Assembly (NCBI GenBank): GCA_021604365.1
Contig: BQIZ01000004.1
Span: 1-55,723 of the forward strand
DNA length: 55,723 bases
Source of the DNA: Nitrospirales bacterium
GTDB taxonomy: Bacteria > Nitrospirota > Nitrospiria > Nitrospirales > UBA8639
Reading direction: 5' to 3'
Shown here: positions 1 through 55,723 of the stretch, in pieces
Layout: each line of letters opens with the position of its first letter
Numbering within the stretch: position 1 is the first letter of the stretch
Made by a program: the position numbers and the translations under genes
Notes under the pieces: model-generated
What the model was told of the DNA's origin: nothing
The model's input: the letters and a program-made list of their open reading frames with translations, nothing else
Database searches by the model: none

Positions 1-218
1 ATCGAAACATCATGCTATCCAAGCCTTACATAAAAGTACAGAACTTGTGTTGATGGAATTATGGAGGGTGTTTTTGTAAAACGGAATTCTTCCGTCCTTT
101 GGGTAGCGCATCAGCCCGGTTGGCTGACCTGAAGGTGAAAAGTGGGGGATTGGCATGTAGGAGCAAGGTGTATGTTTGATGATGGCTGTCGGGGGTGATT
201 TGAATGTTTGGTGAATGC

Positions 219-354
219 CGGGGTTTCGTCCCCGAACGGCGAGGTCCTTTTGTTTCGGCAAAAGTGACCAAAACCATTGACGCCCCGTCTGGCCTTATTA
301 GAGGGGAGGGACGCCAACCCTGGGTAGAGCGGCCCAACTCGCCAGGCTCAAACA
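219..354. repeat. Dispersed repeat family, copy A (about 136 bp; about 45 codons open on both strands)
   Basis: cggggtttcgtccccgaacggcgaggtccttttgttt...attgacgccccgtctggcc...gaggggagggacgcc...agcggcccaactcgccaggctcaaaca; matches 537-671 with scattered substitutions. Confidence 0.8.
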
Positions 355-536
355 AGGGCCGCTCAATGCGAAGAGCGTCCCTCCCTGGGGCCAGCCGGCA
401 GGCGTCGGACCTAGGAGAAGAATGTGTTAGGGGGTTCCATGAACGGGAGCAGACAATGGGCATGACGAAGACGATGAAGATGGGTGCCCGGTGAATGATG
501 ACGTTGTCGGAGGTGCTGTGAAGGTTTAATCAGTGG

Positions 537-671
537 CGGGTTTCGTCCCCGGACGGCGAGGTCCTTTTGTTTTGGCGAAAGGACCCACTGCCATTGACGC
601 CCCGTCTGGCCGCACTGGAGGGGAGGGACGCCAACATTTAGCAGAGCGGCCCAACTCGCCGGGCTCAAACA
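537..671. repeat. Dispersed repeat family, copy B
   Basis: cgggtttcgtccccggacggcgaggtccttttgtttt...attgacgccccgtctggcc...ggggagggacgcc...gagcggcccaactcgccgggctcaaaca; direct repeat of 219-354. A short third remnant (accaactcgcagggctcatga) lies at about 748-768. Confidence 0.8.
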
Positions 672-920
672 TTGCCCGCCCTTTTTTTAGTGCCGGTTGC
701 ACGGCTCGGCCATGCCACCGGGTCAGGGGATCATTGAGGGGAAGCGAACCAACTCGCAGGGCTCATGATTTTAAAAACAGAAGAATAGGAATTTTGCCGA
801 TTCCTTGTTTAAGTGGCTAGGCTCAGATCCTTCCCTGCGCTTTGGATGACAATTTTTGGAGGGAGTTCTGCAAGGGTTTGCAGGAATGACGGATGATTTT
901 TAGACGCAAGGACGTGTTAT

Positions 921-2108
921 TTATTGGACGGCTTGGAGTTGGAGGGAGAGGGTGTGTTCTTTGCCGTTGCGGCGGATGCCGAGTTTGATGCGGTCTCCGA
1001 CATTGTGCCGGTCTAACATTCGAGCAAGGTCGTCATAGGTTCGTAGCGTCTCTCCATCAATGACGGTGATCACGTCGCCTAATCGAATCCGTCCGTTTGC
1101 CGTTTCTTTTAAGCCTTGCAGGCCGGCCTTGTCCGCCATACTCCCCGGCAGGACTTTGGCAATGACGATCCCTTTTATCCCCCAGCGGGCGGCGATGGAA
1201 TCCGGGATGAGTGAGATGCCCAGCCCGGGACGAATGACTTTTCCATGTTGAATGAGTTGCGGGATGACACGTTTGACAATGTCGACCGGCACCGCAAAGC
1301 CAATGCCCGCGTAGGCTCCACTGGGACTGACAATCTGGGTGTTGACGCCAATGAGTTGCCCGCCGCTGTTTAAGAGCGGTCCACCGGAATTGCCGGGGTT
1401 AATGGCCGCATCGGTTTGGATAGCGCCCTCAATTGTCCGGTCATTGACCGATTTAATCGAACGTCCCAGGGCACTGACGACCCCGGTGGTGAGGGTGTGA
1501 TCTAGTCCGAAGGGATTGCCGATGGCCAGTACGCGTTGGCCGACGCGAAGGTCCTGGGAATTTCCGATGTCCAAAGGCATGAGTGTGTCGGCCCTGCCGG
1601 TGATCTGGAGCACGGCCAGGTCATGATCAGGGTCAACCCCGATGATGCGCGCGTCACGAGTGGATTGATCGTCCAGCACCACTTGTATGGAATCCGCTCC
1701 ATAGATGACGTGGTAATTGGTGACGATATGTCCTTGTCGGTTCCAGATAAATCCGGATCCCGACCCTTGCGGGACTTCGAAGGTATTGAGCGACCAGATA
1801 TCCCGACGGACAGCCGTATTGGTGATGTAGACCACCGACTGCGCGGCTTTTTCAAAGACGGCAATGGTCTTGAGTTCTTCCGCACCGAGCGATTGCTGGG
1901 CGACGGGGTATAGATACGAGGACTGGGCGGGAACCGATTGCGCCTGTTTCGGGACCAACGCCCCTCCCATGACGGTGTGTGGCAAGAGAAGCGTGACGAA
2001 CAGGACCGGGAGGATACACCCCTGCCTTCCCGTGGAGAACCGGTATGGTTGGTCTCCGGGTTTTCCCTGGTGGGCATGGAGGGTCCGGGGTACGTGGTGA
2101 AGGCGCAT
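921..2108 (-). CDS. HtrA/Deg-type trypsin-like serine protease with one C-terminal PDZ domain
   Basis: Triad context: TNYHVIYGA (His), DPDHDLAVLQI (Asp), NPGNSGGPL (Ser); C-terminal PDZ (GLGISLIPDS...GDVITVIDGETLRTYDDLARML); hydrophobic N-terminus. Confidence 0.92.
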   Translation of the reverse strand: MRLHHVPRTLHAHQGKPGDQPYRFSTGRQGCILPVLFVTLLLPHTVMGGALVPKQAQSVPAQSSYLYPVAQQSLGAEELKTIAVFEKAAQSVVYITNTAVRRDIWSLNTFEVPQGSGSGFIWNRQGHIVTNYHVIYGADSIQVVLDDQSTRDARIIGVDPDHDLAVLQITGRADTLMPLDIGNSQDLRVGQRVLAIGNPFGLDHTLTTGVVSALGRSIKSVNDRTIEGAIQTDAAINPGNSGGPLLNSGGQLIGVNTQIVSPSGAYAGIGFAVPVDIVKRVIPQLIQHGKVIRPGLGISLIPDSIAARWGIKGIVIAKVLPGSMADKAGLQGLKETANGRIRLGDVITVIDGETLRTYDDLARMLDRHNVGDRIKLGIRRNGKEHTLSLQLQAVQ

Positions 2109-2132
2109 ACGAAAGTGTTTCCCGGTTCGGTT

Positions 2133-2570
2133 CTATTCTCCCATGAGCTGGAGAACCAGATTTCGGGTTCGTGGTCTGGTATCAAAATCGATCAGAACGA
2201 CTTGTTGCCATGTGCCCAGGGTTAAGGCACCGTTCACGAACGGAATGCTCAGCGAAGGCCCCTGTAGTTGACCGCGAAGGTGAGAGTGGCCGTTATCTTC
2301 TCCGGCGTTCCGCGTATTATGTTCTAATTGAGGATCAGCCGGTATGGTGCGGTTCCAAAAGTTTTTCGTATCGGCACGGATGCCTGGCTCATCCTCGATG
2401 ATCATGACCGAGGCCGTGGTATGTTGCACGAAGAGGGTGAGTATTCCACCCTGAAGGCCGGACTCTGCGAGTATCCGTTGAATGTGCCCTGTGAGATTCT
2501 CGATGTTCGAATCGCCGGTCATGGAAATGTTGAGATAGTGAGTGATGACGGACATGAGCATCCTTAGCAC
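2133..2570 (-). CDS. YjbQ/UPF0047 family protein (secondary thiamine-phosphate synthase-like)
   Basis: LTLFVQHTTASVMIIEDEPGIRAD, HNTRNAGEDNGHSHLRGQLQGPSLSIPFVNGALTLGTWQQVVLIDFD are characteristic YjbQ segments. Confidence 0.9.
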   Translation of the reverse strand: MLRMLMSVITHYLNISMTGDSNIENLTGHIQRILAESGLQGGILTLFVQHTTASVMIIEDEPGIRADTKNFWNRTIPADPQLEHNTRNAGEDNGHSHLRGQLQGPSLSIPFVNGALTLGTWQQVVLIDFDTRPRTRNLVLQLMGE

Positions 2571-3571
2571 GAGAGGGTTTGTAAAAATTGTTGATCGGCA
2601 GGTGAAAGGGTGCCCCCGCGCGCCTGCCGTAAAATCGACGTAAAACGGCCTTCCCTGGTGAGCCGGCAGATGAGATCCAAGACCTCTTGACTGACGATCC
2701 GCTGGGAGGTGAGTTGACGGAGATAGGTAAAGGCGGCGGCAAAACTTTCTTCGGCGCGCGCGTAATAATCTTTTCCGCGCCGGTGATTGCTATAGGCTTC
2801 CAGTTGTTCGCAGGCGACTAAGATTTCTGCGAGTTGGTGGGTCCAAGCTGCGGCGCGTTCGAGTTTTTCCGGGTAATAGTAGTACAACATGATGCGTTCC
2901 ATCCAGGGCGACCAGGGGATGTCGACTGTGGCGATGGCCGTTTTCACCGGACGGAGATATTTTTTGAGGCGTCGGGCAAATCCCAATCGCATGTCGATGT
3001 GATCTTTGACCGCAGGGGTAAGCTTCACGCCTCGGGCTTGGAGTGCGGCTCCATACTGTGTGATGAAGGCGTGAGATTCACGGCCATAGGGGGTGTTGGG
3101 ATAGCGGGTACGCCATTCCCGCGGCCGGGTCGGGATTTTCTGTTCCTTGGCCCACGACCAGATTTCGCCGAACAGGATCGGGTCCAGCCCGGCTCGCCCC
3201 ATATCATGCAGCAGACAGGCGGCTTCAAATTGACGGAGTCGGGAGAGTGGATGTCCTAAGGCCGCAGCGACCGCCACACACATGCGTGCTGTGCGAAGCG
3301 CATGCGCTTTGTCATATCCGGGAATCATGCGATCCGGCCGGGTGGGATGCGGCCGGTCGTACCATTTCAGCAGCGAGACCACCTGCTTGCGGGTGAGAAC
3401 GGTGTGGGTAGATTTCAATGTTGGCCGGGAAGCAACGGCTAGAATGATATAATCCTCATGACAAAAAGCGTAAGGATTATGCAGTGTATAAGAGGGTGGC
3501 AGGATATCCCAGGCCTGGGGAGGTGTCAAGAAACCGATGGGGTGCCCCGCATGGGACGGCTGCCTGATCAC
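2564..3571 (-). CDS. HD-domain (putative phosphohydrolase) protein
   Basis: HALRTARMCVAVAAALG...FEAACLLHDMGRAGLD resembles an HD superfamily motif; overlaps the upstream end of the yjbQ-like ORF. Confidence 0.65.
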   Translation of the reverse strand: MIRQPSHAGHPIGFLTPPQAWDILPPSYTLHNPYAFCHEDYIILAVASRPTLKSTHTVLTRKQVVSLLKWYDRPHPTRPDRMIPGYDKAHALRTARMCVAVAAALGHPLSRLRQFEAACLLHDMGRAGLDPILFGEIWSWAKEQKIPTRPREWRTRYPNTPYGRESHAFITQYGAALQARGVKLTPAVKDHIDMRLGFARRLKKYLRPVKTAIATVDIPWSPWMERIMLYYYYPEKLERAAAWTHQLAEILVACEQLEAYSNHRRGKDYYARAEESFAAAFTYLRQLTSQRIVSQEVLDLICRLTREGRFTSILRQARGGTLSPADQQFLQTLSC

Positions 3572-3783
3572 GAACCACTACGATGCCAATGCCCCCAGAT
3601 GGCGGGCCGGGTAGAGGGAAGAACTTCTGCCGTCCGTGCTTCCCTGCAGTCCCTGGAGGATTGGATTCATTCTTACATTTCCAACGGATTTCGGTATGAT
3701 GCAGGAGTAATTTTCATGGTTCCCATTCCTCACATCACGCACACAACGGTTAGGGTATCTGCTCATCCGGGGAGAGTCTGGTA

Positions 3784-6700
3784 GTGCGAAGGTCCGGCAA
3801 ACAGATGTTCTGGTGGGGCGCATTCGCTGCCCTGATCTTGACGATTGCCCTGATCGTGCTTCCCTTGTTTTTAAATCCGGATTATCTGAAGACTCTGGCT
3901 CTGCAACAAATTCAACGCACGTTTGGTTCGCACGTGACGGTGGGCCAGACCTCCTTCGCCTTATTTCCCTCTCCGCATTTTTTGGTTTCGGACATTGTGG
4001 TCCAGGAGCAGCCTGAGTCGCATGCGGTGTTTCGTGCGAAATCCATGAGTTTGGACCTGGGAATCGGGCCGTTGCTCATGAAGAAAATTGTGGTGCGCGA
4101 TTTTCTGGTAGAGTCTCCCGAAATTGAACTGCGTCGTGAGTCAGGGGGGGAATGGCGTTTTCTGAGCTATGCCAGCAATGAGTCGCCCATTGTGTCTGCA
4201 GCGGAATTTCTGGTGCTGGGAAAATTTGAGGTGACGGACGGCAAAATTATCGTGATTGATGAGTCACCTCGAGAAAGCGTTCGAGGGTTTGTTATTGAAG
4301 ATGTGGCCTTCGTCTCTGAGACCAGTCATGAAGGGTCCTCAATTGCCTCAACGTTTGATTTGTCTGGAAAAATCCGTCAGACCGAAGAGTTGGCGCCTTT
4401 TCGCATCAAGGGGGAACTCGAAGGGCTTTGGGAGTCTCCGCTGCATTCCGTAATCAGCGAGACGGTTGGTTTCGAACAGATTACCTTCTCCGGGAAGGTG
4501 CGGGCCGATCACTTGGAGATCAAACAACTTGGGGAATTCCTGCCTAACGGTCAATCGCTGATGGAGGTTCCCGGTACGCTGTCGGTCAAGTCTCAGGTCA
4601 CCTGGGTCCAGAATGCGAAAACTTCCCGACTTTCTCTCTCTAAAATCAATCTGTCTAGTTCTATTATTGATTTGGATGGTTCGGCCAATACTGAAATGCT
4701 TGAAGACGGACATCATATGATGGGGTTCTCCATGCGGTCCTCCAATGTTGATCTCGACATGATTCGACAATATCTGCCCAGGACATGGATTCCGGATGAC
4801 CTGCTGCCCGTATGGGGCAAAGGCGAGTGGGGAGGCGGACTGAATATTGCCGAAGCACGGGTCACCGGCTCCACGCGTGAGGATGTGAGGACTTCCGTCA
4901 CCGGCACGTTTCGTTTAACCGATGGCTATCTCCGTATTCCTGATTGGCCGACCACCGACCACATTCATGGGACGGTGGTGGTGGAACCCGATCGAATTCA
5001 ATTGTCCGAGGTGCTCGGCATCTATGACGGTATTCCGGTTGAGGTGACGGAAGGTCTTTTTTTGTTGAAAGAGTCAGGCCCGTGGGGGAATGTGGGTATT
5101 CAAGGGCCTGTACCTGCCGAGAAGGTTCGCCAGGTGGTGACGCAGTTGGGAGCGCCATCCGATTTTGGTCTGTTGAGTTCATGGAAGGTCTTGGATGGCA
5201 CTGGCCTGCTTCGCCTTCAGTTTGCCGGGAATCTTTTGGAATCTCCCGGACTGATATTCCAGGCTGGAGAGTTTAATCCTGAGGGCCTGGTGATTCAGAT
5301 TCCGGGTCTTCCTCATCCTTTGACTGAAGGCCACGGTACGATTATTTTTTCCCGGGAGAGTACCGTATTTCAAAACATACAGGGAAATGTGGGTGCCTTC
5401 CCGTTAGCGTTGAATGGGACTATCAACTATAAGGGAGTCCCCCGGTTTGATCCACTCACCATTCAGGGCGGGTTTGCCGGTGAGGAACTGTTGCCGGTTT
5501 CCAGGACTCAGGCGACATCACCTGGGATGCAAATGACCGGTCCGCTTAACGCCTCGGTCATTCTGACCGGTCCGACCGGTCATCCCAAATTGAAAGGGTG
5601 GATTGATGGGCGAGACGCTCTCATTGCCGTACCTTCTCTTTTGCAGAAACATGCGGGTCAGGATGGACGCCTTGAGTTTGAGGGACAGTTCCATCCCGGC
5701 AGTCGGGTTCATTTTGAACGAGTGGAACTGATGATGCTTCCTCTTCGTCTTCGGGGACAGGGGACGATACGGTATCGCCCGAAAGTCACATGGGAGGCCC
5801 GGTTTGATTCCGGACCGGTGTATTTAGGTGTGCTGCCGGAAGGCATCCGTGTCCTGGGAGATATCATCCATTCAGGAATTCTCGAAGTCCAACTGAAAGG
5901 CAGCGGACGCGGAACCGATTGGACCCAGTGGAACACCAAAGGTTGGGTCGCCATAACCGAAGGGGTCGTGGCTCTTCGCGGGATGACCGATCCTATTTCG
6001 AATTTGTTTGTTCGACTGAAAGTGGATGAGAATCTGCTTGATCTGAAGCGCATGGAGTTTCGGCTGAACAATAGTGAAGCCGTCATCACCGGATTTATGA
6101 AAAACTGGAAAACCACTCCGATCGTCAGTGTCATGTTTGACTCGCCTCAATTCGATATTGATTTACTGATTCCCAAGGAAGGACGATCAGCCATCCGGGA
6201 TGGGATCGAGTGGTTAGCCTCGCATGGATCGCTTGAAGGTTCTGTGCATATCGACCGTCCGAGGTATAAGACCCTCTCCGGAAAAAAATTATCGGGCGTG
6301 CTGAGGATTCATGACAACCTGGTGTCAGTGGATAAAGTGCAAGCGATGGTAGCGGAACATGGCACCGTCGGGGGGCGGTTCTTTGTTCATCTTCCTGAAA
6401 ATCGACCGGCCGCCATGCGCGCGTCATTTCAGGCGAAGGATCTGCCTTTTGAGAACGTCTTGAGTCTCTTTGGCGAGGAACGTCGATTGATCACCGGAAA
6501 GATGGCCGTGCGAGGCATGCTCCAAGGCCATGGGCGGGATGACCGTGGCATCATTCCCACTCTCAACGGAAGTGTGAAAATTTCTCTCGGCGAAGGCTAT
6601 ATTCGTAAAGGTACTATTTTCCCGCGCATTCTGGCGCTCTTGAATTTACCGCATGTCCTGCGGGGAAAAGTTGATCTTGAAGAGACTGGATTTCCGTTTA

Positions 6701-7143
6701 CGACCGTGAGCAGCAAACTTACCGTGGAAGACGGTGTGTTTTCCACTAAAGATTTGTTGATCCAGAGTCCAATCATGAAAGTCTCTGCGGCCGGCATGTA
6801 TGACTGGAAAAGTGATCGGCTTGAAGGCATTTCCGCCGTCAGCCCCTTTGGGGCCTATTCGGATCTCTTGAAAGATATTCCTCTCTTTGGACGAATTTTT
6901 TCCGGAGATCGGAAAGGCATTGCCACAGCCATGTTTTCGATTGCAGGACCGTTAGGTGAGCCGGAGGTCGAGTATCTCCCCATGGAATCCGTAACAACCG
7001 GGTTGACCGGATTGGCCCAGTTGGCGTTTGATGTTTTGAACAATACGTTGACCCTGCCCTATGATTTATTGAAAGGCTCTAAGGGGGACGAGGGGTCCCT
7101 CTCTCCTGAGTCCAAACGTTCCGGAGTACCCGGTCCCTTGTGA
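3784..7143 (+). CDS. AsmA-like / DUF3971-type large periplasmic protein with N-terminal TM
   Basis: N-terminal TM then NPDYLKTLALQQIQRTFGSHVTVGQTSFALFPSPHFLVSDIVVQE (AsmA N-terminal style); about 1100 aa of beta-rich sequence. GTG start. Confidence 0.8.
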   Translation: MRRSGKQMFWWGAFAALILTIALIVLPLFLNPDYLKTLALQQIQRTFGSHVTVGQTSFALFPSPHFLVSDIVVQEQPESHAVFRAKSMSLDLGIGPLLMKKIVVRDFLVESPEIELRRESGGEWRFLSYASNESPIVSAAEFLVLGKFEVTDGKIIVIDESPRESVRGFVIEDVAFVSETSHEGSSIASTFDLSGKIRQTEELAPFRIKGELEGLWESPLHSVISETVGFEQITFSGKVRADHLEIKQLGEFLPNGQSLMEVPGTLSVKSQVTWVQNAKTSRLSLSKINLSSSIIDLDGSANTEMLEDGHHMMGFSMRSSNVDLDMIRQYLPRTWIPDDLLPVWGKGEWGGGLNIAEARVTGSTREDVRTSVTGTFRLTDGYLRIPDWPTTDHIHGTVVVEPDRIQLSEVLGIYDGIPVEVTEGLFLLKESGPWGNVGIQGPVPAEKVRQVVTQLGAPSDFGLLSSWKVLDGTGLLRLQFAGNLLESPGLIFQAGEFNPEGLVIQIPGLPHPLTEGHGTIIFSRESTVFQNIQGNVGAFPLALNGTINYKGVPRFDPLTIQGGFAGEELLPVSRTQATSPGMQMTGPLNASVILTGPTGHPKLKGWIDGRDALIAVPSLLQKHAGQDGRLEFEGQFHPGSRVHFERVELMMLPLRLRGQGTIRYRPKVTWEARFDSGPVYLGVLPEGIRVLGDIIHSGILEVQLKGSGRGTDWTQWNTKGWVAITEGVVALRGMTDPISNLFVRLKVDENLLDLKRMEFRLNNSEAVITGFMKNWKTTPIVSVMFDSPQFDIDLLIPKEGRSAIRDGIEWLASHGSLEGSVHIDRPRYKTLSGKKLSGVLRIHDNLVSVDKVQAMVAEHGTVGGRFFVHLPENRPAAMRASFQAKDLPFENVLSLFGEERRLITGKMAVRGMLQGHGRDDRGIIPTLNGSVKISLGEGYIRKGTIFPRILALLNLPHVLRGKVDLEETGFPFTTVSSKLTVEDGVFSTKDLLIQSPIMKVSAAGMYDWKSDRLEGISAVSPFGAYSDLLKDIPLFGRIFSGDRKGIATAMFSIAGPLGEPEVEYLPMESVTTGLTGLAQLAFDVLNNTLTLPYDLLKGSKGDEGSLSPESKRSGVPGPL

Positions 7144-7250
7144 GCCGCATGACTTTGCCGATGGGACTTTGGGATGGACATTGAGAGAAAGGGGGACGGG
7201 TGATGAACCAATTGAGTTGGCGAGAACAGATCGAGTGAAAGGAAGCCAGG

Positions 7251-8291
7251 ATGATTCCAACGGTTGAATGGAATAATAATCATGTCGTGATTTTGGATCA
7301 ACGGGCTCTCCCCGGAGAAGTGCGATTTCTTAATTGTGGCACCTATCAGGATGTGGCTGAAGCGATTCGGAATTTGAGCGTACGCGGTGCCCCTGCCATT
7401 GGCGTGACGGCGGCTTTGGGCATCGCCTTAGGGGCCCGGCAATGTGTGGAGACTCACCATGAGCGGTTTTCCGCCTATATGGAGGAGGTCTGTCGCACGC
7501 TGGCTGCGACGCGTCCGACCGCCGTGAATTTATTCTGGGCCGTTGCCCGGATGACCCGTGTGATGACGGAAATTTCCGCGTCATCGATTCAAGATATCCA
7601 GAAACGATTACAGGAAGAAGCCCTGGCGATTTTGGAAGAGGACCTTCGGGTGAACCGGGCCATTGGCACGTTTGGCGCCGCCATCATTCGGAATGGAGAT
7701 CATATCCTCACGCATTGTAACGCCGGAGCCTTAGCGACGGCAGGATATGGGACGGCATTAGGCGTGGTCCGGGCGGCCTGGGAGCAGGGCAAACAGATTC
7801 GGGTCTTTGCCGATGAGACCAGACCCGTTCTCCAGGGCGCACGTCTGACGGCCTGGGAGCTTCAGCAGGATGGTATTCCCGTGACGGTAATTACCGATAA
7901 CGCCGCGGGGGCACTGATGCGACAGGGCCGCATTCACTGTTGCGTCGTGGGGGCTGACCGGATTGCTGCCAATGGCGATGTGGCCAATAAGATCGGAACC
8001 TATTCGGTGGCGGTCTTAGCCCATGCCCATGGCATCCCTTTTTATGTGGCCGCACCTTCATCGACCATTGATATGGAAACAGCGAATGGGAACGGTATTC
8101 CCATTGAAGAGCGGAGCCCTTCAGAAGTGACCTCATTGCATAGTGGTCAAATGATTGCTCCTCACGGTGTGGAAGTCTGGAACCCGGCGTTTGACGTGAC
8201 CCCGGCAGACCTGATTGCGGGCATTATTACCGAACGGGGGATTATTTCCCCCCAGGCCTTACCCCGACATTTTTCGTCGCCATCTTCCTGA
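7251..8291 (+). CDS. mtnA: S-methyl-5-thioribose-1-phosphate isomerase
   Basis: [80 protein letters not shown]: MtnA signature segments. Confidence 0.96.
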
Positions 8292-8303
8292 TGGCATGAT
8301 CCG

Positions 8304-10685
8304 TCAAATGATCTGAGTTAAGACTTTAGAGAGATCGAGGAGATTATACGGCTTGGCAATAAAGCCTGAGAATCCGAATTCGCCGGCATGAGCCATGACC
8401 GGGTCGTTGGAATACCCGCTTGAAACAATAACCTTGGCATTTGGATCACAGTCTTTAATGAGGCGCAACGTTTCCTTGCCTCCCATTCCTCCGGGTATCG
8501 TGAGATCAAGGATGGTGGCCAAATACGGGTGGCCGCCCTGAATGGCTTGGGTATAGAGCGCCACGGCTTTCAGTCCATCGTCGGCAAAGTCCACCTCGAA
8601 TCCGAGATGGTCGAGCATTTTTCCTAAGACATCCTGGATGTCTTCTTCATCATCCATGACTAAGATTCTTCCCCCGCCTTGCACGAGACTTTCCGGTGTT
8701 TCATTCTTTTTTGCGGATAGGGAGGTTGAGACGGGGAGATAGAGGGTGAAGCATGTGCCGTTGCCGAGTGAAGAGGTGACGGCCACATGCCCTCCATGGC
8801 GTTTCATAATGGAATAGGTCGTGGCCAGGCCCAGTCCGCTCCCTTTTTGTTTGGTCGTAAAGTAGGGATCGAAGATTTTTTGGAGATGATCATCAGGAAT
8901 GCCGATGCCCTGGTCCGTGACGGACACACACACATACCTGCCGGGTTTCAGGGGAAGTACGGTCTGAGGGGGCACCAGACAATTGTTTGCGACGACGCTG
9001 ATAGTGCCTCCATCCGGCATGGCCTGATGGCTATTAATCACGAGATTCTGTATCACCTGACTGATTTGACCTTCATCGACTTCGATCGCCCAGAGGTCAT
9101 CGGGGAGATCCGTAGTGCACCGGACAGCCGAACCTCGCATGGCGAATTGCACTGTGTCGGTAATAATGGAGGCAACTGAGGTCGTGCTTTTGACCGGGGC
9201 GCCTCCTTTCGCAAAGGTGAGCAGTTGCTTGGTGAGATCCCTCGCTCGCAAACAGGCTTTTTCCGCAGCCTCCAGTCGTTCAACGACTTTCTCGCCCTGA
9301 GGCGGCGACTGTTTTGCGGTCACCATTTTAGCCAGTCCGATATTGGCAAATACCGACGTGAGAATATTATTGAAATCATGCGCAATGCCGCCGGCCAGTA
9401 AGCCAACCGACTCAAGTTTGGTGGCCCGTAGTCGTTCATCTTCCAGTCGTTTCCATTCCGTGATGTCCCGTGTCACGATGACTCCCACGACCGTCCCGGT
9501 GCTGGTTCGAAAGGGGTGGATGTGACTTTCAAACCAGCGCCATTCGGATTGGTTCGTTTGCAACCGGCACACCATATCAATTTCCTGAAGTGTCTTGAGA
9601 TGAGAATGAAACGACTCGGATAACGGTCCCCGTTCTTCGGGATGGATGAAATCAAAGAAATTTTTCCCCACTATTTCGGCTGCCTCATAGCCCAGGACTT
9701 TTTGACAATTCGGGGTGATGTAATGACATTCACCCGTCGCGGTGGTTTCGATGATTAAATCATAGGCATGTTCGACGATGGCCCGGTAGCGCTGCTCACT
9801 ATCCCGCAAGGCATCTTCGGCCTTTTTACGTTGAAGTTCCCCGGCCGCCCTGGCAGCAAACAGTTGAATGATGGATTGGGCCACATGGATGTTACGGATG
9901 GCCGTCGGACTAAAGACAAGCAGGATCCCGATAATTTGTCCTGTCTGGCCACGGAGGGCCGTTCCCAAATAACTGATGACCGACCATGAGCCGAGCGGGG
10001 AGTCCGGAGGAAAGAGCGGGGATTCCAAATTGTCCCCATGGCATCCTTTGACTTTCAGAAGTTGCTCAAAAATCTCTGGAGGAGGTGTCCACGGCATATT
10101 TTCCCCGAAAGTCCCATCGGACCAAATGGCGACAGTTTGGGTGAGCGGGTGAGTCGGCGATTCCAATTCCGCTAATATGGCATAGGGCACATTCAAAGCC
10201 TGGCAGAGATCTCTTACCAAAAACCGCAAAAACGCCATGCTCCCGGGAGCCGGGTCGCTTTGGGCAATTTTCCGTAACGCTTCATCAATGCGTTTGCGTT
10301 CTGTAATATCTTTGACCACCGAAATCGCACCCCATTGAATGCCATTGGAGTCGAAGAGGGGGTAGCATGAGACCAGGAAATCCCCTGGGAGAGAAGGGAA
10401 CTGTGTTTCCACCACTGCAGACAGGGCGCCTGCTAACACCGTTTCCCATGGCGGAGGGTTTTTGGGGATGGTCGCTCCATAGTAGGGTGTGCGGTAATTA
10501 TGTCCTACCAATGGGCCGATTTTTGATTGAACTTGGTCACGAATGGCTCGATTGGTCCAGACAATCGTCCCTGTGCGGTCTAAAATCATGACATGATCCG
10601 TGAGGGCATCAAAGGCCTGCTCCCATTTCTCGACCGACTGCACAGGGGTGGTTATTTTTGAAGCCCCTTGAAGGTTCTTAGTCAT
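8304..10685 (-). CDS. Hybrid sensor histidine kinase (PAS-GAF-PAS-HisKA-HATPase-REC)
   Basis: LLAGGIAHDFNNILTSVFANIGLAK (H box), QNLVINSHQAMPDGG (N box), GQGIGI/GSGLGLATTYSIMKRHGG (G boxes), C-terminal receiver ILVMDDEEDIQ...ILDLTIPGGMGG...FIAKPY. Confidence 0.93.
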   Translation of the reverse strand: MTKNLQGASKITTPVQSVEKWEQAFDALTDHVMILDRTGTIVWTNRAIRDQVQSKIGPLVGHNYRTPYYGATIPKNPPPWETVLAGALSAVVETQFPSLPGDFLVSCYPLFDSNGIQWGAISVVKDITERKRIDEALRKIAQSDPAPGSMAFLRFLVRDLCQALNVPYAILAELESPTHPLTQTVAIWSDGTFGENMPWTPPPEIFEQLLKVKGCHGDNLESPLFPPDSPLGSWSVISYLGTALRGQTGQIIGILLVFSPTAIRNIHVAQSIIQLFAARAAGELQRKKAEDALRDSEQRYRAIVEHAYDLIIETTATGECHYITPNCQKVLGYEAAEIVGKNFFDFIHPEERGPLSESFHSHLKTLQEIDMVCRLQTNQSEWRWFESHIHPFRTSTGTVVGVIVTRDITEWKRLEDERLRATKLESVGLLAGGIAHDFNNILTSVFANIGLAKMVTAKQSPPQGEKVVERLEAAEKACLRARDLTKQLLTFAKGGAPVKSTTSVASIITDTVQFAMRGSAVRCTTDLPDDLWAIEVDEGQISQVIQNLVINSHQAMPDGGTISVVANNCLVPPQTVLPLKPGRYVCVSVTDQGIGIPDDHLQKIFDPYFTTKQKGSGLGLATTYSIMKRHGGHVAVTSSLGNGTCFTLYLPVSTSLSAKKNETPESLVQGGGRILVMDDEEDIQDVLGKMLDHLGFEVDFADDGLKAVALYTQAIQGGHPYLATILDLTIPGGMGGKETLRLIKDCDPNAKVIVSSGYSNDPVMAHAGEFGFSGFIAKPYNLLDLSKVLTQII

Positions 10686-10741
10686 GATGCCTCAGCGGTG
10701 CCGCCTCATGTTCGCTCATGTGTCTCCAGTCTCTGATATCG

Positions 10742-11761
10742 CTACCAGACGACTTTCGCGAATAATTCTGCCAGATGGGGATCGACACTTTTGCCCGCTT
10801 CCTGCCGAATTTTTTCTCGTGCTTCCGGGACGGGCATAGCCCTTTGGGAACCATAGCCGGTCACGAAATGATCGAAGATATTCGCCAGACCGACAATGCG
10901 TGCCGACAAGGGAATTTGTTCGCCCATCAATCCATCCGGATATCCAGACCCATTAAACTTTTCATGGTGATGGAGGATGATCTGTTCGACACAGGCATGA
11001 AATGGAAGGCCCTTCATCATTTTGCCTCCGATGGCGGGATGACATTTGAGAAGTTCCTGGTCTTGTTCCGTCGGGGAATGAAGTCCGGAAATGAGGTGAT
11101 CATGGATGCCGATTTTCCCGATATCATGAAGATAGGCCCCGAGTTGTATGCCCTCTTGCTCCTCCTTGGTTAATTGAAGATGCTCAATGAGCAGAGCGGC
11201 ATAAAAATTCACCCGGCTCCCATGTTGAATCAATTCGGGGTGTTTGGCTGCGAGGAGGGTTTTAATGTTGGCCAGGGCGGATTGGACATCGATCCCGGAA
11301 GCCCAAAGGCTTCCAAATGCTTGCAACGCGGCTTGAAGGGAGGAATATCGGCGACGGCGATCGAGAGTATTATTGATTGTGTCAAGCAGTTCGGCCACAT
11401 TGAAGGGTTTGAGAATATAGGCGGCCACCCCGTGGCGGATGGCTTCGATGGCGGATTGGAGTGTGCCATATCCGGTGATGATGATAATATCCACATCTTT
11501 CCCGTCTTTCCGAATCTGAGAAAGAAGATCGTTTCCTGACAGATCAGGGAGTTTTAGGTCAAGGGTGATGAGATCAATGGGGTGGGTTTTGAGAATTTGA
11601 TGCGCAATTTCAGCCCGATCAACCGTAAAGAGATTGAAATAGGGAGAAAGAATTAATTTTAACGCCTCGCGCGGACCTTCCTCGTCCTCAACAATTAAAA
11701 TATTTGCTTGGGGGACGGAGGATTCAGTACCAGTAGTTTCCATCAACGACTCCTTTTCCAA
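10742..11761 (-). CDS. Response regulator with HD-GYP output domain
   Basis: Receiver NILIVEDEEGPREAL...LITLDLKLPDLSGNDLL...AYILKPF; HD-GYP YLHDIGKIGI...HHHEKFNGSGYPDGL. Confidence 0.92.
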   Translation of the reverse strand: MEKESLMETTGTESSVPQANILIVEDEEGPREALKLILSPYFNLFTVDRAEIAHQILKTHPIDLITLDLKLPDLSGNDLLSQIRKDGKDVDIIIITGYGTLQSAIEAIRHGVAAYILKPFNVAELLDTINNTLDRRRRYSSLQAALQAFGSLWASGIDVQSALANIKTLLAAKHPELIQHGSRVNFYAALLIEHLQLTKEEQEGIQLGAYLHDIGKIGIHDHLISGLHSPTEQDQELLKCHPAIGGKMMKGLPFHACVEQIILHHHEKFNGSGYPDGLMGEQIPLSARIVGLANIFDHFVTGYGSQRAMPVPEAREKIRQEAGKSVDPHLAELFAKVVW

Positions 11762-11970
11762 ATGAAGCGACCCATGAAGACAGTAAAAAAAATAAATAGT
11801 TCATGAGAGCGTAATCGTTCGCTTCTTAGGATGAAGTCGGAGAGATTTCCTATTCCGTGTGAGGATACCATCCTGTTTAGTGGCGATTCACCTCCTGACG
11901 ACAAAACCGGTTCTCTACAGCCGGCAGGGAGGGAAGGAACAACCGGGGATAGGGAAAAAGAGCCACCATC

Positions 11971-12636
11971 TTATAGATTTTCAGATTTTAAATGTAATAC
12001 CCGATCTTTGACTGTCAGATCTTGAAATAATTGGTTGAACAAATCTTTGGCGACATGATTTGTGAGTTCTTCCACATCCTTGGGATTGAACGTCACCACG
12101 CTGTCGGTTCCATTCGCGCCGAGCACCATCCGGACAGTGCTGCCATCCGCCGAATTTTTTGCTTCAAAGGCCACACGTATTTTGACCTCAATATCCGTAA
12201 AGCCAAACCCGCTTTTCGCATTCGTCTCCAAGACCAAAATATCGCCTGTCAGGGTGACATCGGCCGGAGCACTTTCCGGCTCGGTTTCAGATGTTGTTGC
12301 CCGGGAGGCTTGCCACTTTTCCTGTTGAAGGTATTCCAGGGCAAGATCAGCCATTCCCTCGCCGAGGTTCCCATTCCAGGCATTAAAGTGAGTCGCACCT
12401 CCCCAAAAATGCGTCCGGGACCCGAGACGAGTTTTCTGTGGTCGTTTATCCTGAAACGGTTCAACCAAAATGGTTAGATCTTCGTGAGGGGTGGTGTTGA
12501 CCTTCGTCGTGGACGGGAGGGCATGGGGATCAAAATTCACGGTTTGCCCGGATCCCTGACATCCTACGACCCCTAGGCTGGCAATGAACACCATGATAAA
12601 CCACTTGGGTTGTGTCTTCACTCGTGGAACCTCCAT
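11971..12636 (-). CDS. Putative lipoprotein (YajG-like overall pattern), function unknown
   Basis: Signal with lipobox SLGVVGC-QGSGQ; TILVEPFQDKRPQKTRLGSR...LTGDILVLETNAKSG. Confidence 0.7.
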   Translation of the reverse strand: MEVPRVKTQPKWFIMVFIASLGVVGCQGSGQTVNFDPHALPSTTKVNTTPHEDLTILVEPFQDKRPQKTRLGSRTHFWGGATHFNAWNGNLGEGMADLALEYLQQEKWQASRATTSETEPESAPADVTLTGDILVLETNAKSGFGFTDIEVKIRVAFEAKNSADGSTVRMVLGANGTDSVVTFNPKDVEELTNHVAKDLFNQLFQDLTVKDRVLHLKSENL

Positions 12637-12857
12637 GTATAGATAGTGAATATCAGATGAGCGTCTATGCTGTGACGGGAGAGGGATGTTGCCGCCAATA
12701 CCCTACCATGTCTGCACCACACATCCATCCTCAATGTTGGAAAGCGTAAGAATAATAAACCTGCAGGATTTTATCTAGTCTTGCGTTGATTGTCAGTCAT
12801 GAGCATGAATGAATGATTCCCGCACCATGCCACCTTATAATGAGAGGATGATCTGTC

Positions 12858-12903
12858 TTGACATTGTCGTAAACCACTTGACACTATCATACCTGGTTTG
12901 ACT
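12858..12903 (+). promoter_or_regulatory. Three TTGAC[A/T] motifs at exact 20-bp spacing; candidate regulator-binding array upstream of the 12926 ORF
   Basis: TTGACA at 12858, TTGACA at 12878, TTGACT at 12898. Confidence 0.45.
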
Positions 12904-12925
12904 GTTAATCCAAAGGAAATTCTTC

Positions 12926-13303
12926 ATGTGGAAGCATAATTTTTTGTTTCGAGCCGAAGGGGCGGTGCCCCTGGAGCAGACCGAAAACGAGTTATTTCAT
13001 GATACGGACCCGGCACTGGATAGTTCAGGCTTGCAGATGGATAAATATATTTCCGTGTGGCTTCAAGGGGATGGCGATGAGACAAAGCCACTCGTCTATA
13101 CGACAGTGTATGTTCGAACGGCCACGTTAGATCCCGAGAAAGGGGTTGGATTTCTTCAGCCGCTTCAAGGACGGACCCACCAAATAAAATCCATGTTGTC
13201 CTCCGCGCAGAAAATGTATCTTCGGCAATGGTTGTCGAGTTCCTATCCCCCAGCCTGGGAAGAGTCTGATGACCACTTTCAGTCAATTTTTTCAGAACCC
13301 TGA
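12926..13303 (+). CDS. Small protein of unknown function (125 aa)
   Basis: Isolated ORF between oppositely oriented or separate genes, preceded by an AAGGAAA-type SD and a 20-bp spaced TTGAC array; competes with a minus-strand ORF 12924-13373. Confidence 0.5.
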   Translation: MWKHNFLFRAEGAVPLEQTENELFHDTDPALDSSGLQMDKYISVWLQGDGDETKPLVYTTVYVRTATLDPEKGVGFLQPLQGRTHQIKSMLSSAQKMYLRQWLSSSYPPAWEESDDHFQSIFSEP

Positions 13304-13430
13304 CCTCCTCCTCCACGCTGGAGGATGATCGAGTCGGGTAATCGGAATGCTGACAACTCGGTTTCTCGCTCACCCCGGTTGTGCGGGAACAGGTCGAATT
13401 TTTTTGTGAAGGGATTCAAAGGTATCTGTC

Positions 13431-14705
13431 GTGGACCTACATACACAGGTTTTGATCATCGGTGCTGGCGGCGGGGGAGCTGTTCTGGGCCTTCTCTTAG
13501 CCCGAAAAGGGATTGCTAATATTGTTCTGGAACAGGCTTCGGGGCCTCCACAGGGCTTGCGTGGGGAAATTCTTCAACCCAATGGACAGCAGATTCTTCA
13601 GGGGCTCGGCCTTTTAGATCAACTGCCTGTTCATGCCTACAAACCGGTTAGATTCTTTCATTTCCGTCAAAGTGGAGGAACGCGGCTCTGTACCATTGAC
13701 TATGGGATGTTGCCGCCGCCTTTTAATCGGGCCCTGGTGATGTGGCCTCATGTCGTTCACCACACCATTCTCGACGCTCTGTGCCGGGAGAATCCAGAGG
13801 GACTTCGGTATGGGGCAACCTTTCAGTCCCTTCTCCGCAATGGCAAAGGGATCGCAGGCGTCAAAGCGGACATAGGGGGAAGCCCGGTTACTATTGGATC
13901 GCAATTGGTGGTTGGGGCAGATGGACCGTTTTCTGAGGTTCGAGGAGCCCTTGGCATTCCCACGGCGCTTCATCGATATCTCGACAGTTATCTTGTTGCC
14001 ATGTTGGAATCACCAGGCCCACTCGAGGAAGCCCAGTATTATGTGGGCAAAAAATCCATTCTGGGAATTTTCCCTGCTGCCGGTCAAAAAGTCTATGCCT
14101 TTTATATGGTTTCGTCTGATTCTCTGAATCAGGTCAAGGCCGATGGGGTGTCGGCCCTTCGAGAAAAATGGAAAACCATTGCTCCGGATCTTGCCCCGCT
14201 CTTTGACTCCTTACTGGATTGGAATCAGACGGCCTATATGGGAACGGGGAGGGTCCGGGCGAAAACCTGGGTTCAGGATGGGGCGGTCGTCATGGGTGAT
14301 GCCGCGCATGGGATGAATCCACATGCCTCCCAGGGACGGATGCAGGCGATGGTCGATGCGGTCACCCTCGCGGAGGTTCTTGACGATTGTCACCGGACCG
14401 GAAATTGGTCGACGTCCGCTCTTAAGCGATTTGAAACACAACGGCGCCCACAGGTCACCATGTTGCAGCGCCTGGCTGATGAAGAGGTCTTTTTCTGGAA
14501 TACCGGAAATCCTCTCCTCGGAATGTTGCGAGACCGTGTGTTCTCTACGATGGATAAAAATCCTCGTTTACAATATCAAGTCTTGACGGCCACAGCAGGG
14601 CTGCGGACCACATCACCATTTGGATGGGTGGATCGGTTTCAAGCTGCAGGATTGTTACCCGATCCTCGGGCCCATCAGATTCCCGATCATGCCGGGTCTG
14701 CATAA
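13431..14705 (+). CDS. FAD-dependent monooxygenase (UbiH/PHBH-like)
   Basis: VLIIGAGGGGAVLGLLLARKGI (Rossmann GxGxxG-like), VGADGPFSEVRGALG (DG motif), VVMGDAAHGMNPHASQGRMQAMVDAVTLAE (GD motif). GTG start. Confidence 0.9.
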   Translation: MDLHTQVLIIGAGGGGAVLGLLLARKGIANIVLEQASGPPQGLRGEILQPNGQQILQGLGLLDQLPVHAYKPVRFFHFRQSGGTRLCTIDYGMLPPPFNRALVMWPHVVHHTILDALCRENPEGLRYGATFQSLLRNGKGIAGVKADIGGSPVTIGSQLVVGADGPFSEVRGALGIPTALHRYLDSYLVAMLESPGPLEEAQYYVGKKSILGIFPAAGQKVYAFYMVSSDSLNQVKADGVSALREKWKTIAPDLAPLFDSLLDWNQTAYMGTGRVRAKTWVQDGAVVMGDAAHGMNPHASQGRMQAMVDAVTLAEVLDDCHRTGNWSTSALKRFETQRRPQVTMLQRLADEEVFFWNTGNPLLGMLRDRVFSTMDKNPRLQYQVLTATAGLRTTSPFGWVDRFQAAGLLPDPRAHQIPDHAGSA

Positions 14706-14763
14706 TTAACTCCGGAGTCCATCTTCGTCACTCATCATTTTTCCAATATTTGGTCTGTATCCT

Positions 14764-15528
14764 ATGCCAACCACAACGTTGCAGTCGCTTGAACTTCCCG
14801 AGGACCTTCGGGAAATCCTTGAACAATATTTAACACAGCTTCAGAAGGGTTGGGGTGCTGATTTAGAGGGAGTTCTCCTGTATGGCAGTGCGGCCAGGGG
14901 AGATTTCATTGCGGGCCGCTCCAATATCAATTTTTTGGTGCTGGTCCGGGAACTTTCGGTGAGTGGGCTTCAGCGTGCAGGGCAATTGCATCGCCAATGG
15001 GGTAAGCACCATATCGTCGCACCACTGGTGATGACACAGGAGGAATTGTCCCGATCATGTTATCTGTTCCCCTTGGAATATTTTCAAATGCAGGAGCAAC
15101 ATGTGCCTCTGGTAGGGAAAGATCCGTTCGGTGCCGGACAAATTGATGAGACACAGTTAGGATGGCAATGTGAGCAGGAACTCCTGGCCAATGTGTTTCG
15201 TGTGCGGCAACGGTTTGTCGAAGGAGAAGGACGAGCGGAGGCCATCCAGGCTTTGCTGATTCTATCCATAACCGCCGTTCTCCCCTGCGTGCGAGGAATT
15301 CTTCGGGCCTTAGGACACCCCTCAAAGAGAAAAGATGTGCAGATTCTTGAATGCCTCCCTCCTGCCTTGCAGTTTGAACCCACGGTCCTCCTCGACATGC
15401 TTCAGATGAAGCGAGGCATCAATAGTCCGGGTTCCCTTGAATGGCCCAAGGTGTATGATCGGTATCTTCAGACTTTGGAGGGCTTGTGCAAACGGGTTCA
15501 GGCGGTTCGTCAGGATAGGGGGCTATGA
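14764..15528 (+). CDS. Nucleotidyltransferase-fold protein with altered catalytic motif
   Basis: LLYGSAARGDFIAGRSNINFLVLVREL resembles the GSxARGDxxxxSDIDLLV NTase motif, with N-x-N in place of D-x-D. Confidence 0.75.
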   Translation: MPTTTLQSLELPEDLREILEQYLTQLQKGWGADLEGVLLYGSAARGDFIAGRSNINFLVLVRELSVSGLQRAGQLHRQWGKHHIVAPLVMTQEELSRSCYLFPLEYFQMQEQHVPLVGKDPFGAGQIDETQLGWQCEQELLANVFRVRQRFVEGEGRAEAIQALLILSITAVLPCVRGILRALGHPSKRKDVQILECLPPALQFEPTVLLDMLQMKRGINSPGSLEWPKVYDRYLQTLEGLCKRVQAVRQDRGL

Positions 15529-16259
15529 CCATGTATGGAAAGCGGTTTGTTGGTCCGTTCATCCTGCTGTTCCTGTTGATTTTCTCTGCACCCTCGATGG
15601 GAATGACTCCCAAGGAACAAAATCTCCCAACCCCATTGGGATACGTGAGTGACTATGCCAACCTGCTTGATGAGGAATGGCACAAACAAATTCGATCAGT
15701 GTGCAAAGACCTTGAATCCTCTTCCGGCATTGAAATGCTGGTGGTGACTCTCCCAACCATCAGCCCTCTTGCCCATGCCCAGGAATATGCCTCCCGCCTC
15801 TATGAAGCCTGGCGGATTGGTACGGCGCAACAGGAGCGTGGCATTCTGCTGCTGGTGGCTGTCAAGGAACGCCAAGCCGTGGTGGTTGTCGGAAAGAACC
15901 TTTTGCCGATCCTGACTCCACAACAATTGGATGAGATTTCCCTCAAGCATTTGCGCCCCATGTTTCGTTCCGGAGAGTATGGGATCAATATCTACAGATC
16001 TGCCATATCCCTTTCGACGTTGGCCGCGCGGACTCCTATTCCGAAGGACAACCCCCCCCCTCAGCGATCAGCCGCTTTTTGGATGAATATCGGGGTAGTG
16101 GTGATGATGTTGTATGCGTTATGGCGATTTACTCGTCCCGAACGGCGTCATCCCTTTCCCCGTTGGAAAAATGGAGAATATTGGGGAACAGGCCAGGGGG
16201 GATTCGGTGGGAACTTTGGTGGATTTGGCGGAGGAACGGGTGGCCAGGGCTTACGTTGA
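15525..16259 (+). CDS. TPM-domain (YgcG/Psb32-like) membrane protein with Gly-rich C-terminus
   Basis: YVSDYANLLDEEWHKQIRSVCKDLESSSGIEMLVVTLPT...RGILLLVAVKERQAVVVVGKNL; TM WMNIGVVVMMLYALW; GGFGGNFGGFGGGTGGQG tail; 4-nt overlap with upstream gene. Confidence 0.9.
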   Translation: MTMYGKRFVGPFILLFLLIFSAPSMGMTPKEQNLPTPLGYVSDYANLLDEEWHKQIRSVCKDLESSSGIEMLVVTLPTISPLAHAQEYASRLYEAWRIGTAQQERGILLLVAVKERQAVVVVGKNLLPILTPQQLDEISLKHLRPMFRSGEYGINIYRSAISLSTLAARTPIPKDNPPPQRSAAFWMNIGVVVMMLYALWRFTRPERRHPFPRWKNGEYWGTGQGGFGGNFGGFGGGTGGQGLR

Positions 16260-16476
16260 AGGGGCTGGACTGAATCTATGGATCATCCCTTTTCTCATCA
16301 TGAAATATGTGGGTGGATATTCGGGGAACCGTTTTTTCGAAAACCGACTTTGCGATGTTCCAACCTTCTCCATGGATTTTTGGAGACTTCTGGAAATGAA
16401 ATTGTTGGGAAGGTCGATCACGACTAAAAATCCGACATTCCCAGGCCAACTTCATGTCGGCCTGGGGGGATAGGGT

Positions 16477-17154
16477 TTATGACAACATCTTGTGATTTTC
16501 AAACGTTAACGAACGCACGACAATTTCACCATTTTCATAAGAAATAATGCGACGGGTGGCCGGAAGATCTGAGTTGCCGACTCTGATATGTGTATCCGAA
16601 AAACTGTCGACATTTTTCAGTGACCGGTCTTTTGGTGAAAAATAATAGACCGTATATCGGGTGGTGAGATGATGGTGATCTTGGGTGACTGCACTATCTT
16701 CGACGTTGATGGTAAAAGCCGCTTGCGGCATGTTTCGGTTGATCTGCGTGATGCGGTTGTCTTTCACCCTGTACCAGGAACCCATGCCATCTCCATGAAT
16801 GGTGATCCGTTGTCCCAAAGGGTGCTGGTCATCTCCCTCTAACGTCAGGGTATGTTTTCCGTCTGATTCCTGAAAGGTTCTGGGTCCCCGGTGCACGGCA
16901 ATCATTCCAATCTGGTTTTGAGCCCAGTTTTGTAGTTCCGCATCATCGATCGCAACCGTCACATCCCGTGGTCCTTTCACCGTCACAGTCCCTTTGGTTT
17001 CTTTCCCGTTGACATTAACCCGAAGGTCGGACTGAAAGCCCTTGAAGTCAGGTTGCCACCGGGATGTTTTGGCAAAAGCGGCTTGTAGCAGTTCGCGGGC
17101 CTTGGGATCATCCTGGACCTCGGTGGTTGGTTTTACTTCTGTATTCTTTTCCAT
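16477..17154 (-). CDS. DUF3386-like protein
   Basis: DPKARELLQAAFAKTSRWQPDFKGFQSDLRVNVNGKETKGTVTVKGPRDVTV...GNSDLPATRRIISYENGEIVVRSLTFENHKML resembles DUF3386 family proteins. Confidence 0.75.
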   Translation of the reverse strand: MEKNTEVKPTTEVQDDPKARELLQAAFAKTSRWQPDFKGFQSDLRVNVNGKETKGTVTVKGPRDVTVAIDDAELQNWAQNQIGMIAVHRGPRTFQESDGKHTLTLEGDDQHPLGQRITIHGDGMGSWYRVKDNRITQINRNMPQAAFTINVEDSAVTQDHHHLTTRYTVYYFSPKDRSLKNVDSFSDTHIRVGNSDLPATRRIISYENGEIVVRSLTFENHKMLS

Positions 17155-17570
17155 GTCGAAGACTCCTTTTCCTGTGATGTCGGGTATGTGATCAGGCTGA
17201 TTGAGCGAGCACTGAGGATCATTATAAGGATCTCAGGAGAGGTCGACAACCGTTTAGAAGGAGCGAGGTCCAGAGGACTCTTGCAATCCTCAGTCTCCTT
17301 GGTCGAATCGGAAATTTTGCCGGGGAACAATGAAAATTTTCAAAACCCCGCTGTCAGAATCTCATTTTTGCTTAAGGTGTAACTCTTTCCCAGATGCATA
17401 TCAAAGCCTAAAAAGAGGGAAATAAAGGTACGTTGAAAAGAAGGTGGTGTTCGGCTAGGCTGCATCCATAATTTTTTACCTGAGGAGAGAATTTCGGGCA
17501 TAGGTGTCCGTGTTTTTTATCCCTTTTACAAAGATGTTTCGCTTGCTTCCACCCCCAAGAGGCATTGCGC

Positions 17571-20500
17571 ATGAACGCCGCAGAGCAACAGCTTAATAAT
17601 GTTCGGAAACTCAGACGAAGTGAAGGCCATGGTTGGCTGATACTTCTTTTTAAGGTCATGGTTGGGGCGGGTATGTTGTTACCCACCTTCGCGTTGCCAA
17701 CAGTATGGGCCGAAAATGTCCCCGATGTGGTTGGGTTGAGTCAGGCCGCGGCGCAGTCGGCCATTACGGGAGCGGGCCTGACGATAGGGACCATCACGAG
17801 CAGCAGTCATGCGTCGGTTCCGTCGGGGAGTGTGATCAGTCAAACGCCGGGAGGCGGCACGAGTGTGGCGGCAGGCAGTGCGGTAAGCCTGGTGGTATCA
17901 ACGGGCCCGGCGCCGGTGACGGTGCCGAATGTGGTGGGGACCACGCAGGGGGCGGCGCAGACGGCCATTACGGGAGCGGGCCTGACGGTAGGAACCATCA
18001 CGAACAGCAGTCATGCGTCGGTCCCGTCGGGGAGTGTGATCAGTCAAACGCCGGGAGGCGGCACGAGTGCGGCGGCGGGCAGTGCGGTAAACCTGGTGGT
18101 GTCGACGGGCCCGGCGCCGGTGACCGTCCCGAATGTAGTGGGGACCACGCAGGGGGCGGCGCAGTCGGCGGTCACCAAGGCGGGCCTGAAAGTGGGGACC
18201 ATCACGAACAGCAGTCATGCCTCGGTGGGATCGGGCAAGGTCATCAGTCAAACGCCGGGAGCCGGCGCGAGTGTGGCGGCAGGTAGTGCGGTAAGCCTGG
18301 TGGTATCAACGGGCCCGGCGCCGGTGACGGTGCCGAATGTGGTGGGGACCACGCAGGCCGCGGCGCAGACGGCGGTCACCAAGGCGGGCCTGAAAGTGGG
18401 GACCATCACGAACAGCAGTCATGCCTCGGTGGGATCGGGCAAGGTCATCAGTCAAACGCCGGGAGCCGGCACGAGTGCGGCGGCGGGCAGTGCGGTAAAC
18501 CTGGTGGTGTCGACGGGGCCGGCGGTGCCGAAGGTCGTGGGGAGCACCCAGGCGGCGGCCCAAACCGCTATTACCACGGCAGGGTTGAAGCTGGGCACGG
18601 TGATCTCGAGGAACAGTCAGACAGTCCCTATTGGGAGGGTCATTAGTCAGACTCCGGCACCAGGAACCAAGGTGGTGGCAGGTAGTGTTGTGAACCTGGT
18701 CGTCTCCCTTGGAGCCGCAGTGCCGAATGTGGTGGGCTTGCCGCAGGCCGCCGCGCAATCCGCCATTACCGGTGCAGGCTTGAAGGTAGGGACGGTGACG
18801 AAAGCAAAGAGTGCGACCGTGGCGATTGGTTCGATCAACAGTCAAAATCCGACAGCGGGGAGCAATGTGGCGGCGGGCAGTGTGGTTGATCTAGTGGTAT
18901 CGCTAGGGGCTCAGATACCGAATGTGGTGGGATTAAAACAGGCTTCGGCCAAAGAAGCCCTTACCACGGCTGGGCTAACGGTGGGAATTGTGACGACGGC
19001 CATTAGTGCCACGGTGCCGATTGGTGACGTTATGAGTCAAAAGCCGGGCGCAGGGACCAATGTGGATCCAGGAAGTGCAGTAGCCCTGGTTATATCGTCC
19101 GGGCAGCCGGTTTTTCTCATGGGCGTGCAAAATGATCCCAAGACCGGACCACTCGTAAACAGCCTTTACCGGCTTCGCACTGATGGGGTGGTAACCAAAA
19201 TTGGAGATCTGACGCATCGCACGCATGGCTTGGCCTATGTCGGGACCACGTTGTATTCCCTCGAGGAACTGTCTCTTTCTCCACAGCCAGGGGCTCCGCT
19301 GAATTTGTATCAGTTGAATCCGGGGAGCGGTGCTTCGCTGGCCAAGATCCCCCTGTCGTTGTCCACAGGCGAATCAGTAGAGGGCGGGCGAGGGCTGGCC
19401 ACGGAGCCCGGAACGAATCAGCTATGGGGCTTACTCGTGGTCAGATCCGAAGCAAATAATATCCGCCGGTTAGTGACGATTGATCCGACGACGGGCCTGG
19501 CGACCCAAAAGGCCAAACTCTTCGGAAACTTTATGGACCTGGTCTTTGATGAGGCTGGAACGCTCTATGCGATCACGGACAATCGGCCGGTGCCAAGGGG
19601 GGCCAACGTAATGCCGGCCAGAATTTATACAGTGAATAAGACGACGGGGGCCACAACGGAATTCCTGGATGTTTCGGCCGGCGCCGTGGCGGGGCAATCG
19701 AATTTTCGAGAAAGTGAAACGATTGGGGTCGGACCTTCATCCGACCTATTGTATCATCTCTCCGGTCAGCATAAGGTAACCCCAGGATTCACCAAGAATA
19801 TTTTGTTTGAATCGATCAATCTGACCACGAAAGTCAGAAAGGCGATGGCGATCATGGGCCCCGACTTTTTTGTGACAACAGCCTTGACCATGGTGCCACC
19901 CACAGGTCCTCCGGCCTTGGGAGACCTGGATGCGTCGGGCACGGCCGATCTGATCTGGCGCAATCAGAATGATGGCAGCACCGCAATCTGGTTGATGAAC
20001 GGAACAACGATCGCCGCCTCAGGCTTTCCAGGGGGGGTGCCGAAGGTTTGGCAGATTGCGGGCGTAGGCGATGTCAATGGCGATGGTAAGGCAGACGTCA
20101 TCTGGCGAAATGGTTCGAGTGGCACGGTAGCCGTGTGGTTGATGAACGGGGTGTCGGTGACATCTGTGGGCTTTCCCGGAAGCACGTCGACAGCGTTTGA
20201 GATTGCCGGGGTGGGCGATGTCAATGGCGATGGCAAAGCCGACCTGGTCTGGCGGAACACCAATGATGGCAGCACGGCCATTTGGTTGATGAACGGGACC
20301 GCTATTGCTTCCTCCGGTTTTCCGGGCGGAGTGTCTTTGGCCTGGCAAATCGAGGGCGTGGGCGATGTGAATGGGGACGGTAATGCCGATGTCATTTGGC
20401 GCAATGGAATCAATGGGGGAGTGGCTGTGTGGTTGATGAACGGGTTGTCGGTGACGGCAGTAGGTTTTGTCGGAGTCGCTCCAACCGCTTTCGAAATTGC

Positions 20501-20798
20501 CGGCGTGGGCGATGTGAACGGCAATGGCAAGGCGGATCTGATCTGGCGGAATCAGAGTGATGGCAGTACGGCGATCTGGTTAATGAATGGGACCGCCATT
20601 ATCACGGCAGGCTTCCAGGGTGGAGTCCCCGTAGCCTGGAAAATTTCTCAAGTCGGTGATGTGAATGGGGATGGCAATGCCGATGTTATCTGGCGTAATG
20701 ATAAGAGTGCCATCGTGGCCGTCTGGCTGATGAACGGGTTGTCAATTTCAACCGTGGGTTTCCCTGGCTCTGCTCCCTCAGATTGGGAAATTCAGTAG
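17571..20798 (+). CDS. Secreted PASTA-array / propeller-like / FG-GAP repeat protein, paralogue 1 (7 PASTA, 6 FG-GAP-like)
   Basis: ATG at 17571 preferred over the TTG at 17565; signal peptide ending PTVWAENV; PASTA modules VPNVVGTTQGAAQ.AITGAGLTVGTIT...VISQTPGGG; C-terminal GVGDVNGDGKADVIWRN repeats. Confidence 0.95.
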   Translation: MNAAEQQLNNVRKLRRSEGHGWLILLFKVMVGAGMLLPTFALPTVWAENVPDVVGLSQAAAQSAITGAGLTIGTITSSSHASVPSGSVISQTPGGGTSVAAGSAVSLVVSTGPAPVTVPNVVGTTQGAAQTAITGAGLTVGTITNSSHASVPSGSVISQTPGGGTSAAAGSAVNLVVSTGPAPVTVPNVVGTTQGAAQSAVTKAGLKVGTITNSSHASVGSGKVISQTPGAGASVAAGSAVSLVVSTGPAPVTVPNVVGTTQAAAQTAVTKAGLKVGTITNSSHASVGSGKVISQTPGAGTSAAAGSAVNLVVSTGPAVPKVVGSTQAAAQTAITTAGLKLGTVISRNSQTVPIGRVISQTPAPGTKVVAGSVVNLVVSLGAAVPNVVGLPQAAAQSAITGAGLKVGTVTKAKSATVAIGSINSQNPTAGSNVAAGSVVDLVVSLGAQIPNVVGLKQASAKEALTTAGLTVGIVTTAISATVPIGDVMSQKPGAGTNVDPGSAVALVISSGQPVFLMGVQNDPKTGPLVNSLYRLRTDGVVTKIGDLTHRTHGLAYVGTTLYSLEELSLSPQPGAPLNLYQLNPGSGASLAKIPLSLSTGESVEGGRGLATEPGTNQLWGLLVVRSEANNIRRLVTIDPTTGLATQKAKLFGNFMDLVFDEAGTLYAITDNRPVPRGANVMPARIYTVNKTTGATTEFLDVSAGAVAGQSNFRESETIGVGPSSDLLYHLSGQHKVTPGFTKNILFESINLTTKVRKAMAIMGPDFFVTTALTMVPPTGPPALGDLDASGTADLIWRNQNDGSTAIWLMNGTTIAASGFPGGVPKVWQIAGVGDVNGDGKADVIWRNGSSGTVAVWLMNGVSVTSVGFPGSTSTAFEIAGVGDVNGDGKADLVWRNTNDGSTAIWLMNGTAIASSGFPGGVSLAWQIEGVGDVNGDGNADVIWRNGINGGVAVWLMNGLSVTAVGFVGVAPTAFEIAGVGDVNGNGKADLIWRNQSDGSTAIWLMNGTAIITAGFQGGVPVAWKISQVGDVNGDGNADVIWRNDKSAIVAVWLMNGLSISTVGFPGSAPSDWEIQ
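17718..19109 (+). repeat. Seven tandem PASTA modules (68,68,68,65,65,65,65 aa)
   Basis: Module boundaries read at each VPxVVG start; 464 codons fit exactly. Confidence 0.9.
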
Positions 20799-20951
20799 GA
20801 ACGAATCCCGAGCTGATCCGTTTACCAGGCTCATAGGAAAAAATGGAACGCGTAATTTTTCACATGGTGCATTTAGATTAAATATCATTTTTCTCTTGCT
20901 CCTGATCAGGTATCCTTCTGTCACTTAGTTTAATCCACGACCGGTCCCCCT

Positions 20952-23900
20952 ATGAATGTGATGAAGGTTCAGCACCAAACAGGGTTGAATCTAACCCCTC
21001 AAAGGTTACAAAGATGTCACAAGTTGATATTTTTGTGGCTGCCGGTTTTCGTAAGCCTCGTTTTCCTCACCTTTATTTTCCCAGCGACAGCAAGTGCCGT
21101 AGAAGTTCCTAACTTAATCGGGACTCCACAGGCTACGGCAGAGTCAGATATTACGAGCCTCGGTCTCACCGTGGGAGTTGTGACGGCGGCCATTAGTGGT
21201 GGGGTGCCCATTGGCAATGTCATCAGTCACGATCCGGCGGCCGGGATCAATGTAGTTCCAGGAAGTCAGGTGGACTTCGTGATTTCCGGAGTGGCGGTGC
21301 CGACTGTGGTGGCGTTGGCAGAGGTTGCGGCCCAAACCGAAATTATAGATGTGGGTCTCTCGGTAGGTACGGTGACGACGGCCAATAGTGCCACGGTGCC
21401 GATTGGGAACGTCATCAGTCAGAATCCGGCGGCCGGGACAATTGTGTTTCAGGGTAATGCAGTGGCCTTTGAGGTGTCTCTGGGTATTGCGGTACCGAAT
21501 GTGGTGGGCTTACCCCAAGGCACGGCACAATCGGCGATTACCGGTGCCAGTCTGACGGTGGGCACGGTGACGATGGCCAATAGCCCGACGGTGCCCATTG
21601 GGAACGTCATCAGTCAAAATCCCGTGGCAGGAACCAATCTGGAAGCGGGCAGTGCGGTGGCCTTGCTGGTGTCCCTGGGCGCCTCGGTGCCGAATGTGGT
21701 GGGCTTGGCGCAGTCGGCCGCTCAAACAGCAATTACCAATGCGGGTCTCACAGTGGGCACGGTGACATCGGCTAATAGTGCCACCGTACCTATTGGGAAC
21801 GTCATCAGTCAAAATCCCGTGGCCGGGGGCAATGTGGCACCAGGCAGTACCGTTGCCTTTGAGGTGTCCCTGGGTACCTCGGTGCCAAATGTGGTGGGCT
21901 TGGCGCAGTCGGCCGCACAAACAGCAATTACCAATGTTGGTTTGACGCTTGGGGCCATAACGCACGCTAATCATGCCTCAGTCCCTGCCGGGAATGTCAT
22001 CAGTCAGAATCCAGGGGCCGGAAATAATGTGGCGCCAGGTAGCGCAGTGGCGTTGGTGGTGTCCCTGGGGCCGGCGGTGCCGAATGTCGTGGGCTTGACG
22101 CAGGCTGCGGCGCAAACGGCGATAACCTCGGCGGGTTTGACGGTGGGTACGATAAACTCGACTGACAGTCAGACTGTGGCCATCGGAAGAGTCATCAGTC
22201 AAACTCCCTCGCCGGGAACCAGTGTGACAGCGGGCACTGCGGTGAACTTGGTGGTTTCCCTTGGTACTGCGGTTCCGAATGTGGTGGGCCTGGCGCAAGC
22301 GGCTGCCGAGACGGCGATTACTAATGTCGGTTTGATAGTGGGCACCGTCACGCAGGCCGGAAGTGCGACGGTGTCCGCGGGTAATGTCATCAGTCAGAAT
22401 CCAGGGGCCGGAAATAATGCGGCGCCAGGTAGCGCAGTGGCGTTGGTGGTGTCCCTGGGGCCGGTGGTGCCGAATGTGGTGGGCTTGACGCAGGCGGCGG
22501 CGCAAACGGCGATAACCTCGGCCGGTTTGACGGTGGGCACCTTAACAACTTCCACGAGTGCCACGGTGCCCATTGGGAGGGTCATCAGTCAAACCCCCGC
22601 GTCAGGAACCAGTGTGACAGCGGGCAGTGCAGTGAACATGGTCGTCTCCCTTGGCGCCGCCGTGCCGAATGTCGTGGGTTTGGCGCAGGCGGCCGCGCAA
22701 ACCGCCATAACCGGTGCGGGCTTGACGGTGGGGACGGTGACGACCGCCACGAGTCCAACGGTGGCAATAGGCGCCGTCATCAGTCAAAATCCCATAGCGG
22801 GCGCCAATGTGGCACCGGGCAGTGCGGTGAACCTGGTGGTTTCGTTAGGAGCCCAGGTGCCCGATGTTGTGGGCTTGACGCAGGGCATAGCTCAGACGGC
22901 TTTGATCACGGCGGGCCTGATAGTAGGGACGGTGACGCCAGTTTTTAGCGACACGATCCCCCTCGGAAATGTGATCAGTCAAAATCCCACAGCAGGGACG
23001 AAGGTAGCACCGGGCAGTTCGGTGGCCCTGGAGATTTCATCCGGACCCCCGGCTTTTCTCATGGGCGTGCAAAATGATTCCCGTACCGGACCGCTGGTGA
23101 ATAGCCTCTATCGCCTTCGCACCGATGGGGTGGTGACTAAAATCGCAGATCTGACGCACCGCACGCATGGCTTGGCGTTTGTTGGATCTATGTTGTATTC
23201 CGTCGAAGAGTTGACGCTTGCGCAACAGACTGGAACTCCGCCGAAGATGTTTCGGCTCAATCCCGACACCGGTGCCACGCTGGCTACGATCTCCCTGTCG
23301 TTGTCCACGGGCGAATCGTTAGAGGGCGGGCGTGGGCTGGCCACGGAACCTGGGACCAATCAGCTGTGGGGGTTGCTCGTGGTCACGTCCGAAGTGAACA
23401 ATGCCCGCCGGTTAGTGACGATTAATCCGACGACGGGCCTGGCGACCCAAAAGGCCAAACTGTTTGGAAACTTTATGGACTTGGCCTTTGATGCGGACGG
23501 GGTGCTTTATGCGATTACGGATAACCGATCGGTGTCCGGGGTAGCCGTGAATCCGGCCAGAATTTATACGGTGAATAAGACGACGGGGGCCGCGACGGAA
23601 TTCCTGGATGTCTCGGCCGGCGCGGTGGCCGGCCAACCGAATTTTCGAGAAAGTGAAACGATTGGGGTGGGGACTTCATCGGACCTGCTGTATCATATCT
23701 CCGGGCAGCATAAGGTGACCTCAGGATTTACGAAGAATATTCTGTTTGAAACGATCAATCTGAATAATAAAGCCAGAAACGAGATAACGCTTACGGGGCC
23801 GGACTTTTTTGTGACGACGGCATTGACCTTGGTGCCACCCATGAGTCCGAGCCTTTCAACCTTGGGAGATCTGGATGCGTCTGGTACGACCGACCTGGTT

Positions 23901-24734
23901 TGGCGAAACACCGCTGATGGCAGTACGGCGATCTGGTTGATGAACGGAACGAGAATCGCCGGTGCCGGCTTTCCAGGCGGGGTGCCGTTGGCTTGGCAGA
24001 TCGAGGGGGTGGGCGATGTGAACGGCGATGGCAAGGCGGATATCATCTGGCGAAATGCCACCGGCACGGTGGCCGTGTGGTTGATGAACGGGGTGTCGGT
24101 GACGTCCGTGGGCTTTCCCGGAAGCACGTCGATAGCGTTTGAGATTGCGGGGGTGGGCGATGTGAATGGCGATGGCAAAGCCGACCTGGTCTGGCGCAAC
24201 ACGACTGATGGGAGTACCGCCATCTGGTTGATGAATGGGACCGCTATTGCGGCTTCCGGTTTTCCGGGCGGGGTGCCGCTGGCTTGGCAAATTGCGGGTG
24301 TAGGCGATGTCAATGGCGATGGCAAGGCGGATATCATCTGGCGGAATGCCACTGGCACGGTGGCCGTCTGGCTGATGAACGGATTTAGTATCCTGGGGGT
24401 CGGCTTTTCCGGTAGTGCTTCAACGGCGTTTGAGGTTGCCGGGGTGGGCGATGTCAACGGGGATGGCAAAGCCGACCTGGTCTGGCGCAACCAGAGTGAT
24501 GGGAGTACGGCGATCTGGTTAATGAATGGGACCGGCATTGCCATGGCGGGTTTCCCTGGCGGAGTGCCATTAGCATGGAAAGTTTCTCAAGTTGGTGATG
24601 TGAATGGGGACGGCAAGGCGGATGTCATCTGGCGGAATGCCACTGGCACGGTGGCCGTCTGGCTGATGAACGGGTTGTCAATTTCCACTGTGGGGTTCCC
24701 TGGTTCGGCTTCCTCAGTCTGGGAGATTCAGTAG
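20952..24734 (+). CDS. Secreted PASTA-array / propeller-like / FG-GAP repeat protein, paralogue 2 (10 PASTA, 6 FG-GAP-like)
   Basis: Signal peptide ending FPATASAVEV; ten VPxVxx...VISQ modules; GDVNGDGKAD(I/L/V)(V/I)WRN x6; ends WEIQ. Confidence 0.95.
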   Translation: MNVMKVQHQTGLNLTPQRLQRCHKLIFLWLPVFVSLVFLTFIFPATASAVEVPNLIGTPQATAESDITSLGLTVGVVTAAISGGVPIGNVISHDPAAGINVVPGSQVDFVISGVAVPTVVALAEVAAQTEIIDVGLSVGTVTTANSATVPIGNVISQNPAAGTIVFQGNAVAFEVSLGIAVPNVVGLPQGTAQSAITGASLTVGTVTMANSPTVPIGNVISQNPVAGTNLEAGSAVALLVSLGASVPNVVGLAQSAAQTAITNAGLTVGTVTSANSATVPIGNVISQNPVAGGNVAPGSTVAFEVSLGTSVPNVVGLAQSAAQTAITNVGLTLGAITHANHASVPAGNVISQNPGAGNNVAPGSAVALVVSLGPAVPNVVGLTQAAAQTAITSAGLTVGTINSTDSQTVAIGRVISQTPSPGTSVTAGTAVNLVVSLGTAVPNVVGLAQAAAETAITNVGLIVGTVTQAGSATVSAGNVISQNPGAGNNAAPGSAVALVVSLGPVVPNVVGLTQAAAQTAITSAGLTVGTLTTSTSATVPIGRVISQTPASGTSVTAGSAVNMVVSLGAAVPNVVGLAQAAAQTAITGAGLTVGTVTTATSPTVAIGAVISQNPIAGANVAPGSAVNLVVSLGAQVPDVVGLTQGIAQTALITAGLIVGTVTPVFSDTIPLGNVISQNPTAGTKVAPGSSVALEISSGPPAFLMGVQNDSRTGPLVNSLYRLRTDGVVTKIADLTHRTHGLAFVGSMLYSVEELTLAQQTGTPPKMFRLNPDTGATLATISLSLSTGESLEGGRGLATEPGTNQLWGLLVVTSEVNNARRLVTINPTTGLATQKAKLFGNFMDLAFDADGVLYAITDNRSVSGVAVNPARIYTVNKTTGAATEFLDVSAGAVAGQPNFRESETIGVGTSSDLLYHISGQHKVTSGFTKNILFETINLNNKARNEITLTGPDFFVTTALTLVPPMSPSLSTLGDLDASGTTDLVWRNTADGSTAIWLMNGTRIAGAGFPGGVPLAWQIEGVGDVNGDGKADIIWRNATGTVAVWLMNGVSVTSVGFPGSTSIAFEIAGVGDVNGDGKADLVWRNTTDGSTAIWLMNGTAIAASGFPGGVPLAWQIAGVGDVNGDGKADIIWRNATGTVAVWLMNGFSILGVGFSGSASTAFEVAGVGDVNGDGKADLVWRNQSDGSTAIWLMNGTGIAMAGFPGGVPLAWKVSQVGDVNGDGKADVIWRNATGTVAVWLMNGLSISTVGFPGSASSVWEIQ
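21105..23051 (+). repeat. Ten tandem PASTA modules (64 + 9 x 65 aa)
   Basis: 649 codons fit exactly from VPNLIG to SSGPP. Confidence 0.9.
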
Positions 24735-25030
24735 ATATGAATTTCGGTCGGTTGGGGACACCAGACCACTGTGTTGAGAGGCTGGCACGCGTAAACCTCT
24801 TCATGTTACAATGAGATTTATTTTTCCTTGCTCCTGATGAGTCATCTTTTAGTCACCTAATTTACTACACGACCGAACCCTCCCCCATTGCAGAAACAAC
24901 GAATTCCCCTTCTTTAAATTCAACGAAATAAGCAATAAGAACCCATGGGGCAGGTGCATGCGGCGGCCTAAACAGGCGAGCCCTGTTCGCCGTGTAATGG
25001 GCTCGATTCTTGCTGAATGGAGTTAACGAC

Positions 25031-28000
25031 ATGAACGTGATGAAAGTTCTGCACCAGAATGGATTGAATCCTAATTTGACCTGCCAGAAATTGGAAAAAG
25101 GTTTCACGTCGATCCTTTTGCGCCTGGTGGTTCTCGTGAGTCTGCTTTTCCTCACCTGTGCCTTACCGGCGACGGCAAGAGCCGAAGAGGTCCCTAATGT
25201 TGTCGGAAGTCTACAAGCCACAGCAGAGGCGGCTATTACCAGCACCAATCTGTTAGTGGGGGTCGTGACGCCGGTCAATAGCCCCGCGGTGCCCATCGGC
25301 ACGGTCATCAGTCAAGATCCAGCGGCCGGAATCAATGTGGTCCCTGGCAGTCCTGTGGACCTCGTGATATCCGGAGTGACCGTGCCGGATGTGGTGGGAT
25401 TGGCGCAAACTGTGGCCCAAACCGCCATTTCGGCAGCAGGTCTCACGGTGGGAGCAGAGTCGACAGTCAATAGTGGGTCGGTGCCCATTGGTGACGTTAT
25501 TAGTCAAACGCCCGCAGCAGGGACCAATGTGTTGCCGGGTAATGCCGTAACCCTGGTGGTGTCCCTGGGTACAGCCGTGCCGGATCTGGTTGGAATGTCC
25601 CAGTCGGCGGCAGAAACGGCAATTACCACGGCCAACCTGACCGTGGGACCGGTAACGACGGCTACCAGTACGACGCTGCCGGCGGGCGCGGTCATCAGTC
25701 AATCCCCGGCAGCGGGGAGCAATGTCCCGCCGGGTAGTGCGGTGACGCTTGTCGTGTCCCTTGGGGCCAAAGTACCCGATGTGGTGGGGTTGACCCAGGC
25801 CGCTGCAGATACCGCCCTCACCAAGGCGGGCTTGACGCTTGGAGCGGTGACGACGGCCACCAGTGAGACGGTGCCCGCGGGAACCGTCATCAGTCAATCT
25901 CCGGTGGCCGAGTCAAATGTAGCTCCAGGAACCGCCGTGACCTTGGTGGTATCCCTGGGGGTGGTGGTGCCAAAGGTGGTGGGCTTGACACAAGCCGCAG
26001 CGGAATCGGCGATTACCACGGCAAGCCTGACGGTAGGCAGGGTAACGAAGGCCAATAGCCCTAGCGTTGCGGCCGGCAGGGTCATTAGTCAGAATCCGGC
26101 GGCTGAGGCTAAGGTGGAGGCCGGCAGTGCTGTGGATTTGGTGGTGTCCCTTGGGGCCAAGGTGCCCAATGTCGTCGAGATTTCAAAGGGTAGTGCGCAA
26201 ACAGCTTTGAGTTCAGCCGGGCTGAAAGTTGGTAAGGTGACCTCGGCCAACAGTCAAACTGTGGCCATAGGTAATGTAATCAGTCAAGATCCGACATCCG
26301 GGTCTAATGTGGCCCCAGGCAGTGCGGTCGATCTGGTGGTTTCCCTGGGGACGGCGGTACCCACTGTGGTAAATAAATCACAAACTGCGGCGCAAACGGC
26401 CATTACCAACGTAGGGTTGACTGTGGGGAATGTGACATCGGTTTTTAGCGAGACGGTTCCTATCGGAAACGTAACCAGTCAAAATCCCAAAGGTGGGGAG
26501 AATGTGGACCCAGGTAGTTCCGTCGAAATTGTAATTTCCTCCGGCCCACCGGTTCTCCTCATGGGTGTGCAAAATGATCCCAAGACCGGGCCTCTGGTGA
26601 ATAGTCTCTACCGCCTTCGTACCGATGGGGTAGTGACCAAAATTGGGGATCTGAAGCACCGCACGCATGGCTTGGCCTATGTCGGGGCCAACTTGTATTC
26701 CGTAGAGGAGCTGACGCTTGCGAAACAGACAGGGATCCCGCCGAATCTGTATCGGCTCAATCCCAGCACTGGGGCCACCTTAGCTACCATTCCCTTATCG
26801 TTGTCCACAGGTGAGTCCTTAGAGGGTGGGCGCGGGCTGGCCACGATGCCTGGGACCAACCAATTATGGGCCTTGCTCGTGGTCACGTCTGAAGTGAATA
26901 GTTTCCGGCGCTTGGTGACGATTAATCCGACGACCGGGCTGGCCACGCAAATAGCGAAACTCTCCGGAAACTTCATGGACCTGGCCTTTGATGCCGCTGG
27001 GACACTTTATGCGATTACGGATAACCGACCGGTATCCGGGGGAGCCGTGGCGCCGGCCCGGATTTATACGCTGAATAAGACGACCGGCGCTCCAACGGAA
27101 TTCCTGAATGTCTCGGCTGGCGCGGTGGCCGGCCAACCGAATTTCCGAGAGAGTGAGACCATAGGGGTAGGGTCGTCGCCAGATCTACTCTATCATCTCT
27201 CCGGGCAGCATAAGGTGACCTCTGGATTTACCAAAAATATTTTGTTTGAGCAGATCCATCGAACCACGAAGGCCAGAACGGCAATTGCGCTCACGGGCCC
27301 GGACTTTTTTGTGACAACGGCCTTGACGTTGGTGCCACCCACGAATTCGAATTCGAGTACAGGTCCTCCGGCTTTGGCCGATCTGGATGCGTCCGGCACG
27401 ACTGATCTGATCTGGCAAAACACCCAAGATGGCAGCACGGCCATCTGGCTGATGAATGGAACGACGATCGCAGCGACCGGCTTTCCAGGCGGAGTTCCGG
27501 CGGTCTGGCGGATTGCGGGTGTGGGCGATGTGAACGGCGATGGCAAGGGTGATGTTATCTGGCGCAGTGGTAAGAGTGGCACGGTAGCGGTGTGGTTGAT
27601 GAATGGAGTGTCGGTGATGTCCGTAGGTTTTCCCGGAAGTGCGTCGACAGCGTTTGAGATATCCGGTGTGGGCGATGTGAATGGCGATGGGAAAGCCGAC
27701 CTGGTCTGGCGCAACACGACTGATGGGAGTACCGCCATCTGGCTGATGAACGGAACGAAAATTGCGGCCCCTGGTTTTCCGGGTGGGGTACCGGTAGGCT
27801 GGCAAATCGCGGGGGTGGGCGATGTGAATGGGGATAGTAAGTCGGATGTCATCTGGCGCAATGGGGCGAGTGGCACGGTGGCCGTGTGGCTGATGAACGG
27901 ATTAGGTATTGCGGGGGTCGGCTTTCCCGGAAGTGCCTCCCCGGCGTTTGAGGTTTCGGGCGTGGGTGATGTCAATGGTGATGGGAAAGCCGACCTGGTC

Positions 28001-28255
28001 TGGCGCAACACGACTGATGGGAGTACCGCCATCTGGCTGATGAACGGAACGAAAATTGCGGCCCCTGGTTTTCCGGGTGGGGTACCGGTAGCGTGGCAAA
28101 TTTCTCAAGTCGGCGATGTGAATGGGGATGGCATGGCTGATGTCATCTGGCGCAATGGCTCGAGTGGGACCGTGGCCATCTGGCAAATGAATGGGGTTTC
28201 GATTTCGAACGTTGGGTTCCCGGGCTCCGCCCCATCCGACTGGGAAATTCAGTAG
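25031..28255 (+). CDS. Secreted PASTA-array / propeller-like / FG-GAP repeat protein, paralogue 3 (7 PASTA, 6 FG-GAP-like)
   Basis: ATG 25031 (MNVMKVLHQNGLN) aligns with paralogue 2 start MNVMKVQHQTGLN; signal peptide ending LPATARAEEV; 7 PASTA modules; ends WEIQ. Confidence 0.94.
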   Translation: MNVMKVLHQNGLNPNLTCQKLEKGFTSILLRLVVLVSLLFLTCALPATARAEEVPNVVGSLQATAEAAITSTNLLVGVVTPVNSPAVPIGTVISQDPAAGINVVPGSPVDLVISGVTVPDVVGLAQTVAQTAISAAGLTVGAESTVNSGSVPIGDVISQTPAAGTNVLPGNAVTLVVSLGTAVPDLVGMSQSAAETAITTANLTVGPVTTATSTTLPAGAVISQSPAAGSNVPPGSAVTLVVSLGAKVPDVVGLTQAAADTALTKAGLTLGAVTTATSETVPAGTVISQSPVAESNVAPGTAVTLVVSLGVVVPKVVGLTQAAAESAITTASLTVGRVTKANSPSVAAGRVISQNPAAEAKVEAGSAVDLVVSLGAKVPNVVEISKGSAQTALSSAGLKVGKVTSANSQTVAIGNVISQDPTSGSNVAPGSAVDLVVSLGTAVPTVVNKSQTAAQTAITNVGLTVGNVTSVFSETVPIGNVTSQNPKGGENVDPGSSVEIVISSGPPVLLMGVQNDPKTGPLVNSLYRLRTDGVVTKIGDLKHRTHGLAYVGANLYSVEELTLAKQTGIPPNLYRLNPSTGATLATIPLSLSTGESLEGGRGLATMPGTNQLWALLVVTSEVNSFRRLVTINPTTGLATQIAKLSGNFMDLAFDAAGTLYAITDNRPVSGGAVAPARIYTLNKTTGAPTEFLNVSAGAVAGQPNFRESETIGVGSSPDLLYHLSGQHKVTSGFTKNILFEQIHRTTKARTAIALTGPDFFVTTALTLVPPTNSNSSTGPPALADLDASGTTDLIWQNTQDGSTAIWLMNGTTIAATGFPGGVPAVWRIAGVGDVNGDGKGDVIWRSGKSGTVAVWLMNGVSVMSVGFPGSASTAFEISGVGDVNGDGKADLVWRNTTDGSTAIWLMNGTKIAAPGFPGGVPVGWQIAGVGDVNGDSKSDVIWRNGASGTVAVWLMNGLGIAGVGFPGSASPAFEVSGVGDVNGDGKADLVWRNTTDGSTAIWLMNGTKIAAPGFPGGVPVAWQISQVGDVNGDGMADVIWRNGSSGTVAIWQMNGVSISNVGFPGSAPSDWEIQ
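25190..26551 (+). repeat. Seven tandem PASTA modules
   Basis: 454 codons (64 + 6 x 65) from VPNVVGSLQ to SSGPP. Confidence 0.9.
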
Positions 28256-28390
28256 ACATTGGTGAGACCCCAACTCCAACCGGCACATTCATACGTACGG
28301 AATTTACCCTCATCTCCGGTCCTGCCAATAAATAACGTAGAGGAAGGTATTAAGGGAGGTATCCATGGAAAGGCCAGTGCACACGAGAGT

Positions 28391-31267
28391 ATGAAATTAA
28401 ACTTCTGTGATGTCATAATGTTTAGTCAATTGTTGCCGTATGGAACACACAACGTGGACGCACTGCAAATTCAGCCTCATGGCGGCTTGAACCTGGCTCG
28501 CCGCGCCACCTGTCGAAGACTCAATTCATTCGTTTTCCAACTGGGAGTTCTGGTATGTCTGCTGTTCCTCACCTGTGCCATGCCTATGACCGCAAGGGCT
28601 GTAGAAGTCCCCAATGTAGTGGGGAGCACACAAGCTAAGGCTGAGGAGACCATTACCAAAGCCAATCTGAGGGTGGGAACTGTCACTTCGGCGAAGAGTG
28701 TGACCATCCTGCCGGGTACCATTATCAGTCAAGATCCGGCAGCAGGCATTAATGTGGTTCGACGCAGTCGGATCGATCTGGTGGTTTCAGGAGTGGAGGT
28801 CCCTGACGTCGTTGGCCGGAAACAAGCTGACGCCCAAAAGGATCTGACTAAAGCAGGCTTAATTATAGGAAGTGTGACGACGGTCAATAGTTCCGTCGTG
28901 GCGGAGGGGAGGGTCATCAGTCAAACTCCCACCGCCGGAACCAAAGGGGCATTTGGCAGTCCGGTGGACCTGGTAGTGTCTCTGGGCGCCAGAGTACCGA
29001 ATGTGGTGGGGTTGACGCAGGCGAAGGCACAATCGGTGATTACTACGGCCGGTTTTACCGTGGGAGCAGTCACGACGGCCATTAATCTCACAGTGGCACC
29101 GGGCAAGGTTATTAGTCAGAAACCTGGTGCCGGAACCAAGGCGGCGGCGGGCACTGCCGTGGCCCTGGTTGTGTCCCTTGGGGCAAAGGTTCCCAATGTC
29201 GTTGGTCTTGCCCAAGCTGACGCCCAGAAGGCCATTACCACCGCGGGCTTAACTGTGGGGACGGTGACGATGACCAATAGTGCCGGGGTGGCGGTGGGTA
29301 AAGTCATTAGTCAAAACCCATTGGCGGGCACGAATGTGGTGCCCGGTAATGCCGTAGGGCTTGTCGTGTCGTTGGGGACCGCCGTGCCCGATGTCGTAGG
29401 CTTGACACAGAGCAGTGCTCAAACGACCCTGATCGGCGCAGGCTTAACTGTTGGGACCGTGACGGGGGCAAATAGCGAGACGGTGCCTACCGGCACCGTC
29501 ATCAGTCAAATACCCGGAGCAGGAATAAAATTGACCCCGGGTAGTTCGGTTGCCCTGGTTATTTCTTCAGGACCCCCGGTATTTCTTCTTGGCGTACAAA
29601 ATGATCCCAAGACCGGGCCGCTCGTAAATAGCCTCTACCGCCTTCGCACCAATGGGGTGGTGTCCAAAATTGCGGATCTGACGCACCGCACGCACGGTCT
29701 GGCCTTTGTCGGGTCCACCCTGTATTCCGTGGAAGAGCTGACGCTTGCGAAACAGGCAGGGACCCCGCCGAATCTGTATCGGCTTCATCCCGACACCGGC
29801 GCCCAGTTGGGCAGGATTCCCCTGTCGTTATCGACGGGGGAATCTCTAAAGGGTGGGCGAGGGCTGGCCACGGAGCCTGGGACAGGACAACTATGGGGCT
29901 TGCTGGTGGTGACATCGGAAGTGAATAGTTTCCGCCGGTTGGTGACGATTAATCCATCGACGGGCCTGGCCACGCAAAAGGCCAAATTGTTTGGAAATTT
30001 TATGGATCTGGCCTTTGATGCGGCCGGGACGCTCTATGCGATCACGGATAACCGACCGGTGCCCGGGGGGGCGCCCGTGTTACCCGCCCGGATTTATACG
30101 GTGGATAAGACGACAGGCACTGCCACCGAATTTCTAGATGTTTCGGCCGGGGCAGTGGCTGGACAACCGAATTTTCGAGAAAGTGAAACGATTGGGATCG
30201 GGCCTACGTCGGATCTGCTGTATCATCTTTCCGGGCAGCATAAGGTGACCTCTGGATTTTCCAAAAACATTCTGTTTGAAGCGATTCAACAGACCACCAA
30301 AGCCAGAACCGCAATTCCGCTTGCAGGCCAGGACTTTTTTGTCACGACGGGCTTGACGTTGGTGCCAATCAGGACTGCTCCGGCCCTGGGAGATCTTGAT
30401 GCCAATGGCAAAGCGGATCTGGTTTGGCGCAATACCTCCGATGGCAACACGGCCATCTGGTTGATGAATGGAACGACGATCGCGGCCTCAGGCTTTCCAG
30501 GTGGGGTGCCGGCGGCCTGGCAGATCGCTGGTGTGGGGGATGTGAACGGCGATGGCAAGGCAGATGTCATTTGGCGAAATGGTTCGAGTGGAGGTGTGGC
30601 CGTGTGGCTGATGGACGGGTTAACCATTCTCTCCACAGGATTTCCTGGTAGTGCATCGCTGGGGTTTCGGATCATGGGGGTGGGCGATGTGAATGGGGAT
30701 GGCAAGGCGGACCTGGTTTGGCGCAACACGACCGATGGGAGTACGGCGATCTGGTTGATGAATGGGACGGCCATTGCCGCCTCCGGCTTCCCTGGTGGGG
30801 TGCCGGAGACATGGCAAATTGCCGGGGTTGGGGATGTGAATGGGGATAACCGGGCCGATGTCATTTGGCGGAATGGCACCAGTGGGAGTGTGGCCATGTG
30901 GCTAATGAACGGGTTATCGGTGACAGGCGTGGGCTTTCCCGGAAGTGCGTCGACAGCGTTTGAGATCATGGCAGTGAGCGATGTGAACGGGGATGACAAG
31001 GCGGACCTGGTTTGGCGCAACACGACTGATGGGAGTACGGCGATCTGGTTGATGAATGGGACGGCCATTGCCGCCTCGGGTTTTCCTGGCGGGGTACCAG
31101 CTGTTTGGCAACTGGCAGAGGCGCGGGATGTAAACGGGGATGGCAAGGCGGATGTTATTTGGCGAAATAGGACGAATGGGACGGTAGCGGTGTGGCTGAT
31201 GAACGGCCTGACTATTTCCGCCGTGGGCTTCCCGGGATCGACCTCCACAGATTGGGAGATTCAGTAA
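28391..31267 (+). CDS. Secreted PASTA-array / propeller-like / FG-GAP repeat protein, paralogue 4 (5 PASTA, 6 FG-GAP-like); start codon uncertain
   Basis: ORF is open from 28259; ATG 28391 or 28415-28430 region more plausible; signal peptide ending MPMTARAVEV; 5 PASTA modules; ends WEIQ. Confidence 0.92.
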   Translation: MKLNFCDVIMFSQLLPYGTHNVDALQIQPHGGLNLARRATCRRLNSFVFQLGVLVCLLFLTCAMPMTARAVEVPNVVGSTQAKAEETITKANLRVGTVTSAKSVTILPGTIISQDPAAGINVVRRSRIDLVVSGVEVPDVVGRKQADAQKDLTKAGLIIGSVTTVNSSVVAEGRVISQTPTAGTKGAFGSPVDLVVSLGARVPNVVGLTQAKAQSVITTAGFTVGAVTTAINLTVAPGKVISQKPGAGTKAAAGTAVALVVSLGAKVPNVVGLAQADAQKAITTAGLTVGTVTMTNSAGVAVGKVISQNPLAGTNVVPGNAVGLVVSLGTAVPDVVGLTQSSAQTTLIGAGLTVGTVTGANSETVPTGTVISQIPGAGIKLTPGSSVALVISSGPPVFLLGVQNDPKTGPLVNSLYRLRTNGVVSKIADLTHRTHGLAFVGSTLYSVEELTLAKQAGTPPNLYRLHPDTGAQLGRIPLSLSTGESLKGGRGLATEPGTGQLWGLLVVTSEVNSFRRLVTINPSTGLATQKAKLFGNFMDLAFDAAGTLYAITDNRPVPGGAPVLPARIYTVDKTTGTATEFLDVSAGAVAGQPNFRESETIGIGPTSDLLYHLSGQHKVTSGFSKNILFEAIQQTTKARTAIPLAGQDFFVTTGLTLVPIRTAPALGDLDANGKADLVWRNTSDGNTAIWLMNGTTIAASGFPGGVPAAWQIAGVGDVNGDGKADVIWRNGSSGGVAVWLMDGLTILSTGFPGSASLGFRIMGVGDVNGDGKADLVWRNTTDGSTAIWLMNGTAIAASGFPGGVPETWQIAGVGDVNGDNRADVIWRNGTSGSVAMWLMNGLSVTGVGFPGSASTAFEIMAVSDVNGDDKADLVWRNTTDGSTAIWLMNGTAIAASGFPGGVPAVWQLAEARDVNGDGKADVIWRNRTNGTVAVWLMNGLTISAVGFPGSTSTDWEIQ
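28607..29578 (+). repeat. Five tandem PASTA modules
   Basis: 324 codons (64 + 4 x 65) from VPNVVGSTQ to SSGPP. Confidence 0.9.
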
Positions 31268-31364
31268 CTCATAAATTTCCGCAGGAGAGGGCTTATCGCG
31301 AAATCAGGCAAAAGGCCATTCGAATATGGACTATTGAGTAGGACCTGAGAATGGATTGAAAAAG

Positions 31365-34300
31365 TTACTGATAGGACTTGGCGCACCGCATGCCAATGTA
31401 AGGACTTTTCTTTTCAGGATTTTCTCGCGCCCGATAGGTTGACCGGGCAAAAATTGAACTCACACTCCAGGATCCTCCACGATGCACTTTCATGGCCCCG
31501 GAGTCCGGTCCGCTGGGATTGTGGACGAGGCTCGGTTGACTCTCGTAGGGGGAATACCAATCGAAGACCCACTCGGATACATTTCCAGCCATGTCATGAA
31601 CGCCAAATGGGCTGACTCCATTCGAGAATGTTCCAACTTCTAACGGACCGGCTTTTCCTCGATCCAAAGCCGTTTGCATCCAATCAGCCCATTTGGCAAT
31701 GGATAAAAATGGTTTCCCTGCCCAATAATCCGCTGTGTTGGTTCGTTGAGGATCCCACGTATTTCCCCAAGGGTAGGCATAGCCTTGAGGTCCCCTGGCA
31801 GCCAGTTCCCATTCTGCCTCGGTGGGGAGGCGTTTTCCCGACCAGGTGCAATAGGCCGTCGCATCATACCAGGTCACTCCGAGGACCGGATGGTCTGGTT
31901 GGTGAAATCGTTCATTCTCCCAAAATGCGGGGGCGTCCCGACCTGTGGATTCAAGAAATTCACGGTAGCGGCGATAGCTGACCTCATATTGATCAATATA
32001 ATAGGCATTGAGGCTTACCTGACGTTGAGGTATTTCTGCTTGAAAGGCATTGAACTGGACTCCTGCAAAATCTTTCAGAAAGCCGGAAATTTGGTCCTCG
32101 GTACTTCCCATCCTAAATTCTCCTGCGGGAATCAAGATCATGGGGTCGGCCTTCTTGCCTGACAGGGCGGACTGAACAGTATCCGGTAAATCGTGTTGAT
32201 GTAGCCGTGCTTCAAGGACAGCCTCAGGTTGAGATCCGATCGGTTGATCGCTGGTCACTGGCTGTGAGTCAGGGGACGTATTGAACATATTCTCAAAAAA
32301 TCCGAAAAACCCGGAACTCTCGTTCGGGGGTGAATTAACCACAGGAGGAGTGAAAGCGGGAACGGTCCCAGGTGATGGCGATCTTTCAGGAAGAGTCGCT
32401 GACTGATTGTTTCCACCATCTGGAACAATCTGTGGTTGCGCAACTTTCTCCTCTAGTTCCTTACGCTCCTTTTCCGCAGCGACTCGACGTCGCTCTTCTT
32501 CCAAAGCTGCCAGGCGACGCGCTTCCGCAGCTTCCTGGCGTTGTTGTTCTTCGGCGGCGAGTCGGGCCTTTCTGGCATTCAAGGCGGCCTCTTCCTTCAG
32601 TCGAGCGACTCGGTCTCGCTCTTCTTCCAGGGCTGCCAGGCGACGCGCTTCTGCGGCTTGGCTGCGTTGTTGCTCTTCGGCGGCGAGTCGTGCTTGTTCG
32701 GCTTTTAATGCGGCTTCCTCCTTCAACCGAGCTTGTTCGGCCGCCATTCGTTGGGCTTCGGCCAGTTGGGCCTGGCGCGTTTGTTCCTGCCTGGCCAAAG
32801 CCACCTTGCGTTCCTGTTCTTCGGCCGCCATTCGTTGGGCTTCGGCCAGTTGGGCCTGGCGCGTTTGTTCCTGCCTGGCCAAAGCTTCCTTGCGTTCCTG
32901 TTCTTGGGCCGCGACTCGTTGGGCTTCGGCCAGCTGGGCCTGGCGCGTTTGTTCCTGCCTGGCCAAAGCCGCCTTGCGTTCCTGTTCTTCGGCCGCGACT
33001 CGTTGGGCTTCGGCCAGTTGAGCCTGGCGTATTTGTTCCTGTTTGGCCAAGGCCTCTTGGCGTCGCTGTTCCTCGGCCATTCGTCGGGCTTCAGCCAGTT
33101 GCATTTGACGCGTGAGTTCTCGTTGGGCCAACGCCTCTTTCCGCCGCTGTTCCTCGGCCTCAACTCTGGCCTGTTCTTCGGCCATTCGTCGGGCTTCAGC
33201 CAGTTGAGCTTGACGTGTGAGTTCTTGTTGCGCCAAGGCTTGTTTTCGTCTCTCTTCCTCCTCGGCCAGTCTGGCCTGTTCGGCTTCCGCTCGCCGTCGT
33301 TCCTCTTCGGCTACCATTCGCTGGGCTAGGGCCAGTTGAGTTTGAAGTTCTCGTTCTTGTTTTGCCAAGAGTTGTTTGCGTCGCTCCTCCTCAGCTGCGA
33401 GCTTGGCTTGTTGGGCTTCTAACTCGGCCTGTCGTTGAGCTAGGAGGATCGCTTGTTCGTGACGGGCCTTTTCCGCGGCTACCCGTCGCCGTTCTTCCTC
33501 CGCGGCCACCCGTTTAGCTTCGGCGAGTTGTGCTAAGGCCAGTTGGCGTTGTTCTTCCTCCGCGGCCACCCTGGCTTGTTGGGCTTCTAACGCGGCTTCT
33601 TGTTGAGCAAGGAGGGTCTCCTTTTCCTGGCGGGCCCGTTCGGCTGCCACCCTCCGCCGCTCTTCCTCGGCCTCCAGGCGTTGGGCTTCGGCCAGTTGGG
33701 CTAGCCGAGTTCGTTCTTGTTCCGCCAATTTTTTTCTTCTTTGTTCCTCTTCTTCGGCCACCCTGGCTTGTTCGGCCTTTAATTCAGCTTGTTGTTGAGC
33801 CAACAGGGCCGCTTGTTCCTGGCGGGCCTGTTCGGCTGCCACCCTCCGCTGCTCTTCCTCGGCCGCCAGGCGTTGGGCTTCGGCCAGTTGTGCTTGAAGT
33901 TCTTTCTCTCGCTGTCGCTGTTCCTTCAACGTTTGGAGAGCCTGTAGTTCAAACTTTTCACGTTCTGCCTCTAGCGTGGCAGCCTCTTCTGCCAAGGATT
34001 TTTGTTTTTGAGCTTGCTCACTCTTTTCAGATGGTACCTTGTTATTGAAGACATCCAAGGGATTTCCAAAGCTCTTTAAGAGTCCGACAATTGTCTCGAT
34101 CGTCCCTGATACAGGATTGCTTGTACCTCCTTGGCGAATTGGGTTGTTCGCAATTTGAGACCCGGAGGATTTTTTTTCCGGAATAAATACAAATTCTCCC
34201 TTATCCGGACTTAACCCCCACATTTCCGGTCTTTGCGCATGTTTATGGGTGAGAGCGGCCGATTGCACGTGCTCATCAAGAAAGGTGAAGAGTTCGGATG

Positions 34301-35207
34301 TGGGAATGATGCCATCGCCGTTCAGATCCCCACGGCCTTTCCCGATGCCTTCCAGAAGATAATAGGTGAACACACTATGTTTCCACTTCGGTCCGGCTAA
34401 GGCTTGTTGCCCGGTTCCTCCTGCCGTTATCAATTGGCGGGCAGGTTCACTGGTAATCATCTCCAGATAATGACCGGTCATTGGGGGAAACGAACGCTGA
34501 TTCCGGCCGGCAATGCCTCCATAACAAATATCAATGAGAAATAAAACCTGTTTTGCCGGAAGGGCCTCAGAAAGTTCACGAAGAATCTCCACGCTGATTG
34601 CCGTGTCTGGGAGAAGGCCAGGTTCGGTATCGACGGGCATCATATAGCCCACCGGTTGTTGCCTTTTCTTGCCTGGAGTTTCTCCAATATGACCCGCAAA
34701 AAAGATAAGTACCCGATCATCTTTTTGTACCCGGGCAAGAAGGTTCTGGCGCAACTCGCGGAGTATTGCCGTTCTGGTGGCTTGGGTGTTGTAAAGTGAT
34801 GTGACCCCAAATCCCTGCCCCTCGAGCATACGGGCCACGGATTTCGCATCATCGACCGCATAGGCCAGACCGGCGAGATTCAGATATTTATCAATTCCTA
34901 TGATGACAGCCCAGGCATTTCCCTGAGTCTCGGCTACATGTTGGGCAGGAGTTTTTCCGTTCACCGTATTGCTTCGTGGATCTGCCTGCGCCTGTACCGG
35001 GAGGACCAATGTGATCAAGGCGAATACCAAGAAAGTGAGGAGAAAGAAGCGGGGATGGGCAAGAAATCCTCTCCTCGGAATGGGATTATCTAAAACGGAA
35101 TCAAACACGGGGCACCGGCTCCTGTGACGTATGCTAATTTTATTCAAGAAAATTCTCAGAATAAAACAGACAATGGGCAACTCTTTTTTTGCCTCAGATT
35201 TTCTCAA
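31365..35207 (-). CDS. Caspase-like (peptidase C14) domain, long coiled coil, C-terminal FGE-sulfatase (SUMF1/C-type-lectin-like fold) domain
   Basis: AWAVIIGIDKYLNLAGLAYAVDDAKSVARML; His in LIFFAGHIGE; Cys in LFLIDICYGGIAG; about 500 aa of Q/E/A/R coiled coil; DPMILIPAGEFRMGSTED...VTWYDATAYCTWSGKRLPTEAEWELAARG...VHRGGSWSV...IGMRCAK. Start codon uncertain (signal peptide begins about 50 aa into the ORF). Confidence 0.93.
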   Translation of the reverse strand: MRKSEAKKELPIVCFILRIFLNKISIRHRSRCPVFDSVLDNPIPRRGFLAHPRFFLLTFLVFALITLVLPVQAQADPRSNTVNGKTPAQHVAETQGNAWAVIIGIDKYLNLAGLAYAVDDAKSVARMLEGQGFGVTSLYNTQATRTAILRELRQNLLARVQKDDRVLIFFAGHIGETPGKKRQQPVGYMMPVDTEPGLLPDTAISVEILRELSEALPAKQVLFLIDICYGGIAGRNQRSFPPMTGHYLEMITSEPARQLITAGGTGQQALAGPKWKHSVFTYYLLEGIGKGRGDLNGDGIIPTSELFTFLDEHVQSAALTHKHAQRPEMWGLSPDKGEFVFIPEKKSSGSQIANNPIRQGGTSNPVSGTIETIVGLLKSFGNPLDVFNNKVPSEKSEQAQKQKSLAEEAATLEAEREKFELQALQTLKEQRQREKELQAQLAEAQRLAAEEEQRRVAAEQARQEQAALLAQQQAELKAEQARVAEEEEQRRKKLAEQERTRLAQLAEAQRLEAEEERRRVAAERARQEKETLLAQQEAALEAQQARVAAEEEQRQLALAQLAEAKRVAAEEERRRVAAEKARHEQAILLAQRQAELEAQQAKLAAEEERRKQLLAKQERELQTQLALAQRMVAEEERRRAEAEQARLAEEEERRKQALAQQELTRQAQLAEARRMAEEQARVEAEEQRRKEALAQRELTRQMQLAEARRMAEEQRRQEALAKQEQIRQAQLAEAQRVAAEEQERKAALARQEQTRQAQLAEAQRVAAQEQERKEALARQEQTRQAQLAEAQRMAAEEQERKVALARQEQTRQAQLAEAQRMAAEQARLKEEAALKAEQARLAAEEQQRSQAAEARRLAALEEERDRVARLKEEAALNARKARLAAEEQQRQEAAEARRLAALEEERRRVAAEKERKELEEKVAQPQIVPDGGNNQSATLPERSPSPGTVPAFTPPVVNSPPNESSGFFGFFENMFNTSPDSQPVTSDQPIGSQPEAVLEARLHQHDLPDTVQSALSGKKADPMILIPAGEFRMGSTEDQISGFLKDFAGVQFNAFQAEIPQRQVSLNAYYIDQYEVSYRRYREFLESTGRDAPAFWENERFHQPDHPVLGVTWYDATAYCTWSGKRLPTEAEWELAARGPQGYAYPWGNTWDPQRTNTADYWAGKPFLSIAKWADWMQTALDRGKAGPLEVGTFSNGVSPFGVHDMAGNVSEWVFDWYSPYESQPSLVHNPSGPDSGAMKVHRGGSWSVSSIFARSTYRARENPEKKSPYIGMRCAKSYQ
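32741..33076. repeat. 84-bp tandem repeat (28 aa = four heptads), about 4 copies, inside the coiled-coil region
   Basis: ccgcc(a/g)(t/c)tcg-type unit starts at 32741, 32825, 32909, 32993 (exact 84-bp period); encodes LARQEQTRQAQLAEAQR(V/M)AA(E/Q)EQERK. Confidence 0.9.
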
Positions 35208-35728
35208 GGGCTCCTGATCTCGTCGCGTCAGATCACCATAGGGTCCAGAATTGGAAGAATGTATAGCAGGATTTATAGTGGTCTTGTGGCGTTGTCAGTT
35301 CTTGAGACCAGTTTACTGGGTCTTGCGTCAGAGATGCGAGTGTTGACTTCGTGTCTGGTTTAAAATTTAAGGGACGTTTCGTTGCTTCATGCAGCCTGGC
35401 GGTCTTTTCCCTAAATAGAGGACACTATGTCTCGTGGGAGAAGGGTGGAGCCGGTGCCCCTGGAAATATGCATTGACTTCATAGGAAAGAGTTTATACGA
35501 TCGCTTGGTTTTCTCTACTTCGGCAACGGATATGAATCCATCTGATAGCCACATAAGCTGAATGAGGGAGTGCATTAAAACCCTCATTTGGACCTGTGGT
35601 GTTGAGCGTACCATCCCCCAAACCCATTGTTAAAGTCGATAACTGTGCGTGGGCAATTGTGCCAAATCCTTTGTTCAGGATCTTTCGGGAAGCCTTTTTG
35701 GGTTTATTCTAATTTATGAGGAGCAATA

Positions 35729-37003
35729 ATGACCTATTGGCTTATGCGGAACTTGGTATGTAGGCGAATTCAGCGGTTGGCCTGTTTCCTTGTGTTGGCA
35801 ATGCTTGTCATCAGTCAATCTGTCACTCAAGCCAAAGATTTAAAGAATGTGATTCCTGATCTTTATGGGGGAAATGGTTTTCAAACAGACCCTAATTTTG
35901 CAGGCAATCGGTCCAATGATTTTGGCAATGCGGTGTTCAATTCATTTAATGAACTGACTAATGGCATTGGGGCTCAAACGGGGCAATTCGCGGTGAACTC
36001 TACCGTGGCGGCGTATCGGTTTGATGTTGAGCGGGGAGTTCCTGTTGAAGTCACCAAAAGCCTCGGTCCACTATTTGCGGAACGAGCCGACACGCTTGGA
36101 AAAGGGCGATTTGATTTCCAGGTTGTCTGGTCAAACGCCAATTACAAAAAATTTAATGGCCAAAAGCTGTCTTCTCTCAGTGAAGATGTCTCTCCGACTG
36201 CCGGGCCGGGAACGCCGCCGAATGCCCCAGGGTTGGATGAGCTATTACAAATTAACCTGGATGTCAAAGTGATTACCAATTTTGTGGGGTTTTTCGGCAC
36301 GTATGGCCTCACGGATAATTGGGACATCAATCTTCTTGTACCTCTCATCAATAACAAGATCAAGGCAAAAGCGAAGGCGACCATGCTTGATGCCAACGGT
36401 GTTCCTTGTAATCAAGGTGGAAATTGTAGTGGTATATACGTGATCAATGGGACGGCACCCGGAACGGGGGACCCTTCAAGAGACAGTTCTTCTGCAGATA
36501 AAACCGGGATCGGAGACGTTCTTCTTCGAACCAAATATAACTTTCTGAAAAATCATGAGATTTTACCTGATTTGGGAGTACGCGGGGGCGTTTCTTTTCC
36601 CACGGGAAATGAAGATAACTTCATGGGAGTCGGAGAATTCAGATTTGAGGGATTGGCTGTGGCTTCTAAATATTATGCATCCCCGATCGGCATGATTGGT
36701 CCCCATGTGAATACGGGCTTTGTGCTCGTCAACAACAAATCAGAACTGAATCTTTTTACCTATGTCGCAGGGTTTGATATTGCGCCTATTCCGGTCTTTG
36801 CTTTCTCTCTCGATCTCCTGGGCCGTCACGAATTAGACGATAAGGATAACAGTGGAAAGGACATCGTCGATTTGGCTCCCGGCCTAAAATGGGCTCCACT
36901 TCCGAACACGCTGGTTCAGGCAGCCGTCCAGCTTCCACTCAATAAAGATGAAGGGCTCCGTCCGGATGCGGTCTGGACACTAGGACTTGGAGGAACGTTC
37001 TAA
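35729..37003 (+). CDS. Outer-membrane channel-like protein (Phenol_MetA_deg/transporter-type beta-barrel)
   Basis: Signal peptide; VTKSLGPLFAERADTLGKGRFDFQVVWSNANYKKFNG...; alternating beta segments; C-terminal WTLGLGGTF. Confidence 0.8.
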   Translation: MTYWLMRNLVCRRIQRLACFLVLAMLVISQSVTQAKDLKNVIPDLYGGNGFQTDPNFAGNRSNDFGNAVFNSFNELTNGIGAQTGQFAVNSTVAAYRFDVERGVPVEVTKSLGPLFAERADTLGKGRFDFQVVWSNANYKKFNGQKLSSLSEDVSPTAGPGTPPNAPGLDELLQINLDVKVITNFVGFFGTYGLTDNWDINLLVPLINNKIKAKAKATMLDANGVPCNQGGNCSGIYVINGTAPGTGDPSRDSSSADKTGIGDVLLRTKYNFLKNHEILPDLGVRGGVSFPTGNEDNFMGVGEFRFEGLAVASKYYASPIGMIGPHVNTGFVLVNNKSELNLFTYVAGFDIAPIPVFAFSLDLLGRHELDDKDNSGKDIVDLAPGLKWAPLPNTLVQAAVQLPLNKDEGLRPDAVWTLGLGGTF

Positions 37004-37102
37004 GGTGTTGAATCGTCACCCCTTTGGCTGCTGTCTTTTTTAAGGATGCTTTAGGAAAGGAAAGGATTTGGAAGAAAATAGGAATATGGAAGAATCGAAG
37101 TG

Positions 37103-38176
37103 CTAATCGATATCTTGTGCGAGGCGAAACCCGATCTGGATACTCCGCGAGTCGGCGTTGTACCCATTTCGAAACGAAGAACGCAAAGATATGGGATCGT
37201 TAGTCCAGCCACCGCCTCGCCTTACTCGTGTTCCACAGCGTCCGTTATTCGCCTCTAACCAGGCCAAACCATTTGTTGGGGCACGGTGATAGTCGTCATG
37301 CCAGCAGTCTTGGACCCACTCCCATACATTTCCACTCATGTCCTGAAGCCCGAGACCGTTGGCTTGTCGGGTTCCAACTGGCTGGGTTCTCCCTGTACTG
37401 TTCGTGTTGAACCAGGCGTAAGGCTCAAGCTGTTCTTGTTCTGAGGTTCCCGCCCAAATTTCGTCTTTTGCTCTATTTTTGGCAGCGTATTCCCACTCAG
37501 ACTCTGTTGGGAGTCGATAGCGACGGCCGGTTCCCTCCGATAACCATTTGGCATAATCGCGAGCGTCTTCCCACGAGACATTAATGACCGGGCGCTTTTC
37601 ACGTCCCCACCCTTCATCTCCCGGAAACGCCCGACCCGTCGCCATGGCGAACCGGTCATATTCTTCAAATGTGACCTCGAATCGCCCCATAGCAAATTTT
37701 TTGATATGGACCTTTCGCAACGGGTGCTCGCTTAATGTATCCTCTTCCCGGCTATCACCCTGCTGAAAGGTACCGGCAGGAATTGAAACCATTTCAGGGT
37801 CCAGATGGATGCTCACCACCGGAGAGACGACTCTCAGTATGGCCATTTTAAAAGCCTTATTCTCCTCCGCTAACCATGTGCCTACCCCACCCAATAGCAA
37901 AACGAACACCCCTATGAGCCCTGTTATCTTCAGCCATCGTTTCTGACGCTTGGCCAGCTGGTATTGTTTCTTCAGCATGGACAGTGTTTCTGCATGTGAG
38001 GATTCGTGTGGGTTCAGGCTTGGCGCTCGGCCCTTAGGCGAAGATGTTCCGAATGGATACGTTTGTCGTCCGGGACGGTCAGGCTTTGTGTGATCAGCCA
38101 GGGGGGCGGGAGATTTTTCCGCAGGTAGGGTTGATTGGTTTTCGTCGTTCATGGTGTGCGCGATCTGAGCATGCAC
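37103..38176 (-). CDS. Membrane-anchored FGE-sulfatase (SUMF1)-fold protein
   Basis: TM GLIGVFVLLLGGVGTWLA; VSIPAGTFQQGDSREEDTLSEHPLRKVHIKKFAMGRFEVTFEEYDRF...RRYRLPTESEWEYAAK...MSGNVWEWVQDCW...RRGGGW...IGFRLAQDI. Confidence 0.92.
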   Translation of the reverse strand: MHAQIAHTMNDENQSTLPAEKSPAPLADHTKPDRPGRQTYPFGTSSPKGRAPSLNPHESSHAETLSMLKKQYQLAKRQKRWLKITGLIGVFVLLLGGVGTWLAEENKAFKMAILRVVSPVVSIHLDPEMVSIPAGTFQQGDSREEDTLSEHPLRKVHIKKFAMGRFEVTFEEYDRFAMATGRAFPGDEGWGREKRPVINVSWEDARDYAKWLSEGTGRRYRLPTESEWEYAAKNRAKDEIWAGTSEQEQLEPYAWFNTNSTGRTQPVGTRQANGLGLQDMSGNVWEWVQDCWHDDYHRAPTNGLAWLEANNGRCGTRVRRGGGWTNDPISLRSSFRNGYNADSRSIQIGFRLAQDID

Positions 38177-38652
38177 ATGCGAACAGATTTGAATCGCCTC
38201 CGGGGACGGTTTTTATTCTTCTGCGAATTTTCGGTCAATGCTATCAGGAAATGACCAGTTTCTCCGTTAAAGCCTGAAGCAGTTTTTAATAATTTTTTAA
38301 AAGGACGATCCTCATTTCACCGTATTTTAACAGATAGCGCCCTGAACGAAAGCTTTGTTGCTTAATGTAAAAATTTAATAAGCATTACACAAGGGCATCT
38401 CCCGCAAATTTGGACAATAGATTGAATTCGTAAGATTATTAGAGGAATGAGGTTGTTTATCCTGACTTCTGAGGATCAGGAGGTAAGAGACAGTTTCTGA
38501 CACATCAGAATACTTTGAACCCTTGTGTCTGGCTCAACGCGTTGGAAAAGGCTGGAGGGACTAATTGAGTCTTTAGCAGGATAGGGATGTGGGTTCTTCC
38601 CTGATACGGGTACTTTTGCACCTCTGCCAAATCTTGGAAATCGTATGTTGTG

Positions 38653-38728
38653 TGGAGCTGGCGAGAGGAATTGAACCTCCGACCTGCGGTTTACAAAACC
38701 GCTGCTCTACCGATTGAGCTACGCCAGC
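38653..38728 (-). tRNA. tRNA-Thr (anticodon TGT), CCA encoded
   Basis: Reverse complement GCTGGCGTAGCTCAATCGGTAGAGCAGCGGTTTTGTAAACCGCAGGTCGGAGGTTCAATTCCTCTCGCCAGCTCCA folds as a cloverleaf: acceptor GCTGGCG/CGCCAGC, anticodon stem GCGGT/ACCGC, loop TTTGTAA. Confidence 0.95.
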
Positions 38729-38812
38729 TCGGCGAATATAAGGACCATCATACCAAAGCATGAAGCAATCAACCAGCATGGATACATGAAAAATTTTCCA
38801 ACTAGCCCTGCT

Positions 38813-39766
38813 TTAGGTCATTTGCAGCATGACTTTTCGTATACCACTCTGATCCGCTTTTTCCATGGCCAGAACGCCATCAAGGAGTGAATAGCGGGCA
38901 TGGATGAGCGGGTCGACCCGGATGTGCCTCGTTTCTAGTAAGCGGATGGCCGGAGGGAAAGGACCGCAACGAGATCCAATTAAGGATATTTCCTGAATGA
39001 CAAAATTCGTCATATTCACAGACACATTTCCGTGATACGTGGATTTGAGTACAAGTGTTCCCCTTGGCCGAATCAATTTCATGGCTGTGGAAAGCCCTTC
39101 GGGGCTTCCAGTGGCCTCCACAATCATATCTGCGCCTTGAGAAATATCAGTGAGGTGCGAGGTTATTCGGATTCCCATGTGGGTGAGCCACGCGTCATGG
39201 TCTGAATGGCGACCCAATAAGGTTACAGCGCATCCTGATAATACAAGAACTTGTGCGCACAGGATCCCTAACTTCCCATCTCCGATGACAACTACCCGGT
39301 CTGTTGGTTTGATTGAGACTAATTGGGGAATTTCACAGGCTGCGGCCAGGGGTTCAATGAAGACGGCCTGATCATCGGAAATAGAATCAGGCACGACAAA
39401 AAGGTTTTCAACAGGCAGGGCCAGGAAATCGGCAAAAGCGCCATCTCGACCCTGGATTCCTAAGGTGGTGCGATGAGGGCAATGAGTGGGATGTCCATTG
39501 GTGCAGGTTTCACACGCACGACAAGCGGCATTGATCTCGCCGACGACACGTTTGCCAATTAATGCGGCATCCGGAGCCTCATCAACTATCCCAACAAATT
39601 CATGCCCCAAGACACCTTCAAAGCCCATATATCCTTTCATCAGCTGTAGATCAGTGGAGCAAATTCCGGCTTGGATGACCCTGATCCTGGCTTCCCCATG
39701 GGGTCGCGGGGGAAGGGGAAGGTCTGTTTGAAATTGAAGCTTCTGATGAAAAACCAGTCCCCGCAT
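38813..39766 (-). CDS. Zn-dependent MDR alcohol/threonine dehydrogenase-like protein
   Basis: GVLGHEFVGIVDEA, CRACETCTNGHPTHCPHRTTLG (structural Zn Cys), DRVVVIGDGKLGILCAQVLVLSG (NAD-binding). Confidence 0.9.
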   Translation of the reverse strand: MRGLVFHQKLQFQTDLPLPPRPHGEARIRVIQAGICSTDLQLMKGYMGFEGVLGHEFVGIVDEAPDAALIGKRVVGEINAACRACETCTNGHPTHCPHRTTLGIQGRDGAFADFLALPVENLFVVPDSISDDQAVFIEPLAAACEIPQLVSIKPTDRVVVIGDGKLGILCAQVLVLSGCAVTLLGRHSDHDAWLTHMGIRITSHLTDISQGADMIVEATGSPEGLSTAMKLIRPRGTLVLKSTYHGNVSVNMTNFVIQEISLIGSRCGPFPPAIRLLETRHIRVDPLIHARYSLLDGVLAMEKADQSGIRKVMLQMT

Positions 39767-40006
39767 TTGGTTCCTCCATGAAAGAGCCTAGATCATGGAC
39801 ACCATAGGACCATAGCAAAAATACTGGCACTCTTCAGCAATTTCTATGAATATTTTAGAAGGACGAATTTCCCCGTTATGGATAGCTATTTCTCCGGCAG
39901 TTTCATGCAACATCTTCCGTCTTGTCAGGAAAGGTTTCTGGATTTTGGTCGATAACGTGAAGGTGTCGGAGGACTGTAGGATGCCTGTCGAAACAGAAGG
40001 AGAAAA

Positions 40007-40363
40007 ATGATGATTGCCGGTATGGCCTCTGCACTATCTGGAATTCAAACGGGAGGAAGAATACTCAGCGTTGGTGCCCATAATATTGCCAATTCCCAAA
40101 CTGAAAGTTTTAAACGGATTCGTGGTTTTCCAGAAGAATCGTCAACCGGCAATGAGGTGAGGATAACCTTGCAAACTGATAAACATCCCCGCTCACAATT
40201 TCTCTCAGGTGAAGAATCGATCAGTCTTCGGGAAGGATCTAATGTTGATCTAGGGGAAGAAATTATTTCCAATCTGCAAGCGGTGAATCTCATAGAAGCT
40301 AATATCGCCAGTATCAAAATTCAGGACAAGGTATTGGGCTCTCTCCTGGATCTTACCGGGTAA
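40007..40363 (+). CDS. Short flagellar rod-like (FlgC/FlgG family) protein, orphan
   Basis: ASALSGIQTGGRILSVGAHNIANSQTESFKR (Flg_bb_rod) and VDLGEEIISNLQAVNLIEANIASIKIQDKVLGSLLDL (Flg_bbr_C). Confidence 0.8.
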   Translation: MMIAGMASALSGIQTGGRILSVGAHNIANSQTESFKRIRGFPEESSTGNEVRITLQTDKHPRSQFLSGEESISLREGSNVDLGEEIISNLQAVNLIEANIASIKIQDKVLGSLLDLTG

Positions 40364-40800
40364 TTCCTCCTGCCTCATGTAATTAATTATCATTCGATCG
40401 AGCCAACGTCCTCATTCCCCTACAACTACTTCGCTTTTCTAAATTTTCGTGCGGCATTTTCTCAGGTTTTACGCTCATGAGAATGAAAAATTTTTGCGTC
40501 TTCATCAATCCATATAGCCAGTTCTGAAGGTGTTAAGGTCTTCGCAGGGTGTTTTATCCTTCATTAAAGCAAAAGCCTTGACAAGATGGATGAAACTCTG
40601 CCAGGCAATAGGGTGTACGAGTGTCAGAAAAAAACTGGGGATTTGACTTTGAACGTGGGAAAACAATTATTGTAGAATCAAACGGTTATACGAAGTGAGG
40701 CGATCTGTCTTGGGGAATTTCTTGAGAATGCGAAGAGTTGTGAGATAGAAATTTTCCTATTCACTCCGTTTCTATTAAATTTTTTGAACAGGAGATCGGG

Positions 40801-42333
40801 ATGATGCACATGTCACGTTTGTTTGCTGGCGCTGCCCGGCCGTTTCGAATTGCCCCTCCATGGGGGTTTCTTTCCCTAATTTTAGGTCTGGGAATGATAG
40901 GTGGATTTTTTGGAAATGGGTGGTTGGTTCCCGCTCAGACGCAAGCGGCTATACCCGGAGCGTTTATTGAAGGTTTTTCAGAAATTGTTGAAAAGGTCGG
41001 TCCCGCAGTTGTCAATGTGGCAGTGACTGGTGGAGGTGGACCATCCAGAGGCCTACCTCCCGGGCCGTTTGGTGGCCCTCCCGGCGGTGGCCCTCCTGGT
41101 GGTGGCCCCGGTGGCCCTCCCGGCGGCGGTCCCGGTGGCCCTCCCGGAATGAGCGCGGGGTCTGGAGTGATTATTGATTCTCGCGGATATATCCTGACGA
41201 ATAACCACGTTGTGGAAGATGCAAGCGATATCAAAGTGTCCTTTCATGATGGACGAGAGATGTCAGCAACCGTTGTGGGAACCGATCCAAAGACTGATTT
41301 AGCGGTTATTAAGGTTAAGCTTGAAAATGGCCCTCTTCCTTCAGTGGCCTGGGGAGAATATGAATCCCTTCGTGTTGGAGACGTGGTTCTAGCCCTTGGG
41401 AGTCCATTTGGATTACGCAATACTGTGTCTTTGGGAATTATCAGTGCCCTGGGGCGAGGTAGTGTCGGTATTACGGAATATGAAGATTTCATTCAGACAG
41501 ATGCCGCAATTAATCCCGGAAATTCCGGTGGGGCCCTGGTAAATATGAAAGGGGAGCTCATCGGGATCAATACGGCCATTTTCTCCAGAACGGGCGGGTC
41601 CGAAGGCGTGGGATTTGCGATCGCCGTCAGTATTGCGAAGGATATTGCTGCAAGTCTGATTGAAACAGGGAAGGTGGTAAGAGGATGGATGGGAGTGGCC
41701 ATTCAGGAATTAACGCCCGCCTTAGCGCAATCTTTCCAATTACCTGAAGGTCGACAGGGCGGGGTGTTAATCAGCGAAGTACATGAAGATGGCCCATCGG
41801 CAAAGGCCGGACTTCAACGGGGCGATGTCATTCTTGAATACGGAGGAGAAGCCGTCAAGGATGTGAATCATCTTCGTAATATTGTTGCTCGAACGAAGGT
41901 GGGAAAGAAAAAAGAAATTAAAGTGTTACGAGAGGGCAAGGAGACGATCCTGACCCTGGAGCTGGGCGAGCGGCCCTCCGATCAAGCATTGGCAAAGACT
42001 GGTCCGGTAGAAGAAGAAAAAGCCCCGGCCATGGAAAAACTCGATAACGTGTTGTCGGGAATGACGGTCGCACCGATTAGTGGGGAAAACCGGAGTGAAT
42101 TCAATATTCCGGAACAAATTAAAGGTGTGGTTGTTTCGAAGGTTGAATCAGGCAGCGCCGTAGAGGCTGCTGGTATTCAAATCGGTGACGTCATTCAAGA
42201 GGTGAGTCGCCAAAGCGTGAAAACGATTGACGACTTCAAGCAGATTGCGTCAAAAATTGCCAAGGATGAGTTGGCCGTTCTACTGGTCAACCGGCGAGGC
42301 AATAATCTGTTTATCGCAGTGAATCCTCAATAA
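40801..42333 (+). CDS. Do/DegP-family periplasmic serine protease, two PDZ domains, Gly/Pro-rich insert
   Basis: LTNNHVVEDAS, PKTDLAVIKV, NPGNSGGALVN; two PDZ regions; PPGPFGGPPGGGPPGGGPGGPPGGGPGGPPG before the protease core. Confidence 0.94.
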   Translation: MMHMSRLFAGAARPFRIAPPWGFLSLILGLGMIGGFFGNGWLVPAQTQAAIPGAFIEGFSEIVEKVGPAVVNVAVTGGGGPSRGLPPGPFGGPPGGGPPGGGPGGPPGGGPGGPPGMSAGSGVIIDSRGYILTNNHVVEDASDIKVSFHDGREMSATVVGTDPKTDLAVIKVKLENGPLPSVAWGEYESLRVGDVVLALGSPFGLRNTVSLGIISALGRGSVGITEYEDFIQTDAAINPGNSGGALVNMKGELIGINTAIFSRTGGSEGVGFAIAVSIAKDIAASLIETGKVVRGWMGVAIQELTPALAQSFQLPEGRQGGVLISEVHEDGPSAKAGLQRGDVILEYGGEAVKDVNHLRNIVARTKVGKKKEIKVLREGKETILTLELGERPSDQALAKTGPVEEEKAPAMEKLDNVLSGMTVAPISGENRSEFNIPEQIKGVVVSKVESGSAVEAAGIQIGDVIQEVSRQSVKTIDDFKQIASKIAKDELAVLLVNRRGNNLFIAVNPQ

Positions 42334-42347
42334 GGGATGTAAATTCG

Positions 42348-42380
42348 GAGGGGGGCGACCTGAGCCCCCCTCGGATTTTT
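42348..42380 (+). terminator. Rho-independent terminator after degP-like gene
   Basis: Stem gaggggggc (42348-42356), loop gacctga, stem gcccccctc (42364-42372), then ggattttt. Confidence 0.8.
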
Positions 42381-42396
42381 GGGATACAGAACAAAC

Positions 42397-43353
42397 ATGG
42401 CCAAACAAAGCAAAATGGGTTCCTGGTTTGAAGAGAAAGTCTTCAAGCCACTGGAAGACAAAAAAATGCCCGTCATGGAGCATTTGCACGAGTTTCAATG
42501 GAGGCTCACAAGGGCAGTCATTGTCATGGCCTGTGTCTTTGTTGGGACATTTTTTTATGCGGATACACTGGTGTCCTGGCTACGGATTCCCCTGCAAAAT
42601 TATTTCATTTTAGATTCTTGGGAATGGATGCCATCGGATTTGCCAAAAATTCCCTTCGTTTTTCTCTCCCCGGCTGAAGCCTTATGGCAAAATGTGAAGG
42701 TTGCCGGATTATGTGCGCTGGTTTTGTCGACGCCGCACTGGCTATGGGAAGTCTGGCAATTTGTTCTTCCTGGCTTACATGCCCAGGAACGTCGATTTGT
42801 CGGGCCTTTTACCGCCATTAGCACGGTGGCCTTTTATCTGGGATTGACCTTTTGTTTTTTTGTTGTGTTGCCCTTCGCGTTGCATTTTCTGATTTCCTAT
42901 GGGCTGGCTTCGGGATTTATTGCGCAAATATCTATTGCCAATTATGTGGGTTTTATTCTCTGGTTCATGTTGGTTTTTGGTCTGATTTTTGAGGTTCCGC
43001 TCGCTCTGACCTTGATGGCTAAATTAGGGTGGGTGGATGCTCCTATATTACGAAAATACCGAAAATGGGCATTTCTGGGCTCCTTTCTCTTTGCGGCGAT
43101 TCTGACACCCACCCCTGATCCATTTAACCAATGCATTATGGCCATCCCGATGTATTTCTTTTATGAAGTGGGGATTATCAGTGCCCAAGTCTTTGGCAAG
43201 AAAAAAGGCCCGGAAGGTGAGGATGCTACGGCACCCGCTCCAGCTTCCGGCCCGCCGACCGTTCGGCGTCCCCCATTAGCCCCGCAACCTGTGGGAGCCG
43301 GATCTGGAGGGGATGAGGAATATGTTGATGTCCCGGATTCTGGTCCTCGATAA
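42397..43353 (+). CDS. tatC: Sec-independent (twin-arginine) translocase subunit TatC
   Basis: MPVMEHLHEFQWRLTRAVIVMA (TatC MxHLxELRxR-like), FLSPAEALWQNVKVAGLCALVLSTPHWLWEVWQFVLPGLHAQERR, LMVFGLIFEVPL, ILTPTPDPFNQ. ATG 42397 preferred because the 42379 start overlaps the terminator. Confidence 0.95.
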   Translation: MAKQSKMGSWFEEKVFKPLEDKKMPVMEHLHEFQWRLTRAVIVMACVFVGTFFYADTLVSWLRIPLQNYFILDSWEWMPSDLPKIPFVFLSPAEALWQNVKVAGLCALVLSTPHWLWEVWQFVLPGLHAQERRFVGPFTAISTVAFYLGLTFCFFVVLPFALHFLISYGLASGFIAQISIANYVGFILWFMLVFGLIFEVPLALTLMAKLGWVDAPILRKYRKWAFLGSFLFAAILTPTPDPFNQCIMAIPMYFFYEVGIISAQVFGKKKGPEGEDATAPAPASGPPTVRRPPLAPQPVGAGSGGDEEYVDVPDSGPR

Positions 43354-43377
43354 TATTTACGCCGGTGGGGACTTCTG

Positions 43378-43857
43378 ATGATACGGGTAGCTGCCATTTT
43401 GATCAGTAGCAAGATAAAGTCAGGCCAGAGCCACGATGAAAATCGGAAACCATTGGAACGGATCTTGACGAACCACCAATTGACCCTTTTATCCTATGAT
43501 GTCTTGGCGGACGATCGTCAGGCCATTTCTCGTCGATTAGTCACACTTTGTGAGACAACCGCTCCTCACATCATTGTGACTCTCGGGGGAACGGGAGTGC
43601 GACCAACAGATTGGGCTCCAGAGGCAACTAGAGATGTGATTGAAAAAGAGATCCCAGGTATCGGAGAAGCCATGAGGGCTGAAAGTCTTAAAAAAGTTCG
43701 GACCGCCATGCTCTCACGCGGAACGGCTGGAATTAGGGGGACCACCCTGATTTTGAATTTGCCGGGTAGCGTAAAAGGTATGCAAGAGAATTTAGATATG
43801 GTGTTACCGCTTTTAGAGCATATGGTGGAGAAAATGGGAAACGTGGCCACCCAATGA
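43378..43857 (+). CDS. MoaB/MogA-family molybdenum cofactor biosynthesis protein
   Basis: IVTLGGTGVRPTDWAPEATRDVIEKEIPGIGEAMRAESLKKVRTAMLSRGTAGIRGTTLILNLPGS. Confidence 0.92.
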   Translation: MIRVAAILISSKIKSGQSHDENRKPLERILTNHQLTLLSYDVLADDRQAISRRLVTLCETTAPHIIVTLGGTGVRPTDWAPEATRDVIEKEIPGIGEAMRAESLKKVRTAMLSRGTAGIRGTTLILNLPGSVKGMQENLDMVLPLLEHMVEKMGNVATQ

Positions 43858-43923
43858 TATTGGCGCAAGGCCGAATTTATATTATCCAAAAAATTATCGT
43901 ATTGAATGTATGTGGAGGGACTC

Positions 43924-44889
43924 ATGGCAACTGAGCTTAATATGATTCAACCATCCTCAAGTTCGAGTGGGGATGTCTGTACCTATATGTGGGCTTGTGC
44001 AATCTGTGATGAAACCGAGACCTGCCAAAAGGACCGTGAAGGTCATAGTCGCTGGTTAGTTGGAAAACGGATGGAGCGTATCGATTACAAAATTTTGGTG
44101 ATGAGTAATAAAGGCGGGGTCGGGAAAAGTACGATGACGACCAATCTGGCCATTAGTCTGGCGCTTAAAGGGTATGAAGTCGGGATTTGCGACATGGATA
44201 TTCATGGTCCCAATATTCCAAAAATGGTAGGAGCCGAAGGTCAAAAGCTCAAAATCAGTACAGGCGGCGGGATTATTCCACACCAAGCCTATAATTTGAA
44301 AATTGCCTCGATGTCCTTTCTTTTGCAAAACTCCGATGACCCCATCATTTGGCGGGATGCGTATAAGTTTGAATTCATTAATCAACTGTTGGGTGGAGTT
44401 GAATGGCAGGACCTCAATTTTCTACTCATCGATCTTCCGCCAGGGACAGGGAATGAATCGGTGACAACGATTGATCTCATTGGTGATGTCACGGGCTGTG
44501 TGATTGTGTCCACTCCGCAAGAGGTGGCTCTGTTGGACTCACGAAAATCGGTCACTTTCGCCAGAGACAGCGAGATTCCTATTATTGGCATCGTAGAAAA
44601 TATGAGCGGTTTAGATTGTCCTCACTGCCATCAATCGATTGAGTTGTTTCGAAAAGGAGGGGGCGAAGCCTCAGCGGGGGACATGGGTGTCTCCTTTCTC
44701 GGTCGCGTGCCACTGGATCCTGAAATGGTTCTTCAATGTGATCGTGGTGAGCCCTATGCGCTGTTTCATTCAGATCTACCCACGGCTGACGCTATTCATG
44801 GGATTGCGAACAAGGTGGAGGAGTTCTGTAAAAAGAAAGATTCCCTCGTGAAGGTAGCGGCCAGGCCGGCTCCATTTAAAAAGGCCTAA
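43924..44889 (+). CDS. Mrp/NBP35-family P-loop ATPase (Fe-S carrier-like) with N-terminal Cys-rich motif
   Basis: VMSNKGGVGKSTMTTNLA (deviant Walker A), DMDIHGPNIPKMVG, LIDLPPGTGNE, ENMSGLDCPHCHQ (CxxC); N-terminal CTYMWACAICDETETC. ATG 43924 preferred. Confidence 0.93.
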   Translation: MATELNMIQPSSSSSGDVCTYMWACAICDETETCQKDREGHSRWLVGKRMERIDYKILVMSNKGGVGKSTMTTNLAISLALKGYEVGICDMDIHGPNIPKMVGAEGQKLKISTGGGIIPHQAYNLKIASMSFLLQNSDDPIIWRDAYKFEFINQLLGGVEWQDLNFLLIDLPPGTGNESVTTIDLIGDVTGCVIVSTPQEVALLDSRKSVTFARDSEIPIIGIVENMSGLDCPHCHQSIELFRKGGGEASAGDMGVSFLGRVPLDPEMVLQCDRGEPYALFHSDLPTADAIHGIANKVEEFCKKKDSLVKVAARPAPFKKA

Positions 44890-45102
44890 CCGGCAACTGG
44901 AGCAGGGTGCGAAGTGTTCTCCTAACGATCTGACTATTTGATCAGAACGGCATAGGATAGTCGGATGGCCAAGAATTTGTGGCTACCGCCATGAAAAATG
45001 AATAAGCATATATTTTTTCGCGCTACTGTGGTGAGACTCTGATTAGGGTGCAGGGCGCTTTTAGAGAATCACATTAACCTTCCACATGATTAGGCAAGAT
45101 AC

Positions 45103-46332
45103 ATGGATCAGCTTACTTCGCTAGGTTTAGCCCAACAGACTGTCCTGGATGCGGCCCATCCCCTGGGCTGTGAAAAAATCGGACTCCTTGATTCCCTGGG
45201 GCGGGTATTGGGAGAAGACATTCTCGCCCCGCGATCCAATCCGCCATGGGACAATTCAGCCATGGACGGCTTTGCGGTCCGGTGGGCTGACATTAAGCAG
45301 GACTATGCCATCACGCGCATTCCTGAATTGAACATTGTCGAAGATGTTGCAGCAGGGGCAGTGGCTACCAAAACCGTCGGTTCAGGCGAAGCGATTCGGA
45401 TTATGACTGGGGCTCCTATGCCGGCTGGAGCAGATACCGTTGTGCGAGTGGAATACACTGAGCCTTCCGGCTCGAAAGTTCGAATCATGAAGGCGGAAGC
45501 CGGGCAGGGATCCAACATCAGGCCTAAGGGGGAAGATGTCACCGAAGGAGAATGTATTATTCCAAAGGGGACCCAACTGCGTTCAGGAGAAATCGGCATG
45601 TTGGCCATCCTGGCCAAATCGTTTGTCCTCGTGTCCCAGCGTCCTCGAGTGGCCATCCTTTCTACCGGGGATGAGCTGGCAGATCTGGATGAATCATTTG
45701 ATGAGCATAAAATCGTCAATTCCAATAGTTATGGCATTGCTGCTGCTGTCCAGGAATCAGGTGGGATACCGGTCCTCTTGGGAATTGCGAAAGACGACCC
45801 TGACTCCTTAAAAAACAAAATCCGACAGGGGCTTACCTGTGATATTTTGGTGTTATCCGGCGGGGTCTCCATGGGAGATTATGATTTTACCAAGCCTGTG
45901 TTTGCGGAACTGGGGGCAGACATGAACTTCTGGAAATTGGCGATTCGCCCGGGGCAACCGGTAGCTTTCGGGAAAATCCAAGGGAAACTCGCATTTGGCT
46001 TGCCTGGGAACCCCGTTTCTTCCATGGTCACGTTTGATCAACTCGTGCGTCCGGCCATGTTGAAAATGGGCGGGCATCGGAAGTGGGAACGGCCGGTTGT
46101 GAAGGCACTTTTTCAAGAATCGTTTTCCAAGCATACGGATCGGCGCCATTTTCTCCGCGGCATTCTTCAACAGGAAAATGGTGTTCTCACGGTCAGGACG
46201 ACCGGTGGGCAAGGTTCAGGGATACTCACCTCAATGGTGAAAGCCAATGGATTCATTGATGTGCCGGAAGAGGTCGAATCTCTTAAGCCAGGGGATTCAG
46301 TGAACGTCCAATTATTATCACGAAACTTTTAA
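45103..46332 (+). CDS. moeA: Molybdopterin molybdotransferase
   Basis: NPPWDNSAMDGFAVR, RIMTGAPMPAGADTVVRVE, LSTGDELAD, LSGGVSMGDYDF, FGLPGNPVSSMVTF. Confidence 0.96.
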   Translation: MDQLTSLGLAQQTVLDAAHPLGCEKIGLLDSLGRVLGEDILAPRSNPPWDNSAMDGFAVRWADIKQDYAITRIPELNIVEDVAAGAVATKTVGSGEAIRIMTGAPMPAGADTVVRVEYTEPSGSKVRIMKAEAGQGSNIRPKGEDVTEGECIIPKGTQLRSGEIGMLAILAKSFVLVSQRPRVAILSTGDELADLDESFDEHKIVNSNSYGIAAAVQESGGIPVLLGIAKDDPDSLKNKIRQGLTCDILVLSGGVSMGDYDFTKPVFAELGADMNFWKLAIRPGQPVAFGKIQGKLAFGLPGNPVSSMVTFDQLVRPAMLKMGGHRKWERPVVKALFQESFSKHTDRRHFLRGILQQENGVLTVRTTGGQGSGILTSMVKANGFIDVPEEVESLKPGDSVNVQLLSRNF

Positions 46333-46413
46333 GCAACATAGGCATTATTTCCTATCATTCATGCCGACTATTGGGAATTATTCCATCTCCAAGAAGGAAG
46401 TATAGGGTTCATC

Positions 46414-46917
46414 ATGACACCTCCCATTTTGGGTTTTGTTGGCCGTTCCAACAGTGGCAAAACGACTCTCATCGAACGGCTGATCCCGGAACTGACGCAT
46501 GCGGGCTATCGAGTGGCCACCATCAAGCATGCCGGGCACGGGTTTGACCTGGACACCGAAGGCAAAGACAGTTGGCGTCACAAACGTGCAGGGGCCAGTG
46601 CGGTCATCGTCTTATCCAAAGGTAGCTTGGCCATGTTTGCGGATGTCCCGGAAGAACTTCCCGTCGATCAAGTTCGGGACCGGTTCATTAATGGAGAAAT
46701 TGACCTAATTATTGCCGAAGGCTGGAAAAGCCACGGCTTCCCCAAGGTTGTTGTTGTGCGTGAGCAGTTACAAGAAGTGGATGTATCGTTGGATGGTTTG
46801 TTGGCGGTGGCCTCGATGAAACACATCGAATGCTCGGCTCCCTGGTTTGATCGGGACGACGTCCAGGGACTGGCGCAGCTGATCATGAAACAGTTCCCCC
46901 TGCAAAGGGATTCGTAA
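46414..46917 (+). CDS. mobB: Molybdopterin-guanine dinucleotide biosynthesis adaptor protein
   Basis: LGFVGRSNSGKTTLIERLIPELTHAGYRVATIKHAGHGFDLDTEGKDSWRHKRAGASAVIVLS; LIIAEGWKSHGFPKVVV. Confidence 0.95.
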   Translation: MTPPILGFVGRSNSGKTTLIERLIPELTHAGYRVATIKHAGHGFDLDTEGKDSWRHKRAGASAVIVLSKGSLAMFADVPEELPVDQVRDRFINGEIDLIIAEGWKSHGFPKVVVVREQLQEVDVSLDGLLAVASMKHIECSAPWFDRDDVQGLAQLIMKQFPLQRDS

Positions 46918-46922
46918 CTTCC

Positions 46923-47621
46923 ATGGGAAAAGGCCTGACCCTCATTGCGGCCACACTCCTGGTGCTGGCCTTAGGAGGCGCTGCGGCAATCCCGCTGACA
47001 AATCAACCGACCTTCTGTGCGAGTTGTCATACCATTAAACCCTCCTACGATTCCTGGATACGATCCAGCCATAAAGATGTTACCTGTGTTGATTGCCACG
47101 TGCGTCCAGGCATCTCTGGGTTCATTGAGGATAAAATCTTTGCCGGAATAGAAGACGTCGCGATCACATTCTTCGGAACCCCAACTGAGCCGCACAATCT
47201 TCAATCCCATGTGACTTCTTCCGTGTGCATCAGTTGTCATCGAGCCATCTTGCGGGTGACAGAAGTCTCCGTTCGTGATCTGCCCGCACCAGTGAAAGAT
47301 GTGGGATTGATCATGAATCACCGGGAACACATGGAAGCCTTTGCGAAGCGAGGGAAAGGGGAGGGGTGTACGACCTGTCACGGGCGTGTCGTTCATGGAT
47401 CGCCGATTAAAGCGTATCCCATGGTGATCCCGCGCGGGCATGTCAAGCTCGATGACCGGTCCCATGAACCCGATCATCCAAAAAACTCAGTGCTCTGGAA
47501 GGCCAACATGGCCGATTGCCTTCGTTGTCATGATGGGGAACAACGTTACGAGGGCGAAGTGCTGAGTAATCGCTGTGAAACCTGCCATTTACCTGACAAA
47601 ATCGGTGGATTTTTGTTTTAA
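46923..47621 (+). CDS. Membrane-anchored multiheme c-type cytochrome (NapC/NirT-like), six CXXCH motifs
   Basis: CASCH, CVDCH, CISCH, CTTCH, CLRCH, CETCH; N-terminal TM. Confidence 0.92.
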   Translation: MGKGLTLIAATLLVLALGGAAAIPLTNQPTFCASCHTIKPSYDSWIRSSHKDVTCVDCHVRPGISGFIEDKIFAGIEDVAITFFGTPTEPHNLQSHVTSSVCISCHRAILRVTEVSVRDLPAPVKDVGLIMNHREHMEAFAKRGKGEGCTTCHGRVVHGSPIKAYPMVIPRGHVKLDDRSHEPDHPKNSVLWKANMADCLRCHDGEQRYEGEVLSNRCETCHLPDKIGGFLF

Positions 47622-48376
47622 TGCCTGCCTCGGGTTCCAAAGCCTTCCCTGTGGTTGAAGTTCGAAACCTCACCAAACGGTTTCAAGGCTTCACGGCCGT
47701 CGATAATATTTCTTTCGACATCAAAAAAGGTGAAATACTCGGTCTGCTTGGGCCCAATGGTGCTGGCAAAACCACCACGATTCATATGTTGTTGGGTTTG
47801 ATCACACCAACCGTCGGGAGCATTCACATGTTTGGCCTGGATTTGGCCACACATCGAGAAACGATTCTTCAACAGGTGAATTTTTCCTCCACCTATATTT
47901 CGATGCCGTTTTCATTAACGGTAGAGGAAAACCTGAAGGTCATCGCGCGTCTCTATGAACTCAAGCATATTCAGCAGCGCATTGATGATATTGTCAAAAA
48001 GTTGGAGATGGAGGACATCCGGCATCGCCTCACCAGAAAACTGTCTTCCGGACAAATGTCGAGGCTCACCTTGGCCAAAGCCATCATGACCGAACCAAAG
48101 GTCCTGTTTCTGGACGAGCCTACAGCCAGCTTGGATCCTGATATTGTCAATAAGATTAAATCGTTTCTCAAAGAATACCAACGCTCGGAAGGATTGAGTA
48201 TTCTCTATACTTCGCACAACATGCGGGAGATGGAGGAAATGTCCGATCGGATCATCTTCCTGCAACGGGGGAAGATTGTGGCCGAAGGCACCGCCCCGGA
48301 AATCATTCAACGCTACGGCCAACGAGATCTGGAAGAGGTCTTTTTAAAGTTGGCCAGGGAACAGAACGGCCCATGA
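47621..48376 (+). CDS. ABC transporter ATP-binding protein
   Basis: GLLGPNGAGKTTTIHMLLGL (Walker A), LSSGQMSRLTLAKAI (signature), VLFLDEPTASLDP (Walker B); TAATG overlap with upstream gene. Confidence 0.95.
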   Translation: MPASGSKAFPVVEVRNLTKRFQGFTAVDNISFDIKKGEILGLLGPNGAGKTTTIHMLLGLITPTVGSIHMFGLDLATHRETILQQVNFSSTYISMPFSLTVEENLKVIARLYELKHIQQRIDDIVKKLEMEDIRHRLTRKLSSGQMSRLTLAKAIMTEPKVLFLDEPTASLDPDIVNKIKSFLKEYQRSEGLSILYTSHNMREMEEMSDRIIFLQRGKIVAEGTAPEIIQRYGQRDLEEVFLKLAREQNGP

Positions 48377-49164
48377 GTCTCGGTCGTATCCTCGCTTTAT
48401 TATCGCGTCATATGTATCTCTACAAGCGAAGCTTTGCCCGTTTGCTGGAGATTTTTTATTGGCCGTTTCTAGATCTCGTGGTGTGGGGATTCATTACCAT
48501 TTATCTCGAAAAGGTCGGGATGTCGCTGCATGGCGCCGTCTCCTTTTTTCTTGGAGCACTGATCCTCTGGGATGTATTGTTTCGCGCGCAGCAAGGCATT
48601 GCCGTCTCATTTCTAGAGGAAATGTGGGCTCGAAATCTGATGAACCTGTTTGCCAGTCCGTTAACGGTCGGAGAATATCTCGTGGCGACCATGACCATGA
48701 GTGTGCTGAAGGTTATTGCCGTAGGCGGGTTGATGATGCTTTTCGCTTGGGTGTTTTATTCCTACGATATCCTGCAGATGGGATTCTCCCTACTTCCCTT
48801 CGTTCTCAATTTGGTGATATCCGGCTGGATCATTGGGGTGCTTACCACCTCCATCATTATGCGCTTCGGACAGCAGGCCGAAGTGCTCGCCTGGGGAATG
48901 GTCTTTCTTTTTCAACCCATATCCTGCGTGTTTTACCCCATTGAGGTTCTTCCGCCGATGCTCCAGTCGATTGCCTGGATGGTCCCTCCCGCGCATATCT
49001 TCGAAGGGATGCGTGCAGTCCTCACCACTGGGGACTTACCGGTGATGCATTTGCTGTGGGCGACCGGCCTCAATTTTGGGTTTCTTGTGATCATCGTGGC
49101 ATGGTTTTATCACACCTTCAATATCTGCAAAGATCGCGGTATGCTTGTCCGGGTAGGGGAATAA
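48373..49164 (+). CDS. ABC-2 type transporter permease
   Basis: Six or so hydrophobic helices, 4-nt overlap with ATPase gene; QPISCVFYPIEVLPPMLQSIAWMVPPAHIFEGMRAVL. Confidence 0.92.
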   Translation: MSLGRILALLSRHMYLYKRSFARLLEIFYWPFLDLVVWGFITIYLEKVGMSLHGAVSFFLGALILWDVLFRAQQGIAVSFLEEMWARNLMNLFASPLTVGEYLVATMTMSVLKVIAVGGLMMLFAWVFYSYDILQMGFSLLPFVLNLVISGWIIGVLTTSIIMRFGQQAEVLAWGMVFLFQPISCVFYPIEVLPPMLQSIAWMVPPAHIFEGMRAVLTTGDLPVMHLLWATGLNFGFLVIIVAWFYHTFNICKDRGMLVRVGE

Positions 49165-49348
49165 GTTCCTCAAACCGGACCAAACATCTTCCCTCATTTT
49201 CCCCTTGGTTCATCCTACAGGAAGCAAAGAATTAATGGGTTGAAATCCATTCAATGCTTCCCTGGTTCCTATTGCCACGATGGGGATGCGCCATTCGCCC
49301 ATGATGAATTTCAATTGATTGCGCAACGTGAATTAACGTGCCGGGAGG

Positions 49349-50839
49349 TCATCCTGAAACTTTCCCGTCTGTCTGGAACTCTGCCTCCGGAGCAAGATCC
49401 CGATTGTGCATTGTGCGGCGTTTAGTTCCAATCGCGAGGGCCAGCGCAACAACAATCAGCATCGCCGCGACTCCAAATGTAATCTGCATACCCATGGCAA
49501 CGGCCTCGGGCCGCGCCGTTGTGATGTCGATCGTTGCCGATGCAAAAGCAAACACAGCGCCCATGACCGATGCACCCGTGATGCGTCCGAGATTACGCGC
49601 TAGGTTGAGCATTCCGGAAGTCGCGCCACGCTGGTCAGGGCTGATATACGTCATGACGGCAGTATTGTTGGCGGTCTGGAACAACCCATAGCCGCCGGTG
49701 ATGAGCACAATGGGAACAATGTAACCAGGGATACCATGTGTCGCCGACATCATGGATAAAATGAAGGAACCAGCCGCCATTACGATGAGCCCGATGATGG
49801 TCACGCGTTGTGCGCCAAAACGGTCCGCCATGCGACCGGCGGGTACCCCAGTCAGCGCGGCGACAAGCGGACCGACCGACAAGACGAGGCCAACCATCGC
49901 CGCACCGAGTCCGAGTGCACGTGAGAGATAGAACGGCCCGACCACTAGTGTTGCCGTCACCACGGTCGTGACAAGTGCGCTCATGGCAAGGCCGGCACTC
50001 AGCACTGAATCGCGGAACACCGCGAATTGGATTAAGGGCGATGCGGCTCTCCTCTCGGCGAGCGCGAAGAGGCCGAGCCCAAAGGCCGCAGCCGACAGGA
50101 GAGCGAAGTTGAGGGAACCAAAACTGCCGCGCCCAATTGTCACGGCGAGTGCATAAGCCGCGAGCGTCAGCGCTAGCAGCAGTGTGCCCACATGGTCGAA
50201 TCCGGCCCGATCCGTCTTCGGCCCCAGACGATCAACGGGCAAGTAGTGATGCGCCAGAAGAAAAGTCAGGATACCCAGGGGTAGGTTGATGAGGAAGATC
50301 GCCCGCCAACCGAACCCGGCAATCAAAAACCCGCCGAGCGATGGACCGAGAGCGGTGCCGATTGCAGACATCGTTCCGAGCAGGCCCATGGCGCTACCGG
50401 TCTTTGCCTTTGGAACTGTCTCACCGACAAACGCCATCGAGAGAGCCATCATGATGGCCCCACCGAGGCCCTGCGCCGCCCTCCCGGCAATCAGTAACCA
50501 GAACGTGGGTGCGACCGCGCAGAGCACCGAGGCCACCGTGTAGAGGAAAATCCCGGCCAATAGTAGTCGTCGACGGCCAATGATGTCACCGAGCCGTCCG
50601 ACGCTGACGATCAGGGTCGTGGCGGCGAGGAGATACGCGAGGATCACCCACTGGACTTCCTGGAAGGAGGCGGTGAAGGCCCGTGTCAACGTCGGCAAGG
50701 CCACATTGGCGATACTGGTATCGAGTGAAGAGAGCAACATGGATAGCGAAAGGCTGACGAGTGCCCACCGTACCGAAGGTGTTCCTTCTGCATTTCCAGT
50801 TACGATCTCATCTTGTGTTGCAATGATTGGCTTCAACAT
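49349..50839 (-). CDS. MFS transporter, DHA2 (EmrB/QacA)-like
   Basis: LSMLLSSLDTSIANVALPTLTRAF...VQWVILAYLLAATTLIVSVGRLGDIIGRRRLLLAGI; about 14 TM pattern. Confidence 0.93.
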   Translation of the reverse strand: MLKPIIATQDEIVTGNAEGTPSVRWALVSLSLSMLLSSLDTSIANVALPTLTRAFTASFQEVQWVILAYLLAATTLIVSVGRLGDIIGRRRLLLAGIFLYTVASVLCAVAPTFWLLIAGRAAQGLGGAIMMALSMAFVGETVPKAKTGSAMGLLGTMSAIGTALGPSLGGFLIAGFGWRAIFLINLPLGILTFLLAHHYLPVDRLGPKTDRAGFDHVGTLLLALTLAAYALAVTIGRGSFGSLNFALLSAAAFGLGLFALAERRAASPLIQFAVFRDSVLSAGLAMSALVTTVVTATLVVGPFYLSRALGLGAAMVGLVLSVGPLVAALTGVPAGRMADRFGAQRVTIIGLIVMAAGSFILSMMSATHGIPGYIVPIVLITGGYGLFQTANNTAVMTYISPDQRGATSGMLNLARNLGRITGASVMGAVFAFASATIDITTARPEAVAMGMQITFGVAAMLIVVALALAIGTKRRTMHNRDLAPEAEFQTDGKVSG

Positions 50840-50866
50840 AGGCTCCCCCTTTTTGGCAACTCTCGA

Positions 50867-50887
50867 TATATTGCTATCCGAAATATA
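50867..50887. promoter_or_regulatory. Candidate LysR-type operator (TATATT-N9-AATATA) in divergent intergenic region
   Basis: Perfect 6-bp inverted repeat with 9-nt spacer, containing a T-N11-A pattern, between the MFS and LysR genes. Confidence 0.4.
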
Positions 50888-50979
50888 GCCTCAAGTTTGA
50901 TGTGGCGGAAGACGCACTACTTGCATTTTATTCATGCGCGTGACGCTACATCAGGAATAAACTGTGCTAAAATCACGGT

Positions 50980-51876
50980 ATGTCAGCCCCTGATTTCAAC
51001 TTGCTTGTTACGCTTGATGCGGTGCTCGCGGAAGGGAGTGTTGCGCGCGCAGCCCAGCGTTTGCGGCTGAGCCCATCGGCGATGAGCCGCGCGCTGGCGC
51101 GCTTGCGTGAGACGATTGGCGATCCGCTGTTGGTGAGGGCCGGGCGCGGTCTCGTTCCCACACCCCGTGCGCTCGAGCTCCGCGAGCAGGTCAGTCGGCT
51201 CGTGCAGGACGGAGAAGCCGTACTACGTCCTGCCGAGAAGCTCAACCTTAAACAGCTCGTCCGAACGTTCACGCTCCGAACCGCCGAAGGCTTTGTGGAG
51301 AACTTCGGACCGGATCTCATTGCCCGCATCGGTAAGGAAGCTCCCGGTGTGCGGCTGCGCTTCGTGCAGAAGCCCAACAAAGACAGCGCGCCCCTTCGCG
51401 ACGGGACCGTGGATCTGGAAACTGGTGTTGTGGCCGATACGACTGCTCCGGAGGTGCGTGCGCAGGCATTGTTCCGAGACCGGTTTATTGGTGTCGTGCG
51501 AATGGGGCACTCGCTGAGCAAGGGGAAGATCACGCCCCTCCGCTATGCTGCCGGCAGGCACATCGTCGTCTCACGGCGGGGTCTCGACAAGGGACCGATT
51601 GATGAAGCCTTGGAGCCATTCGGGCTGGAGCGAAAAATTGTCATGATCGTCGGTGGCTTTTCGACCGCAGTGGCTCTCGCCCGGGCCTCCGACCTGATCG
51701 CCACGGTTCCCGAACGACACACAGGAAACTTGCGGGCCGGCATGCATAGTTTTCCCCTTCCGGTCTCGACCCCGGAGGTCACGGTTTCCCTGCTTTGGCA
51801 CCCGCGTCTGGATGCCGATCTCGCACATCGTTGGCTGCGCGGCCATGTTCGGGATATCTGCGCGGCGATCCGCTGA
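50980..51876 (+). CDS. LysR-family transcriptional regulator
   Basis: FNLLVTLDAVLAEGSVARAAQRLRLSPSAMSRALARLRETIGDPLLVRAGRGLVPTPRALEL (HTH_1). Confidence 0.95.
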   Translation: MSAPDFNLLVTLDAVLAEGSVARAAQRLRLSPSAMSRALARLRETIGDPLLVRAGRGLVPTPRALELREQVSRLVQDGEAVLRPAEKLNLKQLVRTFTLRTAEGFVENFGPDLIARIGKEAPGVRLRFVQKPNKDSAPLRDGTVDLETGVVADTTAPEVRAQALFRDRFIGVVRMGHSLSKGKITPLRYAAGRHIVVSRRGLDKGPIDEALEPFGLERKIVMIVGGFSTAVALARASDLIATVPERHTGNLRAGMHSFPLPVSTPEVTVSLLWHPRLDADLAHRWLRGHVRDICAAIR

Positions 51877-52153
51877 AGGGGGGAAGTCTCCCGCAGTTCA
51901 CCTGGACAAGATTGCCGATGGCCTGCCGGATCAGATGCTTACCATCGGGTTTGAAGATCATTCTTGAGGATGACTGTTGGTAACACGACTGCTTGCTCTT
52001 CCAAAGGTGGAGATGAATTATGAGAAACTAACAACGGGGGATGGATCTGAACCGAATGGTGAGTTTAAATCTGCTGTATCAGAGCGAAAGCGGGAAGCCT
52101 GCGAACGAACCGGAAAAACTCACTTTCTTGGTGATTTATTCCCCAATGGTTCA

Positions 52154-52627
52154 TCACGGTTTTGGGGGCAGGAACTGGGGACCCTGATTTTTTGGAATCA
52201 TTCTCATTTCTTCTTGTGTGGAATGGTCATTTTTATCGATAGTCGAATCGGACCTGACCAATCCTTTGTTATCCTGACCGGAGTTTTGCCCCTTGGCCTG
52301 TTCCCCTAGCAACTCCTCTCCTAACTGGCCTTTCTCCACAAACCGTGTACGAAAAACATGCGGCAATAGCTGAGTATTGTCCGTATGACCAGTATCCATT
52401 TGTTCGAATTCCTGAATTATCCTGCGCCCCCGTGTGGTCAGCTTCCATTGTCCAAAGTCATGCCGACATTGCTCCAGATCTAATTCGCACCAGACGAAAT
52501 GCTTATCATCCAGTGTGCTGAGATAGAGATCAATCTGCCCATCATTGGCCGTATGATGCGAGGCGCATCCACCAAGGAGTAGGAAAAACCCCATAAGGCC
52601 AAGCGTACAGATATTTCGCATTTCCAC
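52154..52627 (-). CDS. Putative lipoprotein, unknown function
   Basis: Signal with lipobox FFLLLGGC-ASHH; 157 aa. Confidence 0.65.
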   Translation of the reverse strand: MEMRNICTLGLMGFFLLLGGCASHHTANDGQIDLYLSTLDDKHFVWCELDLEQCRHDFGQWKLTTRGRRIIQEFEQMDTGHTDNTQLLPHVFRTRFVEKGQLGEELLGEQAKGQNSGQDNKGLVRSDSTIDKNDHSTQEEMRMIPKNQGPQFLPPKP

Positions 52628-53203
52628 CTCCGATAGCTCAACCTATCGGTTGGATTCGAATTTCCTATATGCACGAACTATACATTTAGCGAGTCATGTG
52701 AAGATCGCGCAGTTCAGAGGGAACCATTTTCGTTTTTCTTCCTTTCTGAGGTAATAATCGTGATTGTTTGGTCTTTTTTAGTGGACAGGTCAGAAAAGTC
52801 AGGCAATACGGAATGGGGTGAGGACACGCATCCTATTAGTGAGTGCCTTGTGCAGTGTGAAATTTGAAGACGTTTTTTTTGAAGGAGTTACAGACGGTTT
52901 CTTTTCGATTCCATCTGTTGTGTTTCTGGGTTTAATCCTTCGATTAGCCCAGCATCTCATTCATAGGCTGTGATGGCGCCGGTCGAAGACTGAGAAAGGG
53001 GAAAACAATTTGATAGTAATGGCTCCGTTCTCAGGGAAGGAGGTTTGCTCTTGATAGAGGAAACCGCGGATTGGAAATATCAACAATTTGCCAGTCATCG
53101 GTCAGAGGCGAAGGGTCTGTGCCCCGGCTGACGATGACACGACTCTCATAGATTCTTGTTGGACCTTGTCCTAGGCGAATTCGAATGGATCAGGATGACA
53201 TGG

Positions 53204-54733
53204 TTACCCAGGACTTGTTTCGCCTTTCAGCCGTTTCAATCGATCTTCTTTTAATTCAATCCAGAGCGATTTCTCCCTCTCCACCGTGACGGAACCGGGT
53301 TTGAAGCCTTTGCCTTTTCTGACGAATTTCCGCAAGGTATAAATGACTTCCCCTTTCCCGCTCTTTCTCATGTCACTAAACCACAGAGTCAGCGTCGCCG
53401 CATCCTTTAATGTCTCGGGAGGAATCATGGCGCCTTTCTCCAAGCGGACAACCACATGTGAGCCTGGTGTCCCTCGAGCATGAAGCCAGAGATCATCCGG
53501 ATTGGCGATCTTCAATGTCAGATGATCATTATCCTTCGCCGTTTTTCCTACTAAAATAGGAAGTCCATCGGCAGAAGTATACGTGCGGTAGCCCTGGGCT
53601 GGAGCCGGTCGGCCTTTGGATGTCCGCGTCCTCTGGGAAATCGAGGAATCTGGTTTTTTCTTCGTTCTTGGTAAATCTTCAGGATCCACAATCCCTTGTT
53701 CCAACTGAGACAATTTCCCCTCCAATCGTGCCACCTCTTTGTGGGCCTCGTCCACACGGGGTTGGAGATGTTCCTGAGCCCCACTGAATTTATGATATTT
53801 TCTAAAATAATCTTCCATATTCCACACCGCATCTTTGGTCGGGTCAAGCGGGAGCGTCAGGGTGGGCAAGGCCGGATCATAATAGTCAACGATGGCGATG
53901 GACTCTTGTCCCTTTTTGATCTCATGGAGATGACTCTTCAACAGTTCTCCATACCGGGCATATTCCCGAAACCGCTCGGTCTTTTTGAAATCTTCTTGTA
54001 ACGCCTGAATTTTTCTTCTCCCATGCTTCAGCGCCTTTCGGGTCTGAACCAATTGCTGTTCAAGGTTGGCATCCTGGTCTTTCTCCCGTTCTTGTTGCCT
54101 ATATCGGCCTTCCAGTTCAGCCGACACCGGAAACATTTCCCCAAAGGTATCTTTTCCTTGAGTGGCGGCTTCAGAAAGCGGTTCACTCATATTCCCTTCC
54201 TGGTGAATAACGATCTCGTCCTGAGGGACGTCTATGGTGGGGGGAGGGAGGGTCTCAGGCGGTTTCACCGGTTTTAATGTTGGAGGTGTATAGCGATCTC
54301 CGACTCTCACACGGGAATCCCGTAACGATCTCAAGACCAGTTTTCTCTGATTTAAAATATGCACATTCGCCTGATTGCCGGTCAACGCAATCACCAAAAC
54401 ACACACCTGCTCAGCTTTCACAATCGTGATAAACACAATCCGGTCCTCTGGCTCCTGGCTGATCTCCACAATGCGCCCCCCTTCTACATGAGAACGCAGG
54501 AACGTACAAAATGGTGGGGGAGTCGGCGGATTCTCAAGCTTCTGAGAGATGAGATGTAGGCGGGCAAACCGGGGTTCCACGCACACCAATAAGGTACTGG
54601 TCTGTCCCGGGGCTCGAACATCGAGGGTGAGGGTAAAGAGCCGGGGTTGGTGGATTTTCTGGATGAACCCACCGACGAGGGCCCGATCCAATTCCCCGAC
54701 AATGGACTCACATTCAAAAAGGGAAAGAGCCAT
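53204..54733 (-). CDS. NFACT family protein (RqcH/FbpA-like; NFACT-N, coiled coil, NFACT-R)
   Basis: FECESIVGELDRALVGGFIQKIHQPRLFTLTLDVRAPGQTSTLLVCVEPRFARLHL...; GYRTYTSADGLPILVGKTAKDNDHLTLKIANPDDLWLHARGTPGSHVVVRLEKG (NFACT-R). Confidence 0.92.
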   Translation of the reverse strand: MALSLFECESIVGELDRALVGGFIQKIHQPRLFTLTLDVRAPGQTSTLLVCVEPRFARLHLISQKLENPPTPPPFCTFLRSHVEGGRIVEISQEPEDRIVFITIVKAEQVCVLVIALTGNQANVHILNQRKLVLRSLRDSRVRVGDRYTPPTLKPVKPPETLPPPTIDVPQDEIVIHQEGNMSEPLSEAATQGKDTFGEMFPVSAELEGRYRQQEREKDQDANLEQQLVQTRKALKHGRRKIQALQEDFKKTERFREYARYGELLKSHLHEIKKGQESIAIVDYYDPALPTLTLPLDPTKDAVWNMEDYFRKYHKFSGAQEHLQPRVDEAHKEVARLEGKLSQLEQGIVDPEDLPRTKKKPDSSISQRTRTSKGRPAPAQGYRTYTSADGLPILVGKTAKDNDHLTLKIANPDDLWLHARGTPGSHVVVRLEKGAMIPPETLKDAATLTLWFSDMRKSGKGEVIYTLRKFVRKGKGFKPGSVTVEREKSLWIELKEDRLKRLKGETSPG

Positions 54734-54929
54734 GTTTGAATTTTACCGGATCGAAGAAGAGGAGTCACAGCAGATATGAATGTTGTATTATTTTATGAAG
54801 TTGACGGACAATACTCTTCTCATTTGCCAAGAGAGTATTCACGTGGGGAAGAGGTATAAATTAATGAGTTTTCCGAGTTTAGTGTGGGGAAACTCTTCGG
54901 CCAAGGCTTGGGACGATATGGTATATACT

Positions 54930-55095
54930 CCTCCCCTTTGTCAGGGATACAAAGAGGAATAAAAGGTGAGGTAGAGATTCAGGTGTGTGCCTATGTCATT
55001 GCGCCAGCAGCCCTCGCGGCAAGTTGGCATCTGGCGTTTCTATTTCCCCTTCGCCTTTGTTCCTCTTCGGAACAAAGCCTTACAAAGGAGGGGGT
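54930..55095. repeat. Hairpin-rich, MITE-like intergenic element (candidate)
   Basis: ctcccctttgt at the left and acaaaggaggggg at the right are near-inverted; internal perfect hairpin ctttgttcc-tcttc-ggaacaaag (55055-55077). Confidence 0.35.
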
Positions 55096-55189
55096 TTTCA
55101 TCACAGATCCATGTTGTCCGAACAACCCACGCTAATTCCTGAAGAGCCAAGGGATATACGAGGCATCAGATCGTTGCGGACACCATTCC

Positions 55190-55723
55190 TTATTCTGGAT
55201 TCTGGCCAACCAGATAGGCGATCCATGACGGGTCGGAATCACCTTTCTCCACGCGATGATAGGTGCCTGTCCCTTCATTCGCTCCTTCATTGAGGCCTTC
55301 CCAGAGAAAGTGCACGTCTTCAAACCCAGCCTCTTTCATGAGTTCTGTGACTTCGGGAATCGTCCACAAGCGCCAATCATAGACAAAGGCATTGCGAAGC
55401 TCACTGCCATCGCGGAAAAGAAAATGAATCCGGGTTGTACAGAAATATGTGGAGGGTTCAAACACATCCTGATCCCAAACAAAGATGAAATCGCCAATGC
55501 CGTCGTCAGCGGGATTGTCGATGTCTCGATGCTCCTCTTGCTCTACCTGCGTTTCGCTGCCTCCCCAGATATCCATCACAAACAACCCGCCAGGCTGAAT
55601 CGACCGCCTGGCATTCCTGAAGTATTGTAAAAGGGTCGGGCGATCACGAAACACCATATAACTGAAATTCATGGCGACGGTGAGTTGCGAGAGGGGATGA
55701 TGAACGTTTAAGACATTGTCATT
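55190..55723 (-). CDS. Class I SAM-dependent methyltransferase, truncated by window edge
   Basis: NARRSIQPGGLFVMDIWGG (post-motif region); frame remains open to the window end (NDNVLNVHHPLSQLTVAMNFSYMVF). Confidence 0.75.
   Translation of the reverse strand, partial: NDNVLNVHHPLSQLTVAMNFSYMVFRDRPTLLQYFRNARRSIQPGGLFVMDIWGGSETQVEQEEHRDIDNPADDGIGDFIFVWDQDVFEPSTYFCTTRIHFLFRDGSELRNAFVYDWRLWTIPEVTELMKEAGFEDVHFLWEGLNEGANEGTGTYHRVEKGDSDPSWIAYLVGQNPE

Follow-up and report, generated by a model that had tools for sequence, protein, structure and literature searches.

PASTA modules are usually read as evidence of peptidoglycan sensing. The PASTA Ser/Thr kinases and PBPs (PknB, PrkC/Stk1, and StkP) carry such modules in tandem. 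Muropeptide binding has been shown for the PASTA regions of kinases (PMC3145798), and the muropeptide preference of PrkC was attributed to Arg500 in PASTA3; an R500A replacement weakens the binding (PMC5786024). A second relevant group is the VCBS/FG-GAP superfamily, including the fungal lectin PVL and the propellers of integrin alpha. Its core members carry a signal peptide and interaction domains, and Ca2+ is bound by loop AB in PVL and integrin (PMC8023676). In this study, four genes combining modules of both kinds were analysed. No named family with a PASTA array, a propeller, and six FG-GAP repeats was found in profile and literature searches, just as the initial annotation had supposed. 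The papers searched on the PASTA domain contained no combination with FG-GAP or with Nitrospira, and wider PASTA architecture searches gave no match. The domains themselves are known, while their combination is new and restricted to one genus. What is novel is how they are combined and how the array lengths behave.

The window is a stretch of 55,723 nucleotides of a Nitrospirales genome (contig BQIZ01000004.1). The features of the four genes are as follows.

17571..20798, + strand: gene 1, with a signal peptide, 7 PASTA modules, propeller 1, and a six-blade FG-GAP cassette; C-terminus ...SAPSDWEIQ
17715..19097, + strand: PASTA array of gene 1, 7 modules, first spacings 204 bp
19107..19919, + strand: propeller 1 of gene 1, DUF4394/DUF6923-like
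19914..20795, + strand: six-blade FG-GAP/VCBS cassette of gene 1
20952..24734, + strand: gene 2, with a signal peptide, 10 PASTA modules, propeller 1, and a six-blade FG-GAP cassette
21099..23039, + strand: PASTA array of gene 2, 10 modules
23049..23843, + strand: propeller 1 of gene 2
23859..24731, + strand: six-blade FG-GAP/VCBS cassette of gene 2
25031..28255, + strand: gene 3, with a signal peptide, 7 PASTA modules, propeller 1, and a six-blade FG-GAP cassette
25187..26542, + strand: PASTA array of gene 3, 7 modules
26549..27340, + strand: propeller 1 of gene 3
27371..28252, + strand: six-blade FG-GAP/VCBS cassette of gene 3
28454..31267, + strand: gene 4, with a probable GTG start, a signal peptide, 5 PASTA modules, propeller 1, and a six-blade FG-GAP cassette
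28601..29569, + strand: PASTA array of gene 4, 5 modules
29576..30388, + strand: propeller 1 of gene 4
30383..31264, + strand: six-blade FG-GAP/VCBS cassette of gene 4

The initial annotation had described four adjacent same-strand genes with a signal peptide, PASTA modules, a conserved domain, six FG-GAP repeats, and a terminal WEIQ. The + strand ORFs, the Pfam matches, and a motif count bear this out, with corrections to the gene starts. For gene 4, GTG 28454 (937 aa) is the most likely start, rather than TTG 28259, since the resulting length agrees with that of the orthologues; the ORF from the TTG is probably over-extended. For gene 3, the probable start is ATG 25031. ORFs on the opposite strand within the four genes were rejected as by-products of the repeats, and a promoter and terminator scan performed no better than chance.

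It was also correct that the proteins have no kinase, PBP, or transmembrane domain. No kinase or PBP domain was matched by Pfam in any of the four, and a hydropathy scan revealed the N-terminal signal as the sole clear export-type hydrophobic stretch. The remaining peaks lie almost all in Val-rich PASTA strands and are not plausible transmembrane helices. The mature chains of all four proteins contain no cysteine. No anchor (transmembrane helix, lipobox, sortase signal, or outer-membrane anchor signal) was identified in the four proteins, and full release is therefore possible. As for the PASTA kinases and PBPs, the likeness is confined to the PASTA fold and its tandem arrangement; the proteins here, with 5-17 modules poor in charges and with neither kinase, PBP, nor transmembrane part, fall outside that family.

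The assignment of the PASTA and FG-GAP folds was checked and held, as Pfam E-values far beyond chance, AlphaFold2, and Foldseek agree. The PASTA profile (PF03793) matches 7, 10, 7, and 5 times in genes 1 to 4 (E 1e-102, 1e-123, 4e-94, and 2e-65, respectively), above the curated cut-off. In the full-length AlphaFold2 model of gene 4 (pLDDT 73), five canonical PASTA folds are present, while the arrangement of the domains is unreliable (pTM 0.48). The best Foldseek matches of this model are the PASTA regions of a Staphylococcus aureus kinase and of PknB. The protein of gene 3 also scores above the cut-off of PknB_PASTA_kin (NF033483). This identity was rejected as an artefact of many PASTA matches, since nothing of the model outside its PASTA end is covered by the matching stretches.

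The FG-GAP and FG-GAP_3 repeats were found in all four proteins (Pfam, E down to 2e-36). Each protein has exactly six blades by motif count, and every blade carries the loop D-x-[ND]-[GA]-[DNS] and the strand W[LQ]M[ND]G; the D-x-[DN]-x-D-G loop is present in strict form in 16 of the 24 blades and in relaxed form in all 24. WEIQ forms the terminal residues of the cassette in all four proteins. The conserved domain of about 265 aa (LMGVQNDPKTGPLVNSLYRLRT...) precedes the cassette, and its copies are 79-84% identical to that of gene 4. It had been called propeller-like, and AlphaFold2 modelling of the C-terminal 563 residues (22-row alignment, pLDDT 84) indeed gave two successive all-beta propellers, the second with six four-strand blades. 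According to this model, the 265-aa domain is the other beta-propeller of each protein. Its similarity to described propellers is partial. DUF4394 (PF14339) scores 22.2 bits against a cut-off of 29.6 (E 1e-4) and DUF6923 (PF21959) 17.9 bits against a cut-off of 27 (E 3e-3), both below the curated threshold. Close copies were found in one genus only: in a collection of genome contigs, the domain occurs in Nitrospirales bacterium NPIRA03 only; among 399 genomes of the phylum, just weak partial matches lie outside the genus; no match was found among plasmids or viral contigs.

The cassette belongs to the VCBS/FG-GAP superfamily, judging from a profile score above the cut-off, the loop motif, and the propeller fold. 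It shares with the described members (PMC8023676) export, the blade loop, and the association with interaction domains. It differs in having its six blades as three alternating pairs and in being joined to another propeller and a PASTA array. When the two-propeller model was compared with the PDB, Foldseek returned tandem-propeller proteins, while the nearest folds of the single FG-GAP propeller were the GlcNAc-binding lectins PVL and PAL. For PVL, the TM-score was 0.50 on the target, with 15% identity. A profile search found no sequence relatives of the cassette in the PDB. PVL-type lectins have seven blades with a GW sugar-pocket motif, whereas the cassette has six blades and no GW; a W in the blade-to-blade loop is found mainly in alternate blades (W/F). 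In these points, the cassette departs from the PVL type; as regards sugar and Ca2+ binding, the likeness is one of motifs. Weak matches to TcdB_toxin_midN, PliI, and W_rich_C overlap the FG-GAP blades and were discounted as indications of function.

I consider it somewhat probable that all four are adhesins of the cell surface or the matrix, exported by the Sec route and built of a PASTA rod and a twin-propeller head. The PASTA arrays of 5, 7, 7, and 10 modules would be spacers, each with a defined length. The head, which would bind the ligand, would consist of both C-terminal propellers, and the terminal six-blade propeller, whose D-x-N-G-D-G loops may bind metal, would be a C-terminal module used throughout the genus. 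The surface or matrix location, the binding of metal and glycan, and the role of PASTA as a rod are predictions; the domain content, the predicted folds, the conservation of three arrays by repeat position, the replacement of the stalk in a sister genome, and the wide use of the cassette were observed. This model fits the known features of VCBS propellers, namely the signal-peptide core group and the Ca2+-binding loop AB (PMC8023676). The export by signal peptide and the matrix- or adhesin-like role proposed by the initial annotation are supported.

Do the PASTA arrays bind peptidoglycan? If they did, they would tether the proteins in the periplasm and hold the propellers at the cell wall. The PASTA fold and the best structural matches, which are muropeptide-binding kinase regions (PMC3145798), speak for such a tether. 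So does the finding that no PASTA was detected elsewhere in the genome, where a single Ser/Thr kinase was found. However, the modules are poor in charged residues: the 29 modules pooled contain 3.0% K+R and 3.3% D+E, and the array of gene 2 contains 0.5% K+R, compared with 7.8% K+R for PknB and 15.7% for Stk1 in the aligned kinase PASTA segments. In view of the role of Arg500 in PrkC (PMC5786024), this composition argues, indirectly, against classical muropeptide binding, although another surface of the modules may still bind peptidoglycan. The stalk can also be replaced. In G007, a member of the same genus, no PASTA was detected, and the protein with the propeller pair carries InlB-B repeats instead (PF18998; Flg_new_2, E 7e-37). 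The G007 gene adjoins homologues of the caspase-FGE and beta-barrel-like genes that neighbour the present cluster, and it is therefore the syntenic counterpart. A 2032-aa protein of G005 (L099:3074-9172) has a different kinase-free PASTA architecture, consisting of a DUF7948 domain, an SBBP propeller, InlB-B repeats, six PASTA modules, and a PKD-like domain, so that InlB-B and PASTA are adjacent. The exchange in G007 and the side-by-side modules in G005 both favour PASTA as an interchangeable spacer. Because of the InlB-B repeats at the G007 site and the scarcity of charges, PASTA looks like an exchangeable stalk and not a peptidoglycan sensor. Thus, the earlier view of PASTA as the defining, peptidoglycan-binding part was not sustained, and a periplasmic tether seems unlikely.

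Is the length of the stalk meaningful, given an adhesin with a PASTA rod? The cluster is syntenic in the sister genomes G015, G018, G011, and G020, while G002, G013, and G017 have cluster fragments broken off within the PASTA array. The arrays of genes 2, 3, and 4 have 10, 7, and 5 modules with equal spacings in all five genomes. In these arrays, each repeat pairs best with the repeat at the same position, with one exception. The array of gene 1 is hypervariable, with 7, 6, 14, and 17 modules made of 204-bp units; G015, where the gene ends at the contig end, is left out of this count. The dS of the PASTA regions is 0.14-0.23 against the near relative G015 and 0.64-0.87 in three more distant comparisons, in which omega is 0.14-0.24. 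Overall, omega ranges from 0.14 to 0.30 for PASTA and from 0.05 to 0.16 for the propellers, indicating purifying selection on all parts. If the proteins were simply soluble and secreted, with no specific rod function, the array length would be under neutral drift. The free range of gene 1 from 6 to 17 modules, with a frameshift in two of the assemblies, would fit such drift. It is hardly compatible with genes 2 to 4, which hold their module numbers and their positional orthology in five species despite strong synonymous divergence, and I regard drift as very unlikely. For the adhesin model, a further possibility, put forward tentatively, is that rods of fixed length (5, 7, and 10 PASTA modules) and one variable rod (6-17), all with the same head, form a layered surface or biofilm matrix. 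If so, the stalk type (PASTA or InlB-B) would be interchangeable, and the VCBS cassette would be a genus-wide docking module.

The frameshifts, one inside each of the long 204-bp arrays of G011 and G020 (L084-L087), may be errors of long-read assembly rather than real variation. In G018, genes 2 and 4 (L072 and L078) have the stretch NILFERINLNNQTRTEMELTGPDFF in common, which suggests gene conversion between the paralogues. For both propellers, the copies from five species cluster by gene position and not by species, with group 4 of propeller 1 incompletely resolved. Thus, the duplications are older than these species. The proposed local expansion stands as a cluster of paralogues, but it was not recent.

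The initial annotation also envisaged a dedicated PASTA system. This is too narrow, since FG-GAP cassettes were found in 12 genes of this genome, many of them encoding secreted proteins with no PASTA. The partners include fn3/Ig domains, PD40-like repeats, InlB-B with PKD-like regions, and other N-termini, as well as a metalloprotease-like protein with the motif HEIIHGLG (found by eye). On contig C69, the cassette is borne on an InlB-B array. The finished sister genome G020 has 17 cassette matches and about 16 cassette genes, including those of an SBBP/PKD protein and a purple acid phosphatase. With a threshold of E 1e-30, 15 of the 22 genomes of the genus contain the cassette, and no other relative searched does. 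Thus, the cassette, not PASTA, is the common denominator, and the four genes are members of a larger modular family. The purple acid phosphatase (L127:1087-3345) is an enzyme bearing the cassette at its C-terminus. Another protein, on contig C69 of this genome (L050:6959-8560), ends at a TAG stop about seven residues early (...EFPGSI), leaving the last blade incomplete; the same early end recurs in several sister genomes.

Since many unrelated N-termini, one enzyme included, share a near-constant end (STDWEIQ), the cassette could also serve above all as a signal for secretion or sorting by a dedicated export machine, with the remainder as diverse cargo. This is quite improbable, as the cassette is a full propeller of about 290 aa with metal-loop motifs, its end is the last blade strand, and matches to a GspD-like type II secretin (TIGR02517) in the genome are below the cut-off. 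In line with the adhesin model, the cassette would probably bind its many secreted proteins to one shared ligand outside the cell, a glycan or a component of the matrix.

Two neighbouring genes accompany the cluster.

31365..35207, - strand: convergent neighbour encoding a caspase (Peptidase_C14) domain, a long E/A/Q/R-rich region, and a C-terminal FGE-sulfatase domain
35729..37003, + strand: exported, probably beta-barrel protein with a weak PF13557 (Phenol_MetA_deg) match

The caspase-FGE gene is kept beside the cluster in four sister genomes and in G007. The C-terminal domain of its product is similar to the ORF at 37103-38176. Among the four cluster genomes compared, the beta-barrel-like protein shows 93-97% identity. 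It is present in 12 genomes of the genus, including all with the 265-aa domain or a cluster fragment, and none of the 10 genomes lacking it has the domain. The co-occurrence tracks the clade, and a functional link is thus only suggested.

The exchange for InlB-B repeats and the charge-poor modules argue that PASTA can be a plain spacer, which matters for the annotation of PASTA proteins. Three arrays of fixed length beside a hypervariable one provide a natural system for asking whether selection acts on the length of the rod. By their common C-terminal propeller, about 12-19 secreted proteins per genome form a family in one Nitrospirales genus. This family, whose partners include an enzyme, points to an extracellular system that has yet to be described in this group.
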